64,000 nucleotides of DNA from Bryoerythrophyllum caledonicum. Taxonomy: Eukaryota > Streptophyta > Bryopsida > Pottiales > Pottiaceae. The translations under genes were made by a program, and so were the position numbers. The stretch spans positions 1,586,168-1,650,167 of the forward strand of contig OZ020522.1 in assembly GCA_963971425.1 (NCBI GenBank). The letters run 5' to 3'. Position 1 is the stretch's first letter. The number at the start of each line of letters is the position of its first letter. The notes under the pieces were generated by a model. It worked only from the letters and a program-made list of their open reading frames with translations, searched no databases and was not told the origin of the DNA. Shown here one piece after another: positions 1 to 64,000 of this stretch.

Positions 1-520
1 ATATTGCAATACAGGCTTTTCCTAAAAACTTGGGATTTTTCAACAAATCCAATGATCTCAACTCAATCCTCATATCATAAACTTGGTGGTCTCAAGTCCG
101 TAACCCTTTAAGGCCTTTAGCCTCCCAAAATCTACGAGTGTTCTAGATCACGCACAATAACATCTATGCAAGGGGTACATTTCATCACAACCCTCATTCA
201 CAGAAATCATTGTCGCTTGCAGATGCTTGCACCAATTTTTGTGGTGATTGTCTCAATAGATGCTCATCTTCCTCAACCTCTTTTCTATAGTTTAAGTCTT
301 TCATGGAGGTGGCTTGTAGGAGTTGCTATCGAGATTATCGTGCCAAAACGACCCAAAATGGGTCGCTCGGCCTGAAAGGATTAAGTTGGTTGTTTAAGTA
401 AGGCCTATTGAGGGGCTCAAAGTAGGTCTAATTAATAACAACGACAGTCAAGGTAATGGGACATCTAATTCATAACAATAGTAGTTAGAGTAATGAAGCA
501 TTAATTTGAACCAACCTAAG
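1..520. other. Intergenic DNA, nothing recognised
   Basis: AT-rich sequence with only short chance reading frames. I see no protein family, RNA gene or clear repeat here. Confidence 0.5.
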
Positions 521-522
521 AC

Positions 523-577
523 TTAATGGTTGAACAAACAGCTTCCTTCATAGACCGGAGTTCTTCTTCTCTAACCA
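523..577 (+). mobile_element. 5'-truncated LINE 3'-tail fragment
   Basis: A degenerate match to the last part of the 12.5-kb LINE family found further along: the cttagtggtggaacaaaca-like stretch, a gaccgg half stem and a short TTC tail. The first half of the hairpin is eroded. No target-site duplication was found, so this is a weak, old copy upstream of the NPG-like gene. Confidence 0.5.
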
Positions 578-1313
578 GCTCTTATCATTCCCACTTCATC
601 CATTTCCTGGCACTTCATCTACCCGCGCATTCATCCATTGGATCTCCGTCACGCACTACAGCGCTCGGGATGCGCAAGCTTCACGTTCAGTCACGACGAG
701 AATAACTCACATAAGTGACACTCGCCCGGCAAACGCTGCTGATCCGGTCGCGGGCCCTCGTGCTCCGAACTGTAGCTTCCACTTCCCCTCTTCTAGCCCA
801 CCTTCCTCTCATACCATCATTTCACCAAAGTCCACACCTTCATTTACAACAGCTAGCCGCGCGCACAGGCTGTCTTCCCTGCCTCCAACAATCTATCAGT
901 ACTCATTCCTCGATCACCACGTACCTGCCAATGATTCCCACTCCTCACAATGACGATTCAATCGTTCTTGCTCACCTGGGTCGTTAGAAAAGCCTGTCCT
1001 TGATGCTTCAACCAACTCCATTCTTTGATCCTGCATTGGTCTGATCGGATCTTGTATGAGCGTTTTCTGCAGCTTTGGAGGGTGAAGTGGTCTTGATGGG
1101 TCCCATCTCTTGATCAGGGGATATCAGAGATGGCTACATTGGCGAGTTTGTCATGATCCGAATATATTCCGAATCTAGTTGCGATGGAAGCGCCGAGCTT
1201 TGCTAGTACGGCGATGGAGGTAGTTGGGAGTGGTGATCTTCAGGCTATGGCGGCGGAGAGGTGAGTTGGATCATTGAAGGGTTGGGGAGTGAGTGAGTGA
1301 GTGAGTGGAAACG
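578..1313 (+). promoter_or_regulatory. Upstream region of the NPG-like gene with a possible uORF
   Basis: This stretch becomes GC-richer toward the gene and presumably holds the promoter and 5' UTR; I cannot place a TATA box with confidence. A short upstream frame (ATG at about 1183, roughly 26 codons, TGA at about 1262) ends inside a GTGAGT-like sequence. It is either a uORF or a spliced leader exon. A (GAGT)n microsatellite lies at about 1287-1303. Confidence 0.4.
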
Positions 1314-4300
1314 ATGCTGTCATGTGCGTGTAGCAATCACTTCAAGTCGGAGCCTGAAGGAGGGGGTGCGGTTGCGCCGCACCAGAATGTGGCCCGGGTG
1401 CTGTCTGCCAAGCTCAGAGAGGGCGAGTTGAAGCTGCTGCAAGGGAGCATCCGGGAAGCCGAAGCCTCGCTCCGGGAAGCTCTCTCCCTCAACAACGAGG
1501 TACTACCACTTAGACTAGCTTCTTGTCCATTTTTTCCAATGCACCAAAGAGGACTCTGAAGATTTTAATCGAGCACAACTTGAAGAGTACTCGGTTTTTC
1601 ATCTGTTCAGGACTAGGTCATGTGAGGTGATGTGCCAGCAGCTCCCTGTCGACCAACCTATCATGCTAAGGCTATCCGATTACTCGATCAGAGTATCTGC
1701 TTCACTTTCTCAGAGATTATGGACCGCACTTTTTCTCATTTGATACGATCGTCAGATTGAGGATCAGTGCTCAGTTTTACACTTGTTTAGGGAATTGGTA
1801 ATGCGAGGTAATGTGCAAGCAGCCCTTGGTTGTGAGAACGATCACCCTATTATGTCAAGGCTATTCTATCTCGATCAGAGTATCTGCTGAATCTCTTTCT
1901 CGAAGATTATGCCACAATTAGGTATTCTTCGTTGATGAGAACTTGTTTTTAGGGACGACGTAATGTGCAAGCAGCCTCTGGTTATGAGAACAATGGTTAT
2001 TTCCAGTATTAGGGGCTGCTCGCACATGACCGGTATGTTCTCAAACTTCTTCACCGGTAACCAATCAAGAGCAGAGCATCATAACTTCAAGCAGCCCTTA
2101 ACTATAGGACATAATCTTGATACCTGTCATTCTTCATTGACGCCATGTGTTCCTGGCAATGGAAGAAGCCCCGGATTATGGGACAAAATCTTGTTGCATC
2201 TGTTTCTGGAGATGGAAGCAGGCCTAGATTATGAGACATAACTTGTATCTGAACATGGTTCGTGTTTGCGATGAAACAGGAAGCACGAGCATTGCTGGGC
2301 CGGCTGGAGTACGACAGAGGCAACTTCGAGAAAGCCCTGCAGAATTTAGAGGAGATTCAGGTCGCCACCTTCATCCCCAGCCTGTGTTTCTTCGTTGCAG
2401 ACACGAAATCCGGGAAGAAGAAGGGGCGCCACAACAAGGATGGAGTCCTGGATTCTTTCCTCCACGGCGCCAGCTTGCTCCTGGAAGCGCTCTTTCTCAA
2501 AGCCAAGTGCTTGCAGGAACTCGGTCGCCACTCAGGTATATGAGCAGCAATTATGTGAACAAATTTAATCTCACACCCATTTGACTTGTGTCAATTCACA
2601 ATGGTTTCGCAGATGCGGCGCGAGAATGCAAGGTTTTGCTGGACGCCATGGAGGCCGCGACGCCTGGAGGGTTACCCGAGGAATGGGGCAAAACACGAGT
2701 GGCCGACATGCTGTCGAGCTCGGTGAAGCTGCTGCCGGAGATTTTTCTTGAAATGGAGCGTTTGAGTGACGCCATGTTCGGGTACCGGCGAGCGCTTCTG
2801 CGCTTCTCCTGGTGTCTGAGCGCGCCCGACCTGGTGCACGTCATGAAGAGCTTCGCCGTGCTTCTACTCTACGGCGGAGTGGAGGCACCCCGCGCGACGT
2901 CCCTCGTCGAGGGTGCGTTCACGCCCAAGGACAACACGGAGGAGGGCGTCCTGCTGCTCCTGATCCTGCTCCGGATCATGAACAAGGAGCAGGGCTACTT
3001 CGACGCGAGCGTCTTCGAGCACCTTTCCTTCGCGTTGTCCACAACTGGGCAACTCGAGCTCCTCGCGCGCCAGTACGAGGCGCTGCAGCCGGGGACGCTC
3101 TCGCGCCCGGAGCGGTGGTACAGCCTTGCGCTCTGCTACGCCCGGGACAGCGCCGGCACCGCGCTGCCGCTCCTGCGGAAGGGACTGGCGCAGACGCCCC
3201 GCGACGTACCCATGCTGCTCCTGGCGGCGAAGCTGTGCGCTTCCTCGCGTGATGAGCTCCGCAGCGAAGGCGTGCGCTACGCGAAGCGTGCGCTCCTGCA
3301 CCTGCCGCAACGTGGCTCGCTCGCGTACAGGGCGCGCGCGCTCCACGTCCAAGGTGTGGCGCTGCGGCCAGATTCCTATGCCCTGGAGGCGTTGCAGGTG
3401 CGTTGCGCATCGCCTCATACTCCCTCCATTCCAAAACAAAATACTTCTCAACTTTACCTGATCAAATCTTGCTAACACCCACCGACAGCACCATGCTCCC
3501 TCACACTCTTCCCTCTTTTTGCAGGAAGCGGCGTCGCTAGACAAGGGAGACACGTCCATAATCTTCGACCTGGGCCTGGAGTACGCGGAGCAGAGACGGA
3601 CGGGCGCCGGGCTGGAGTGCGCGAAGCACTGCTTCGACCGGGGCTGGGGCACTTGGGCGGCCGGTCACGTGCACGGGTGGCGGTTCCTGGCGCTGGCACT
3701 GTGCGCGCAAGGGCGCCACACCGAGGCCGACCAGGTGTTGGAGTCCGCGCTGGAGGATTCGTGCGAGTGGGAGCACACACCCTTGCTGCGCACCCGCGCC
3801 AAGGTGCAGCTCGCCTCGGGACAACCGCTGCTCGCCGTCCACACCTACCGCCTTTTACTCGCGTCGCTCACGTCGCTGCAGGCCAACCAGCCCGGCGTCA
3901 AGGTTCACACCAACTTTTATTATCATTTATTTATAAATATTTTTGGGAGAAGGGTGATTGTTTTTTTGGTTGGACATGACACTCATGAACTCTGGATAGA
4001 GTCTGACTTTGTGAAAGATTTTGTGAATATGCAGGTGGGAGAACAGGTGGAGGAGGTAGAGGTGTGGCGTGACCTTGCCCAGCTCTACATTCAGCTAAAG
4101 CAATGGGCCGACGCCGAAACTTGTCTTGAGAAGGCTCGTTTACTTGAGTCTTATTCATCAGCTACTTGGCACATCACAGGTGCACATCTTTTTTAAGTCA
4201 GCCTCTATCAAGAGTTCTCTAACCACTCTTTGTCGCATGTCAGAGGCATGAACTGTGCAATCGGTCCTCTCTTGGCTCGAGGGAGCACACATTTAGTGAT

Positions 4301-4839
4301 GAGAAACATCAATGAAACTCATGACGACTTCACATTGCATTCAAAGATTACCATGAGATCAATATTCCTCGACACTTGAGCTTAGGTGCAACTCAATTTT
4401 GTGTATTTCTAACCTCTCTTCTAGCAGATAACTTAATTATTATACCTATCGGCATTGATAACACCCAAGTACATAACCAAGAGTTTGGAGTGCAGGACTC
4501 TTACGCGAGGAGCAAGGGCAACATCAAGAAGCCATTGTATGTTACCAAAGCGCGCTTGCACTTGACCCCGCGTGCGTCGGCAGCAAAGTGAAGCTGGGGG
4601 CTCTGTTGTGGCAAGTGCACGGCACGTCGTCCATCGCCGTGGCAAAAATGTACTTGACTAGTGCTTTGGAAGCCGAGCCGCATCACCAGGAGGCTTGTTA
4701 CCAGCTGGGCATGGTGCACAAGGCCGAGGGGCGGCGGCAGGAGGCTGCGGCGTGTTTCCAAGCTGCACTAGAGGGAGAGCAGTTGTCACCACTCGATAAG
4801 TTTTCCTCCATCACTCCAGCGTTGCTTTGGCATTCATAG
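1314..4839 (+). CDS. NPG/NPGR-family calmodulin-binding TPR protein, six exons
   Basis: Exons 1314-1499, 2280-2535, 2613-3397, 3525-3902, 4035-4179 and 4496-4839 join in frame to 697 residues; every intron has GT-AG ends. Family hallmarks are a start like NPGR proteins (MLSCACS), the KLREGE...SIREAEASLREALSLN block, EARALLGRLEYDRGN across the first junction, and C-terminal TPR-like repeats at about residues 543-575, 577-608, 612-645 and 647-680. NPG proteins bind calmodulin; in Arabidopsis NPG1 is needed for pollen germination, and family members belong to the plasma-membrane PI4K-alpha complex. In a non-seed plant a general membrane or tip-growth role is more likely; that is inference. A Met nine bases upstream (1305) is an alternative start; the second is chosen because it matches relatives. 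Exons 3 and 4 are far more GC-rich than the surroundings. No break is seen. Confidence 0.9.
1500..2279 (+). repeat. Degenerate ~180-bp repeats in intron 1 of the NPG-like gene
   Basis: Intron 1 holds two long related units (about 1612-1740 and 1792-1925), sharing a gtgatgtgccagcagc-like core and a tcgatcagagtatctgct core, followed by shorter remnants near 1955, 2085 and 2210. A further remnant lies at about 6620-6660, outside the gene. Origin unknown; possibly an old tandem or SINE-like array. Confidence 0.6.
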
Positions 4840-5716
4840 AGGAATTGGCCTGGAGAAAGAAGAATGTGTCCTTGCTTACCCTATGCAAGACACATGAGCT
4901 GGTCGTACCTCTTTGACCGTGCCACATGCTTGTACCCCTTTCACCTCTCTCCATTTTCAATTCTCCGTTGTCTATGTCAATGAGCTCAAAATACGGATAT
5001 ATCCGAAGCGCTTGCAAGGCAGCTGGAAAGAGTTGCTGGAAACACATTTGATTGGAGGATGAACTCCAGATGGGTTGGGGCTCCTTGATGGGAAACAGTG
5101 AGAGGGAGAGCTGTAAATTCCCCTATTTTAATGGATTTTAGGGTCTCTGAGCCTGCAACAAGATGTTAGATTGAGGGTTGAATCTTCAAAATCATCCTCC
5201 AAGCAGGTGACCATCCATCCACCAAGTTAGTAATTTCACTAGTTTGAATATATCCTGTCAAGTGAGCTGTTTGTAGTGGTGCAGCACATTCATCAACAAT
5301 AGGGAAAGTGACAGCTGTTTGTACAGATGGAATATTGATGCCAGGAGAACTTGTACATGTAGAACAGCACCCCTGCATTTTAATCTGATACTGTAGAGAA
5401 CTCTGACCCATCTCTCCTCCCTTTTAGGAGAGACTGCCCTGCTACTCCAGGGCTCATTTAATTAAGCCATGATCCACATTTTTTTTGTTGACCAACCTGC
5501 TTATGGTCGTCCGTCGTAGTCTTGTGACCAACTTTTCCAAAAGTTCTCACATTTATTGTAATAGGATCAGTGGTTGGAAGTTTGTATGGTACAGTTACTG
5601 AGTTATGGTGTTAAATCTCTTGATGTTTCATGAGAGAGGGAGAACATGTGAGATCCAGGCTCCGTCATTTCAACATTGTATTGGTACTAGCACCTCAAAC
5701 TTGACCAATCCATGTT

Positions 5717-5848
5717 GTTGGACTTGGTGAACAATTTCCATTGTGTTCTTTGGGTCACTCCAGCTGATGATTCAACTCTTGTGTTGGACTTGGTGAACAA
5801 TTTCCATTGTGTTCTTTGTGTCACTCCAGCTGATGGTTCAACTCTTGT
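5717..5848. repeat. 66-bp tandem duplication
   Basis: Two adjacent near-identical copies beginning gttggacttggtgaacaa, starting at 5717 and 5783. Only a few bases differ, so the duplication is fairly recent. Confidence 0.8.
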
Positions 5849-7167
5849 GTGCTCGGTTGCGTTGGAAGGCTAGCAGGATGGTGCTGAAGTGGGCATGATG
5901 CTCAAGCTTCTAATTGCAATCGGCGAGCGGCAGTATGCATTGAATTTGCAACATCCAAGGTCATCCATTTTGATAGTTGTGGTCCATTCAAGATGCTTTG
6001 AGTCTCATCATCCACAATGTTACGCCACCAGTACAAATAATGCCGACATTTTGGACAATCTAAATTTGACACTTTTTGTGTGAATTATAATGTAAAACTA
6101 TCAGGTTTGGAGTGTCAAAGTTTGGTTTTTGGACACTCTAAGAAGCAACACATTTTGAGTCAGGAGTGACATGTTTGTTTGCATTGATGGGACATGGTGG
6201 ACTAGGTAATAATCTGGTCATAATCTGGTCATAGCATGGGTGGTGAGTCACTTTTTTCCTTAATCAGGTACTTCATGCACATTATGTAAAACTTCTTGAT
6301 GACCGATAAACCCTTTAAGGCCTGCAAGACCTGAGGAGGCTTGATTTTGGTGTTCTGGGAGTTGTAGTTTTTCCCACGATTGGGAGTTGTAGTTTTTCCC
6401 ATGATTGGGTGTTGTTGTAGTCTTAAAAATGCAACGTCGGTCTCGGCAAGAGCTTTCCAATGCATCTTTGTGGTTTCCAATCTATGCAAGTAATCACAAA
6501 CTACAATAATTTTGGTGGTGTGAAGATTATGTTTAGCATATTCTATTATTCTCCAAGGCCTCATGGTCCACTTAGGCATTAAAAGGTTAAAAAGGGTTAA
6601 GAGTAACAAAGCAGGAAATTATAACTTTGAAGCAGCCCAGCCTGATTATGGGACATAAGGTAGTCTGCTTCCTCTCCAGTTATGAACTGTGTCCACATGG
6701 TGAAGCATCAGCTATGGACCACTTTCTTACATAAGAGATAAATGACTTTCAAATCCCCCTTATGTTGTGCCCTTGCTTTGATTTGAACATTGAAGTGCAA
6801 GGGAATAATGCTCATTTGATGCAGTTTTGATAGTGCAAAGCAGTGGAGCATGGGATGACTTCAAAAGAAAGCTGCCCAAGGTATTAGTAGCATTCTCTTA
6901 CATGACAAACATCACCATATTACTTACATTAAAATTGCCACATCTGTTATATTAACATTGCCACATATCAATGGTTAAATTAACATCGTCATCGTAGTTA
7001 TTTGGACCACGGAGAATAATTGGACTTGTGAGTGCTTCTCAGGACTTCTAGCTTGTACATCTAGATTAATGAAGGTGCTAGATATTAGATGTAGCACCTT
7101 CACTAATTGGGATTCTCATTACTGAGGTAGGACAACTCAAAACCGATTGGGGACGCATTACCACTCC

Positions 7168-7304
7168 CTCCTACACCTTTCCTAGATTTAGGGAGGAAAT
7201 GGAGCCAGTCATTACATCACTTATGAATCTATTGGTTAGCGCAGAAGTCATTTTACAAAAGGCTACATTTCCTCCATGAAATCTAGGAAAGGTATAGAAA
7301 GGAG
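7168..7304. mobile_element. Small foldback (MITE-like) element
   Basis: An arm of about 39 bp (7168-7206) reappears as its reverse complement at 7261-7304, with mismatches and small gaps, around a 54-bp loop. The size and long arms fit a MITE or foldback element. No target duplication was identified, so the superfamily is unknown. Confidence 0.6.
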
Positions 7305-8136
7305 CAGTATTGGATCGCCGGTCAGTTTTGGATTGTCCTCGACACTCGACACATCCTAAACTCACAGACTAAACTCAGACTTTATCCAAACATTGCTGTG
7401 AGTTTGATGACTTGCAGACCAATGCAAGGCACGTCACAAATAATGGGGAGCTTCTAGGAGCTGTTTCAGGAGAGCCTCTTCTTTCACCTGTAGACCCTTT
7501 CGCTCGTATGTTAATTTTCTTCTATTTACACCCATGAGTTCTCACATGAGTTCTCAGATGAGTTCTCACATGATAAGTACGGTTGGAGTCAAGCATGTCA
7601 TTACAGACGATCAACCCGTTGGTCTCAAAAGATAATGCATTATCTACACAACACTCTCCATAGTAAACTCAAAGTGAGATGGTCATGATCATAATCGATG
7701 GTGTTGGCATGTGAATCAGCATGTATGGGGTTGCGCCCTTCTGTCCACAAGGCGGGTTTGTGGAATGCAAGGTGGGTGGCAATGTTGGATGCATGTGCAT
7801 CTTCATCCAAGAATGCAAATCTGATGTGTACAGTACAGATGCTACTTCGAGAATGGCAAAGTGTCCTTGTATTGTGGCTTGTAAGCTTCATCCTTGACCT
7901 ACAAAGGACCACATGCCTCATGATGTCCTTGAGAGTGAAGCACTTCCCAGCTTATGGAAATTTTGCACCCATCCCAATTCAAGATGATGGGATTGGCTAC
8001 CAACTTTGGTGTTGTGTTGCACTATGAGCACACCTATGATTTTTATGAATATTCAAGGATAATAGTTTGTATTATATAATCTTGGGTATATTTATAAAAC
8101 ATAAAGTCTCTCATATGCACATGTGGGTTGCATTAA

Positions 8137-9055
8137 CCCCAAAGAGCCCATTTAACCTGGGGGACGTTTTTCATTTTGGGCAGGTTCCTCAAATTTTTGA
8201 AAAATCTTTTCTTTCGGAAATTTTTATACTAGATTTTTCTTGATAAGATCTTTGTGGAAATATTTTCTTAAATTTTTTGGATACATAATATGAAAGTTAT
8301 TAGTCTTCAAAGTCAAATTGGGGACTCCGGACAACTCCAAATTTTTTGCTAGAAGTTTCTATTGACATTGAGAATTTTCATACATATAGAGAATATTACC
8401 TACATTAAAGATGTCAAAAACAAAATGCTTGTCTTAGGGTGAAAACACATTTTAACTCAAGTCAAACATTTTCACAAATTGTTGGGCAAGGTACTAAAAA
8501 AACTTCTTCTTTTCTACATTAAAACCTAGAGATCTTCATTATTTTCACTTTATTTTTTTTTGACAACACATGGTGAAAACCTTCTTATCGACCGTTTGGA
8601 TTATCATTTTGAAACATATTAAATCCACAATGAAATAGAACGTGAATTGGCAATTTTTGAACCTCCACTTCTTGCACACTTGTTTTAAATATGCTACACT
8701 CCTTCTCTACTTCAAGAAATTGGTGTGTAAGGAACTAACATCATGCTTAACACAATGGTGAAGGACTTAGACCGTGTGTAGGGAAAAAATTTCACACTAA
8801 GTGAAGTCAAAGTTTGCTGATTCACTCAACGCAAGGAAGAAAATGAACCATTTTCTTGACTTCATATGCTATAATCTTTATATTGGTGCCATGGATTGTA
8901 GCCAAAAAAATATAGTAATTTTATATAGAAGTCTTTTTAAAGATCTTATGGTTAAAAGTCCCAATTTGTACTTTGAAAATAGATTTTCTTGCCACTTATT
9001 GATAGTGGGAGTTCTAGAGTGTTTCTTGAGGGAAAATGCCTTGGGCTCTTAGGGG
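8137..9055 (+). mobile_element. 919-bp TTAA-flanked non-autonomous DNA transposon, copy 1
   Basis: The element begins CCCCAAAGAGCCCA and ends TGGGCTCTTAGGGG, a 13-of-14 terminal inverted repeat, and is flanked on both sides by TTAA (8133-8136 and 9056-9059). TTAA target sites and C-rich ends are the signature of piggyBac-type transposons. The interior encodes no transposase. Its orientation is opposite to copy 2. The piggyBac assignment is inference from ends and target site only. Confidence 0.65.
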
Positions 9056-9059
9056 TTAA

Positions 9060-9299
9060 AATCTATTTTGGATTTTCACATTAATAGAGGTTTGGATCCT
9101 GAAGGAATCCATTCAAGGAATTTTGCAGCTCAAGGGCTTGATTTCTTAAGAAACATCCTCACCGTGGTAGCAAGGATAGGGTCTATTAATCCTTTAGCAC
9201 CCATGCATTTCAAAGTGGACACAGGCAGCCCGAAATCGCACTGTGCACGTCAATTGGGAACTTGGCAAGGCTGTGATCCTTGTTGAGCTATGTGCTTGA
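9060..9299. other. Spacer between the two inverted TTAA elements
   Basis: About 240 bp with no recognised content. Together with the flanking arms it forms the loop of a ~2.1-kb inverted repeat. Confidence 0.5.
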
Positions 9300-10222
9300 C
9301 CCCTAAAGGACCACGACCACTTTCGCTCTAAAACCAGTCCAAAACTGCCACTGCCAAAAAGAGACATGAAAATCACATTTTAAAGTGAATTTCGGATTTT
9401 CAACCATAAGATCTTAAAATAGACTTCTATTTAAACATGCCATGGAATTTTGGTTGCAATCCACCGCACGGATTGGTAGATTTTAGTGTTTAAAGTCAAA
9501 ACAATGGTTCATTTTCTTCCCTGCGTTGAGTAGATCAGCAGACTTTGACTTCACTTTGTATCGAATTTTTGCATTGTACAAGGACTAAATCTTTCACCAT
9601 TGTCTTAAGCATGATGTTATTTCCCAGCACACCAATTTTTAGAGGTAAAAAAGGGGTGTAGCATATTCAAAACAAGTGTGCAAGGAGTGGAGGTTAAAAA
9701 ATTGCCATTTCACGTTTTATTTTTTTGTGAACTACGTATGTATTCAAATGATAATCCAAACGGTCATTAAGAAGGTTTTCACCACATATTGTTGTTGAAC
9801 AAATAAAAAGTGAAAAATATGAAGATCTCTAGGTTTTATGTAGAAAAGATGAAGTTTTTTCCCCCTGTTGCCGGACAATGTGTTAAAATGTTTGACTTGG
9901 AATAAAATGCCTTTTTACACTAAAGACAAATTTTTTTTTTGAAATTTTCCAAAAAAGGAAATATTCTTTATATGTGTGAAAAATCTCAATGTCAATAGAA
10001 ACTTTTGTCAAAATTTTTGGAGGTGCCCAGTGTCCCTACTTTTTGCTTTAAGTGGTACTAACTTTCAAACCACAAATCCAAAAAATAAAATATATATATT
10101 TCCACAAAGCTCTTATCAGAGGCAATCTAGAATAAAAAGTTCAGAGATAAAGGATTTTTTTTCGAATTTTAGGAACCTGCCCAAAATCAGAAATCCCCTT
10201 GAAGGAGACTCTGGTCCTTTAG
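9300..10222 (-). mobile_element. TTAA-type non-autonomous element, copy 2 (inverted)
   Basis: This is the reverse complement of copy 1 along its whole length, at roughly 75-80% identity by eye. Shared landmarks include the ctgcccaaaat block and the cacaccaattttt block. It starts CCCCTAAAGGACCA, and its other end retains TGGTCCTTTAG before passing into the next repeat. TTGA precedes it instead of TTAA, so the target site has decayed. Confidence 0.6.
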
Positions 10223-10600
10223 AGCATCTCCACCCCTGGCGGGGAAACTCCCACGCCAGGTGGAGATTACCATGTGGGAGGAGGAGGACGGAGGAGGAGT
10301 TATCCTCCCCGCACCCGCGGCCAAGGTGCGGCCAACAACAAATTTTTAAAAAAAAATTTAAAAAAAATTTAAAAAAAAAAACTTAATTAAAAAAAATATA
10401 TTTTTTCTAATTTTTTTTCTAGTGTCTTTTTTTGTTCTTAAAAAAAAAATTAATTTAAAATTTCCGACTGGGCCACTCACGGCATGCCACATGGCAGGCT
10501 GCGAGTGGGTGGCCACCAGGCGGAATAAAACGGGGCCCCGGGAAATTGCTGCAGTTCCCCATCGACGAGGCCCTGTCCCGGGGAATCCCCGCCCCGCTCC
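10223..10600. repeat. GC-rich MITE-like repeat beginning gagcatctccacc
   Basis: Two GC-rich blocks flank an A/T homopolymer core at about 10340-10460. The left end (gagcatctccacccc) and the palindrome ggcggggaaactcccacgcc resemble terminal parts of plant MITEs. The expected inverted right end is missing, apparently cut by the adjoining LINE-tail insertion. Family uncertain. Confidence 0.45.
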
Positions 10601-10602
10601 CC

Positions 10603-10735
10603 TGTTACTTGTTACTTGTTACTTGTTACTTGTTACTTGTTACTTGTTACTTGTTACCCGTTACTTGTCACTTGGTACTTGTTACTTGTTACCCGTTGCT
10701 TGTCACTTGGTACTTGCTCTTGTTTACTTGTTACA
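10603..10735. repeat. TTACTTG heptamer array
   Basis: About 18 repeats of a 7-bp unit with variants (ttacccg, tcacttg, gtacttg). It lies just before the conserved LINE 3' tail; both full LINEs have a different simple repeat at the same place, so it is probably the variable part of a LINE 3' UTR. Confidence 0.75.
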
Positions 10736-10878
10736 TAGTATCTACTCTCAAGAGGGGGGAGTAGTTCCATACCACTAATCCATATCCGGTGGGCATGGAC
10801 TTAGTGGTGGAACGAACAAACACTTTATTCACGCCGGCCCCTTCCCAAGGACCGGAGTTCTTCGTCTTCTTCTTCCTT
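10731..10878 (+). mobile_element. LINE 3'-tail insertion in a Tc1-like gene
   Basis: It carries the conserved tail of the 12.5-kb LINE family: tacatagtatctactct, gggcatggacttagtggtgg, cactttattcacgcc, hairpin, then a TTC-rich end. It interrupts the Tc1-like transposase at 10879 just after the TFKSGR motif. With the heptamer array it forms a 3'-anchored fragment. No clear TSD was found, and the rest of the Tc1 gene is not on the other side, so a deletion or nested events occurred. Confidence 0.7.
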
Positions 10879-11420
10879 CCTGACTTGAACGTGGGTGCTA
10901 TGCAATCCCAGTGGTATTGTTCGTAAGACTTTTGCCACACTCTTTTTTGACGTGAATGCTTTCCAATCTCAAATGACGATTCATCCATCCACATGACTTG
11001 ACCCCAATCAACCACTGTCCAATGTAGGTGCCTTTTGGCAAACGCATATCTATCTCTTATGTGCTTTGGGCTTAAAATCGGTTTCTTGGTAGGTACACAA
11101 AAGTTCATCCCAAAATCATGTACATATTTACGAAGTGTTCTAATCATCATAGGAATTGGAAGGTTTTCTACAATTTCAGACAAAGGTGATCTACAATTCT
11201 TGTGCAACTCACGTAGAAGTATTCTCTTACAATACTCGTTCAACTTCTTTGGCCTTCCTGACTTCTATGCAATTTTCACGTCTCGACGTTCACAATATCT
11301 CTTTATGACCTATGACATGGTGTTCTTTGATCTTCCAACTTTAGCTGAAATCTCACTCAAAGACCTTTACGCATTCCAACGATCAAAGATTGCTCAAATA
11401 TAGTCAAGTACTTGGAATGT
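10879..11420 (-). pseudogene. Tc1-like transposase fragment A
   Basis: On the minus strand one frame with three in-frame stops gives the N-terminal half of a Tc1-family transposase. It has a helix-turn-helix (LSEISAKVGRSKNT), the GRPKKLN linker of the bipartite DNA-binding region, and the first catalytic segment VMWMDESSFEI (Asp present), followed by VWQKSYEQYHWDCIAP. The second Asp and the Glu are missing because a LINE tail adjoins. It is dead and differs in sequence from copies B and C. Confidence 0.8.
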
Positions 11421-11820
11421 GGCATGTTGTTGTCTATATCTCACAATCCTTACTGCATGTGGCAATTCTTTCAACAAACTTTTTCAAAAAACTCAGAGGA
11501 ATAACTACTACCAAACCAAGAGAATTTAGTGAATAATCAACTAGGCATGTGTTGTTCCTACATCCATCACTCAAGCTTGCCAAGTCTAGAAGACCATGTT
11601 GCAACACAAATCTCTACAAAGCTAATCATCTCAAGTGAGTCCTATCACTAATTCCAAATCAGTGAGTTTTGTATGTACTAACTGAACCATAAAATAGAAT
11701 TGTCTCATGATGCGGATTTATGTTTTGAAGCAGGTAAGTGACTAATCTTTGGTTAAATGTCTGAACTTCCCATACCCAAAAAATCAAGTTAAGATCAAGA
11801 TTCTAAACTTATTTCCCCGT
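11421..11820. other. Unassigned sequence before the copia element
   Basis: No gene seen. A 23-bp stretch, caacgatcaaagattgctcaaa with its flank, occurs at 11376-11398 and again at 11866-11888. The start of the copia 5' LTR may lie here but cannot be fixed without a 3' LTR. Confidence 0.4.
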
Positions 11821-12112
11821 TTTGGTTCTTCTTTTTCTAAACCCTTCACCTTGCTGCTCTAACTCCCAACGATCAAAGATTGCTCAAAATTCACCTTGCT
11901 ACTTTAACTTCCAATTGCAGTTAATACAAAATCCTTGTGTTGTCATTGTACAAATACGAAATCCTTGTGTTGTTATTTGGTTAGGCTTTGATCTAGATCT
12001 TACATTGTGTTGCAGCACCTCCGCTACTCTACGGCTTTCAGCTTCACCATTGTTGTATTTAAGGGCTTTGCCTCTCTGCAATTATTATCTTCTCTGTTGC
12101 ACATATCTATCA

Positions 12113-12125
12113 TGGTATTAGAGCA
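12113..12125 (+). promoter_or_regulatory. Primer-binding site of the copia element
   Basis: tggtattagagca differs by one base from the usual plant PBS tggtatcagagc, complementary to the 3' end of initiator tRNA-Met. It follows directly after an LTR ending in CA, fixing the LTR/internal boundary. Confidence 0.8.
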
Positions 12126-12187
12126 CAAAGTTCTGGCTCTCCAACCTAGTGTGTAGTTTAGATCTAGATTTGTAGTGCGCATTTAGC

Positions 12188-13110
12188 ATGGCAACCACAG
12201 GAGAGAACAACGAGGTAGCTGTGGAGTCATCACGGCCACGCATTACCACCTCATCACACCACTTCTCAAGTTAGTAGAAGAGACATAGAAATCATGATTC
12301 AAGAGACTAGTATGTTAGATGGACCACTCCGTTGTACCAATTGTCTGCCGATTTGACGACCCACATCTCTTGTGGATAGCGTTGAGAGATCGCTATCAAT
12401 CCAAATCTGGATCATACATACTAATGCTACTTTGAAAGTTGGTATTATTGCGCAAGGAAGAAGCGACAAGCATGGAGCAGTTCATCACCGAAGTTAAAGA
12501 CACGATGGATCAACTTAAGGATATGGAGATAGAAACACCTGAAGATCTATGCACCTTGTTGTTGCTTAACTTGTTGCCGTTGGAATACAAACTATTCTGC
12601 AAGACACAAGCAGGGGAAGATTCCTTACCAACATTCCTAGAGATTGAGTCACGACTTCTAGACGAAGAAATGCAACTGAGAATGTATGCAGACAAGGAAG
12701 GAGACACTGAAGCACTAGTACTTAAGAAGAAGCCGTAACTCGGATCTTAATGTCAAAACAACACAAGCAAGTCGAACAACAGAGATCGGGTGGAGCGGCG
12801 CCATAGAGACAACAGAAGCTATAACCAAGACCGGAACCAAAAACATCGACGGACTGAATGACAAAGGCAGAGCTACGCAACAAAAACGGGTGACGCAATC
12901 CAATGGCATTCTTCCCGAGGCAGCGCAACCCATGACCGTGGGCGACACTCTCGAGGGAGACCAGCTAGTCTTGTAGGGCAATCCAACAACGACAAGTTCC
13001 AATACTATTATCGCGGTGAACCCGGGCATTATGCTCGGGATTGTAAGCTCCGAAAAGCTATTGACCGGGTTAAGTCTCTGGAGGGCAGTCTCAAACAAGA
13101 GGAACCACGA
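12188..13110 (+). pseudogene. copia gag remnant
   Basis: The frame starts MATTGENN at 12188 and soon meets stops. The best-kept part is 12439-12738, with the gag core EATSMEQFITEVKDTMDQL...LLLNLLPLEYK. Near 13000 is a degraded zinc knuckle, GEPGHYARDCK, in which the first two Cys of CX2CX4HX4C are lost (now Tyr and Arg). Gag would form the capsid-like particle; this copy is broken. Confidence 0.75.
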
Positions 13111-13249
13111 CACAAGGCCCATGCAAATGCAATTTTAAAAGGTAAAAATTCAAGACCCGACTCAGAATCCTCCCATAGTGGCAAGGAGAGCGCGGGAAGT
13201 ATTTTAGAAACATATCTATGTGAGCTCAATGAGATAGAAGCAAACACCG

Positions 13250-13340
13250 CAATGGGTCATGAGAGACCAACATTGGTGTTAGATTCAGGAGCCACACATC
13301 ATGGCACTGGAGATCAAAATCTAGTGCAAGATTTCTAAGC
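13250..13340 (+). pseudogene. copia protease remnant
   Basis: The aspartic protease motif is readable as LVLDSGATHH near 13270. The region up to the integrase is shorter than usual, so the gag-pre-integrase segment seems deleted. Confidence 0.7.
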
Positions 13341-13414
13341 ATGTACTAACAGTACCTCTATATTATCCGCAAGGAGGTGAACATACAATAATGTCTTGAG
13401 TTTCCAATAATGTA

Positions 13415-14100
13415 TTGTGTATGTTCACCTTTGAACATGTATGTGGTCCCATCAAGAAACCATCATTCAATGGCGCTAGATATTTTGTTACTTTCATTGA
13501 CGATTATAGTCAAAAGCTATGGGTTTCACATATAAAAACCAAGGACAAAGTTATTGACGAATTCAAAATTAAAAAAAATTGCAAAGAAAATCAGAGAGGA
13601 AAGAATATTATTACACTTTGTACAAACAACGGCGCCAAATATATGTCCTTGGCTTTGAACAACTCCTCATTGATTCCGGCATTCACCATGAACTCACACA
13701 ACATTACACTCCTCAAAGAAATGGTGTTTTGAAGTGCAAGAACCGATCTATAGTTGAGATGGCCCTATGTCTTTGCTTTCAATACAATATCCCATCTTAC
13801 TTAAGGTCTGAGGTTATCAAGACCGCCACATGTATTATTAACCAAGTTCATACTTATGCTTTAACCAACATCACACCAGAAGAAGTTTTTTTTGTATAAA
13901 ACCTGATTTATCCTAGCTTCGTATATTTGGCACACAAGTTTTTGCCCACATTCCAAAAGAAAAAAGGTACAAATGTCTTTCAAATCCTCTGGTTGTATCC
14001 TTCTTGGTTTAGATGAATCCACTAAAGGATATTGATGCTATTGTCCACGCATACACCGCATTATCATTTCTAGGGGTATAAAGATGAATGATGGAAATTC
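13415..14100 (+). pseudogene. copia integrase remnant
   Basis: Across two frames (13415-13732 and 13579-13899) typical copia integrase blocks appear: GPIKKPSFNGARYFVTFIDDYS, then CTNNGAKYMS where the second catalytic Asp motif should be, then YTPQRNGV and KNRSIVEMA, then EEVFF. A GIKMNDG-like tail follows by about 14100. At least one frameshift and several stops are present. Confidence 0.8.
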
Positions 14101-14228
14101 ATGACACACTCCCTCCGACATTCCTCCACTATCTAAAACTAGACAAAGTCACTTCATATTAGTGATCTCTCAAATGGATCCTAGACAAGTATCCAATCCC
14201 TCCATTGATAATACTCAACATCAAGACG

Positions 14229-14658
14229 TGATGTTGGAGTTTAAAGTTGTTCATAGTTATTACGGCGGTGTAAATAGTTATGCATTGAAATATATATAGA
14301 AGGGAAAGTAAAAGGGGAGAAAATAGAGAGAGGTAAATTGATATGTGACATGGCCAAAGAGGTAGGACCAACCCATGTCTTGTGCATGGGATAAGCAAGG
14401 ATACATGGGTGGTTGCATGAAGTCTATGCGCCATGTGTCCTATGTATTAGTTGGCAAAGGACACGTGGATGGATACATGATGTTGGACCGCCATGTGTCC
14501 AATGTGTTGGCAAAAGCTTGCCACCAAGTTCTACTATAAGTAAAGGCCTTCGAAAGAATGAAAAATCTCACTCCAAGCATTGTTTGTATTTCTTTGTGTG
14601 TTTCTTTGCTTGTGCAACTATCTCTCTACTTCTTTTAACTTCAATACGTGACACATCA
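14229..14658 (+). mobile_element. Possible ~430-bp solo-LTR-like insertion inside the copia element
   Basis: Between the integrase tail and the RT linker lies a block beginning TGATGTTGGAG and ending CACATCA, with a TATA-like ctataagtaaagg near 14535 and an LTR-like 3' part. No convincing TSD is visible, and it could instead be divergent linker sequence. Confidence 0.35.
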
Positions 14659-14679
14659 ATATTCCCCCCTGTCACCTCA

Positions 14680-15690
14680 TCCTTCATCCCACACGATTAC
14701 AATGGAGTCCGAACCTTACTCTAAGATTCCGTGGCACACATCGACTGATGATCCATCACCAAGCCATCCATCACCACCTCTCCGCGGTTCCAGTTGCATC
14801 AAACGACCTTCGGTGAAACTCAAAGGTTTTGTAGGCAGTGCAGAAGATTCACATTCTACCTACAAGGTAACATTAGATGATCCAATTGGGTCCAAGCAAT
14901 GCATGAGGAAATTAACAGCTTGCAGGATATGAAGACATGGACACTCACAACATTACCTCCTAGACATCATGTCATCTCATCCATATAGGTGTTCAAGTTG
15001 AAACCGGCCCACGGCAATATTCCTGAAAGATATAAAGCACCTCTAGTTGCCAGAGGTTTCCAACCAGTAGAAGGCATAGGCTATCATGAAACTTTTAGAA
15101 CAGTAGCCAAATACAACACCTTCAAGATTGTCACCGCTTTTGCAAGAACCATGGGTTGGGATATTCATCACATAGATGTCAAAAGCACTTACATCAACAA
15201 TCACTTAGAAGAGAAAGTATATATGCGTCAACTGGCATTTTCACGATTGGAATCTCAGAAGAGGTTCTATTCTTGATGGAAGATGACCTATCTTGGTCTC
15301 GTTTCCAAGTTTCTTCGTATTGAGTACACATTATCACCACAAGGAATCAACTACCATAAAACCAAATACGCAGAATCCATCCTTATTGAATATGGAATGC
15401 AAGACTGCAATCCCACTCAGACGCCTTTACCTGCTAGATTCACGACTTCTGCACAAACTAACACTCTCGATGTTGATTCTACTAGCTATCAATCCCTTAT
15501 CAGTAAATTGTCTTTACTCACCACCACATGTCCTGATCTTACTTATGTTGTTAACCTTTTATCAAGGTACAATCTTGCTCCACAAAGAGCACATCTCCAA
15601 GCATCGAAACAAACTCTAAGATATGTGCGAGGAACCACATCTCATCTTCATGGCACTGCTCATCAAAATATAGAGACTGCCAAAATTTAG
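14680..15690 (+). pseudogene. copia reverse transcriptase and RNase H remnant
   Basis: The linker GSSCIKRPSVKLKGFV precedes the RT start at 14989 (VFKLKPAHGN, ERYKAPLVARGFQPVEGIGYHETF, GWDIHHIDVKSTYINN). The block with the YVDD catalytic box is missing: from 15283 the frame jumps to the downstream LGLVSKFLRIEYTLSPQGI segment and TRPD-like CPDLTYVVNLLSRY. It ends early in the RNase H connection. Confidence 0.8.
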
Positions 15691-15916
15691 TACGAAATAG
15701 CTTAGTCTACCTTCAGCCATTCATATTTTATAATTTACTGCATTTAATGCCAAATTAGTTGACGGCTCAAGTATTTATGCAAGTAAATGATGTGGCTACC
15801 AAATTACAAGTCCAACAATGCAAAATAATTTGAGAAAGATATAGATCAAAGTAAATTAGCTCTAAAACTCAATTATACTCACATTTGGATTACGCAATGA
15901 ATGCTACAAATCTGAC

Positions 15917-17070
15917 ATGCACAAGTGGTTTTCTGGGTCTGATTTTTGGATGGGCATGTTCTTGGCCTTTACATTTGTAATTGTGTCCCAATTTAGTGCA
16001 CAATATGTATGCAAATTGAGCAAAATGGTTTCATTGAGGTCACTCTTTGTTGCTGATAGAAAGCAGATAGAAGAAGGTACTTTAGAAAAGTTGAGGAGGG
16101 GTGAAAGTACTAGATATGTTGCTAGAGACTTACAAGTACTTTAAAGTTGGGTTGCACAATTTTGTAAGCAACATTTGAGTGAGTTGAGAAATGTGAATTG
16201 TAGTTTTGGTGGCAGGCCACAGGTGTACATTGGAGCTAGTCGCAGGGCTTGTGTAAGAGAAATCACTCTAGATGGCTTAGAAACTGCACACAAAGTTGGA
16301 AATTACTTGAGAGAAGAGCTTCATGTTGGCATGAGTGATTGTATTGTCAGGAGAGTGTTACAAAAAGCAGGTTTGAAATATTAAGTGAAGCAAAAGAAAC
16401 CAAAGCTCATACTTCTTTAGATTAAGGGACGAGTAGAATTTGCTAAACGTCATTGCCATTGGACGGATGATGATTGGGATTGGGTAGTATTCTTTTATGA
16501 AACAAAAATCAACCAATTTTGCTCTGATGGTCGTAGTTGGTGTTGATTTTGTGATGGGTAGAGTAGAAGTGCTCGAATGGGTCAACAAACTGTCAAGTTT
16601 GGAGGTGGGGGAGTGATGTTGTGGGGTTACATGACTCTAAGTGGCCCTGGAATGATGTATAGGATTGAGGGAAGAATGGATCAATACATGTATAGAGAAA
16701 TTTTAGAGGGAGAATTGATTCATACGCTGCATGCATACATTAAGATCCTGCCAGCTTGATTTTTCAACAGGATAATGACCCAAAACATACATCCAAGAGT
16801 GTGCGCCGTTGGCCGAATTTGCAAGAATTCACTCTTTTGAAGTGGCCGGCGCAATCTCCAGACTTGAATCCAATCGAATACTTGTGGGCAACTGTAAAAC
16901 TTTGACTGAACTAGTATGAGAGACCTACCAAAGAATGTTAGAATTGTGGGAGTGTGTTGAGGATTTTTGGGCTTCAATTACTCCCAGTGAGTGTAAGAAC
17001 TTGTATAGAAGCATGCCTAAGGGCATTGCAGCTACTATAGCTACTAAGGGTAGGTGGACAAATTTTTAAC
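15917..17070 (+). pseudogene. Tc1-like transposase B (DD34E), inactive
   Basis: Pieced across stops, this is a nearly complete Tc1-family transposase: LRRGESTRYVARDL helix-turn-helix, GGRPQ linker, first catalytic segment VVFFYETKINQFCSDG, VMLWGYMTLSGPGMM, FQQDNDPKHT and PDLNPIEYLW. Counting from the Asp of QQDN to the Glu of NPIE gives 34 residues, the DD34E spacing. The first catalytic Asp is replaced by Tyr, so it is dead even apart from the stops. It directly follows the truncated copia element. Terminal inverted repeats were not recognised. Confidence 0.85.
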
Positions 17071-17392
17071 TTTGTTCTAGCTAGTGTGAGTAAAACTAAG
17101 TTAAATTTGGATTGAACTTCACTTTACTTTTTTTTTGTACATGCATACTTGTGTGTAATAGACCTCAATTCCCATGGAAGTATGAGTGATTGCAATGATA
17201 ACCCTATCCAATTTATGATTTCATTTCTGGTGCATCCAATTTCCTTACAGTGTTTGTTGAATTTTAATATATTGAATTTGTACTCAGTTTGGGCAGTCAC
17301 TGTAAGTAAAAATGTCAATGCGAGTACTAGCACATAAGACCATGGTTTCAGAAAGACCATGTATCTTTCAAACCGTGATTACGAGCACATAA
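17071..17392. other. Unassigned DNA after Tc1-like B
   Basis: No gene or clear repeat seen; it may include the outer end of the Tc1-like element. Confidence 0.4.
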
Positions 17393-17515
17393 GAATCTAT
17401 GCAATGGTTTTGGAAATCTTTCCAATGGTTTCAAGTATCTTTCCAATGGTTTTGGAAATCTATCTAGTGGTATGATGAATCTTTCTAGTGGTTTTGGGAA
17501 TCTTTCCAGCGGTTG
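17393..17515. repeat. ~21-bp tandem repeat
   Basis: About six degenerate units related to tggttttggaaatctttcca. On the minus strand they read as a heptapeptide-like KPLERFP repeat, but no gene is supported. Confidence 0.75.
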
Positions 17516-17695
17516 GAGTTTGAGAAAAGCATGGCCTTCTTGACATTCCATACTCCTACTACATGCTGACAAATAGCTTCCCCGCCTCACAAACGTTGTC
17601 CTTTTTCATATTTGTGCCATGTGTCGTTGCCTCTTTAGCAAGTATCATCTAGGTACAAATATGTCTTTTAGGGCTTCTATTATGAGGAGAAAAAA

Positions 17696-18100
17696 GTGTC
17701 CGTTGTAAATTGATATGAATCATAGGCAACCTTTATATGTTTACAACGTTATTTTCTTATGGTTTTTACGATGTGAGCGCTTCAATATAGCCCGAGTATT
17801 ACAGGGCAACATGTGAGTATCACATGAGTGCCTCAGTATCGACCGAGTATATTGGGACATCACACAAGTATCACATGAGTACCTCAGTATCAATTGAGTA
17901 TTACGGGCATGACGCGGGTATCTCTTGAGCGCCTCAGAATCGAGCAGGTATTGCGGCGCGTCACACGAGTTATCACATGAGCGCCTTAGTATCGACCGGA
18001 TATTATGGGGCATCACACAAGAATCACATCGATACTAGTTAAGAAGTGTCCAATGTAAACTAATATGGATCACAGGCAGCCTTTATATGTTTACAACGTT
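17696..18100. repeat. Five ~51-bp tandem units bracketed by 55-bp direct repeats
   Basis: A gcctcagtatcgacc-type unit recurs at 17779, 17830, 17881, 17931 and 17983. The array lies between two direct repeats of about 55 bp (17696-17750 and 18046-18100), which start gtgtcc and end ttacaacgtt and are offset by exactly 350 bp. They may be terminal direct repeats of a small non-autonomous element. Confidence 0.8.
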
Positions 18101-19875
18101 GTATTCATGTATTCGAGATGCTAGGGTTTAAGATTTTAGACTTTGGACGTCCAAGGGTTCACACTTGATTCTAAGATGGAAAAACTCTACTCGCACCCAC
18201 GATTGGAAAATTCAAAAATTCAAAAATTCCACACTCCCAACTTCACAGCAACAAAGATAAACACTGCAGCAAATTCTGCTGCTAGAAAGAAACAAATGTG
18301 AGGAAGTAGTACCCTAATTACAAAAATTACCAAAGAAAAAAACAAAAATGTTCCTCAAACCTCAAAGGTCGACCACCGCTCTATCAATACCATATCAAAT
18401 TTTACCATGAAATTGATGTGGGCATGAGGAGCCCAACCCGGTCTTTTAGGGACCATATATAGGAGATGAAGCCCCATATGGTCGTCATGTGCGTCTACCT
18501 AGTGACATGTCCACCAGCTTCAACCGATAACAACCACAACTACACCATAGGAAGACAAGGAACAAAATATCGTTGGATTCCACCACCGGATATGCCCCCT
18601 TTCTCATTTCTTATGGAGAGATATTATTTGAGATGTGTCATGCCTTTTCAATATAATAGTTTATATTCTTGGAATTGTCAAATAGACCCTATTCATTAGG
18701 CAAAATTCCACTGTAAGGCGTTTAAAAGGTTTTCACATTCTTATTGTGCAATCTACAAAATTCTTTAAGAAAATTCTATACAAACTTAAGCAGATTTCCT
18801 AAATTTAATATCAAGTATAAACCTTTAATTTGATTTTTTGGATATGCCTTCTAATTAAGGAGTTTTTGCACAAAAGGTTGAAATGTGTGTTGGCATTTTT
18901 GAAACCCTATATTTCATTGGGCTTATTTGAGCAAATTTGAGCATATTCAAGAAAATTCTTTAAATTAGGACCTGTGGAATGTACTAAGAATATGTCTATG
19001 GGATGTACTAAAAATATGTCTATGGAATACACTAAGAATAATAAGAATACTAAGAATTAGGGACAAATAAGTGTGTTATATTTGTCATGCATGATAGGAA
19101 CAACCAAACGACCTTGCATGTCTATGTAGAAATCCATTCAATGGTTTAATTAAGAAACTCGTTGAGCTACCAAAAAATAAGTAAGGATAATTTAATAAGG
19201 ATCAATCCCCCTCTAAAATTATCCATTTTTATATTATTGTAATCAATTGACTCTTAGGGTAAGGCTATCTATCTAGAGCCTCTCTTGTTTAATTTGCATT
19301 ACTCCTACAAAAGTTTAACTTCATACGAATTTTAAAAAAAAAACTTAACAAACTAAATATTTTTACCTAGACCGGACACTTTGATACTAGCAATATTTGC
19401 ATCAAAGATGCTTAATAAATGTGTTAGACATGATTATTCATGGAATGCAAAAGGTTATAAAGTTTATATCAACTGGTATGACGAACGCTTAAATTACAAA
19501 TTCTAGGTCAAAACCATATACCCTAGATCAAAACCCTAAACCCTCTCGCCTCGCGCTCTCTCTTTCATCTGAAAGTTTGATAACACAATTGAACTGCAAG
19601 CTTGAGCTTTTGGATTGGCAAAATTTCAATGTACCCAATGTATACTCATTGCACCGGAATCCACTCACTTTTTTCGGGATATCCTAACCCACGATACGTG
19701 CCAGCTGCAAGTCTCAATGACATGATACCCCTATCCATGTGTATGATATCTCTATGTATTATCCCCATGGATATCCATGACGTATTACCCCGTAATATTA
19801 TTAATACCCGGTGATGAATTAGTGACATATCATTAATTTTAGATATCCATTATTTACTTTATATTCCAAGGATAG
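18101..19875. other. AT-rich intergenic DNA
   Basis: No gene, RNA or recognised transposon. Short frames (e.g. 18466-18699) resemble nothing I know. A local duplication of tatgtctatggaatacactaagaat type lies near 18980-19055. Confidence 0.5.
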
Positions 19876-20102
19876 ATGCCCTTGGTATATTATTGTATAT
19901 TATATAAAGTAATATATATATATATATCATTGATGAATATATATTTTTTTGAAAATAATTATAGTGTCTATCTACAAAAGGGGAAAATAGTTCCATTTTA
20001 CAAAAAAATTGTCCAATTGGCATCAGCTTAGTGGTGGAACAAACAGACACTCTATTCACGCCGATCTCCGTCGGAGACCGGCGTTCTTCTTCTTCTCCTG
20101 TA
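19876..20102 (+). mobile_element. LINE 3'-tail insertion with 10-bp TSD
   Basis: An insertion of about 227 bp flanked by ccaaggatag at 19866-19875 and again at 20103-20112. Its 5' part is AT-rich; from about 19960 it matches the LINE family tail (tagtgtctatct, cttagtggtggaacaaaca, cactctattcacgcc), the hairpin with loop gtc, and a TTC tail. This is a 5'-truncated retrotransposition product. Confidence 0.8.
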
Positions 20103-20112
20103 CCAAGGATAG

Positions 20113-20640
20113 CATACCCCATAGTTTCATCCAAATAATTTCATTTTTCATCCAAATAGTTATGTCTGGTGGATTTCGGCGTGGAACTGCTTGAATCATC
20201 AACGCAACAAGTTAACAATAGTAGAGCCAATTGCTATATTAGCAAACACAAATAGCTGTACAAAAGAAGCTTTTATAGAAAATCAGTTGCCGAATCTATA
20301 TGAACTCTCATAAAATAGTAAGAACACAATTACAAGAGCAAATAGTTGCAACAAGCATAAAGCACAAAGTTTTCAATGAAAATATGAACTAAAAAAATGC
20401 ACAATAATTCAAATGTGCTACAAGCCCATACAATTCTATATCCTCAAACTAGTTTTTATTGCTTATCAGCTGTAAAAATCAAGACTATAGATTATAAAAT
20501 CAAGACTATAGATTACAAAACACCTTTACAATTCAATGATTCAACTCATAAACACTTACAAACACTACCACCACGTGAAGCCACCTCTTGCTTGGTAGAT
20601 ATCAAGAGTTTTTTTACGCATAGAGCATATTAACTTCTTA
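20113..20640. other. AT-rich spacer
   Basis: No gene seen. A tandem 18-bp duplication (aaaatcaagactatagat) lies at about 20476-20515. Confidence 0.5.
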
Positions 20641-20681
20641 ACAACAGCAAGCTCTATATTGTACCGAATTCCCTAGATCTC

Positions 20682-21620
20682 TCAAAGGTCACCTTTACCA
20701 GTGGGTTTCTTTTCAGACCTTCTCATACGGTGATCTATTTTATTCCAAAGATGATCTAATGAATTGAGATCAAATGGTTCTAGAGGGTGTCCTATAAAGA
20801 GAAATTTTTGAGCACGCAACCAAACTACAACATAATGTATAGTGTGTTTAGGATCATTGTCATCTTGGAAAATAACTTGATCATCTTTTAAACCTTGCAT
20901 TTGTATAGTGCCCATAAATTCCATCTCTAAATTGTTGCGGTATACATATTTATCCATCTTCCCTTCAATCAGTCTTACTTGTCAATTCTTTCTCAACTCA
21001 TACAACCCCAAATCATTATGCTTCATCCGCAATGTTTGACTATAAATTGCACATGCTGATTTAAAAGACTTTCTCTACTCTTTCTCCGACAGTATTGGTG
21101 CCCACCTTAACCAAAGGAATGAATTTAGACTCATCAGAAAAAATGACATTAGCCCGGAATTCCCTAGAACTCCCAATCTGCATGATTGCACTTCTTTGCC
21201 CACTGCAAATGATGTGCTCAATGTTTCTTTATCAAAAGTGGCTTCTTAGTCTTCACACATGCTTTCAACCCTTACCTCCGAAGACTCCTTTTGACCATAT
21301 CATCACTCAATTGCATGCCCTCAAATCGTAACGCACTTCCTCTAGCTCCCGTTGTACTAGTATTTCGATCATTTAACCTCCTCACAATGTCATGGTCACC
21401 ACATTCATCAAAAACTCTAGGTCTATCATATGAAGTTTTGTCTATCAGGTGAATTTTTGTTTATTAGACTCCCTCTCTTACAAAACCTTCACACTATGTC
21501 AGAACAAGTGCTTGGAAGAAGGCCCAAAATTGCTGAAATCTTGCCATATGAGCTGCCTCGCTCATACATCTCAAGAACCGCCCTACGCTATTTCTTAGAC
21601 CATCTAAGAGCCATAGAGAA
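20682..21620 (-). pseudogene. Tc1-like transposase C (DD34 type), inactive
   Basis: On the minus strand, from about 21620 down: a helix-turn-helix (MYERGSSYGKISAILGL), GLKACVKTKKPLL, HLQWAKKCNHADW, the first catalytic VIFSDESKFIPLV (Asp present), then after frameshifts YRNNLEMEF, VIFQDDNDPKHT and FDLNSLDHLW. The spacing of 34 is kept, but the last catalytic residue is Asp in place of Glu and NPIE is altered to NSLD. Several stops are present. Sequence differs clearly from A and B, so three Tc1 lineages are represented. Confidence 0.8.
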
Positions 21621-22711
21621 TCACAAATTTAGGTCTCCCCAAATCTTACCAAAAAAATCCAAAATTAAAAGTCTCACAAGTGCATTTGTATGGAAAAGAT
21701 TGTGGTGTGCACAACTTGTGTGCATATTAAGTTCTACACATCTCTTCATGATTTTTGCATGCATAATCTCTACAAGTGGCATATTTTGAGGGAGTCAATG
21801 TTAATTAGGTGCCATGTGGTGTACTTATTAAAGCTAGTCCAAAAAATCTCTTATGAATTCACCAACTACGCTACAGTCTACACAAATTGGAGAGATGCTT
21901 CACTGTCAAGAAACTTATGCTTGCCACTGTATGTATACACATGTGATGAGAAACAAGTCTGCACCTACACTCTACCATTCATCAGTTGTACAATAGGGAC
22001 GTGAATGGGTATCGGTACACAACTAGATACAGTGCACATACTCCTGATGAGTAAAGGTCCATAAGACATCTTTAAACGCCGTATACTGAATCGACAGATC
22101 GAAAACATCGTTCCACAAGTGTAATAGAACACAATGTGGCATTGAATAACCGTCTGTAATATGAAATATTCATTCCTTAACAAAGTGCATGAACATGTTG
22201 AATCTACTCATTTACAGCAGCTTATAACAAGAGCCATTTCCGCACCATGACTACAGTACTGCATGCACAGCTGGGACAAGACTCTGAGTGAAAAATTAGG
22301 CGCTGCAGCACTAAAAGGGAGCCAGAAGACAGTACGTAAGTGCACTTAGTACATAATACTAGATTTTCCATGTATTATCATAGATCTGGGCGTACACCAA
22401 ACTTGAGTAAATCCAGTCTTGCAAAAGCGGAGCCCAAAGCATACAAGTCCGCTGCTACTAAAAATGCATTCGACAGATATCCTGGAGTAAACTACAAAAT
22501 CCTTCTACTTTTCTGTGGGACTACTAGATCCATCACTCAGCCATGATAAGTTATGGGCAAAACAGTAAATCAGGAGATTTACAAAGCCAAGGCATCAATA
22601 CGTTCCCACTTCATTCCTACAACAAACTCACGCATCTATCTTCTGACTGTAGACGTGATCGCAGCACCTCTTACCAACACCAGTAACAATATTCACACAG
22701 TCCGAGTCTCG
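21621..22711. other. Intergenic DNA, probably including the 3' region of the small gene
   Basis: No coding sequence supported. The part next to 22711 is likely the 3' UTR of the minus-strand gene. Confidence 0.4.
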
Positions 22712-23299
22712 TCAAGCGCAGCTAGCGCCATCGTCCTCGAGCTCAAGCGCGTCTGCACGAGACACAGAATCCGAGCTGAGCGATATAGGGTTGCAGACCG
22801 AACCTTCAGAGAAGGAGCTGCTGCTCTGCTCCATGACATTTCCATCGGGTGCGAGGAACCTGTTGCAGCAGGGGCAGCGCCGGCGGTCCGCATCGTGGGC
22901 CAAAGCGTAACCAAAAACTGCCCCGACCACCTGACGGGGTCCGCTGTCGTCAAAGCCGTCCTCCGCGACCACTCCGACGTCCTCCGCCATCAGCTTCTCG
23001 ATCTCGTCGAAGAGATTATCTCGGATCAACCGTACGTACTCTTCCTGGAACCGCGCCAGCGATGCGAGCGTGTCCTCGAGGTCCCGCCGCATCCGCGCCG
23101 CGTTCTCCTGCGCCTCGGCAACCACCGGGTTCACCTCCACTCGCGCGCGCTCGTTCGGACGACGCAGGCCGCCCATGACCTGCAGGAGACAACACAACCC
23201 CTGCACCTGATCAGCATACACGGAACTAATTCCAGAGGAATCATGAAGACCGACTCGACGACAACTTACCCGGCCTTGCTGATTCGCTGAGGAACTCAT
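22712..23299 (-). CDS. Small two-exon gene, 165-residue protein of unknown function
   Basis: Minus-strand exons 23299-23270 and 23179-22712 join in frame around a 90-bp intron with GTAAGT donor and CTCCTGCAG acceptor. The protein starts MSSSANQQGR. Residues about 25-75 are Glu/Arg/Leu-rich and likely helical or coiled coil (ENAARMRRDLEDTLASL). A Cys cluster CPCC follows at about residue 115, then a Ser/Asp-rich acidic tail. The CpG-rich body stands out from AT-rich surroundings, as does the NPG-like gene. I do not recognise the family. The intron has no stop, so retention would give an unspliced frame of up to 253 codons from 23473; that is the alternative model. Confidence 0.65.
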   Translation of the reverse strand: MSSSANQQGRVSCRRVGLHDSSGISSVYADQVQGLCCLLQVMGGLRRPNERARVEVNPVVAEAQENAARMRRDLEDTLASLARFQEEYVRLIRDNLFDEIEKLMAEDVGVVAEDGFDDSGPRQVVGAVFGYALAHDADRRRCPCCNRFLAPDGNVMEQSSSSFSEGSVCNPISLSSDSVSRADALELEDDGASCA

Positions 23300-23576
23300 C
23301 GTCGCTGCAGGCGCTCTCGCTTCGATCGCTGCGGGCACTCGAGGGCTGTGAAGGCCTGGAAGTGAAGAAGACGAAGGCGAAGAAGGCTTTAAGTGCGGTA
23401 CTTTGAGAGCGTATTTCGTACACGTACTAACTGTAAATACGTCTTCTTTCGTATTCACTGTACTGTGTGTCATGCTGGATCACTAGGAGTTTGGTAGATT
23501 TATTAACGAGGGGTGGAATCTACGTCTGGAGAACATGTTTTGGTTGGTTGTTTCCTGGAACGCCTCAGTATTAAAC

Positions 23577-23608
23577 GGGTAGTATAGTGGTATCGCCGGG
23601 TGTCATGC
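23577..23608 (+). other. tRNA-Asp-like 5' fragment
   Basis: The stretch matches the D-arm/A-box (tagtatagtgg) and part of the anticodon arm of plant tRNA-Asp. No matching T arm or acceptor stem follows, so it is a remnant or chance match, not a working tRNA. Confidence 0.3.
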
Positions 23609-24197
23609 TTGTATCCCCTGAGTATTGCTTAGATATTTTAGTAGAGATAGTGAACATTCAATAACTTTCTTGTTACACAATAAATTTATGTTTTAAATGT
23701 CATTTGGTTAATGTGAACTTTGGTGGATGGATTAGGGGTTTTCTTTGGCACAAAACTATGGAGAGAATAGAGATTAGTGGGCTAAACTTGGAGGGAGCAA
23801 GTTGATTGGCTCAGAAATAGTAGGTGATGCTAGACAAAAATCATAGAAGCGTAGAAATTACATTTGGAGTACATCTTTGATATCAAATGTATGGTTGCTT
23901 TCTGGTGGCTTCTACTGTGAAATCGACTACTGACCCAATACCGCCCACTTCTATACCCTTTCTATAATTAGGCAAGACATGTAGTTTGTCTTCACATAAT
24001 ATGATGGCAGGTTTTCGGGATGTTGCCTGAAGCCACCAACTCACTTTTAGTTGATGAATTGTATTGAAGCTTCTTTTCATCCAAAATTATTTTACTTTTC
24101 ATCTATTTTTGGAAAGACTAGAATATTTGGTAACTGTAATTACAAAAAAACATGTTGATTTTTTACCTAATTGTCAATCCCAAGGAAATTCCAGCCG

Positions 24198-24297
24198 GTA
24201 TGTTGTACATCTCAAAACTGACACTGGGCCCTCTAGACACCTATAAAGTATGTTGTACATCTCAAAGCTGACACCGGGCCCTCTAGACACCTATAAA
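24198..24297. repeat. 50-bp tandem duplication
   Basis: Two near-identical 50-bp copies starting gtatgttgtacatctcaaa at 24198 and 24248. Confidence 0.85.
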
Positions 24298-24400
24298 CAC
24301 GTCTGCAGTAAAGACCAAGTCATGTGCAATAAATAATACGGATAGCTCAGTCGCCTGCAAGATTGTACAAATCATGTCTAATAACTCTAAAGGACAGTTG

Positions 24401-24500
24401 TGCTACCTGCTCCGATTGACAGTACATGATTGCATTTAATGAATAGTAAATGCTACATGCTCCAATTGACAGTACATGATTGCATTTAGTGAATAGTAAA
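24401..24500. repeat. 50-bp tandem duplication (second)
   Basis: Two copies starting tgctac(c/a)tgctcc at 24401 and 24451, differing at few bases; unrelated in sequence to the 50-bp pair just upstream. Confidence 0.85.
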
Positions 24501-24909
24501 TGTACATGTCTTCTGGAGAATTGTACTAGTCACGTTTAGAAAATACATTTATGCTCATAAATTTGTAGATAGTAAATATTGAAAGTAACTACTGGAAGTT
24601 TTTTCAAACTCAGGGGCTCCTAAGCAAATATGTTTCTTACAACTCAAAGAACTACAAATGAGCTAACTTGGCATGTAAGTAAATGTAGATCAAAAGATTC
24701 CAATATGCTACTAATTACTTGTGAATTTTTTTTTAATTTAATGTGGGAGATTGTAGAACTATAAAGAATACCATTGTGGAAAATAACTAAAGACAAGAGT
24801 GACCTATAATCTCTCTTTTCTCTTTCCATATAAGGTGGTCATACATTTAGCAACTATTTAATGAACTCATACAATTCCAAATTTTGAATAAAAACTTATC
24901 TTGTAAAGA

Positions 24910-25187
24910 AGAAGAACGCTGGTCTCCAAAAGAGGCCAGTGTGAATATAGTGTCTATTCGTACCACTACTAAGACCATGCCGACCGGACAAGGAATTAGT
25001 AAGCTGGAATTACTTCCGCCTCTTGAGGGTATACACTATGTAACAAGTAACCATAGACCACAGAACTAGCCAGTCAAAGGAATAGAAAGGGGAGAGGGGG
25101 GGAGGGGAGAGGGAGGAGGGAAAAATGGGAGAGGAGGGTGTATTTTGCAATGTTCGGGTTTTAAGGGTGAGGTAAAGGGGTAGTTTT
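24910..25187 (-). repeat. 3' UTR of the minus LINE: polypurine tract, conserved tail, hairpin, TTC end
   Basis: After the ORF2 stop come a pyrimidine-rich stretch on the sense strand, ttacttgttacatagtg, the conserved tail, and the hairpin CACTGGCCTC/GAGACCAGCG, closed by TTCTTCTTC. The same unit ends the plus LINE and the dispersed fragments. Confidence 0.8.
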
Positions 25188-25441
25188 TTATGGAGGGTCT
25201 TGAATGTCGGGAAGGGCTTGGTTGTTTTCAATTTTGTGTTTATGTAGTAGAATGGACATAGCATGTTGTATTGCAATGGTGTTAATGTTTTTGAAAGTGT
25301 TTGTAACGGTATCAATGGGGATTTTGAAGGTATCTTCTAGGGTTGTTATAGATGGGATAAAGGTGGTGGCACGAGTGCCGGCTGTGATTACAATAAGGGG
25401 ATCTACTTTCCATCCAAGGGCAATAATGTTGTCAATAAGGA

Positions 25442-25532
25442 AGTGGGCATGGACTTAGTGGTGGAATGAACGGACATTTTATTCACGCCGGCCTCCTTCG
25501 GGGACCGGCGTTCTTCTTCTTCTTTCTTCTTC
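25442..25532 (+). mobile_element. 91-bp LINE-tail insertion with 11-bp TSD
   Basis: Flanked by gtcaataagga at 25431-25441 and 25533-25543. The plus LINE lacks the insert at the matching site (near 54940), giving a direct empty-site comparison. The insert runs gggcatggacttagtggtgg, cattttattcacgcc, perfect hairpin, then a TTCTTCTTCTTTCTTCTTC tail. It lies antisense to the host LINE. Confidence 0.9.
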
Positions 25533-28500
25533 GTCAATAAGGAGTTGGTATTTTTTTATTTTATTGTCGATTGTTTCTGGGGAGAATCTGTCATTACACT
25601 ATGTAAATTTGACGAATTGAATGGTATAGCCTTGGTTAATGTGATTGGGTGGGAGATCATTGTATGGTAGGCCTCTGAAGCAAAGTATGTCCGGTTTGAG
25701 ACGAGCATTGCAGTGGCATCGTTGAGTTTCACAGGTACATGGGAGTAGCCATGATGGGATTGTATTTTCTTGTGGATTGTTGTTAAAGGTGCCGACATTC
25801 ATGAGGATAAAACATCTTGATTTTGTTATGGGAGGTGATTAATTTGCGGATTTACCGTACAGCTTTGTTATGTCTTTTGACAATTAGGGAGTGTATGTGG
25901 TGGTTATGACATTTAAGTAAAACATGTAACCATGTGTTGGGGTCCGTGGAAGTGCATATGGGGCATATTATAGATGGGAATCTTTCTATTCCAAAGAAGA
26001 GTTGTTTTCCGGCGTTTCCTACATATTGACCAGTACGAAATTTGATGGGGCATGTTATTTGTGAGTCAGTGATGATGGGATTTTTCCAGAAATCGGTAGA
26101 GTGTTCATTGTCTATTTTGTTGTTGTCAGTCCATTTTTCTATATTGGAAAAGTTTTATGCGATTGTGTAAAGGTTGTTATAGAGGTCTTGTTTTTTGAGA
26201 TATTTGTTCAAGAATCTAACCGGGCCATTATTGGGGGTATCTTCTTTAGAAGGCCAATCTACTTTTTGGAAGTAGTATGGGGTAGCATGGGCATGTTCGT
26301 ATGGATCTTTGGCATTTTTATGCGGTTTTTCGCGGCCTTCTTTGGCTAGTTTATCTGCTTGTTCGTTTCCATCGATATTGGCATAGGCTCTAACTTTGTG
26401 GAGGGTTGTTGTTTGTGTTCGATTTTGTAAAATTTGGACCATTGACACTAATATGGTTTGGTCGGGGTGGCTATTGTGGAGGGTAGGATGTGTTATTTGT
26501 GTGTTTAGTAGATAAAGTGCATTGATACAGTCAATGAATATGTGTGCGGGTTCATTGTTGTATTTTGTTGTGATGATTTGTAGTGTTTTGTGTATGGCCA
26601 TGAGTTCTGCTCTAAGGATGTTTTGTAGCCCATGGAGTCTTTTGGCTAATTCAATTTCTTTAATAGGATTGTATATGCCATAACCAACTTTTTCTTTGCG
26701 CCAATTTCCTGGGCTAATTTGTTCAGGCGGTTTGAAGGAGCCATCAGTATACTAGCTATATGTCGGGTCAAATTTTGGTGAGGTTGGGGTCTGATAGTTT
26801 GGGAGGGGTGGAGGTATTGCAAGGTAATCTAATGTACTATTGATGTAGTTTAGTTTTGACCATTTCTTACTCCGGTTTACATGGGTTTGTATACTTGATG
26901 ATGGGGCTATTTTTGTGTATAGACGGTGTATGTTTAGAGAATTTGCTATGGAGGTGAGTTTGGCAAGTTCTTCTGGGGTGCCAAGGGTTTTATTTTGGTG
27001 GTGGACACATTATTTGTAATGTAGACGGTTCAATTTGTGGATTTTTTAGCTCGAGTGGGATAGTGGGTTCTTTGTATGGAATTGAGTCTGCTTCAAATAG
27101 TGCAATGATATGGGAGTTTGGGAATGGGCTTGTCTGTTGGTTAAAGTTTTGGTACCAATTTTTGTCCGGTGTGATAATGAGTGTAGATGTGTGATGTGGG
27201 TCATTTTTAGCAGCAAGGCGGGCTCAATGTAGTGCTTGTTGAGTTTCTTCCTCAATGTGGGGGTGAGCTATACCATTACCGGCCCATTTATAGTCAAAGG
27301 CCTTTCCCAAGGAGCCAAATATTTTATCTCTCTCAAAGGGGGAAAAGATTTTTTAAAAATTTGATGGAACATGTGACGGGGGAGGAGAATTAAGATTGTT
27401 TGATGTTAAAGGATGAGATTAATGAGTCCAGAATAGGTGTGGGTATTGTGTATTGTGCACTTTTGAGGGGATTATTTTTTGGAATGCGATATTTATATCT
27501 TTGATATAACCAAATTAGTTTGGTTTCAAATGGTTGGGTTGTTGGTTCGATGTTTGTAGGAGTTTGTAGTTTTAGGTTATATTGGTTCCATAGCCATTAG
27601 AGTCGAGTAGTGGAAATAGTTAATAAATGTCGGCCATTTTCTTCATATAGATGGGCTTGGTTGTTCTCTATTTTAATTTTGTTCAAGGCTGTGAGAATGT
27701 CGTTTTCGGGGATATATTCTGATGTATAAATGATTAGGAGTGGAATTGTTATGGGTGAAGTTACAGATCTTGAGTCTTGTAATTGTTCTTGGAGGTGGTG
27801 GGCTTGAATGATTTCCAAGTCTAGTTTATTTCTAATTTGTTGATAGTATTGTTTTAATTTTTTGGTGTTGTATGTGGAAGTATTATGGTCATGTCTTGGA
27901 AAGAGGTTTCCTTGAGAAAGCCATTTGTTGAATGTGTTGTTATTGTGTTGCCATTGGCATAAATATCTTGTATAGGTGTTTTTATATTGTTGGTATCTAG
28001 ATGTTGTATATGCTCATGGCTTATGATGTTATTAATAGGATACATATTGGGATTTTTAGGGATGTATGTTGGAGGTCGGGGGTGGTGTGGGTGTAATGGG
28101 TTGGAGGGGTGGATTGGTGGTATGGTATTTCTTGGGAGGGTATTGTTGTCGATGGTGATGAATGGGTCTTGGAGTGTGTAGAAATATGGGTGTATGTTGC
28201 AAGGGGTATCACATGTGGTGGAGCATGTTGGGTGGCAAAAGAGTTTGGCAACATGAAGGGCACTCTTGATTAGTTTGGATGGGGTGAAGTGGGAGGCTTT
28301 GAATTCCTCATTATTCATGATGTGTGTGCCGTTTGGTAAAGTAACTTTGTTTCAATTCAAAAATATTTTTGAGAGGAGTTTTTGTAAAAGTTTTTGGGAG
28401 AGTTGGGCGTTGAGTGTGTTATGGTTTTGTGTTTCTTGGGGCCATACTATTTCTAGTGGTATTCGATCTAGGAAGAAATTTGAAAGTGTACTCATGAGAT

Positions 28501-29244
28501 GAACTTTAGCTACTTTTTTAAATAGGAAAAGTGTACGAGTTATTGGTGATCTTACACAATCCGTTTTTTTAATTCGAGGTATATTTTCGGCACCACCATA
28601 TTGAGCAAGGTTATAGTGAGTTAGTCCATTGTATATTTTTCCGAGCCTTCCTTTGACATTTAGAGCATTTTGTAGTTGTTCCCCTATACACCGGAGATAG
28701 GCATTTTTTAGGGAGAGAGCTTCAAGTCCAAATAGATTATGTGGGAGTTGGGTTATTGCGTTGAACATGCATTTTGGCAGACCGCAAATGGTTTTTTGTA
28801 TAGCAGTGATCTTTTGGTCAAGTTTTTTGATAGCTGGCATAGAGTATGGTACAACATAGAAGCTGTATGCTACGTCTGGGCGTATTAAGGTATCAACCAT
28901 TTTAATTTTTTGTTTCATAGTGGCCGGGCATGTTGTTAATTCTTTGCATTGTTTAATGAATTTTGTGGTTGTAGTGTGAATTTGGATTTTCCATTTTAGA
29001 GAGGGGACAAGGTTTGTGCCTAGGTGTCGTAGTACGTGTTGACAAGTATTCACATCTTAAGACAAAGATACCCTAAGGTAATCGTTTCCACAGAGAATCA
29101 CCGAGAACTACAACAACTAACAGCAAGCCTAGATATATACAATGTTAAACATACCACAATAGATACATCAAAAGAAAGAAAGGAAAGGTTTAGATTACAA
29201 CGCCTGAGCGTTAACTACATCCGCCACCCCGCTCTCCGTTCAAG

Positions 29245-29345
29245 TGCTTTTCCCCGGGTAGGAGCCTACTTCGCTTGGAAGGTAGGGAACTTTGGAAAGG
29301 GACCTACCTCGCTTGGAAGGTAGGGACCTTCGGGTAGGGACCTAC
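29245..29345. repeat. Short direct repeats inside the LTR-like insertion
   Basis: Several copies of a ggtagggacctac / cgcttggaaggtaggga motif occur in tandem. Confidence 0.6.
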
Positions 29346-30934
29346 TCCTACTTAGTCCCGTTTTAGGGGTGGGGTTATCTTTACACCTATGCACACTATA
29401 GACATCCGGAGTACGTGAGTACCCGGAGGAAGATTATATCACCAAGGATGATGGTCCCTGGACTAACAGAGATTTTAGTAGGAACTCAAATAACGACTAT
29501 CCTTCCTCACAGTTTCTCCAATCACTACTACTCACTAACTTGGGATGGTGGTGGTTTCACTGGGTTTCCCTCGTAAGGGAGAATAAGGCTTGGGCCTTAA
29601 GGACTAACACTACTCTTGTGGCAAGCACGTGATTTACCTACCTACCATCCGAGTTGTTAGTCTTTCTTTTACCTCACAATTGGCTAAAGGAGTATTATCT
29701 AGTGGGTTCACATAGCCATCAACTCAAGGGACAACCGACTCTATTCCTTTAGTTCAGGGAACAAAGTCCTCCTCCTATTACTCCAATGGATCACAGCGCA
29801 AAGGGGTTAGTTGGATCTCCTTCATTCTCTCAAGATAATCCGAGCTATTAGAGTAGTTCTTGGTTAACGGCGCATAGCATTGCACATGGGGGTCAAACCA
29901 GGTCCTACTCCGTCCTTAGCACGAATGCTAAAGTAATGTCACCCTCTATAGATCAACCTATCCGACCAAAGGCTGATGCATCCGGGATCTAGAGTACATC
30001 CTCACAATCAGTGACGTCCTGCCGCCGATAGGTCACACAAGATATATCAAGACTCCTTCCTCACCCGTCACTCCTCCCTCGTCCTCCTGTAACCACTTAT
30101 AATCTCATATGTTATTCCCATCTACCCGGACTAACTCTACTTGATGGAACAAGGAAACAATTACAAATGGTAGAGTTAGAGTCACACCCCTACTAACACT
30201 CTCCCCACCTCACCTGTTATTCCCATCCACACGGACTAACTCTATTTGATGGAACAAGAAAACAATGAGTCGATGGTTAGTACGGACTTGAGGACTGGAC
30301 TACTTGAAATGGCACTCACAATCATGTATGGAATCCGAGCTCTCCAACCATCGAAGGTTTTCTGAAAGCGTAGGTTTAGAATTAAACTAAAAGCAAATAC
30401 ACACATCAAGCAGTGAAGAGAGGTGCTATAAGACTCCTCTCTTATACTGCCAAGAACTCACACAAACGCCGAAAGCAAACGATGCCTTCTACTAAACCTG
30501 GCGGCATTAACTACCCTTGACGGCGCAGCCACCGTCCACCAACGCTAAGTACCAAGTCAAAAGGCATCTACACAAATTTCAAGGCAAAACCAAGTCAAAT
30601 CCCAAGTTCAATGCGGGGCCTAGTCCGCGAAAGAACAGTGACCTACCAACTAAGATTTTGACCCTACTTCCGAGTCAACTGATAAAGTCTTCTCTTCTCT
30701 TCCCTCCTTTTCCGCTTCTTTGCGCTCTTGCTTGAAGTCTGGTTCGTTGCAGCCTTCGCGAGCGTCAGAAGTAGTGATAACAGATCTGCAGATGAAGAGG
30801 TGCTGATCCAGCCATGGATGACCGAGGTAAGGTCTCCATTGAAGTCAAAGAGGCATTCGGGCCGCACAGAGTGAGTTGCACGGAAGTCGTGCTCGTGCTC
30901 GTGGTGCCACAACCCTCCCCTCAGCTCTGCGTGC

Positions 30935-31270
30935 TCGGACCTACCTCCCTCAGCTCGCAGCTCGGACCTATTTTCAACTCGCAGCTCGGACCTACTTCCA
31001 ACTTGCAGCTCGGACCTTCCTCCAACTCGCAACTCGGATCTACCTTCAACTGGTTGAAGTGCGGTGCAGTGCGGTGCTCGTGGTGCCACAGCCCCCCCCC
31101 CTCGGCTCGTGCTCTCCTTTCCGGTCCCTGCTTGACCTCTCCTTCGCGGTCCAGGCTCGTCTTCTCCTTCCTGGTCCGCACTTGAACTCTCCTTCGCGGT
31201 TCGAGCTTGTCCTCCCTTCCCGTTCCAACTTGTCCTCTCCTTCCCGGTCCGAGCTCGTCCTCTCCTTTGA
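30935..31270. repeat. ~30-bp CT-rich tandem repeats inside the LTR-like insertion
   Basis: Two adjoining arrays: agctcggacctacttccaac-like units (30935-31050) and cttctccttcccggtccg-like units (31110-31270). They leave frames open on both strands by composition; no gene is inferred. Confidence 0.7.
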
Positions 31271-31330
31271 TTATCCGAGCTTGCCTTGGCGGTGGTGGTC
31301 GTCCTCCTTTGCCTATCCGAGCTCCTTTAC

Positions 31331-31730
31331 GAGCTCACATTCGAGCTGAACCTTCTAGGCAGTATATCTTCCTTAGTATGCATCTGAACAGGACGATTGA
31401 CCACTTGATTGACATGTGCTTGTTGCGTAGATGCCGATAGACTCCTCACTTGTCCCATTTGGACAGTATCAAGGGACTTATGCCTCTCCCAAGGTTCGGG
31501 GCTCCTGGGATAGCTTTCCGGGCTCGGTCCGAGCTCACATCCGAGCTGAACCTTCTAGGCAGCATATCTTCCTTGGTATGCATCCGAACGGGACAATCAA
31601 CCACTTGATTGACATCTTCTCGTTGCGTAGATGCCGATAGACTCCTCACTTATTTCATTTGGACAAGTATCAAGGGAGTTATGCCTCTCCCAAGATTCGG
31701 GACTCTTGGGACAAATTTCCGGGCTAGGTC
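31331..31730. repeat. 200-bp tandem duplication inside the LTR-like insertion
   Basis: Two copies with an exact 200-bp offset, starting gagctcacat at 31331 and 31531, over 85% identical by eye. Confidence 0.85.
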
Positions 31731-32371
31731 CGGGCTCACTTCCGGGCTCTCTTCTTGTTCTTGCTCGTGCCGCGTTTGCTCCTTGCTTTGCTGCTTGCGA
31801 TCCTCTTCCACTACTCGTCCGCCTCCAAGCTCGGTTCACGTTGTGGTGGTCTTGGTCCGAGTCCGTTCCAAGCCCTCTTGGTGATGGTTGCCCTCACGGT
31901 TCCGTCTTTGCCTTCGCCCTCCTATTCTCGTGATGATGGCGATCCTTATGTCCTCTTAGCCTACGTGTGCTCCTTGTTGTGCTGCTTCTAAAGTTAGTGA
32001 TGTTCCTCCCGCCTACTCGCTCATGTTCCTCATCGTCGTCCTAATGGGGTTCTTCCTCGCCTTTGGAGTCTTGTTCCTAGCTTGCTCCATGGTGATCCTC
32101 GCCTACGGGCTGATCTCCTTCGTGTTTATCGCCTGATCGGAACGCTTGTCGTCTTTGGTGCTCGAGTGCTGCCTGCTCGGATCTCCTCGCGCTTTGGTGC
32201 TTGGGCTACTTGATCGGATCTCCTCCTTCCTCGTGCTCCGGTGCTTGGGTTGCCTACTCGGACCTCTTCCTCACGCTCCGCTGCTTGTTCTTATACCGAC
32301 TTCTAGCTTGGGTAGAGCTCGTGAGCAGCTTCCTGCTTGGGCTGCATGCTCGAACCTCCTCCTCGCGCTCC

Positions 32372-32546
32372 GTTGGTGCTCGCCTCCGGGTTCGTGTTGA
32401 TGTCGACCTCCGAGCTTCGTTGGTGCTGGCCTCCGGGCTCTGTTGATGCTGGCCTCCTGGCTCCGCTGATGTTGACCTCCGGGCTCTACTGGTGCTGGCC
32501 TTCGGGCTCGGCTGGTGTTGGCCTCCGGGCTCGGCTGGTGCTGTTC
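32372..32546. repeat. 23-bp tandem repeat inside the LTR-like insertion
   Basis: About seven to eight units of ggctcggctggtgctggcctccg type, imperfect at the left end. Confidence 0.75.
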
Positions 32547-35500
32547 ACTCTTCAGGTTCCAGCTCTATAAGAAGTCCGGGCTTGGGCCGTAGAAGTTTTC
32601 TTCAGGCTTCAATTGTTATCTCCGGGTTCTTTCCCGCCGGGCTCCTCACACTCCGCTTTAGCTGTTAAGCTTCAAGTTGTTTTTCTCCGGGCTCCTTACA
32701 CTCCGCTCCAACTATTGAGCTTCGAGTTTTCTCCTCCCAGGCTCCTTATTCCGCTCCAACTAGGATCGGGTCCTAGACTATTTTATATCCACTCTAAGGT
32801 TTTTGAAATACCTTCTAACTTTCTTAACTCTAATCTACCTTAAAGGTTAATCCTAGTCTAGGACTAACTCCTATATCTATCTAACTAGTCATATTTAAGA
32901 TCCCTAACTAACTAACTAACAAAATTTTAAAATTTGTGGTACGACACTAGGTATACATATGGTTCGTTTTGGTGCAGTATGGGGATTGGTTGGCCACGGT
33001 AGTTGATGTTGGAAGCTTGCATTAGAGCTTTAAGTTTGATTGGATTTATTTTGGATTTATTTGGGCATCCAGTAGCAGCGCACTTTGGGACGCCTACGTC
33101 CATACTTGTCCATTTACAATATCTATCTATTTTTTCGATTTGTGTTTGTAGTTATTTTATTTTATAGTAGCAAGGTCATCGGCGTAGGAGGCGGAGTTTA
33201 TGGTGACTTGAGATGTTCCAAAAGTGTATCCATTATTTCCTCGTTCTAGCCATCTAAGTAGTGGTTCTAAGAATATAATGAAGAGGTATGGGCTAAGGCT
33301 GTCTCCTTGTATAGTTCCTCTATGATTAGGGATAGGTTTAGTTTTACCGAAGTGCTCCCGAGTGTAGTAAGTAGATGATTGGGAGTAGATATTTCCAACT
33401 AGTATAGTTGCGTCTTTTGGGTATCCAATATCCATCATAATTGCTAATATTTGGGCGTGGTCTATAGAGCCAAATGCGGTTTTGAAGTCAACATATAATA
33501 TATACATGTCTTGATTCGTGAATCGTGCGTCTTCTAGTGCTACTATTACGGTTTGAATTTGTCTAGATGTACTTCTCTCTGCTCTAAATCCTTCTTGACT
33601 GTCATAGAGGATTTTAAACTTTTCACCATATGAGGATAGTATTGAAGTAAGCGTACTAGTGTATAGTTTATAAATATTATATTGTATTGGCTAATGCAAT
33701 TGGTCTATGATTTGGAAGTATTGAAGGATCTCATTTTTTTGATAATAAGATAGTTGCAGTTGTTTTCCATGAGGCTGGTATTTGTTTCTGTTTATAGCAA
33801 TGAGAGAAGAATAAAAATAGTAGTTTATGAAATCTTGGTGGCATGTTTTTGAGTATTGAGTTTGGTATACGGTCTGGCCCTTGGGCTTTGTTATTCCCGA
33901 GGTTGCAGAGGCATGTGTCGTATATGGCTCTATTAAAGTATATATATAGTGGTATTTCAGGTTCACCACGTTTGTTTAAGATAAATCCATCAAGATCATG
34001 CCATGGGTATTGGCATACTGCATATGTGCATTCGATTGGGTGTTGCGGTTGGTAGTTACATGTTGATATTGTGGGTCTATTGTTTTTTTATCTGTTGGTT
34101 GAATATTTTGTTTGCAATGTCTTCCGGGCTCGTAAAAATGTTATTATATTAGTCAGTGATGCAATCTAGTGGTGGAGATTCTTGTTTTTTTTTTAAAATT
34201 ATTTATTTCTATAGGGCTAATTTCGTATAATTGTCTACATTTTGAGATGGCTTTTTTAATATTCTCTTTAAAGTATTTTGTAATTACTTGTCGGGCTTGT
34301 ATGTTGGCGTTTTTTGCGACTAGTGCAATGTCTTTTACCTATGTATCGTGGGGTAAGTCCGGAGGGAGTGAAGCAGGGATTTGGGTGTGGTGCAAATATA
34401 GTAATTCATTACATATGGGATGGCTACGCCATTGTGGGTTATTTTTTACGATTCTTATAGTTTTTTGTATTGTATGATATGTAGCTAGATGTTGTTTCCA
34501 TGTTTTAGAAAGTTTACGGGGTAAATACCCGCCTTGTTGTGATGTTCTATTTGTCATTTTTGGTATTGGTTGGGCTTTACAAGTTGGTTCCAATGTATCG
34601 GTGATACTATTAATAAGTGTATCTAGGATGTGGCACGTTTCGTGCCATTGTGTTTGAGAGAGTTGGTTATTATTTTCAAGGATGTTTATGAGGGAGTCAA
34701 TTTGTATGGAGTTTTTTTCAAAGAATTTTGTGTTAAATTTTTCTAAGTTATCTTTTGGGATGGGATTAAGTATGCGTTTGGTGGTGTTATTTATAGTTAT
34801 AGGGGTCCGACATATTAATATGTTATTTGGAATGTCGAGTTGTATAGATGAGAGATCCAAGTTGAGAATATAATTTGTTTTTATTTGTTGTGGAAGTGTA
34901 TTGTGTATTTTTATTTGCGTTTATATAGAAGCCGTCTATTAGGCTCCAATCGCTATAATTATAGCCGCCTTGTCTGGAGTGTTGTATATCAGTATTTATG
35001 TAGGTGAACTTTAGGTTTTCTGTAAAGTAGCGCCATTGGTAATCTATTGTTTGAGGGGGGGAGTTATGATTTCCACTTTGTCGACCAATTAATGCTATAT
35101 CTCTGTTAAAGTTGCCACATAACATGTAAGTGTGATTATGGTTATTATTCATTTGAGATGTAATAGTGTTTTGTATGTCTATAATAAATCTAGTATCTTC
35201 GGGGTGGGATGGCATATACATGTGGAAGATTAGCCATTGTTGTAGTGGCTGATTGGTAATTCTAATTATTTGAAGGTAAGGGGATATGTGCATTGGGGTA
35301 GGGATATTTTTGATGTTGCCCGGAAAGACATATTTTTTGTATATCAGTGTAAGGAGGCCGCCGCGGCCCGGTGTGTACGGTCTTCGTTGTTGAATGCATC
35401 TTGTTAATGCATGTGTGTTATTGAAAATAAGTTTATAGTCTTGAAAAATATTTTGTATGTATTTAATAGATTTTGTGGCGGATAATTTTGTTTCTTGAAT

Positions 35501-36234
35501 GGTTATGAGGGCTGGTGGTGTTTCCGTAGATGTGGTCAAAGCTTGTAATCTGGGTAGAGCAGTGTTTAGAGATGCCGCATTCCATGTAAAGATAATTGTA
35601 TTTTCATTGTTTGTATTAGTGTTTTGGTTTTGTGGTGGAAGGAAAGAGGGGGGGGTGGATGGGTATATTCTGTTATGGGGTCGAAGCATTTTAGTGTCTC
35701 GTAAATAAGATTGTTGGGTAGGTAAGAGAATTTTTGTTTTATTGCGTCACTTGAGGGCGGTATGGTTTGGCTATATAGGAATTTATATAATTCTTTATGT
35801 ATTGAGTTTCCGTGATTTATAATATTCTGATTTTCTTCAATAAATTTTATATATGGGTGTGGGGTATGAATATGTCTTTCTGGTGGATTTTGTAAGTTTG
35901 ATAAAGTTTGTAATATTGTGTCACTCCATCTAATTGTGTTCAAGTTTTGTGGATTTAAAATGTTGTTACACTCATCTATGTTTGGATAGGTGGTAATTAC
36001 TAGGGCATATAAACTATGTGATGATGGGTGTGTAATTTGTTGTTGTATGTATTGGGCAATATTTCGGTGTGTAGTGTTGTGTAGATGACGTAGTGTATGT
36101 GTGATTTTCAGAAGAGGTGCAAATGTTTGAGCGATGTGTGTGTATTCTGGTTGAAGCTTTATGGTGTTTGGTACAAAATATATTTTGGCGTTTCTCTTAT
36201 GTGAGGTGGGATGTCGTTTTAGTATATTGGGCAT

Positions 36235-36279
36235 TGGTCCCGGGTTGGTTTCTATGTCTCCACTGAGAAGAAGTAGGAT
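36235..36279 (-). promoter_or_regulatory. 2A ribosome-skipping motif before ORF2, minus LINE
   Basis: Codons read ILLLLSGDIETNPGP and then Met. D-(V/I)-E-x-N-P-G-P preceded by a Leu-rich stretch is the 2A/2A-like signature, at which ribosomes skip the Gly-Pro bond. A stop codon lies a few codons upstream and no ATG separates it from the motif, so how translation reaches it is unclear in this copy. Confidence 0.85.
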
Positions 36280-36448
36280 TTTAGGTGTTTAGATTTGTTG
36301 TTGTTGTTGTTGTTCTTCTTTTTTGTTTTGTTTCTAATTTGTTTGGTAGTATATAGATATACTATGTTTTTTTTGGGATATATAGTATATATTTTAGTAT
36401 AGATATATACTATAGTATTTTTGTTAATTATAGCGTTGTTTGACGCTA

Positions 36449-38029
36449 TTAGTTTGACGTATCCATCTTGTTTTCAATGGCTCGGTGCTCTCGTTCTGAT
36501 GCTTGTGTTTCCGCCGCCATGATGGTTGCGATGAGTTGAGATCGAAGAGTTGACATTTCCCCTCTAAGGGATTTTACCGTGTTTGTTTGCACCATGTCTA
36601 CATATTGTCTTACTTCCTCAACAATTTCTCCTTTCATGGTTTTCATTTCTCTTCGGAGTTGTTGAAGGGTGATACCATTACCTTTAATTGGGCCGTTCTC
36701 CATGGCTATTACCGAGTTAACTACCGCCAAGATTACATCCATGAATCCAAGCCGTGTTAATTCCTCCACACTGGGTTTGTTGCTGCCATCTAGACTCTTG
36801 GGGTGGGGGGTAAACATTGTATATTTGTCATGAAGTTTTTTACTTTGTTTGGCATATTTTTTGTATACAACCGCATTTAGACATTCGATATTGCAAGTCA
36901 CTACATGTCGGTAATCTTCAAATTTGAAGAATGTGTCCACAACATTCTCCTCCCCAAGTATGGATTTTATTCCTTCCTCTAGTTCTTTTTTGTTTTTTGT
37001 TTTGTTAAGGTTTTTCGCAATTAGAATTAGGCAGTTCTTCTTTGTGATCTCATCCTTATCCATCTTCCGGGTTGCAAAAATGGGTACAAAAATCTCATTG
37101 TAAAATGATATTTTGTAGTCCTTTATTTTGGCTGCTTGTTTCGGGGAGGGAGTTTTGACCCATGCAAACTCAGAAGAACACTTCTTTTCTACTCCTGTGA
37201 CTTTGAAGTCATAACTTCTAGCAAAACTGTCTTTCACAATCTCCTCATGCAAGTTGTATGACTCTATGTTGACAAGGTTAGGACCGGTTATTTTTATTGA
37301 TAGAAAATGCAAGAAAGCCAAGGAATTGTATGACTTGCATACTTTTCCTTGGTGTGGTATTCCTTCATTTAGGGTAAGGATGAAGGGCCTTAGTCCTTGC
37401 AACAACCCTTTGGCATCAATCTTCGGGTTTTTAAGATGCAATTTAGCCACACCAGTCCAAGTATCGGTTTGGTGGTGGCAAAATATGGCAATTGGTTCAC
37501 CAATGCATGTTCCTAAGGCAATTTCCATCTCTTTCAATCTTGCTTTTACCATGTCTAGCACAACATGCTTTGACCATATTTGACTTTCCAATTCAAAATG
37601 GATAGAGACTTGGTAGTCCAAGGCAAAGCCATTTGTATCCACCTCAACTTCACTTGGAAGTTGTGTGAGGTTAAAATAGTTGCCCTCCTTCCCATCAGTC
37701 CGTTAATTGGGCCATTCCTTTTGGGGGATAAACGTGAACGAGGGCATTGCCTCGCAACTTTCAGCTGCCTCGTTTTTGTCGATTCCATACTCCATCATCT
37801 CTTCAATGGTAACACTAGGCACCTTTTGACCTCCATTTTTCTTTGTAATGGTATTCATTGTTTGAAAGCCTAACCAATATTTGGTTGAAGGCAAACTTGT
37901 TGCCTTCACCTTTTTGTGGGTGGTATTTGTGATAATTAAGGACTTTTGGGTTGCATTTATAATACATGGGTTTTCCTCAACCACGTCAACAAAAAGGCGC
38001 TTGGAGGGCATGGCGGTCGTCTGAGACAT
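36449..38029 (-). pseudogene. LINE ORF1, minus copy
   Basis: One frame from ATG at 38029 to the stop at 36449 (526 codons plus stop), broken only by a TAA near 37702. The protein begins MSQTTAMPSKRLF. It has a WLGF motif, a conserved central block (WTGVAKLHLKNPKIDA...LRPFILT...GKVCKSY) and a helical C-terminus likely to be coiled coil. LINE ORF1 proteins usually bind the RNA; no named domain is recognised. It matches plus-copy ORF1 only at about 35-45% by eye. Confidence 0.75.
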
Positions 38030-41000
38030 GCTATAGAAATAAGATATAAGAGTGTTACTAGCAGAATTGTACAATGTTACTACCGTTTTTCTCCTTATCA
38101 TCTTGTTCTTAATATCTCCCCTCAACATGCATTGAGGGCTTGTTGACATTAAGATTTTCAAGAAGGAGTAGGATATGGCAATATTAACATTGTTCAAGCA
38201 ATAAGATTGACAGTAATTACCAAATGGTTGTGGAGGGTGGTTAGTCCTATGACTTTTAACAACTATTACACATACACACACACGAGAGGTGCCATAGTAA
38301 GGGTCACTTCTCCAAATAACATATTTTAATATTGAGATTTGAATACATGCCCAATGGTTTGCAAAATAAACCAACTAATAGCAATGGTCATAAAACTTTA
38401 AGGGGGATAGAAGGTTGTAACCTGAATATGTGGTTTCGAGTTGGGGTAATCTTGTAGTGTAGTGATTTGTATCCCCCTGGCTCCTTAGCTCCTGTGACTT
38501 CAGTCGACCCTCAGTGGGTTTCTGCCAAGTGCAGCCAACCCAACGTTCACTAACGCCCTTGTTCCCTAGCTGCCATGTGCCGGCGCCCGAGGGTCTGTTG
38601 TTGTTGGCGTTTTCTTGCCTGCCTTCGTTCCTTCGTGTTCTAGAGCCAACGTTGTTGACGACTCCCCTGCTGCTCTTTCTCTCTACCCGCGAGTTGTCCC
38701 TGTCTTTACATATGCGTGAGCCTCCCTTTCTTGCGTTCGGCCTATCAGGCCGGTTCTTCCTTGGCTGCAGGCAGCGCTCGTGTATTCGGTTGAGTAGTAC
38801 CGCCCGGCTCCTCCTCAATTGTAGGCAACGCGAGTATGTTGGGTTGAGTAGTGCCGCCGGGATGGTATAGATTGCTGCAGATATGTTGTCTGCAAGCGGA
38901 GTTTTTGGGTCGACTGCAGTCGACCTTCTCTTGCGTTCTACTTCTTCTGCGGCAGTCTTGGGCGTCCACCTTTTAAGATCTGCACCTCCTCCGATTACTT
39001 GCTTTGCTTCTGCTTGCTACTTCGGCGGTTGTGTGTGTAGTCGCGTGTGCACGATCTTTCTGTCGAATCTGGGTGTTGGGGTTGTTGGTTGACTTCTTTC
39101 CTTTTTCTTGTTGTGGGTTCTAGGCAGCGGGTTCGCATTCTTCTTTCCTCAGATGAGGGCTTCTTTAGGCACTCGAACTCCATCCTCAAGTCTCAGGCTG
39201 GCTCGGGCTGCAGAAGGTTCCGGCGGTTGTGTCGGTGTGTATGGGTGGGAGGCTGACGAGGTGATTCGGGCTGCTTCGGGATGATGCGCCGCTCCTCCGT
39301 TTTCTGCCTCTATCGTTGTCTGCGCGTGCTCCACTGCTCTTGTCGTCTTCGCACGATCCGTGTGTGTCTTGCTCGCCACGTCTTGATCTGCAGGTGCTCT
39401 TCTTCTGCCTCCTTACTTCGTTTGTTGTGGTGCTCTTTGTGTCTTCTTCTTTTCTTCTTATGTTGTGGTTGTGTAGGAAGGGGGGGTTAGTACATGCAAA
39501 GTATGTTCTATATGTGACCGTAAGGTGCCAAACTGGTGTTGTGTGTGAGGGTTCGGAAGTGCTGATACAACATAGAAGTAGACAATACAGAGATAGAGTT
39601 AGGTGTACTTCACTACTGAAAAATTTCAGTTGAGGATCAAGGGGGGTCGACGAGCGTCGCCAGAGTTCTTGTTTTCGCGCTAGCAGCTGTCGGAGCTTCC
39701 CCTCCTGTCGGCGTCTTTGGTCTGTCCTCCTTGTGTAGTCATTGTTGCACTCCGAGAATTTCTGCTCCCAAGTGATGTTCGGTGTAGGCGCTAGGATGGC
39801 GAAAAGAGAGTAATCGAAAGAGGGTCTCCCCATTGTATGAGGATATGTTTTATACCTTGATGAGTCTTCATGTGATACGTTGGAGTTTTCTGTTGTTGTT
39901 GCATACATTCGTCTCTTGGATTGGTGGCGGCTAGGGTTCTGTGATGATGGTGACCGCGCAATTAGATCTTGAGGGTTGTGATGTCTGGATCTTGGATCTG
40001 AGGTTGCAAGTTTCTTGGCTTGGTCTTTTTATGAGGTGCCGTCCTTAGGTTTTCGTCTTAACACATTCGTCTTGACGCGTTTCTTGTTGTGTCCGTTGGT
40101 AGCATGGACGTGTAAGCATTGGAGCTTGCTAGTGGTCCAGGTAATGGTCTTTCTTTTGTATTTGAATGTGATTGTCGTTGAGTATTGGTGGTACCTGTTA
40201 CAAATTAAAGAAGGAAGATACAATGTTAACAATGAGATTTGGGTGAGAAGACTTACTTGTGAGTTTATGTACCTGAATGTCGGATTTAGCCTTGAGCTGG
40301 GTACAATCCTGTGGTAGCTGTGGGATTCCCATTTTTGTTGACTCCTTTTTGGTGTTGTTGGGCGCGGTTGGGCTGACCTTGTCCTTCTACTAATTTTAGT
40401 ACCTGTGCTGCAGGTGATAATGCCGCTGGCGGTAATCTCCTCATGCGGATTTGGTGTCGGCGTTTGTTGAAGCTGCTGGCAAGGTTTCGTCTTTGGAGCT
40501 GATAGACCTGCTCTTTGGTGTTGGAGTTGTTGCCGTTGGTCCTGTGTGTTAGTGTTGGTGCTGAACCTGCAGCTTTGTTGTAGGCTCGTCTCTTCCTCGG
40601 TGTTGAACTGTTGTTTTGAAGTGAGCTTAGTGACTGGTTTATCCGCGTCTGTTGTCCCAAGCAGGCAGCTGTTGTGTTTCTTTGTGTCTATAGAGTTAGA
40701 AAGTAATCCTACTTCTACCACTCTTGCTGATATGTGTGAGTCTAGTTTGCATTTCCTAAAACGAAATATTGCAAGATGTGTTTTGCAAGAAGAGTCTAAT
40801 TTGCAATCTCTAAGGTAAAACATTGTAAGCTGTATTTTGCAAGAAGAGAACTTAGTTGATTTTGCAGAATTTTGTCCTTGGTAAAATGATCTTGTGTCTT
40901 GGCAGCTGATTCGAGTCTTGTGTAGGCAATAGTTTGTCTTCATAGTAGTACTAGAGTCCTAGTTGAAGAGGGATTTGGTGTGTGGTATTTCTATGGTGTC

Positions 41001-41393
41001 ATGGTATCCTAGATCTAGATCTAATTGATTGAGAAATGATATGGGGGCTGCAACCTCTAGACCTAGATCTGAGCCAACCCAGAGCCCCGCCATAGATCTA
41101 CTCTCCCAAACTAGTACTAGATTGTTGCACCCTCATACATACTTTGTATCAATAGATCTAAGATTTGCAATCCCTCTCAGCACTCTACACACCATCACCA
41201 TATCGTTCAGCAACAAAGAAGTGCACAGAGGGATTAACAATGAGCCCAACAACTCTCATTGTTGCGTGCATTGCATTTGCGCCTAACACCAAGGAAACCC
41301 CTCCTCACCAGATTTTGCGGAGCTACTCTTCTCTCATCTCACCCTCAATCCCGTTTCAAGGCTACCAGTAATGGCATTCTTCATTTCCTTTTC
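38030..41393 (-). other. 5' region of the minus LINE
   Basis: A 3.36-kb leader, GC-richer than the coding part, with small tandem units (for example two 54-bp copies at about 38767-38875). Its outermost part shares a gagtagctccg...tggtgagg block with the plus LINE start, which supports both 5' ends. Short frames here show no known protein. It is expected to hold the internal promoter. Confidence 0.65.
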
Positions 41394-41407
41394 CTTATCT
41401 TATAAAG

Positions 41408-42748
41408 TAGTTATGTGTCATCCAATGGTGGTATCACTTGTCAAAAAAATTCCTTAAAACATCAAACGCTTTTCATTTTTAGTTTTAAAATTTAGATAGT
41501 CTATGAAATTTAATCTTCGATCAGATTCTATTTTGCAGATAAAGTATCTAATTTAAAATTATTGTAAAAAAAGAATCATATTTAAGTTTTAATCATGATA
41601 TATCACTTCTTTTCTACCAAAATATAGTGTAAGTGTGACAATAACAAGAGGTGGATGAATGAAATATCATCTTGGCACAAACCAAAATTAGTATGTCTAA
41701 GTTGGAGACCCATTAGCTCCTCATTTCTTAAGGTGGATGGTGCTTCATGCATCAAATTTGGTTGGGATTCTAGTTGGAATGCAGCTATTGACCTCTTTGC
41801 CACCTATCACTTTGTGACAAAAAGCTTAGTTTAATGTGAATGGTGCTAGATGCAAATGTATAATCTATTGGTCTGACCTACATAGAAGACTTACAACTTT
41901 ATGTATATTTTAGCTAACTTCACCTTCTAGTACGGTGATTTTATTAGCTACATAATAATTAAGATATTTATGACATTAACAGACATGAAATTTCAAGCAT
42001 GACGGTCGTATTTCATATCATAAGCATATACTCAATATTGGTAGGTAGTTTTCAATGAACTTGAACATTAAGTAGTAAATTTAGTTTTAAATAAGACTTT
42101 CGTTTCTACCTTTATTTTTTTTTATTTTTTTTATTTTAAAAAAAAATCCTTTGAAATTATTGTAGCATCTTTAGACTATTTACCATATAAGTACTAAAAA
42201 CACCCCAAATTGTTTTTTATATCAATATGATAAATGAAAAATATGAGACAATTTATTTACACATTTTTTACAAATCTTTTACATTTAATAAATTACAAGT
42301 TTATGCAATAGTTATATTTGAAATATTGTGATCTAACAAGTTAAAGTTGATCTTCCAAATAATCAATGAAAATATCTTTTGAAAAATTCAATCAATCATT
42401 AAATGGTTTAATTTTTTTAATTTCCTTATAATCATAAAATCTATTTACAATCTTAAAATGGTATGACCATTAAATGTTATATTGATATTTGGTATTTTAG
42501 AGTGTAGTATCCTTTAAAATACAATGTGTGTGATGATTAATGTTAAAATTATATAACTTGTTGATGGTGATGAATGCAAATCGGTTTAGTTATGAAAGCC
42601 ATATAAATTTAGAAAATAGGCTTTGAATAAACAATGGTGTTGGTTTCTTTCATTTTTCTACATTGAATTTTTTAAATTTTTTTTAAATGGTGAAAGTTGT
42701 TGTATAAATTCTAGTTTACATAGAAACCTTTGTTGCATTGTAATTGTA
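41408..42748. other. 1.34-kb AT-rich spacer between the two LINE 5' ends
   Basis: Very AT-rich with long A/T runs. No gene, RNA or transposon is seen. Both LINE promoters would fire outward from this spacer. Confidence 0.6.
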
Positions 42749-42759
42749 TCAATTGGATC

Positions 42760-45629
42760 AAAGAAACCTCTTTCCAAGACACGACCATAATACCTCCACA
42801 CATAATGAAGGATAGGTTGTCAATCACAAGTGGGGGTTGGAGATGAAAACTGAGTAGAGCTCCGTATTTCCTGGTGAGGGGGGAGAGGGACTTAGTTGCA
42901 AAACCCTAGAATATGCACAACAAGAGGTGGCTGACCCTATTGTTGAGACTACGTGAGTCTTGGTTGTTGGAAAAGTGGTTAGGTGTGAAAAGTAGAGCAT
43001 GTAAGTTGGCAAGGCTCAAAATTTTTAGATATGGGGTTAGAGGATTGATGTATGAGAGTTGGTGACAAGATCTTGTTGTGAGATATCTGAAGCGAGGGGC
43101 ACTTGTGCTGGAGTACAGTTCTAGTCGTTTCAATCTCACCCACAAGGTCACTCTACCCCAGATCTGAGAATGGATAGACTGAATCTGCTACCTTCCACAT
43201 AATCCCTCCCCCTTCCCAATCCAGGTGCTCAAGCAAACAAGATTGAAGACAAGACCTACCCACCATCGCTGCAAGGCGTCAGCATCGCGCCACAACATGC
43301 TACATCTACCGCCATTACTTTTTGTTACTCCTTTTTAGCACAAACTCTGCTTTGCATTATCATTATCTTTGTTTCCTTTCACACACCCACACTAGGATCC
43401 TCACTTACATTATGTTTATGTGAAGAAAACTCCAATAGATGTCTAACACCAGATCTAGTACACCGCACATCCACATACACGGAAACCACATTCCGCCTCA
43501 CCGATGCTTGTGACCTAGATCTAAAAAGTAATAACTCCATCGCAGTAAGTGCGAGTAGAATACGTACACAGATACATGCTATCAGCAAGAACCAACTCCT
43601 GCCAAAGAGTACACGACCACAAAACCAACACACAAGACTGGCAAACAACTTATGGAAATCGCCCACGGGAGAGCTGAAGACTATTCAGCTCCTCGCTCCA
43701 GTGCCGACTCAACGCATCGTCCAGACTGATTAGCTCCTCGCTCTTGTGCCGACGCAACACATCGCCCACAGCTGCACACCAAAGAAAATCAGCACACGAG
43801 ATTCAAGGATACAACGCCAAAGCCAGCACCAACAGAATCCAGGTAAGCTTCCTTATAACCCTTCCCCTCTCTATTTTTATGGCGCACATTTTTCACAGAA
43901 CCCCCGACACACATTACACATACCTCCCCACTCAACTAGTAATAGCACTAACACCACAATCTACGCTAGAACCCCCTATGCACTAAACCCTAGCTACTTG
44001 CATCCCAACAGACGCACATACTAGATTACTAGGTTAGGTTGTACCTCAAAAATTTGCTGTCTATGTTGCTGCAGATACACCCAGAGGCCAACCGCAACCG
44101 GAAGCAACCTACACCGAAGACAACACAACAAAATCAGTACATACAAACAAGACAAATACAAAGAACAGCTTCGACATCCGAAGGCATACAAACCTCTCCC
44201 CAGCTCCCGAACCACCCCTAGTCTCTCTCAACCCCTCGCCAATCCCCCCTCCCTCAGTACCAGCCCACTCCCCCCCACCTGACCCTCTCCAAAACCCTAT
44301 TAGCCTCCCATAGCGTTTCTACGGCCTTCCCCTTCACCCCCCTACTCTCCCTATCAAGACTTTCAACCCTTCTCCTCACTTCCAGACCACTCACAAGAGC
44401 ACTCACACAACGACCCCCACCTGTAGAACCCAAACAAACCAAAAAAATAGAGACCTGAGACTTACTACAGTAGAAGCCCAGAATTGGAGACCAGGAAGCC
44501 AACATCACCGTCGACCCACACAACAGGACAAACACCAAAGAGTGCCCCCACACAGCGAACTTCACCACCACCATAATAGAGAACAGAAGGTGTCTGAACA
44601 GAACGATTATCTAGGCGTGCCGTCGCGCAAAAGACGACACCTCCTGTACCAAAGTAAGCCATTGTGTGGCAAACGCCACCTTCACCAAAACCGCAAGCAA
44701 CAGGGGCCAAAACTCGACACCCAACAAGGAGCGCCATCACGACACAGACACCCCCAGCTCTGCAGTCCCGAGTAATAGGCCTCAACTCAAGAGAGACAAT
44801 AAAGCGAGCTCTCGCAGAACGAGCGCCACCTCTACCAAAGACAGGTACAGAAGAGGAGTAACCAAGACAAACCCCGCTACTTGCCTTCGGGCAACGACCG
44901 CCTCCAACACTGCAGGTACAAACAGAAGGCCCCAGAACAAGAGAGGCTCCAAGGTGCGCCCCCGCTATAAGAGCGCCACCTCCCTTGAAAACGGATACAA
45001 CAGCTACCTAATCCTGACAAGCTCCAGGACCCGCCACCGAGCCACGAACAACACCAACACTGCATGATAGAACAGAAGACCCCAAAACGAGACAGGCTCC
45101 AAGGCGTGCCCTCGCGCGAAGAGCGCCACCTTTGCAGCAACCGGGCGTAGCCAATACCAAAACAAGATAGCTCCAGGAGCCGCCATCGCGCCACGAACGC
45201 CTCCAGCATTGCAAGGTCGAGCAGACCCCAAATTGGGACAGTCAACAGAGCGCACCCCTACGTAAAGCACGCCGCCTCTACCGAAGACGTGAAATCACCC
45301 CAAAGCAAGCTCAGCCCCAGGACGTGCCACTGCCCAACGGACATCCCCTGCTCAGCAAGTCAGAGCTACAGGCATCGAACTAAGGCCAACAGCACCGGGT
45401 TCAAGACCACCAACAACTGGCCATGCTCGAGGTACTCATTAGTAGCTGCCCCCAACCATCAGCACCCGTACTCACTAAGGTAAGTACTCTCCCTCTCGGC
45501 ATTTGTTCGTTGAACTCTAACACTAAAAAACAAATTAACAAACTCCCTATAGTAGACTCTCTCCCCCCTTACACTGGCCCATTAAAACCTAGCACTAAAA
45601 AGAATACTAACAACTCTATCTCTAAAAAC
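42760..45629 (+). other. 5' region of the plus LINE with tandem monomers
   Basis: The 2.87-kb leader is GC-rich toward ORF1. Between about 44600 and 45280 it holds diverged tandem units of about 145-150 bp, with landmarks cctccaacactgcaggt near 44909, 45050 and 45200 and gagcgccacct repeated. Tandem 5' monomers act as promoters in some LINEs (mouse L1); a like role here is inference. Confidence 0.65.
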
Positions 45630-47251
45630 ATGTCCAGCAGTAAAAGGAACCTTTGCTTTGAGGAAATGATGGATATAGATGAAGGAACCTCACACAGAAT
45701 ATTGGCTTCTAAAGGAAAAATTGGTAGAAAAAACATGGAGGAGATTGGCAGCAGCAAGAAGAGCAAAGGCACCGGCGATGAAGAAGGTACGTCCCCTCTT
45801 CTTGACCCCATAACCATGACTTTCAAATTTTGGCTAGGATATGAAGTCATGGAATGCCTTGCAATCGAAGAGGAACTTGAGGAACTCCCACGTGATGAGA
45901 ATATGATGACAAGAGGATTCCAAGAACACGAAGCGAAGGGGTTCAAAACCGCAAGGATGGCATTTCTAGGGATTCCACAACTCTACTACCCACTTTCAAG
46001 ACCGGGGAGTGATGAACAACACTACAATATCACTCAACTTCCCAAAGCACCAAGACCACCGGTGCCACAGGTTTGGCCCTTGACTTCCATGTTGCTATTT
46101 ACTTTGAGCCATCCTCCTCTCTCTTATTGCATGATGATGTTCACAAGATGATAACACAAAGACTAGAGGTCATGGAAATCAAATTAGGATCAAAAGTTAT
46201 GGATCCCATTTACATTCAATGCCATATTGTCAAAAGAGGGGGACAAAAAGGTGTTTGGACCGGCATGTTTAAGCTACACTTACTCAACCCCAAAATGGAT
46301 GCCCTTATGTTGCTAAAAGGAATAAGGCCTTTTATTCTCACCTTTGACAATCAAAATATCATTGGAAAGGTGTGTAAATCCTTTCCCCTAACCGCTAACT
46401 CTTCTAACCTCTCCGTGCAAGTGAGAAGTGACACATTGATAGGTACATCATCCCATCAACTATTCAAGGACGTCCTCTACAATAGCTTCAAGTGCGGCCA
46501 AGATTACAAGATCACGGGAGTGACTAAGGGAGAAGGAGACTCACTAGCCTACATTGCCGCGACCACCCCCCTCCAAGCCTCCAAGATACAACTACAACAC
46601 ATGACCACCCACCATGAGATCATAAAAGCAAGGAAGACCTACATTGGAGGGCGAGTGACACCCAAAATCAAGGCCAAGAAGGATGCCATCTCTCTCACCC
46701 TCTCCCCCTTACCCCTTCTCATGAGTGTGCATGATACTACTAATGCTATTTACATGATTATGGGAGAGAATAACATCAACTCCATTTGGTTCCACAAGGA
46801 AATTGAGGGTAGACACAATGGTAAGGTTAATGTTGAATGCTCTAACCCCATTGTGTATAAGCAATTTGTCAGGAAACAATTTGGCATATGTGACAACTTT
46901 GTGGACTTTGCTCCGCATTGGAAGAGCTTAGAAGGTAAACAACCTCCTACCGAAGAACAAATCAAGGCCTTTGGATTCAACGACATCAATATCGCAATGG
47001 TTAACACCGTTGCAACCTTCAAGATTCAAGACGCCCCCATTAACATCACCAAGAAAGAATTGAAGGAAGCTTTGGAGAAAAACAACAAAAAGATGCTAGA
47101 AAAAAGCAAGAAATACACTGATGCACTACACAGTGAGTTGGTAGATCAAATGGACAAGGTGGAGAATGCCATGAATGCCACATTGCTTGCACTCCAAGCC
47201 ATGAAGGGAAGAATGCCACAAAGACTTGAAGACAAGCTGCCAAACATGTGA
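45630..47251 (+). pseudogene. LINE ORF1, plus copy
   Basis: Starts MSSSKRNLCFEEMMD at 45630, with a FWLGYEV motif as in the minus copy. One frameshift near 46070, after YNITQLPK, leads into the frame LALDFHVAIYFEP...VWTGMFKLHLLNPKMDA...IRPFILTF...GKVCKSF, ending at 47251 (about 540 codons). A Lys/Glu-rich helical C-terminus fits a coiled coil. Role as RNA-binding LINE ORF1 is inferred from position. Confidence 0.75.
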
Positions 47252-48098
47252 AGACCAAGGACCACACGGAAATCCATACTTACCATCTACATAGTTATAC
47301 ACAATACATACGGTACTTTACAATATACATACCCTCTCATTATACTAATACAATACACATCATGGTAGATACATACTTAGATAATACATACAAACATTGT
47401 ACTACCCCCCATTTTTATATCAATACAATTACCATACACATTGCGTATACATACATGACCATCCAATGTACCAACCACCAAATAAAATACCTTGTACACT
47501 ACACAAAATACCCTACCAAATACCACACCAAATACAACTACCAAATACCAAAAAGAAAACATACATACATACACACATACTAGTAAACATATAAAAAACT
47601 CACATAACAATATAATGTGCAATACACATAACAATATAATGTGCAGTACACATAACAATACACCAATAAACACACAAATATACACACACAAACACACCAC
47701 CTTGCACGAATACAAAAAAATACACATACATAAAAATCATACAAAATAACACACAAAGAAACACACAAAAAAAACTCACAAACCATGAAAACAAATTGGT
47801 ACAAAATAGCAGCAAATACCACAAAACCACACATACCATACATACGAAAAAATAGAACTAAAAACATACAAACTAATACACACAAACCCACCCTAAATAC
47901 AAAACAACTAGCAAACATACTCGAAAAAACCACTAGAAGTACAACAAAAGAAAAAACAGTAACACACCAAAAAAAAACTCATACTCACTACAAAACAAGC
48001 ATAACTGCGATAGCACAAAAAACAAAAAAAAACTCCATAAAGTTACACAAAAAACAAAAATTCTAAAACACAACATCAAACCAAAACACATAAAACAC
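47252..48098 (+). repeat. CA-rich low-complexity spacer between ORF1 and ORF2
   Basis: About 850 bp of A and C with many acatac/caca runs and almost no G, including a repeated cacataacaatataatgtgca unit near 47600-47660. The minus LINE has only about 190 bp here, so this spacer has expanded. Confidence 0.75.
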
Positions 48099-48140
48099 CT
48101 ACTATTTTTAGGAAGAGACATTGAAATTAACCCGGGCCCA
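48099..48140 (+). promoter_or_regulatory. 2A ribosome-skipping motif before ORF2, plus LINE
   Basis: Codons read LLFLGRDIEINPGP, then Met at 48141. The frame is open upstream from 47937 (stop at 47934-47936) with no ATG, as in the minus copy. The 2A signature is kept although one variable position differs (Ile here, Thr in the other). Confidence 0.85.
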
Positions 48141-51100
48141 ATGCCCAATATACTAAAAAGACACCCTACATCACATAAGAAAAATGCCAAAATATACTTC
48201 ATACCTAATACCATAAAATTCCAACCGGAATATAGACACATCGCAAAATCCTACACACCTATCTTAAAAAACACACATACATTACAACATACACATATCG
48301 CTACACACCCAAACATTGCCCCATACATACATCAAAACAATACGCATCCACCACTCCACATTCTATATGCCCTAGTAGTCACTATTCACCCACACATAGA
48401 TGAATGTAACCATCTCCTAAATCCACAAAATTTAAACACAATTACATGGACCAATACACTCCTACAAGCTTTACTAAACTTACAAAATCCACCAGAACAA
48501 CACATTCACACTAAGCACCCTTACATAAAGTTTCTTGAAGACAACCATACTATTATAAACCATGAGAACTCAATACATAAGGAATTGTATGACTCGTTAC
48601 CAAACCAAACCATACCTCCCTCAAATGAAACAATAAAACTAAAATTTCCTTACCTCCCTAACAATCTCATTAATGAATCACTAAAATGTTTAGACCCTAT
48701 ACCAGAATACACCCATCGACCTCCACGACTTCCCCACATCCCTCCACAAAATCAAAACATTAGATCAAATCGAGAAATACATGCATAATCACATGGAATG
48801 CTTCCTCTCTAAACACTGCCCTTCCTAGCTTACAAACTTTGGTCATGCACACAGACACACCACCAGCCCTCATAGTTATACAAGAAACAAAATTATCCGC
48901 CACAAAATCTATAAAATATATGCAAAATATATTTCAAGACTATAAACTCATCTTTAACAATACACATGCACTTAAAAAATGCATCCAACAATGGAGACCT
49001 TATACACCGGGTCGCGGGGGCCTCCTTTCACTAATACACAAAAAATACGCCTTCCCGGGCAACATCAACTTACATCCAAATAATCAAAATTACTAATCAC
49101 CCTCTACAACCATGGTTAATCTTTCACATGCATATGCCATCCCATCCCGAAGATACTAGATTTATAATAGACATACAAAAGGCTATTATATCTCAAATTA
49201 ACAATAACCTCAATTACACATACCTATTATGTGGAGACTTCAACAGAGACATAACATTAATCGGTTGCCAAAATAGAAATCATAACACCCCCCCTCAAAC
49301 CATTGATTACCAATGGCGTCGCTTCACATAAAACTTAAACTTTGCCTACATCAATACCGATACACAATTCTCTAGAAAAGGTGGCTATAATTATAGTGAT
49401 TGGAGTCTAATAGATGGATTCTATATAAATACAAACAACAATATACAATACACCTCTACAACAAACAAGGATGTTATTCTCAACTCGGACCACTCACCTA
49501 TACGATTGCACATCCCAAATAACACAATAATAATAGAACTCCCACAATCCTAAACAACGACACTGTACACATACTCAACCCCATTCCAAAAGACAATATA
49601 GAAAAATTCAACACAAAATTCTTTGAAGCAAACTCCACACGAATAGACTCCCTCATAAACACTCTTGAAAATAATAGTCAACTATCACAAATACAATGGC
49701 AAGAAGCATGCCACACCCTAGACAAACTCATCAATAAAATCTCAAACACACTAGAACAAACTTGAAGAGTCCACCCAATACCTCAAACGACAAACATAAC
49801 TTCTCAATAAGGTGGTTATTTACCTCACAAACTTTTAAAAACTTGGAAACAACACCTAACTACATACCATGTTATACGAAAAACCATTAGAATTGTAAAA
49901 AACAGCCCTCAATGACATAACCACCCCATACGCAATAAACTACTAACTCTACAACACACCCAAATCCCTACCCCGCCACCTCCGGATCTACCCCACGATA
50001 CATGGATAAAAGATATCGCACTAATTGCAAAAATTGCCGACATACAAGCCCGAAAAGTAACCTCAAAATATGCCAAAGATAACATAAAGAAAGCCATCTC
50101 AAAATACAGACAATTATACAAAATTAGCACAAAAAAAGAACAACAGAAGAGTCTTTAAAAACCTTAAAACCCCGCCGATGGATTGTATCACAGATGAATA
50201 TAATAATATTCTAACTAGCCCCGAAGACATAGCCAATGAAATATTCAATCAACAAACAAAAAGCAATAGACCAAGAGTACCAACATGTAATTACCAACCA
50301 CAACATCCAATTGAATGTACATGTGCAGTACGCCAATATCCATGGCATGACCTTGATGGATTTACCCTCAACAAACAAGGAGAAATTCCAGAATTTCCAC
50401 TACAACAAACAACCAGAAATTCCACTAACCAGAAACCAGAAATTCCACTATATAAATACTTCAACAAAGCCACATACGACACATGCCTTCGAAATCTTGG
50501 TAACAAAAAAATCCCAGGCCCAGATCGCATACCAAATTCAATACTTAAAAACATGCCTCCAAGATTTCGTAAATTATTATTCCTATTCTTCTCTAACTCC
50601 TACAAACAAAAACAAATACCGACCTCATGGAAATCAAGTGCAACAATTTTACTATGCAAAAAAGGAGACCTGTCTATACTACCCAATCATAGGCCAATTG
50701 CACTAGCTAACACAATATATAAACTCTTCACTAGTACACTCACCTCTATACTATCATTATATGGTGAAAAAATCAAAATCCTATGTTAAAGTGAAGAAGG
50801 ATTTAGAGCAGAGAGAAGTACTGCTCGACAAATACAAACTGTAATAGCTGCACTAGAAGACGCAAGATTCACAAACCAAGATATATACATATTATACGTT
50901 GATTTTAAAAATGCCTTTGGCTCAATAGACCATCCTCAACTACTAGCAATAATGATGGATCTTGGTTACCCAAAAGATGCAACTACACTTGTTGGAAACA
51001 TCTACTCCCAATCATCCACTTACTATATCGGTGAACACTTTGGGAAAACAAAACCTATACCCATCCAAAGAGGAACCATACAAGGGGACACCCTTAGCCC

Positions 51101-54100
51101 ATACCTATTCATTATATTCTTAGAACCACTTCTCATATGGCTTGAACGAGGCAATAATGGATACATTTTTGGCACATTACAAGTCACAATAAACTCTGCC
51201 GCATACGCAGATGACCTTGCCGCCATAACTAACAAAATTAAATCTATCCAAATACAATTCAATAAAATTGATAGATATTGCAAATGGATCGGTATGGACG
51301 TAGGTGTCCAAAAATGTGTCGCTACCGAATGCCCAAACAAATCCAAATTGAATCCTACCACTTTCAAAGCCCTGATGCAAGCTTCTAACATCAATTACCG
51401 CAATCAATCAATCCCTATACTACATCAAAATGAACCATACATATACTTAGGTACAAAATTTCTTGTTCCCTTACTAAAATGGAAAATCCAAATTCACACT
51501 ACAACCACGAAACTCATCAAACAATGCAAAGAACTAACAACATGTCCGGCCACCATGAAACATAAAATATAAATGGTTGACACCGTACTACGCCCAGGTG
51601 TGGCATACAGTTTCTACGGTGTACCATATTCTATGCCAGCTATCAAAAAACTTGATCAAAAAATAATAGCCATACAAAAAACCATATGTGGATTACCAAA
51701 ATGTATGTCAAATGCTATAACCCAGCTCCCACATAACCTATTTGGGCTTGAAGCTTTCTCCCTCAAAAACGCATATCTCCAATGTACATGTGAACAACTA
51801 CAAAATGCTTTAAACGATAAAGGTAGACTTGGAAAAACATATAATGGATTACCTCATTATGTCCTTGCCCAATACGGTGGTGCCGGAAACATACCCAGAA
51901 TTTAAAAAAGTGAGTGCATAAGATCATCAATCACACGAACAGTCTTCTTATTAAAACATGTAGCTAAAGTCTACCTTAAAAGCACGCTTCCAAACCTCCT
52001 CATTAATCCTACATCACTAGAAATACTATGGCGCCAAGAAACACTAAATCACAACACACTCAGTGCCCAACTCTCCCAAAAACTTCTACAAAAACTCCTC
52101 TCAAAAAATATCTTTGAACTAAACCAAATTATTTTACCAAACGGCACACACATCATAAACAATGAGGACTTCAAAGCCTACCACTTCACCCCATCCAAAT
52201 TATTAAAAAGTGCTCTAAATATTGCTAAACAACTATTTTGCCATCCAACATGCCACACCACATGTCATACCCATTGTAACATACACCCATACTCCTATAT
52301 ACTCCAAGATTCATTCATCACCATCAACAATAGCATCACGCCAAGAAATATCCCCCCACCAATCAATCCCCCTAACCCCCCACATCCATACCGCCCTTGT
52401 CCCCCAACATACATCCCCAAAAATCCTACCACGTATTCCATTAATAACATCATACACCATAAACATATCCAACACATAGTCACAAATAATATACAAAATA
52501 CCTATACAAAATATTTATGCCAATGGCAACACAATGATAATACATACAATAAATGGCTTCCCCAAAGAGACCTTTTTCCACGACACAACACCAATACCTC
52601 CATACATAACATTGAAAAATTAAAACAATACTACCCAAAAATTCAAAACATAACTTACTCGGATATCATCCTAGCCCACCACCTCCAAGAATAATTCTTA
52701 GACTCAAGATCCGTAACACCACGGATAATTATCCCTCTCTTAAGCATCTACACAACAGAATGCAACCCCGAAAATGATATCCTTACATCCTCAAACACAA
52801 TTCAAATAGATAACAATCAAGCACATCTTTATGGAAAAAATGGCCAACATTTGCACACTATCCCTGTTACTCCACTCCAATGGCTATGGAATCAATACAA
52901 TACAAAACTACAAACTCCTACGAACATTGAACCAACGACCCAACTCTTTGAAACTGAATTAATTTGGCTATACCAAAGGTATAAATACCGAATACCAATA
53001 AATGACCCCCTCAAAAATGCGCAATACACAATACCCACACTCATTTTAGACTCACTAATCTTATCCTTTAACATCGAACAATCATACTTTTCCTCCCCGG
53101 TCACATGTTCTACCAAACTAAAAAAATTCTACTCACCCTAAGAAAGAGACAAAATATTCAAATCCTTAGGAAAGGCCTTCGACTACAAATGGATCGCTAA
53201 TGGTATAGCTCACCCCCACAATGAGAAGGAAATGGAACCAGCAATACACTGGGCTCGACTTGCAGCCGAGCATGATCCAAACAACACAAATACAATCATT
53301 ATCACACCGAACAACAATTGGTACCAAATCAACAACCAACACTCAAACCCATTTCCAGACTCCTATATTATTGCATTATTTGAGGCAGACTCAATACCAT
53401 ACGAAGAACCTACTATTCCACCCGAGCTAAGAAAACCCCGAGTCGAGCCATCTACACTACAAATACTATGTGCCCATCATAAAAAACAAACCCTTGGCAC
53501 CCTAGAACAACTTACCAAAGTTACCTCCATAACAGACAATTTAAACATACACAGATTATACACAAAACTGGCCCCACCGACACCTATACAAACCCCCGTA
53601 AACCGAAGTAAAAACTGGTCAAAACTAAACTAAGTCAACAATACATTAAACTACTTTATCACACCGCCCCCTCTCCCAAACTATCCAACTCATACCACAC
53701 CAAAATTTAACCCCGCACATAGTTATTACACCGATGGCTCTTTTAAACCACCATAACAAATTAGCCCAGGAACTTGGCGCAGAGAAAAAGCTGGCTATGG
53801 CATCTACAATTTTACCAAGGAAATTAAGCTAGCCAAATGACTCCATGGACTACAAAATATACTTAGAGCAAAACTCGTGACCATTCACAAAACACTACAA
53901 ATCATCACAACAAAATACAATAATGAACCCGCACATATATTCACCGATTGTATAAATGCACTTTACCTACTAAACACTCAAATAACACATCCTATTATTC
54001 ACAATAGCCACCCAACCAAACCATATTAATATCAATGGTCCAAATGTTACAAGATCGAACACAAATCACAACCCTCCACAAAGTGAGAGCCCATGCCAAT

Positions 54101-55134
54101 ATTGATGGCAACGAACAAGCAGATAAACTAGCAAAAGAAGGCCGAGAAAAAACACACAAAAAAGCCAAAGACCCACACGAACATGCCCATGCTACCCCAT
54201 ACTACTTTCAAAAAGAAGACTGGCCTTTCAAAGAAGATACCCCCGTCAAAGGCCCGATTAGATTTTTGGGCAATTATCTCAAAAAACAAGACGTCTACAA
54301 CAACCTTGACACAATATCAGAAAATATTCCTAGCACAGAAAAATGGACTAACAATAATGACATAGACAATGAACTCTCTACAAATTTTTGGAAAACCCCA
54401 TCATTTCATACTCACAAATAACATGCCCCATCAAATTCCGTACTAGTCAATACATGGGAAACGCTCGCAAACAACTCTTCTTTGGAATAGAAAGATTCCC
54501 ATCTATAACATGCCCCATATGCCCTTCAACGGACCCCAACACATGGCTTCATGTTCTACTCAAATGCCAAAACCACCACATACACTCCCTAATTGTTAAA
54601 AGACATAATAAAGCGGTATAAAAAGTTCAAAAACTAATCACCTCCTACAACAAATCAAGATGTTTTATATCAATGAACGATGGCACCTTTAATAACAATC
54701 CATAAGAAAATACGGTCCCTCCTTGGCTACTCCCATGCTCATGTGAGACTCAAAGATGTCACTGCAATGCTAGGCTCAAACCGGACATACTTTGTGTTAG
54801 AGGTTTACCATATAATGACCCACTACCCAATCACATTAACCAAGACTACACCATTCAATTCATTGAATTCACATATTGCAACGATAGATTTTCCACGGAA
54901 ACAATTCAAAACAAAATAGGTAAATACCAACCCCTCATTGACGACATCATTGCCCTTGGATGGAATGTGGACCTCCTTATTGTTATCACATCTGGTGCTC
55001 GTGCCACCACCTTTATCCCATCTATAAAAACTCTAGAAGATACCTTCAAAATACCCATTGAAACAATTAAAACCACCTTTAAAAACATTAGCACTGTCGT
55101 TATTCAATATGCCATGTCCATTTTTACTACATAA
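48141..55134 (+). pseudogene. LINE ORF2, plus copy: APE endonuclease, RT, RNase H, CCHC, RLE-like
   Basis: Domains: N-terminal region 48141-48770 (MPNILKRHPTSHK as in the minus copy); APE endonuclease about 48790-49520 (IQETKLS, LCGDFNRD, and SDHSPI all readable); RT about 50500-51900 (AYADDL); RNase H about 53724-54160 (YTDGS, RAKL with the catalytic Glu now Lys, DGNEQADKLA); C-x2-C-x9-H-x4-C at 54511-54567 followed by KRHN; RLE-like domain 54700-55070 with KPD at 54778-54786, Glu at 54865-54867, then K..KYQPL and GW...GARA. Numerous frameshifts and stops. Inactive, but it retains more catalytic residues than the minus copy. Confidence 0.85.
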
Positions 55135-55460
55135 ATGCAAAATTGAAAACAACCAAGCCCTCCTCAATACACAAGACCCCCCTTTAATGCTTCCCCCGCC
55201 CTGATTTATCATGATTGGTTGGTTTCTTGGTTTTTTGGCTACTTGCTTAGTTAGTTGGTTGATTCGTTGGTTGGTTGATTCGTTGGTTGGTTGTTTGTTT
55301 GGTTGGTTTCTGGCTACCCGTTACGTAGTGTCTACCCTTGAAAGGGGAAGTAGTTCCAGCTTACTAATTCCCTATCTGGTGGGCATGGTCTTAGTAGTGG
55401 AACAAACAAACACTTTATTCACGCTGGTCCCCTTCGGATACCGGCGTTCTTCTTCTTCTT
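55135..55460 (+). repeat. 3' UTR of the plus LINE: GGTT-rich array, conserved tail, hairpin, TTC end
   Basis: A ttggttgg-type simple repeat (about 55215-55315) sits where the fragment at 10.6 kb has its heptamer array. Then come cgtagtgtctaccctt, gggcatggtcttagtagtgg, cactttattcacgctgg, the hairpin and TTCTTCTTCTTC. Confidence 0.8.
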
Positions 55461-55470
55461 CAATTGGATC

Positions 55471-57407
55471 TACTTCTCCTCTATGACTAACAACTTTATG
55501 ACTTAGAAACATAGTTAGATGAACCAAAATTTTGTTAAAGTGATTGATGATTGAATATAAATAAATGAGAGTATCGTTTCTAATCTATTTTATAATTTTT
55601 CTATTACCATATTTTGGATACTTGTCAATTTTTTAAAATATTTCAAATGAAAAACAATAATGAAACCTGATAAGATGTCTTTTCAACATGAAACACTTGA
55701 ACATTTTTATTCTCTGTAATAAATGACTACATCCGATATTGTGTGCTAAAGCTAATACTAGGGTAGCCCGGTATTGGGCCATGCTTAGTATCAGGTCATG
55801 GAGCCAAAGATGGAGCTAGTAAAGCACGAGCTACAAGTATATAGGGACCATAAGAATGAGGACACTAATGTGAGGTTCGTGGTTAAAAAGACCGCAGTGC
55901 CCAAAGCGACAACTCACCCTGTGAATATATATATTGCTTCTTCCAACTTTGAGGAAGAAATGAAGTCTCTTGGGAACAATGCCATGGCCCACGTGACACA
56001 ATCAAAATAATTGTTGTTGCGGATTGAGAAGTTGTAGTCTAATATTTTTGGAGCGGAGTTGCGTATACATGTAATGGGAGGGAAGGTGCAGGAGCTCGAG
56101 GATGAGATTAGTGTATCAAAAGAGCGAGAAGAGCGGCTAAAGCAAGATCCCAAGGAAATGAAAGAGAGGATGTCTCTTTTTGAAAGGTAAAGTTGTCTTA
56201 CGTAGATTCCACTAATGATTTGTTGAAGAAGAAATCTATACTTGACAAGGATTTGAACATTTTGAAGGAGGAGGTCGACTCGTGTTAAAAAGAGATCTTC
56301 TTCAACTCCCTTGCAAATCTATAAGCAGATGTGACTGAAAACTTCTACAACCTTGATCTACTCAAAGAACACTTAGATACTTCAAATCACGTTGGACTTT
56401 ATTGGTTAGTTCATAGTTTGTACATCTCATAACCTACAAAGCTTCTAGTTTTTCTACTAACTCACTAACTTGCTCAAATCTCCACACACTTGCTTCACCT
56501 CCAACAGCTCTCTGAGCCGCAAAAACGGCCCGCGATGACGAATGGACCACACATCGTGTCCATATAGGTTAACAAGTAGTAGAAATGGGTCATCCCATTG
56601 GATTAGCTCGTGATTTTTTACCAAAATGGTTAAATAGCCTTTCCATGCCCTAATTCCTAGAAAAGGAGCCACATTGTGGCAACCAAGAATTTTATAAAGT
56701 TAACCAAAAAAATAAATAGAAAGGAAAAAATAAAGAAAAGGTTAGAAAAGACAAAAACAATAGAAAAGAATTAAAATTAGAAGTGGTGGAGAAGAATTTA
56801 CCTCCTACCGAGTCGAGGACCGCAATTGGCCACGGTGAGGAAATCACGGGAAAAAATTAGGAGAAGAAGGAGAATGATGGGAGGTGAAAATAAAAAAGAA
56901 TGAGGTGTTAAAAGCCCTTAAAAAATAGTCTAGGGGGTCCAAAAAGAAGTGGGAAAAAACCCTCACCATCACTTGGTAAATTAGTCCTAACCCCACGCAA
57001 GGGAAATTCAATTTAGGTAGAGTAGTTAGATTTAGCATCCTTGGAATTAGCTTAATAGCTCACTTACTGGTGATCATGCACACACCATGTGGCATGAAGT
57101 TAAAGAAGGAGATTTAGATATTCCTTGGTTAGTGGGACACCCACTTTTGTTAATGCAAGGGTGGCACGGAATTAGTTAGTCGTAGGTTTATGGGTTTTTA
57201 ATGAAGAAGGTCATTAATGGAAGAAGGCAAAGGCGGCGGGGAACATCCTTGGGAACGCAAGGGGAGCAAAGGAGCTTGGGGTTTACCCCCTGGAAGACTC
57301 CCATTATTCGTCTGTGTGAGTGAAGGATAGTGAGATAAGAGAGTGAGGGAATGTAGGAGTGTGGACTAGAGGTGAGCCGAAAGCCCCGGCTGTAGGACTG
57401 AATTTCA
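55471..57407. other. Intergenic DNA with a possible coding relic
   Basis: At about 55798-56190 a plus-strand frame with two stops reads as charged, helix-prone protein (QELEDEISVSKEREERLKQ). It could be a dead gene or transposon piece, but I do not recognise it. The remainder shows nothing. Confidence 0.35.
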
Positions 57408-57790
57408 GAGAGGACGAGCAGCAAGAGAAAGAACACGATCACGAAGAGAGGACGAGCAGCAAGAGGAAGAACACGATCACGAAGAGAGGACGAGCAGCAA
57501 GAGGAAGAACACGATCACAAAGAGAGGACGAGTAGCAAGAGGAAGAACACGATCACGAAGAGAGGACGAGCAGCAAGAGGAAGAACACGATCACAAAGAG
57601 AGGACGAGTAGCAAGAGAAAGAACACGATCACGAAGAGAGGACGAGCAGCAAGACGAAGAACACGATCACGAAGAGAGGACGAGCAGCAAGAGGAAGAAC
57701 ACGATCACAAAGAGAGGACGAGCAGCAAAAGGAAGAATATGATCATACAAAGAGGATGAGCAGTAAGAGGAAGAACACGATCATGAACAA
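57408..57790. repeat. 38-bp minisatellite, about ten units
   Basis: Units of gagaggacgagcagcaagag plus gaagaacacgatcacgaa repeat with exact 38-bp spacing, degenerating at the right end. No stop codon occurs in any plus-strand frame of the perfect unit; as 38 is not a multiple of 3, three units would encode a 38-residue period. I see no gene start, so coding is not supported. Confidence 0.9.
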
Positions 57791-60700
57791 GGGTAGAGGG
57801 TGAATTGGAAGGAATCAGGGAGCCTCTCCCCTCCCTCAGATTAGTTTGTCGAGTCCTTGTGCATGTAATTGAAGGAGCCCTAATTTCGTTATTTACAAAA
57901 GTAGTGCGGAAGCGCTGCCCAAGTTTTACTAGAATTAGGGTTTACATCAATCTAAGAAGATAACCGGTTTTTAACATACACAAGAGGTTAATGCAGCTGG
58001 AAGTAAGCGTATGGTAGGGTGTTGTAAGGGAATTCCTTGTGTGAGTGTGCATGATGTGCACGTGGTGTATGGTACTTGGTTTTGAATAAACGTATAAGTT
58101 GGATGATGCACTGCTGGTCGCTGGCTGTGAGTCCGATAGTAATTCAGAAGGGTAATTGAACATTTCCATTGCGTTAATCACAAAAAAATAATAAGGATAC
58201 AAAAAACAAACATAAAAAACGGAGTTATAACCAAAGAGATAATAGGAATATAAATTCTGGAGTAAAACAAGAAGCATGTCTGCTGCCGTTGCTGCCAGGG
58301 TCACACCTAATTATGGAATTGGTCATGGAGGGTCTAATCAAGTTTGTGAGGCTGAGTTGAACCCATATAAGCTTTAAAATATTGAAAACGGGGTCCTAGG
58401 ACAAAACTTATGCTCGTTTGAAGATTGGGTCCAAGTTAAGGCTGGATTCAGTCACCACATCACTAATCAGCAACAAAGAACCCAAAGTAACCACAATGTG
58501 GATCACCATGCTTGTATGGGGTATGTATGAATGGTTTGAATGATGCTTGCACAAGGGGTTGTATTCCACATTAGGGTCTTGTGTTCAAGATAAGCCACCC
58601 ATTAGGGGGCGGTTTATTTGGCTCACAGGCTCATGTATGAGAGAGAGAGAGGTTTGCGGCTTCTCCTACAGGTCTCCCTTGAAATCCTAGCTTCATCCTT
58701 CCGTCCGGTGGATGAAAATTGATCACGGTGGACATTCATCCATCTGATTTGGTCCGTCGACTTAGATCGATTAGTGGTTTAAAAACATAAATTTCTACTT
58801 GGTTCCGTAAATTCTATTTCCCTGTTTAATATCATCCCTCTTCTAGTTTCATTTGCCCCCAGATGTTCACGGGTGTACGTTGGGAGTGGTCTTATTTGCC
58901 GAAGGTTGAACTTCCACTTTGGCCTTATGCTTCCGCTTTGTGTTGCCCGTCGCCAAACTCCTCCTCTTGACTGCCATGGCCTTGCCTGAGGCCTTCAACT
59001 ACTCCGCCCTCATTTCTCCACTATTGTGCTGCATGGTGTTGTGATGGCTCCAGGTCAACGTCATAGCACCATGTGTAGTTGACCTAGAGTTGGGCACCTT
59101 TTGCAGCTGAGCTTCTAGCTCTTCCATGTCCTATATGAGTTGCGTTGCTACAAGCTCCTTCCTCGGGCTCGCTCCCTAGTTCCGCCCCAAGCTTGCTTTC
59201 CGGTACCCCTAGATCCACTTATCATGTCCACAAATCATCATTCATCTTTGTCCATACACTCTAATGCTTCCATGGCGTCAGCTTCATAGTAGTGTTGGAT
59301 CAAATCTTCTTGGCCTCCTTTGCCTATTCCTCGCTCCAAGAGTACTTCTGCTCGTACTTCTTCTTCGTAGATGTGACGTCATTTTCTGTCTTTGGGGTAT
59401 TAGTGTCCGCTTGATGGAAGGCTCGCCAGTGGGCGATTGAGGTCAAGGCTTGGTGGTGTGAAGGCGTGGATGTCGGACCAAAAGCCTCACACACAACCAA
59501 GTGGCGATGAAGTACCTCTCACTTCTATGCTCTACTATCTGGGGTGCCTTTCTTGATGGGACAGAGGTTAATAGCTCTAGTAGGTCAGGGAGGTGTTGGT
59601 CCTTCTCTTGGTGAGGTGATCAGCTCCAATGGTGCTCCTCTCCCAGGCGTAATCACATCTACCTGCTGTGATCTTGGCGTTCATTGGGTTGTTGGATTGT
59701 TGTTGGCGTTGGCTCCCTCTCCTCTTGCTATTGTCTTCCCATCTTCCCCAATATTCTCTAATTTGATGCCACAACGCCTGCATGCGGTTGTTGCCTTCTC
59801 TTGCCGCCCATGAACCAGCGTTACTAGAGTTGGTTCCACCTTGGCAATCACACCTTCTTAGCTGCTAACACAAAGCTGGGGTTAGTCCCTCGATGCGCCT
59901 TTCCTACCTAGCGCGCTCTCCCCAGATCTTCCCAGGTGCCACGCCTACGTATCAGGGTTCAGTAGCTGCTGCCTTCTACCGCCAATTGGTCCTCTGCTTC
60001 GTTTGACTGTACTACTGTTGTCACTTTGTTCGTTTTTGTCAGGGTTGAGGTCCTTGCTGCTTGTGTTATTCTAGTCCTGCTCTTCTCCACTTGCGCCTTC
60101 CGTAATACCTTTGTGGCTCTATCTCCCTTCTGTTGCTCAGCTAGTCTCCTAGTGGAATCATCAGAAATTAGATGAGCATTGATCTAGAGATATTTGGGAT
60201 CCTCCTCCGTGCCCAGGTTGATCTTCCAAAGTTGTTAGAACTTGGGCAATCTCCATCCATCGACCTTTATGCTCTACACCTTAATGCCGACAGATGTTCC
60301 ATCAATTTTAATATTGCCTTTTTTATATGTATAGAAATGTGTTGGGTATTTTCTCTAACCTGGGAGGATGTTTGCTCTGCTGGGTGGTGTTGGCGGGGAT
60401 GCCGCCTTTGGAGGTGCGGGTCACATATTCCGGATGGTCTTGCCTACTGAGGAGGTTTATCTTCTCCCTCTTTTCTACCAAACTAGTGTAATGTCACTGT
60501 AAACCATAAAATCCACACTCTCAAACATTCAAGATTTTCTCTTAATCAAAGTTCATTCTCCCATGATGGTCTAACGTCTAGTACTAGGTAGTTTGATCTA
60601 ATGATATGTAAAAAGCTATCTTCTATTGAAATAATTAGATTTATCCATCTACTTTGTAGAATTTTGGAGATAAATAGTCTACTCTTTTAAGGATTGAGGT

Positions 60701-61824
60701 AATCTCACTTTTTAACCCAAAGGAAAAAGTTGGACAAAACCTTGCTATTTGTCTTTATTATGTATGTGCCTCATTCTATACTATGCCACTTTGGGCAAAT
60801 GGATTTTATCCATTCTTAGCTCATTGCTTTGGTGTATAATTGATTAATTCTTTTAAAACACACAATCTTACTAGATGCAATAAAGTCTCGTCTCTATCAT
60901 GTTTGTCCATTGTCCATGGATTGGATTCAAGCGGACAAAGCCATCTTGTGAGCGTAGAGTTGCGAGCAAAGAGCGGTGAGCTTTGGTTCGTGAGCCTAAA
61001 GTGCAAAAAGTAGGGAGTTTTGAGAAAAAAGTAAAAGTTTCTTAAATTATTTTGGGGGGAAATACTAATTTTAGTATGTCACTGCCCTATTACTGTGGAA
61101 TAGGTGGCTAAAATATTAGACAATCCAAAATAGTTTTCGACAATAAAGAGACTTCAAGAGGAAAAAATTGTAAGCCATCAAGAGAAAGGCCTATGACCGC
61201 GGTGATAAGGTAATCAAATGATGAAAAGATATGATTCCTAAGGCGAAGAAGATAGAAGAGAAGTTAAGATAAATGGATAGACAGTGAGAGAGTAGACAAA
61301 AAGTTGGTAGCAGGAACACAATTGAGGTGGATAAAAGAAAATGACTGTGAAAAGTACTCTCATGTACAGACAATAATTGATGTGGATAAGAGAGTTTATA
61401 TGGGGAAATGGTGAGAAACAAGGAGAATGAAAGGGTTATGGTTTCGAGATGAAAAGGGTCAGTTCAAGGTAGAGATATTGTTTAGGGGAAGTTTGATAGA
61501 GATTGAGCTAAGACATGATGTTTGTGAGAGGGACAACAAGGCTCGGAGGGGTGCAGAGAGGAGTAGGGAAACTGAAAATCAATTCTAGAAGTGTGAAATA
61601 CATGTGCACTAAACATCCATCCCGTCATTTTCATGTGATATACAAGAAATTTGTCATGAATAAAATGTTGAGGTGGCTTTTTTAGTCTCACCGCAATTTG
61701 TGTAGAAGTAAAGGATAACAGTACGGTCTTGTAGAGTTCTGAAGTTTATTTACACATCGTAGTGTATTAGAAGCAAAATTTGAAGGACTTGTTTAATCTC
61801 ATTCCACATGAAACTAGGAGCGTA
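57791..61824. other. Intergenic DNA, no gene supported
   Basis: GC content rises between about 58850 and 60450, with short frames on both strands. On the minus strand near 59370-59300 a stretch reads STKKKYEQKYSWSEE, like transposon-encoded or trihelix-type plant proteins, but it breaks quickly. No confident call. Confidence 0.4.
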
Positions 61825-64000
61825 CACTAAAAGAAAACCGCGTTTTATGTAACGCGCCCAAAAACATGTATGAACGTCAGAAAAAACATGCTCTAACGTT
61901 AATGTTGATGTCACCTAAAATCCGTCTACCTAGACAGGCAAAAAACATGCCAAATTTTTACTTGACAGGGGTGATTTGGGGTTGTCAACATCATGACGTT
62001 CAAAAGAACGAGGTGTGAATTGCTTTGGAAAAGGTTCTACATGGACGGATGTACATGTCCACATAAGCAATGATTTTGTTAGGTGTTGCCACGTGGGACT
62101 TTTTTTCATCCAACACCAGTTTGAGCGGGCAATGGTGTGAAATTTTGTACTTTGGTGACATGGATCTCCTTGACATGATGTGTACAGTCCACGTCAGCTG
62201 ACCTCATCAATTTTTGGGCATTTTATCTCCACCCAGGGTTGTTAGAATTGACGTTAATTCAAACGTGTCCATGTTGTGGAATACGTTTTTTTTAATGATG
62301 GCACGTTTCTTACGACACCACATCAAACATTGAGAGCTGCTGCTGAGCGTCAACAACCTATCCGGCAATATGCTCACACTGATATTTGTCATGCTGGAGT
62401 CCATGTTCACTTGCACATTCTCTTTGTTTATTTCAACATTTATTTTAACATGCACAACAAGTATGGCTAAATATATGGTGTCCACTTTAGCGTGGACTAA
62501 ACATGAGTACAGAGAAGCCATGATGTTAGCGCTCATGTGAAAGATGAACATGCCATCAACATCGGTTGTTGGCTTTGACATTTTGAGTAACATGCACGGT
62601 GGTGAATCTGGCAACATCGTTGTTGCATTTGTCGTCTATAACAACGACAAATAATACATCTTCATATTCTACTAAATCCAACTATGACATATACATCATG
62701 TGTCATCTAACGCAATAAAAAATGGGAGATGTTGTTTCAAACATCCCAAAAGACACTTCCCGTACGTTGTGACATCAATGAAGTCATGCTAGCATCACTT
62801 GTTTAACAGAACCTATATAGGCTTGGATAGATTGGCTCGCTTTGGTGTTGGGCCATTGCTTCCTACCGCAATAGTTGTCTGCTTTGTTGTCTTCGTAGTA
62901 CGTCATGGGCGGGTTGATGGCTCACCTTGTGCGTCACTCTCTTCCTACAAGAGTTCATAGAGATGACATATTAAAGTGCAAAGGACAATCTATAATTTCA
63001 CAACAATGCTCCATGTAAATTAGAGGAACTGCCCTTGATTTCAATGACACAACACTATATTATTTGCGATGTCAACCAAGACGTCACAACTGACGTGAAG
63101 ATGTCATGTCTATCGCATTCTAGTTGCAAAGTACATCATCTTCAACGGCAAGAGGATTAAAAGAATTTCCAAAGAAGGGGTTCATAGACTTTGTACGTAC
63201 CTAAACGTATGTCTGATTGCTAGAAAGGGATTCAACCGCCTCTTGCTTATTTATGTTCTCTTCACCCATCACTTCATTGCCCGTACTCATAGCTTGATAT
63301 ACTCGATCTCGGCAATACGACTACTTACCTTATCAATCTCTCTTGCGTAATCAGGATGGACCTCGCGCTTGTCTACTTGGTGCCGCTAGTACTCATTTGC
63401 CACTTCCACATCTACCTCGGGGTCGAACGATAGCCTCCCTTGCACCATGTTCTACATGACAAAGCGCACACATTCACATCAAGGAAGGACGTCAATAATT
63501 CTTTTGTGAGCATAAAAAAAGCACGGGAGAAGGAGGTACTAATATGTAAACTTACAAACACTTGAACTCACCCTTGCTGTAGTTGCAGCCTCTCCGTAGT
63601 GGCGAGCACTAAACTTGGCTATGGCTAGGGTTTCCTAGCCATGGCTGAGGTCAACTATGGCTGGGGTTAGCTGGCTATGGCCAAACCTCCTCTTGCCCTC
63701 GTTCTTCTTCCTTTAGAGCTCTCCCCTTGCCGTCTTAATCTGCCACAAATGGCCTTCTTTCCTCCCAACTACTTCCGTCCTCATCGCTCCATGGCTTTAG
63801 CCAGAGCCACCGCCATAGCCAACATTGCTTTGCTCCAACCTTCAAGTCACCTCTCTTTACTCCTTGTTGTTCTCCTAATCTCCCTCCTCTTAGCATTGTA
63901 GTGAGCTTCGCCGCTCCCCACTTGCCATTGCTATCACCTAAATTCATTTTGCTCACCCACACTTCCAAAAGTAAAGTGTGGGTGATGTGGAGGTTGCTTT
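61825..64000 (+). mobile_element. Possible CACTA-type (EnSpm) transposon terminus; right end outside window
   Basis: CACTAAAAGAAAACCGCG at 61825 resembles the conserved start of plant CACTA elements (CACTACAAGAAAA), and is followed by subterminal short repeats with acg/aacg cores (aacgcgccc, gaacgtcag, taacgttaa, gacgttcaa). No inverted terminus or transposase is visible inside the window, so the extent is a guess. The frame at 62207-62617 matches no known family. Confidence 0.4.

What the first reader, a model, noticed from the sequence alone, without database searches (positions are those of the whole stretch)
36235..36279. 2A ribosome-skipping motif at the head of a plant LINE ORF2 (minus copy)
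The minus-strand codons give LLLLSGDIETNPGP immediately before the first Met of ORF2. This is the full 2A consensus (DxExNPG/P) with the usual Leu-rich upstream part. 2A-like motifs are known at ORF2 N-termini of some animal and trypanosome non-LTR elements. Here it sits in an element that also appears to carry two nucleases.
Basis: partly seen in the sequence, partly recalled or inferred. Interest (0 to 1): 0.92.

Follow-up and report, generated by a model that had tools for sequence, protein, structure and literature searches.

The report
Ribosome-skipping peptide inside plant retrotransposon frame
A jumping gene repeated many times in a plant genome carries a 2A ribosome-skipping signal, kept by selection, at the joint between a long, fast-changing leader and its replication enzyme, so the enzyme is probably released clean from whatever is fused in front of it.

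Summary
The 2A motif is real, at the stated place, and not chance. A second, inverted copy of the same LINE in the window (48117-48140, +) carries it too. Of 89 database relatives that show the site, 73 keep NPGP and 87 the Met after it. In 100 copies from the plant's own genome, silent sites of the PGP codons vary about 14 times more than replacement sites. So the 2A is under purifying selection.

One correction: in five long-frame copies read, the 2A is not at the start of an ORF. It joins an in-frame leader of 844-1,338 codons to ORF2 (2,340-2,342 codons in the two followed to the stop). The leaders have no stop in that frame and 44-136 in each other frame. Both window copies are decayed, with short, interrupted leaders. 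ORF1 is a separate frame, and ORF1 types have been exchanged between ORF2 lineages. Decayed 2A heads lie inside the leaders.

Best reading: the 2A frees ORF2 from a variable translated leader. Skipping is not shown. Domains point to the Dualen/RandI group. 2A in non-LTR elements is known; a plant or Dualen case was not among the papers listed by my searches.

The parts
36235..36279 (-). 2A motif of copy A: I LLLLSG DIETNPGP; core octapeptide 36235-36258; skip expected between Gly and the last Pro
36232..36234 (-). ATG directly after the 2A; Met in 87 of 89 relatives that show the site
48099..48140 (+). 2A motif of copy B: LLFLGR DIEINPGP; core 48117-48140; ATG at 48141-48143
36259..36448 (-). 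stretch between ORF1 stop and 2A core in copy A (190 nt; 475 nt in sister copy L022), with in-frame stops: short remnant of the leader
47937..48116 (+). last 60 codons of the leader of copy B, open in the 2A frame, no in-frame ATG; stop just upstream
35566..36231 (-). copy A, N-terminal domain of ORF2 after the 2A (all-helical model, mean pLDDT 68, no known fold); frame broken near its end
34823..35746 (-). copy A, APE-type endonuclease region, assigned by likeness to relatives with PF03372/PF14529; no Pfam match of its own
33157..33690 (-). copy A, reverse transcriptase (PF00078)
29012..32946 (.). about 3.9 kb insertion in copy A that copy B lacks
26155..26751 (-). copy A, RNase H (PF00075 E 7.9e-10)
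25602..26154 (-). copy A, CPxC..HxxxxC, RHN and KPD motifs resembling a restriction-like endonuclease (by motif only; frame broken)
36449..37702 (-). copy A, ORF1 (type A), separate frame, own stop
24908..25060 (-). copy A, 3' end: hairpin and (TTC)n tail
46016..47251 (+). copy B, ORF1 (type B), 33% identical to that of copy A
48141..48788 (+). copy B, N-terminal domain of ORF2
50088..51572 (+). copy B, reverse transcriptase region (PF00078 E 8.7e-21 in 50790-51572)
54008..54421 (+). copy B, end of RNase H (E 2.4e-05, just under the curated cut-off)
54406..55134 (+). copy B, CCHC, RHN, KPD..E motifs of a restriction-like endonuclease (by motif only)
55320..55461 (+). copy B, 3' end: hairpin and (TTC)n tail

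Best explanation
The motif is a 2A (StopGo) signal of a two-ORF plant non-LTR retrotransposon. In long-frame copies one frame holds a low-complexity, fast-changing leader, then the 2A, then ORF2 (helical N-terminal domain, APE, RT, PCIF1-like region, RNase H, RLE-like end). At NPG|P the peptide bond is skipped, so ORF2 protein starts at Pro-Met whatever lies in front. This would make ORF2 indifferent to the length, sequence and start codon of the leader, and may be why ORF1 types and leader pieces can be exchanged or added. Shown here: the motif, its purifying selection, the open leader frame, ORF1 exchange, decayed older 2A heads in leaders. Inferred: that skipping happens, where translation starts, that the ATG after the 2A is a second entry point, and that tolerance of leader change is what selection keeps.
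For: Conservation: of 125 database relatives, 89 show the site; NPGP in 73 of 89, the strict consensus in 63 (69 with H allowed at p14), Met after it in 87. On a tree of 90 rows both main sides keep the 2A, and changed rows are mostly single tips. Own genome: 1,865 matches to DIExN..MPN with the PGP codons left free, 0 in the reversed control. Of the 100 listed, 81 read PGP in 21 codings; non-majority bases 140 of 300 at third positions, 20 of 600 at first and second. GDIExNPGP itself: 1,599 matches, control 0. ORF2 dN/dS of copy A against B is 0.07-0.26 in nine blocks. In-frame leader: five long-frame copies with 1,338, 1,153, 844, 1,058 and 1,044 leader codons; stops 0 in frame, 44-136 in each other frame. 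In 49 non-redundant copies, 1.86 stops per 100 codons in frame against 5.92 and 4.20. 18 of 19 pairwise leader indels (five copies, not independent) are multiples of 3. ORF1 exchange: L062/L061 ORF2 head 96%, ORF1 69%; L062/L011 ORF1 89%, head 75%. Literature passages seen: LLLLSG-like is one of the upstream classes, p14=H above 95% active (PMC12846837).
Against: No translation assay. No conserved start codon: the first in-frame ATG lies at a different leader position in each of the five copies, and 20 of 28 copies with the exact 21-mer show no in-frame ATG between the last stop and the core. Leader constraint is weak (dN/dS about 0.63-0.68 over alignable parts, 0.32-0.67 in the last 240 codons, against 0.14-0.20 in ORF2; three copies). 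The five copies were picked by open-frame length and form one clade; one of them, L063, has an ORF2 about 230 codons short by its total frame (3,162). Both window copies are dead. NPGP is lost in 16 of 89 relatives and PGP in 19 of 100 genome rows. One search demanded intact D, I, E, N, M, P and N around the counted codons.
Confidence: 0.72

Rival explanations
1. N-terminal 2A as a switchable signal sequence: translation starts shortly before the 2A, and unskipped chains go to the secretory route while skipped ORF2 stays in the cytosol, as in sea urchin NLR proteins.
For: Leucine-rich stretch before the core; 6 of 28 copies with the exact 21-mer have an ATG eight or nine codons before the core (KHMK), others a Leu, Ile or other codon there; some relatives show an in-frame Met about 30 residues upstream. 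The precedent was read in passages of PMC4981915.
Against: The short-start ATG is not conserved; the five long-frame copies have 844-1,338 open leader codons instead. Secretion of a nuclear reverse transcriptase has no obvious use.
Confidence: 0.1
2. ORF2 starts at the ATG after the 2A by reinitiation after ORF1; the 2A stretch is conserved as part of a start-site context or as a relic.
For: Met after the 2A in 87 of 89 relatives; in copy A no ATG lies between ORF1 stop and that ATG.
Against: Amino acids, not bases, are kept: third codon positions are free. Leaders are open in the 2A frame far more than in the others. The ATG has C at -3 and C at +4 in both window copies, a poor context by general knowledge (recalled).
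Confidence: 0.1
3. The peptide is kept as a protease site or a structural piece of ORF2 protein; no skipping.
For: Conserved in place next to a conserved domain.
Against: The conserved residues are those required for StopGo, the free residue is the free one (p15), and the upstream residues match a class described with activity tests. Some database relatives carry several 2A motifs with unrelated text between (P0112 three, P0095 two).
Confidence: 0.07
4. Chance match in low-complexity DNA.
Against: 0 in 40 shuffles; 1,599 genome matches, 0 in control; conserved in relatives.
Confidence: 0.01

Closest known systems
2A in APE-type non-LTR retrotransposons: L1Tc and Ingi of trypanosomes; Rex1, Crack, L2, CR1 of animals (Heras 2006; Odon 2013; clade list recalled; papers not read, titles seen in reference lists)
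   Same: 2A in frame at the N-terminal side of the enzyme ORF of a LINE
   Different: Here a plant; probably the Dualen/RandI group; a separate ORF1 is present (recalled: 2A went with one-ORF elements); a leader of up to 1,338 codons precedes the 2A; decayed 2A heads in the leader
Dualen/RandI non-LTR group (Chlamydomonas) (passages of PMC4640811, and tables of PMC3747384)
   Same: APE, RT, RNase H in one ORF; RLE-like end by motif; short-repeat 3' tail; short elements with the same tail
N-terminal 2A signal sequences of sea urchin NLR proteins (passages of PMC4981915)
   Same: 2A at or near the N-terminal side of a protein that works inside the cell
   Different: There about 26 aa at the very N terminus; here a long leader in the long-frame copies
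Picornaviruses with several 2A sequences in a row (abstract start and passages of PMC11512398)
   Same: More than one 2A in one frame (P0112, P0095)
   Different: A retrotransposon; in the plant the extra motifs seen are decayed (NPRP, IPGP)

Membership tests
2A / StopGo peptide | core octapeptide (D/G/C/N)(V/I)ExNPGP | tested here: met
   both window copies; 63 of 89 relatives strictly, 69 with p14=H
2A / StopGo peptide | suitable upstream residues (Leu-rich LLLLSG-like class) | tested here: met
   LLLLSG in copy A, LLFLGR in copy B; Leu at -13 in 75 of 84 and at -12 in 71 of 86 relatives; class named in PMC12846837
2A / StopGo peptide | open frame running through the motif from upstream | tested here: met
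   open leader in the five long-frame copies, chosen for open frames, and fewer stops in frame in 49 copies; not so in the two window copies
2A / StopGo peptide | translation through the motif and ribosome skipping | not testable with these tools
   needs cell-free translation or footprints
Dualen/RandI non-LTR group | APE endonuclease N-terminal to RT | tested here: met
   PF03372 E 1.3e-05 and PF00078 E 9.3e-27 in one frame of L059
Dualen/RandI non-LTR group | restriction-like endonuclease C-terminal | tested here: inconclusive
   CPxC..HxxxxC, RHN, KPD..E motifs in frame; no PDB match; model unusable, pLDDT 37
Dualen/RandI non-LTR group | RNase H | tested here: met
   PF00075 E 1e-13 in L064
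Dualen/RandI non-LTR group | RT phylogeny between RLE and APE groups | tested here: inconclusive
   RT of copy B scores better against R2 (2.1e-18) than L1 chains (5.9e-08) in the PDB; copy A matched R2 and other RLE-type chains but no L1 chain at E 0.001; no tree with named clades
plant L1 | poly(A) 3' tail (224 of 233 L1 families of flowering plants, table in PMC3747384) | tested here: not met
   (TTC)n tail after a hairpin in both window copies
one-ORF 2A-bearing APE LINEs | no ORF1 (recalled) | tested here: not met
   ORF1 match upstream in both window copies and in 25 of 28 copies L001-L028 (not in L004, L019, L028), and in 2 of the 5 long-frame copies (L061, L062; none in the stretch held for L059, L060, L063)

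The most novel reading that the evidence does not exclude
The 2A is an insulator that lets a retrotransposon change its front end freely. Any in-frame start and any leader, of any length, gives the same ORF2 protein. The element therefore exchanges ORF1 types and adds leader pieces, leaving a fossil record of older, decayed 2A heads inside the translated leader. The nearly invariant ATG after NPGP gives scanning ribosomes a second way to almost the same protein.
Probability: 0.4. Interest if true: 0.9.

Novelty: new variant of a known kind. Interest (0 to 1): 0.78.

Why it matters
How LINE ORF2 is translated behind ORF1 is an old question. Here more than a thousand places in one plant genome keep a StopGo octapeptide, and in long-frame copies it lies at the joint of a long open leader and ORF2, so the question can be tested with one short reporter. 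A 2026 survey found no natural use of StopGo by plant viruses (abstract and passages of PMC12846837), so a native plant example would show that plants do meet this recoding, and would offer natural sequences for gene stacking. The leaders may also record past exchanges of element front ends.

Tried and rejected
Chance was rejected. ORF1 fused in frame to the 2A was considered: none of 9 ORF1 relatives holds NPG, and ORF1 ends on its own stop in the copies read. Searches of viral contigs and genome contigs found no relative. The model of the domain after the 2A (mean pLDDT 68) has no PDB match at E 0.001. The model of the C-terminal region is unusable (pLDDT 37), and sequence search gave no R2 endonuclease. 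No convincing target-site repeat was found for the window copies. A first count of the Met after the 2A used an anchor that favoured Met; it was replaced by a profile-based count. A control for the indel count yielded no usable indel. A PADLOC scan gave only a weak SIR2 hit, not used. Papers that I could not read: Odon 2013 and Rao 2025, a survey of eukaryotic and viral 2A sequences; either may already list plant elements.

Full report
What is there. The minus strand at 36235-36279 reads I LLLLSG DIETNPGP followed by ATG. A second copy of the same element lies inverted on the plus strand, with DIEINPGP at 48117-48140. These are the only two D[VI]ExNPGP matches in six frames of the window; 40 dinucleotide shuffles gave none. 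The copies share blocks of 77-86% DNA identity, from 36326 / 48047 on. Copy A carries a 3.9 kb insert that B lacks (29012-32946). Over nine ORF2 blocks dN/dS of A against B is 0.07-0.26 in the coding frame, codons with stops left out, so both lineages evolved as coding sequence for long. In the 2A core the two copies differ by two silent changes (Ile, Gly) and by one residue at the free position.

Host. The genome that holds the window is 437 Mb in 894 contigs. It encodes LEAFY-type SAM domains (7 matches, best E 1.3e-27, 0 of 14 controls) and 58 chlorophyll a/b-binding matches (1 of 14 controls, Synechococcus). It is a plant of the streptophyte line (the restriction of LEAFY to that line is recalled).

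Is the 2A under selection? A search with the head of ORF2 gave 36 relatives; a profile search found 182 and listed 120; 125 proteins were held. 121 could be placed by a profile of the region downstream; 89 of them show at least 8 residues upstream of the Met; 31 begin at the Met, one lies within 8 residues, and 4 start too late, so these say nothing about the 2A. Of the 89, NPGP is intact in 73, the strict consensus in 63, in 69 if His is allowed at p14; Met follows in 87. Of the 16 without NPGP, 11 have Pro to Leu or Gly to Arg; one is a frame-shifted row. On a tree of 90 rows (88 relatives and the two window copies) the labels need 17 changes; changed rows are mostly single tips, and the six His rows form one clade (support 99). 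In the plant's own genome, DIExN - PGP free - MPN matches 1,865 times, control 0; GDIExNPGP matches 1,599 times, control 0. The first 100 of the 1,865, all on contig C1, were counted: 81 read PGP, in 21 codings; bases off the majority are 140 of 300 at third positions and 20 of 600 at first and second. These rows were selected for intact neighbours, and many are copies of few lineages. Among loci of the best protein matches in the genome, 26 of 29 rows have NPGP; the 29 include copy A itself (L029) and L035, the same place as L017; L049 was not placed.

What lies upstream. Copy A has an in-frame stop 33 nt before the core and no ATG between ORF1 stop and the ATG after the 2A; ORF1 stop and core are 190 nt apart, against 475 nt in sister copy L022, which shares both ends of that stretch. 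Copy B has 60 open codons without ATG. A genome search with the head scored 150 of 4,322 candidates; by my count of its table 26 of 150, without stops inside the match, have open frames of 2,350 codons or more, up to 3,686. Five of these were read. In all five the frame runs through the 2A: leader 1,338, 1,153, 844, 1,058 and 1,044 codons, with 0 stops in frame and 44-136 in each other frame (for three of them base composition predicts 64-102), then ORF2 open to the edge of the stretch held (1,813-1,824 codons). In the two whose 3' part was fetched, ORF2 from the Met to TAG is 2,340 and 2,342 codons. The totals agree with about 2,340 for L061 and L062; for L063 (3,162) they leave about 2,110, so that copy ends early. 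The five were chosen for open frames, but a chance run of this kind is not credible, and the bias is seen in a wider set: 60 of 63 loci read, 49 after removal of near-identical leaders, with 1.86, 5.92 and 4.20 stops per 100 codons in frames 0, 1, 2, and 20, 0 and 0 of 49 free of stops (one of the 60 rows, L005, was misplaced). Among 19 pairwise leader indels with clean flanks 18 are multiples of three; pairs share copies, and the intended control had no usable indel. Leader dN/dS in three copies is 0.63-0.68 where alignable (0.32-0.67 in the last 240 codons, few changes), ORF2 0.14-0.20.

Starts. The first in-frame ATG of the leader is at codon 151, 145, 159, 12 and 511 of the five. In L062 ORF1 stops at 1338-1340 and that ATG is at 1361; in four other copies with the same ORF1 type (L002, L005, L011, L020) the place reads ATA. 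Of 28 copies with the exact 21-mer (28 fetched of 30 matches, one of the other two being copy A), 8 show an in-frame ATG between the last in-frame stop and the core and 20 none; 6 of the 8 have it eight or nine codons before the core. So the start is not fixed; this is the weakest link of the account.

Front-end exchange. ORF1 of A and B are 33% identical over 403 columns, far less than ORF2. L062 and L061 share 96% of the ORF2 head but 69% of ORF1; L062 and L011 share 89% of ORF1 but 75% of the head; L011 and L017 share 88% of the head and no ORF1 match. On a tree of 35 heads the five ORF1 types, set by identity thresholds of mine, need 7 changes where 4 is the least; for type B1 starred branches force 3, but one B1 row (L005) is a long branch of uncertain place. 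Inside the leaders of all five long-frame copies lies an older head, DMETNPRP plus about 24 codons of the following domain; L059 has a further one, DIEQIPGP. Outside this plant, P0112 has three 2A motifs in one frame, P0095 two, P0093 a second decayed one; P0037 and P0046 hold a second, decayed head.

Domains. ORF2 of a long-frame copy has PF03372 (1.3e-05), PF00078 (9.3e-27), PF12237 PCIF1_WW (1.3e-10) and, in the 3' part, PF00075 (1e-13). The C-terminal end has CPxC..HxxxxC, RHN and KPD..E, like the restriction-like endonucleases of R2-type elements by recalled motif; PDB searches and the fold did not confirm it. By domain content it fits Dualen/RandI (passages of PMC4640811). Both window copies end in a hairpin and (TTC)n tail; three more short stretches with the same tail stand elsewhere in the window. 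Green-algal RandI elements also have short-repeat tails and SINE partners (tables of PMC3747384).

Mechanism. The most likely account is skipping at NPG|P that frees ORF2 from a translated leader. Shown: motif, selection, open leader, ORF1 exchange, decayed older heads. Inferred: translation through the leader, skipping, start, role of the Met, and the insulator idea.

Comparison and novelty. 2A in non-LTR elements is known from trypanosomes and animals (titles; clades recalled). PMC12846837 (abstract and passages) names an LLLLSG-like class, finds p14=H active above 95%, cites 26-56% for E14Q, and finds no StopGo use by plant viruses. My literature searches listed no paper on a 2A in a plant or Dualen element; they cover open-licence papers only and show the top of longer lists, and Odon 2013 and Rao 2025 could not be read. 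I therefore call it a new variant of a known kind.

Noticed in passing
L059:4512-9989 and L064:3-2246 (+); ORF2 between RT and RNase H: PCIF1_WW match (PF12237, E 1e-09 to 1e-10), the family of the cap adenosine methyltransferase; PCIF1 itself appears weakly in the PDB search (E 0.42). Not detected in the piece of window copy B that was scanned (53142-53633). A possible RNA-modifying domain in a LINE.
   Followed up: partly
window 10779-10870, 19978-20105, 25405-25535 (+): Short stretches with the same hairpin and (TTC)n end as the LINE; the one at 25.4 kb sits inside copy A between short repeats of flank. Possible SINE partner or 5'-truncated copies.
   Followed up: partly
window 29012-32946: 3.9 kb insert in copy A with several tandem arrays (periods 23-69); not identified.
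   Followed up: no
L061 about 1127, L062 about 1338 and other type-B ORF1 copies: A stretch just after the ORF1 stop is kept (around CAAGGTAA), resembling a splice donor.
   Followed up: no
P0014, P0016, P0025, P0115 and P0017, P0032, P0072, P0087: Recurrent motifs in leaders of relatives (RPTGLA; A[YS]RPR), in some more than once.
   Followed up: no
window 10731-11264 (-); 12436-15690 (+); 1939-4839 (+): Tc1/mariner-type transposase piece (PF01498 E 1.7e-12), Ty1/copia-like remnants by eye, and a TTC7-like TPR gene in exons (PDB TTC7B E 3.8e-07).
   Followed up: partly
window 57331-57862 (+): Tandem array of a 38-base unit, ten copies, open as a charged repeat.
   Followed up: no
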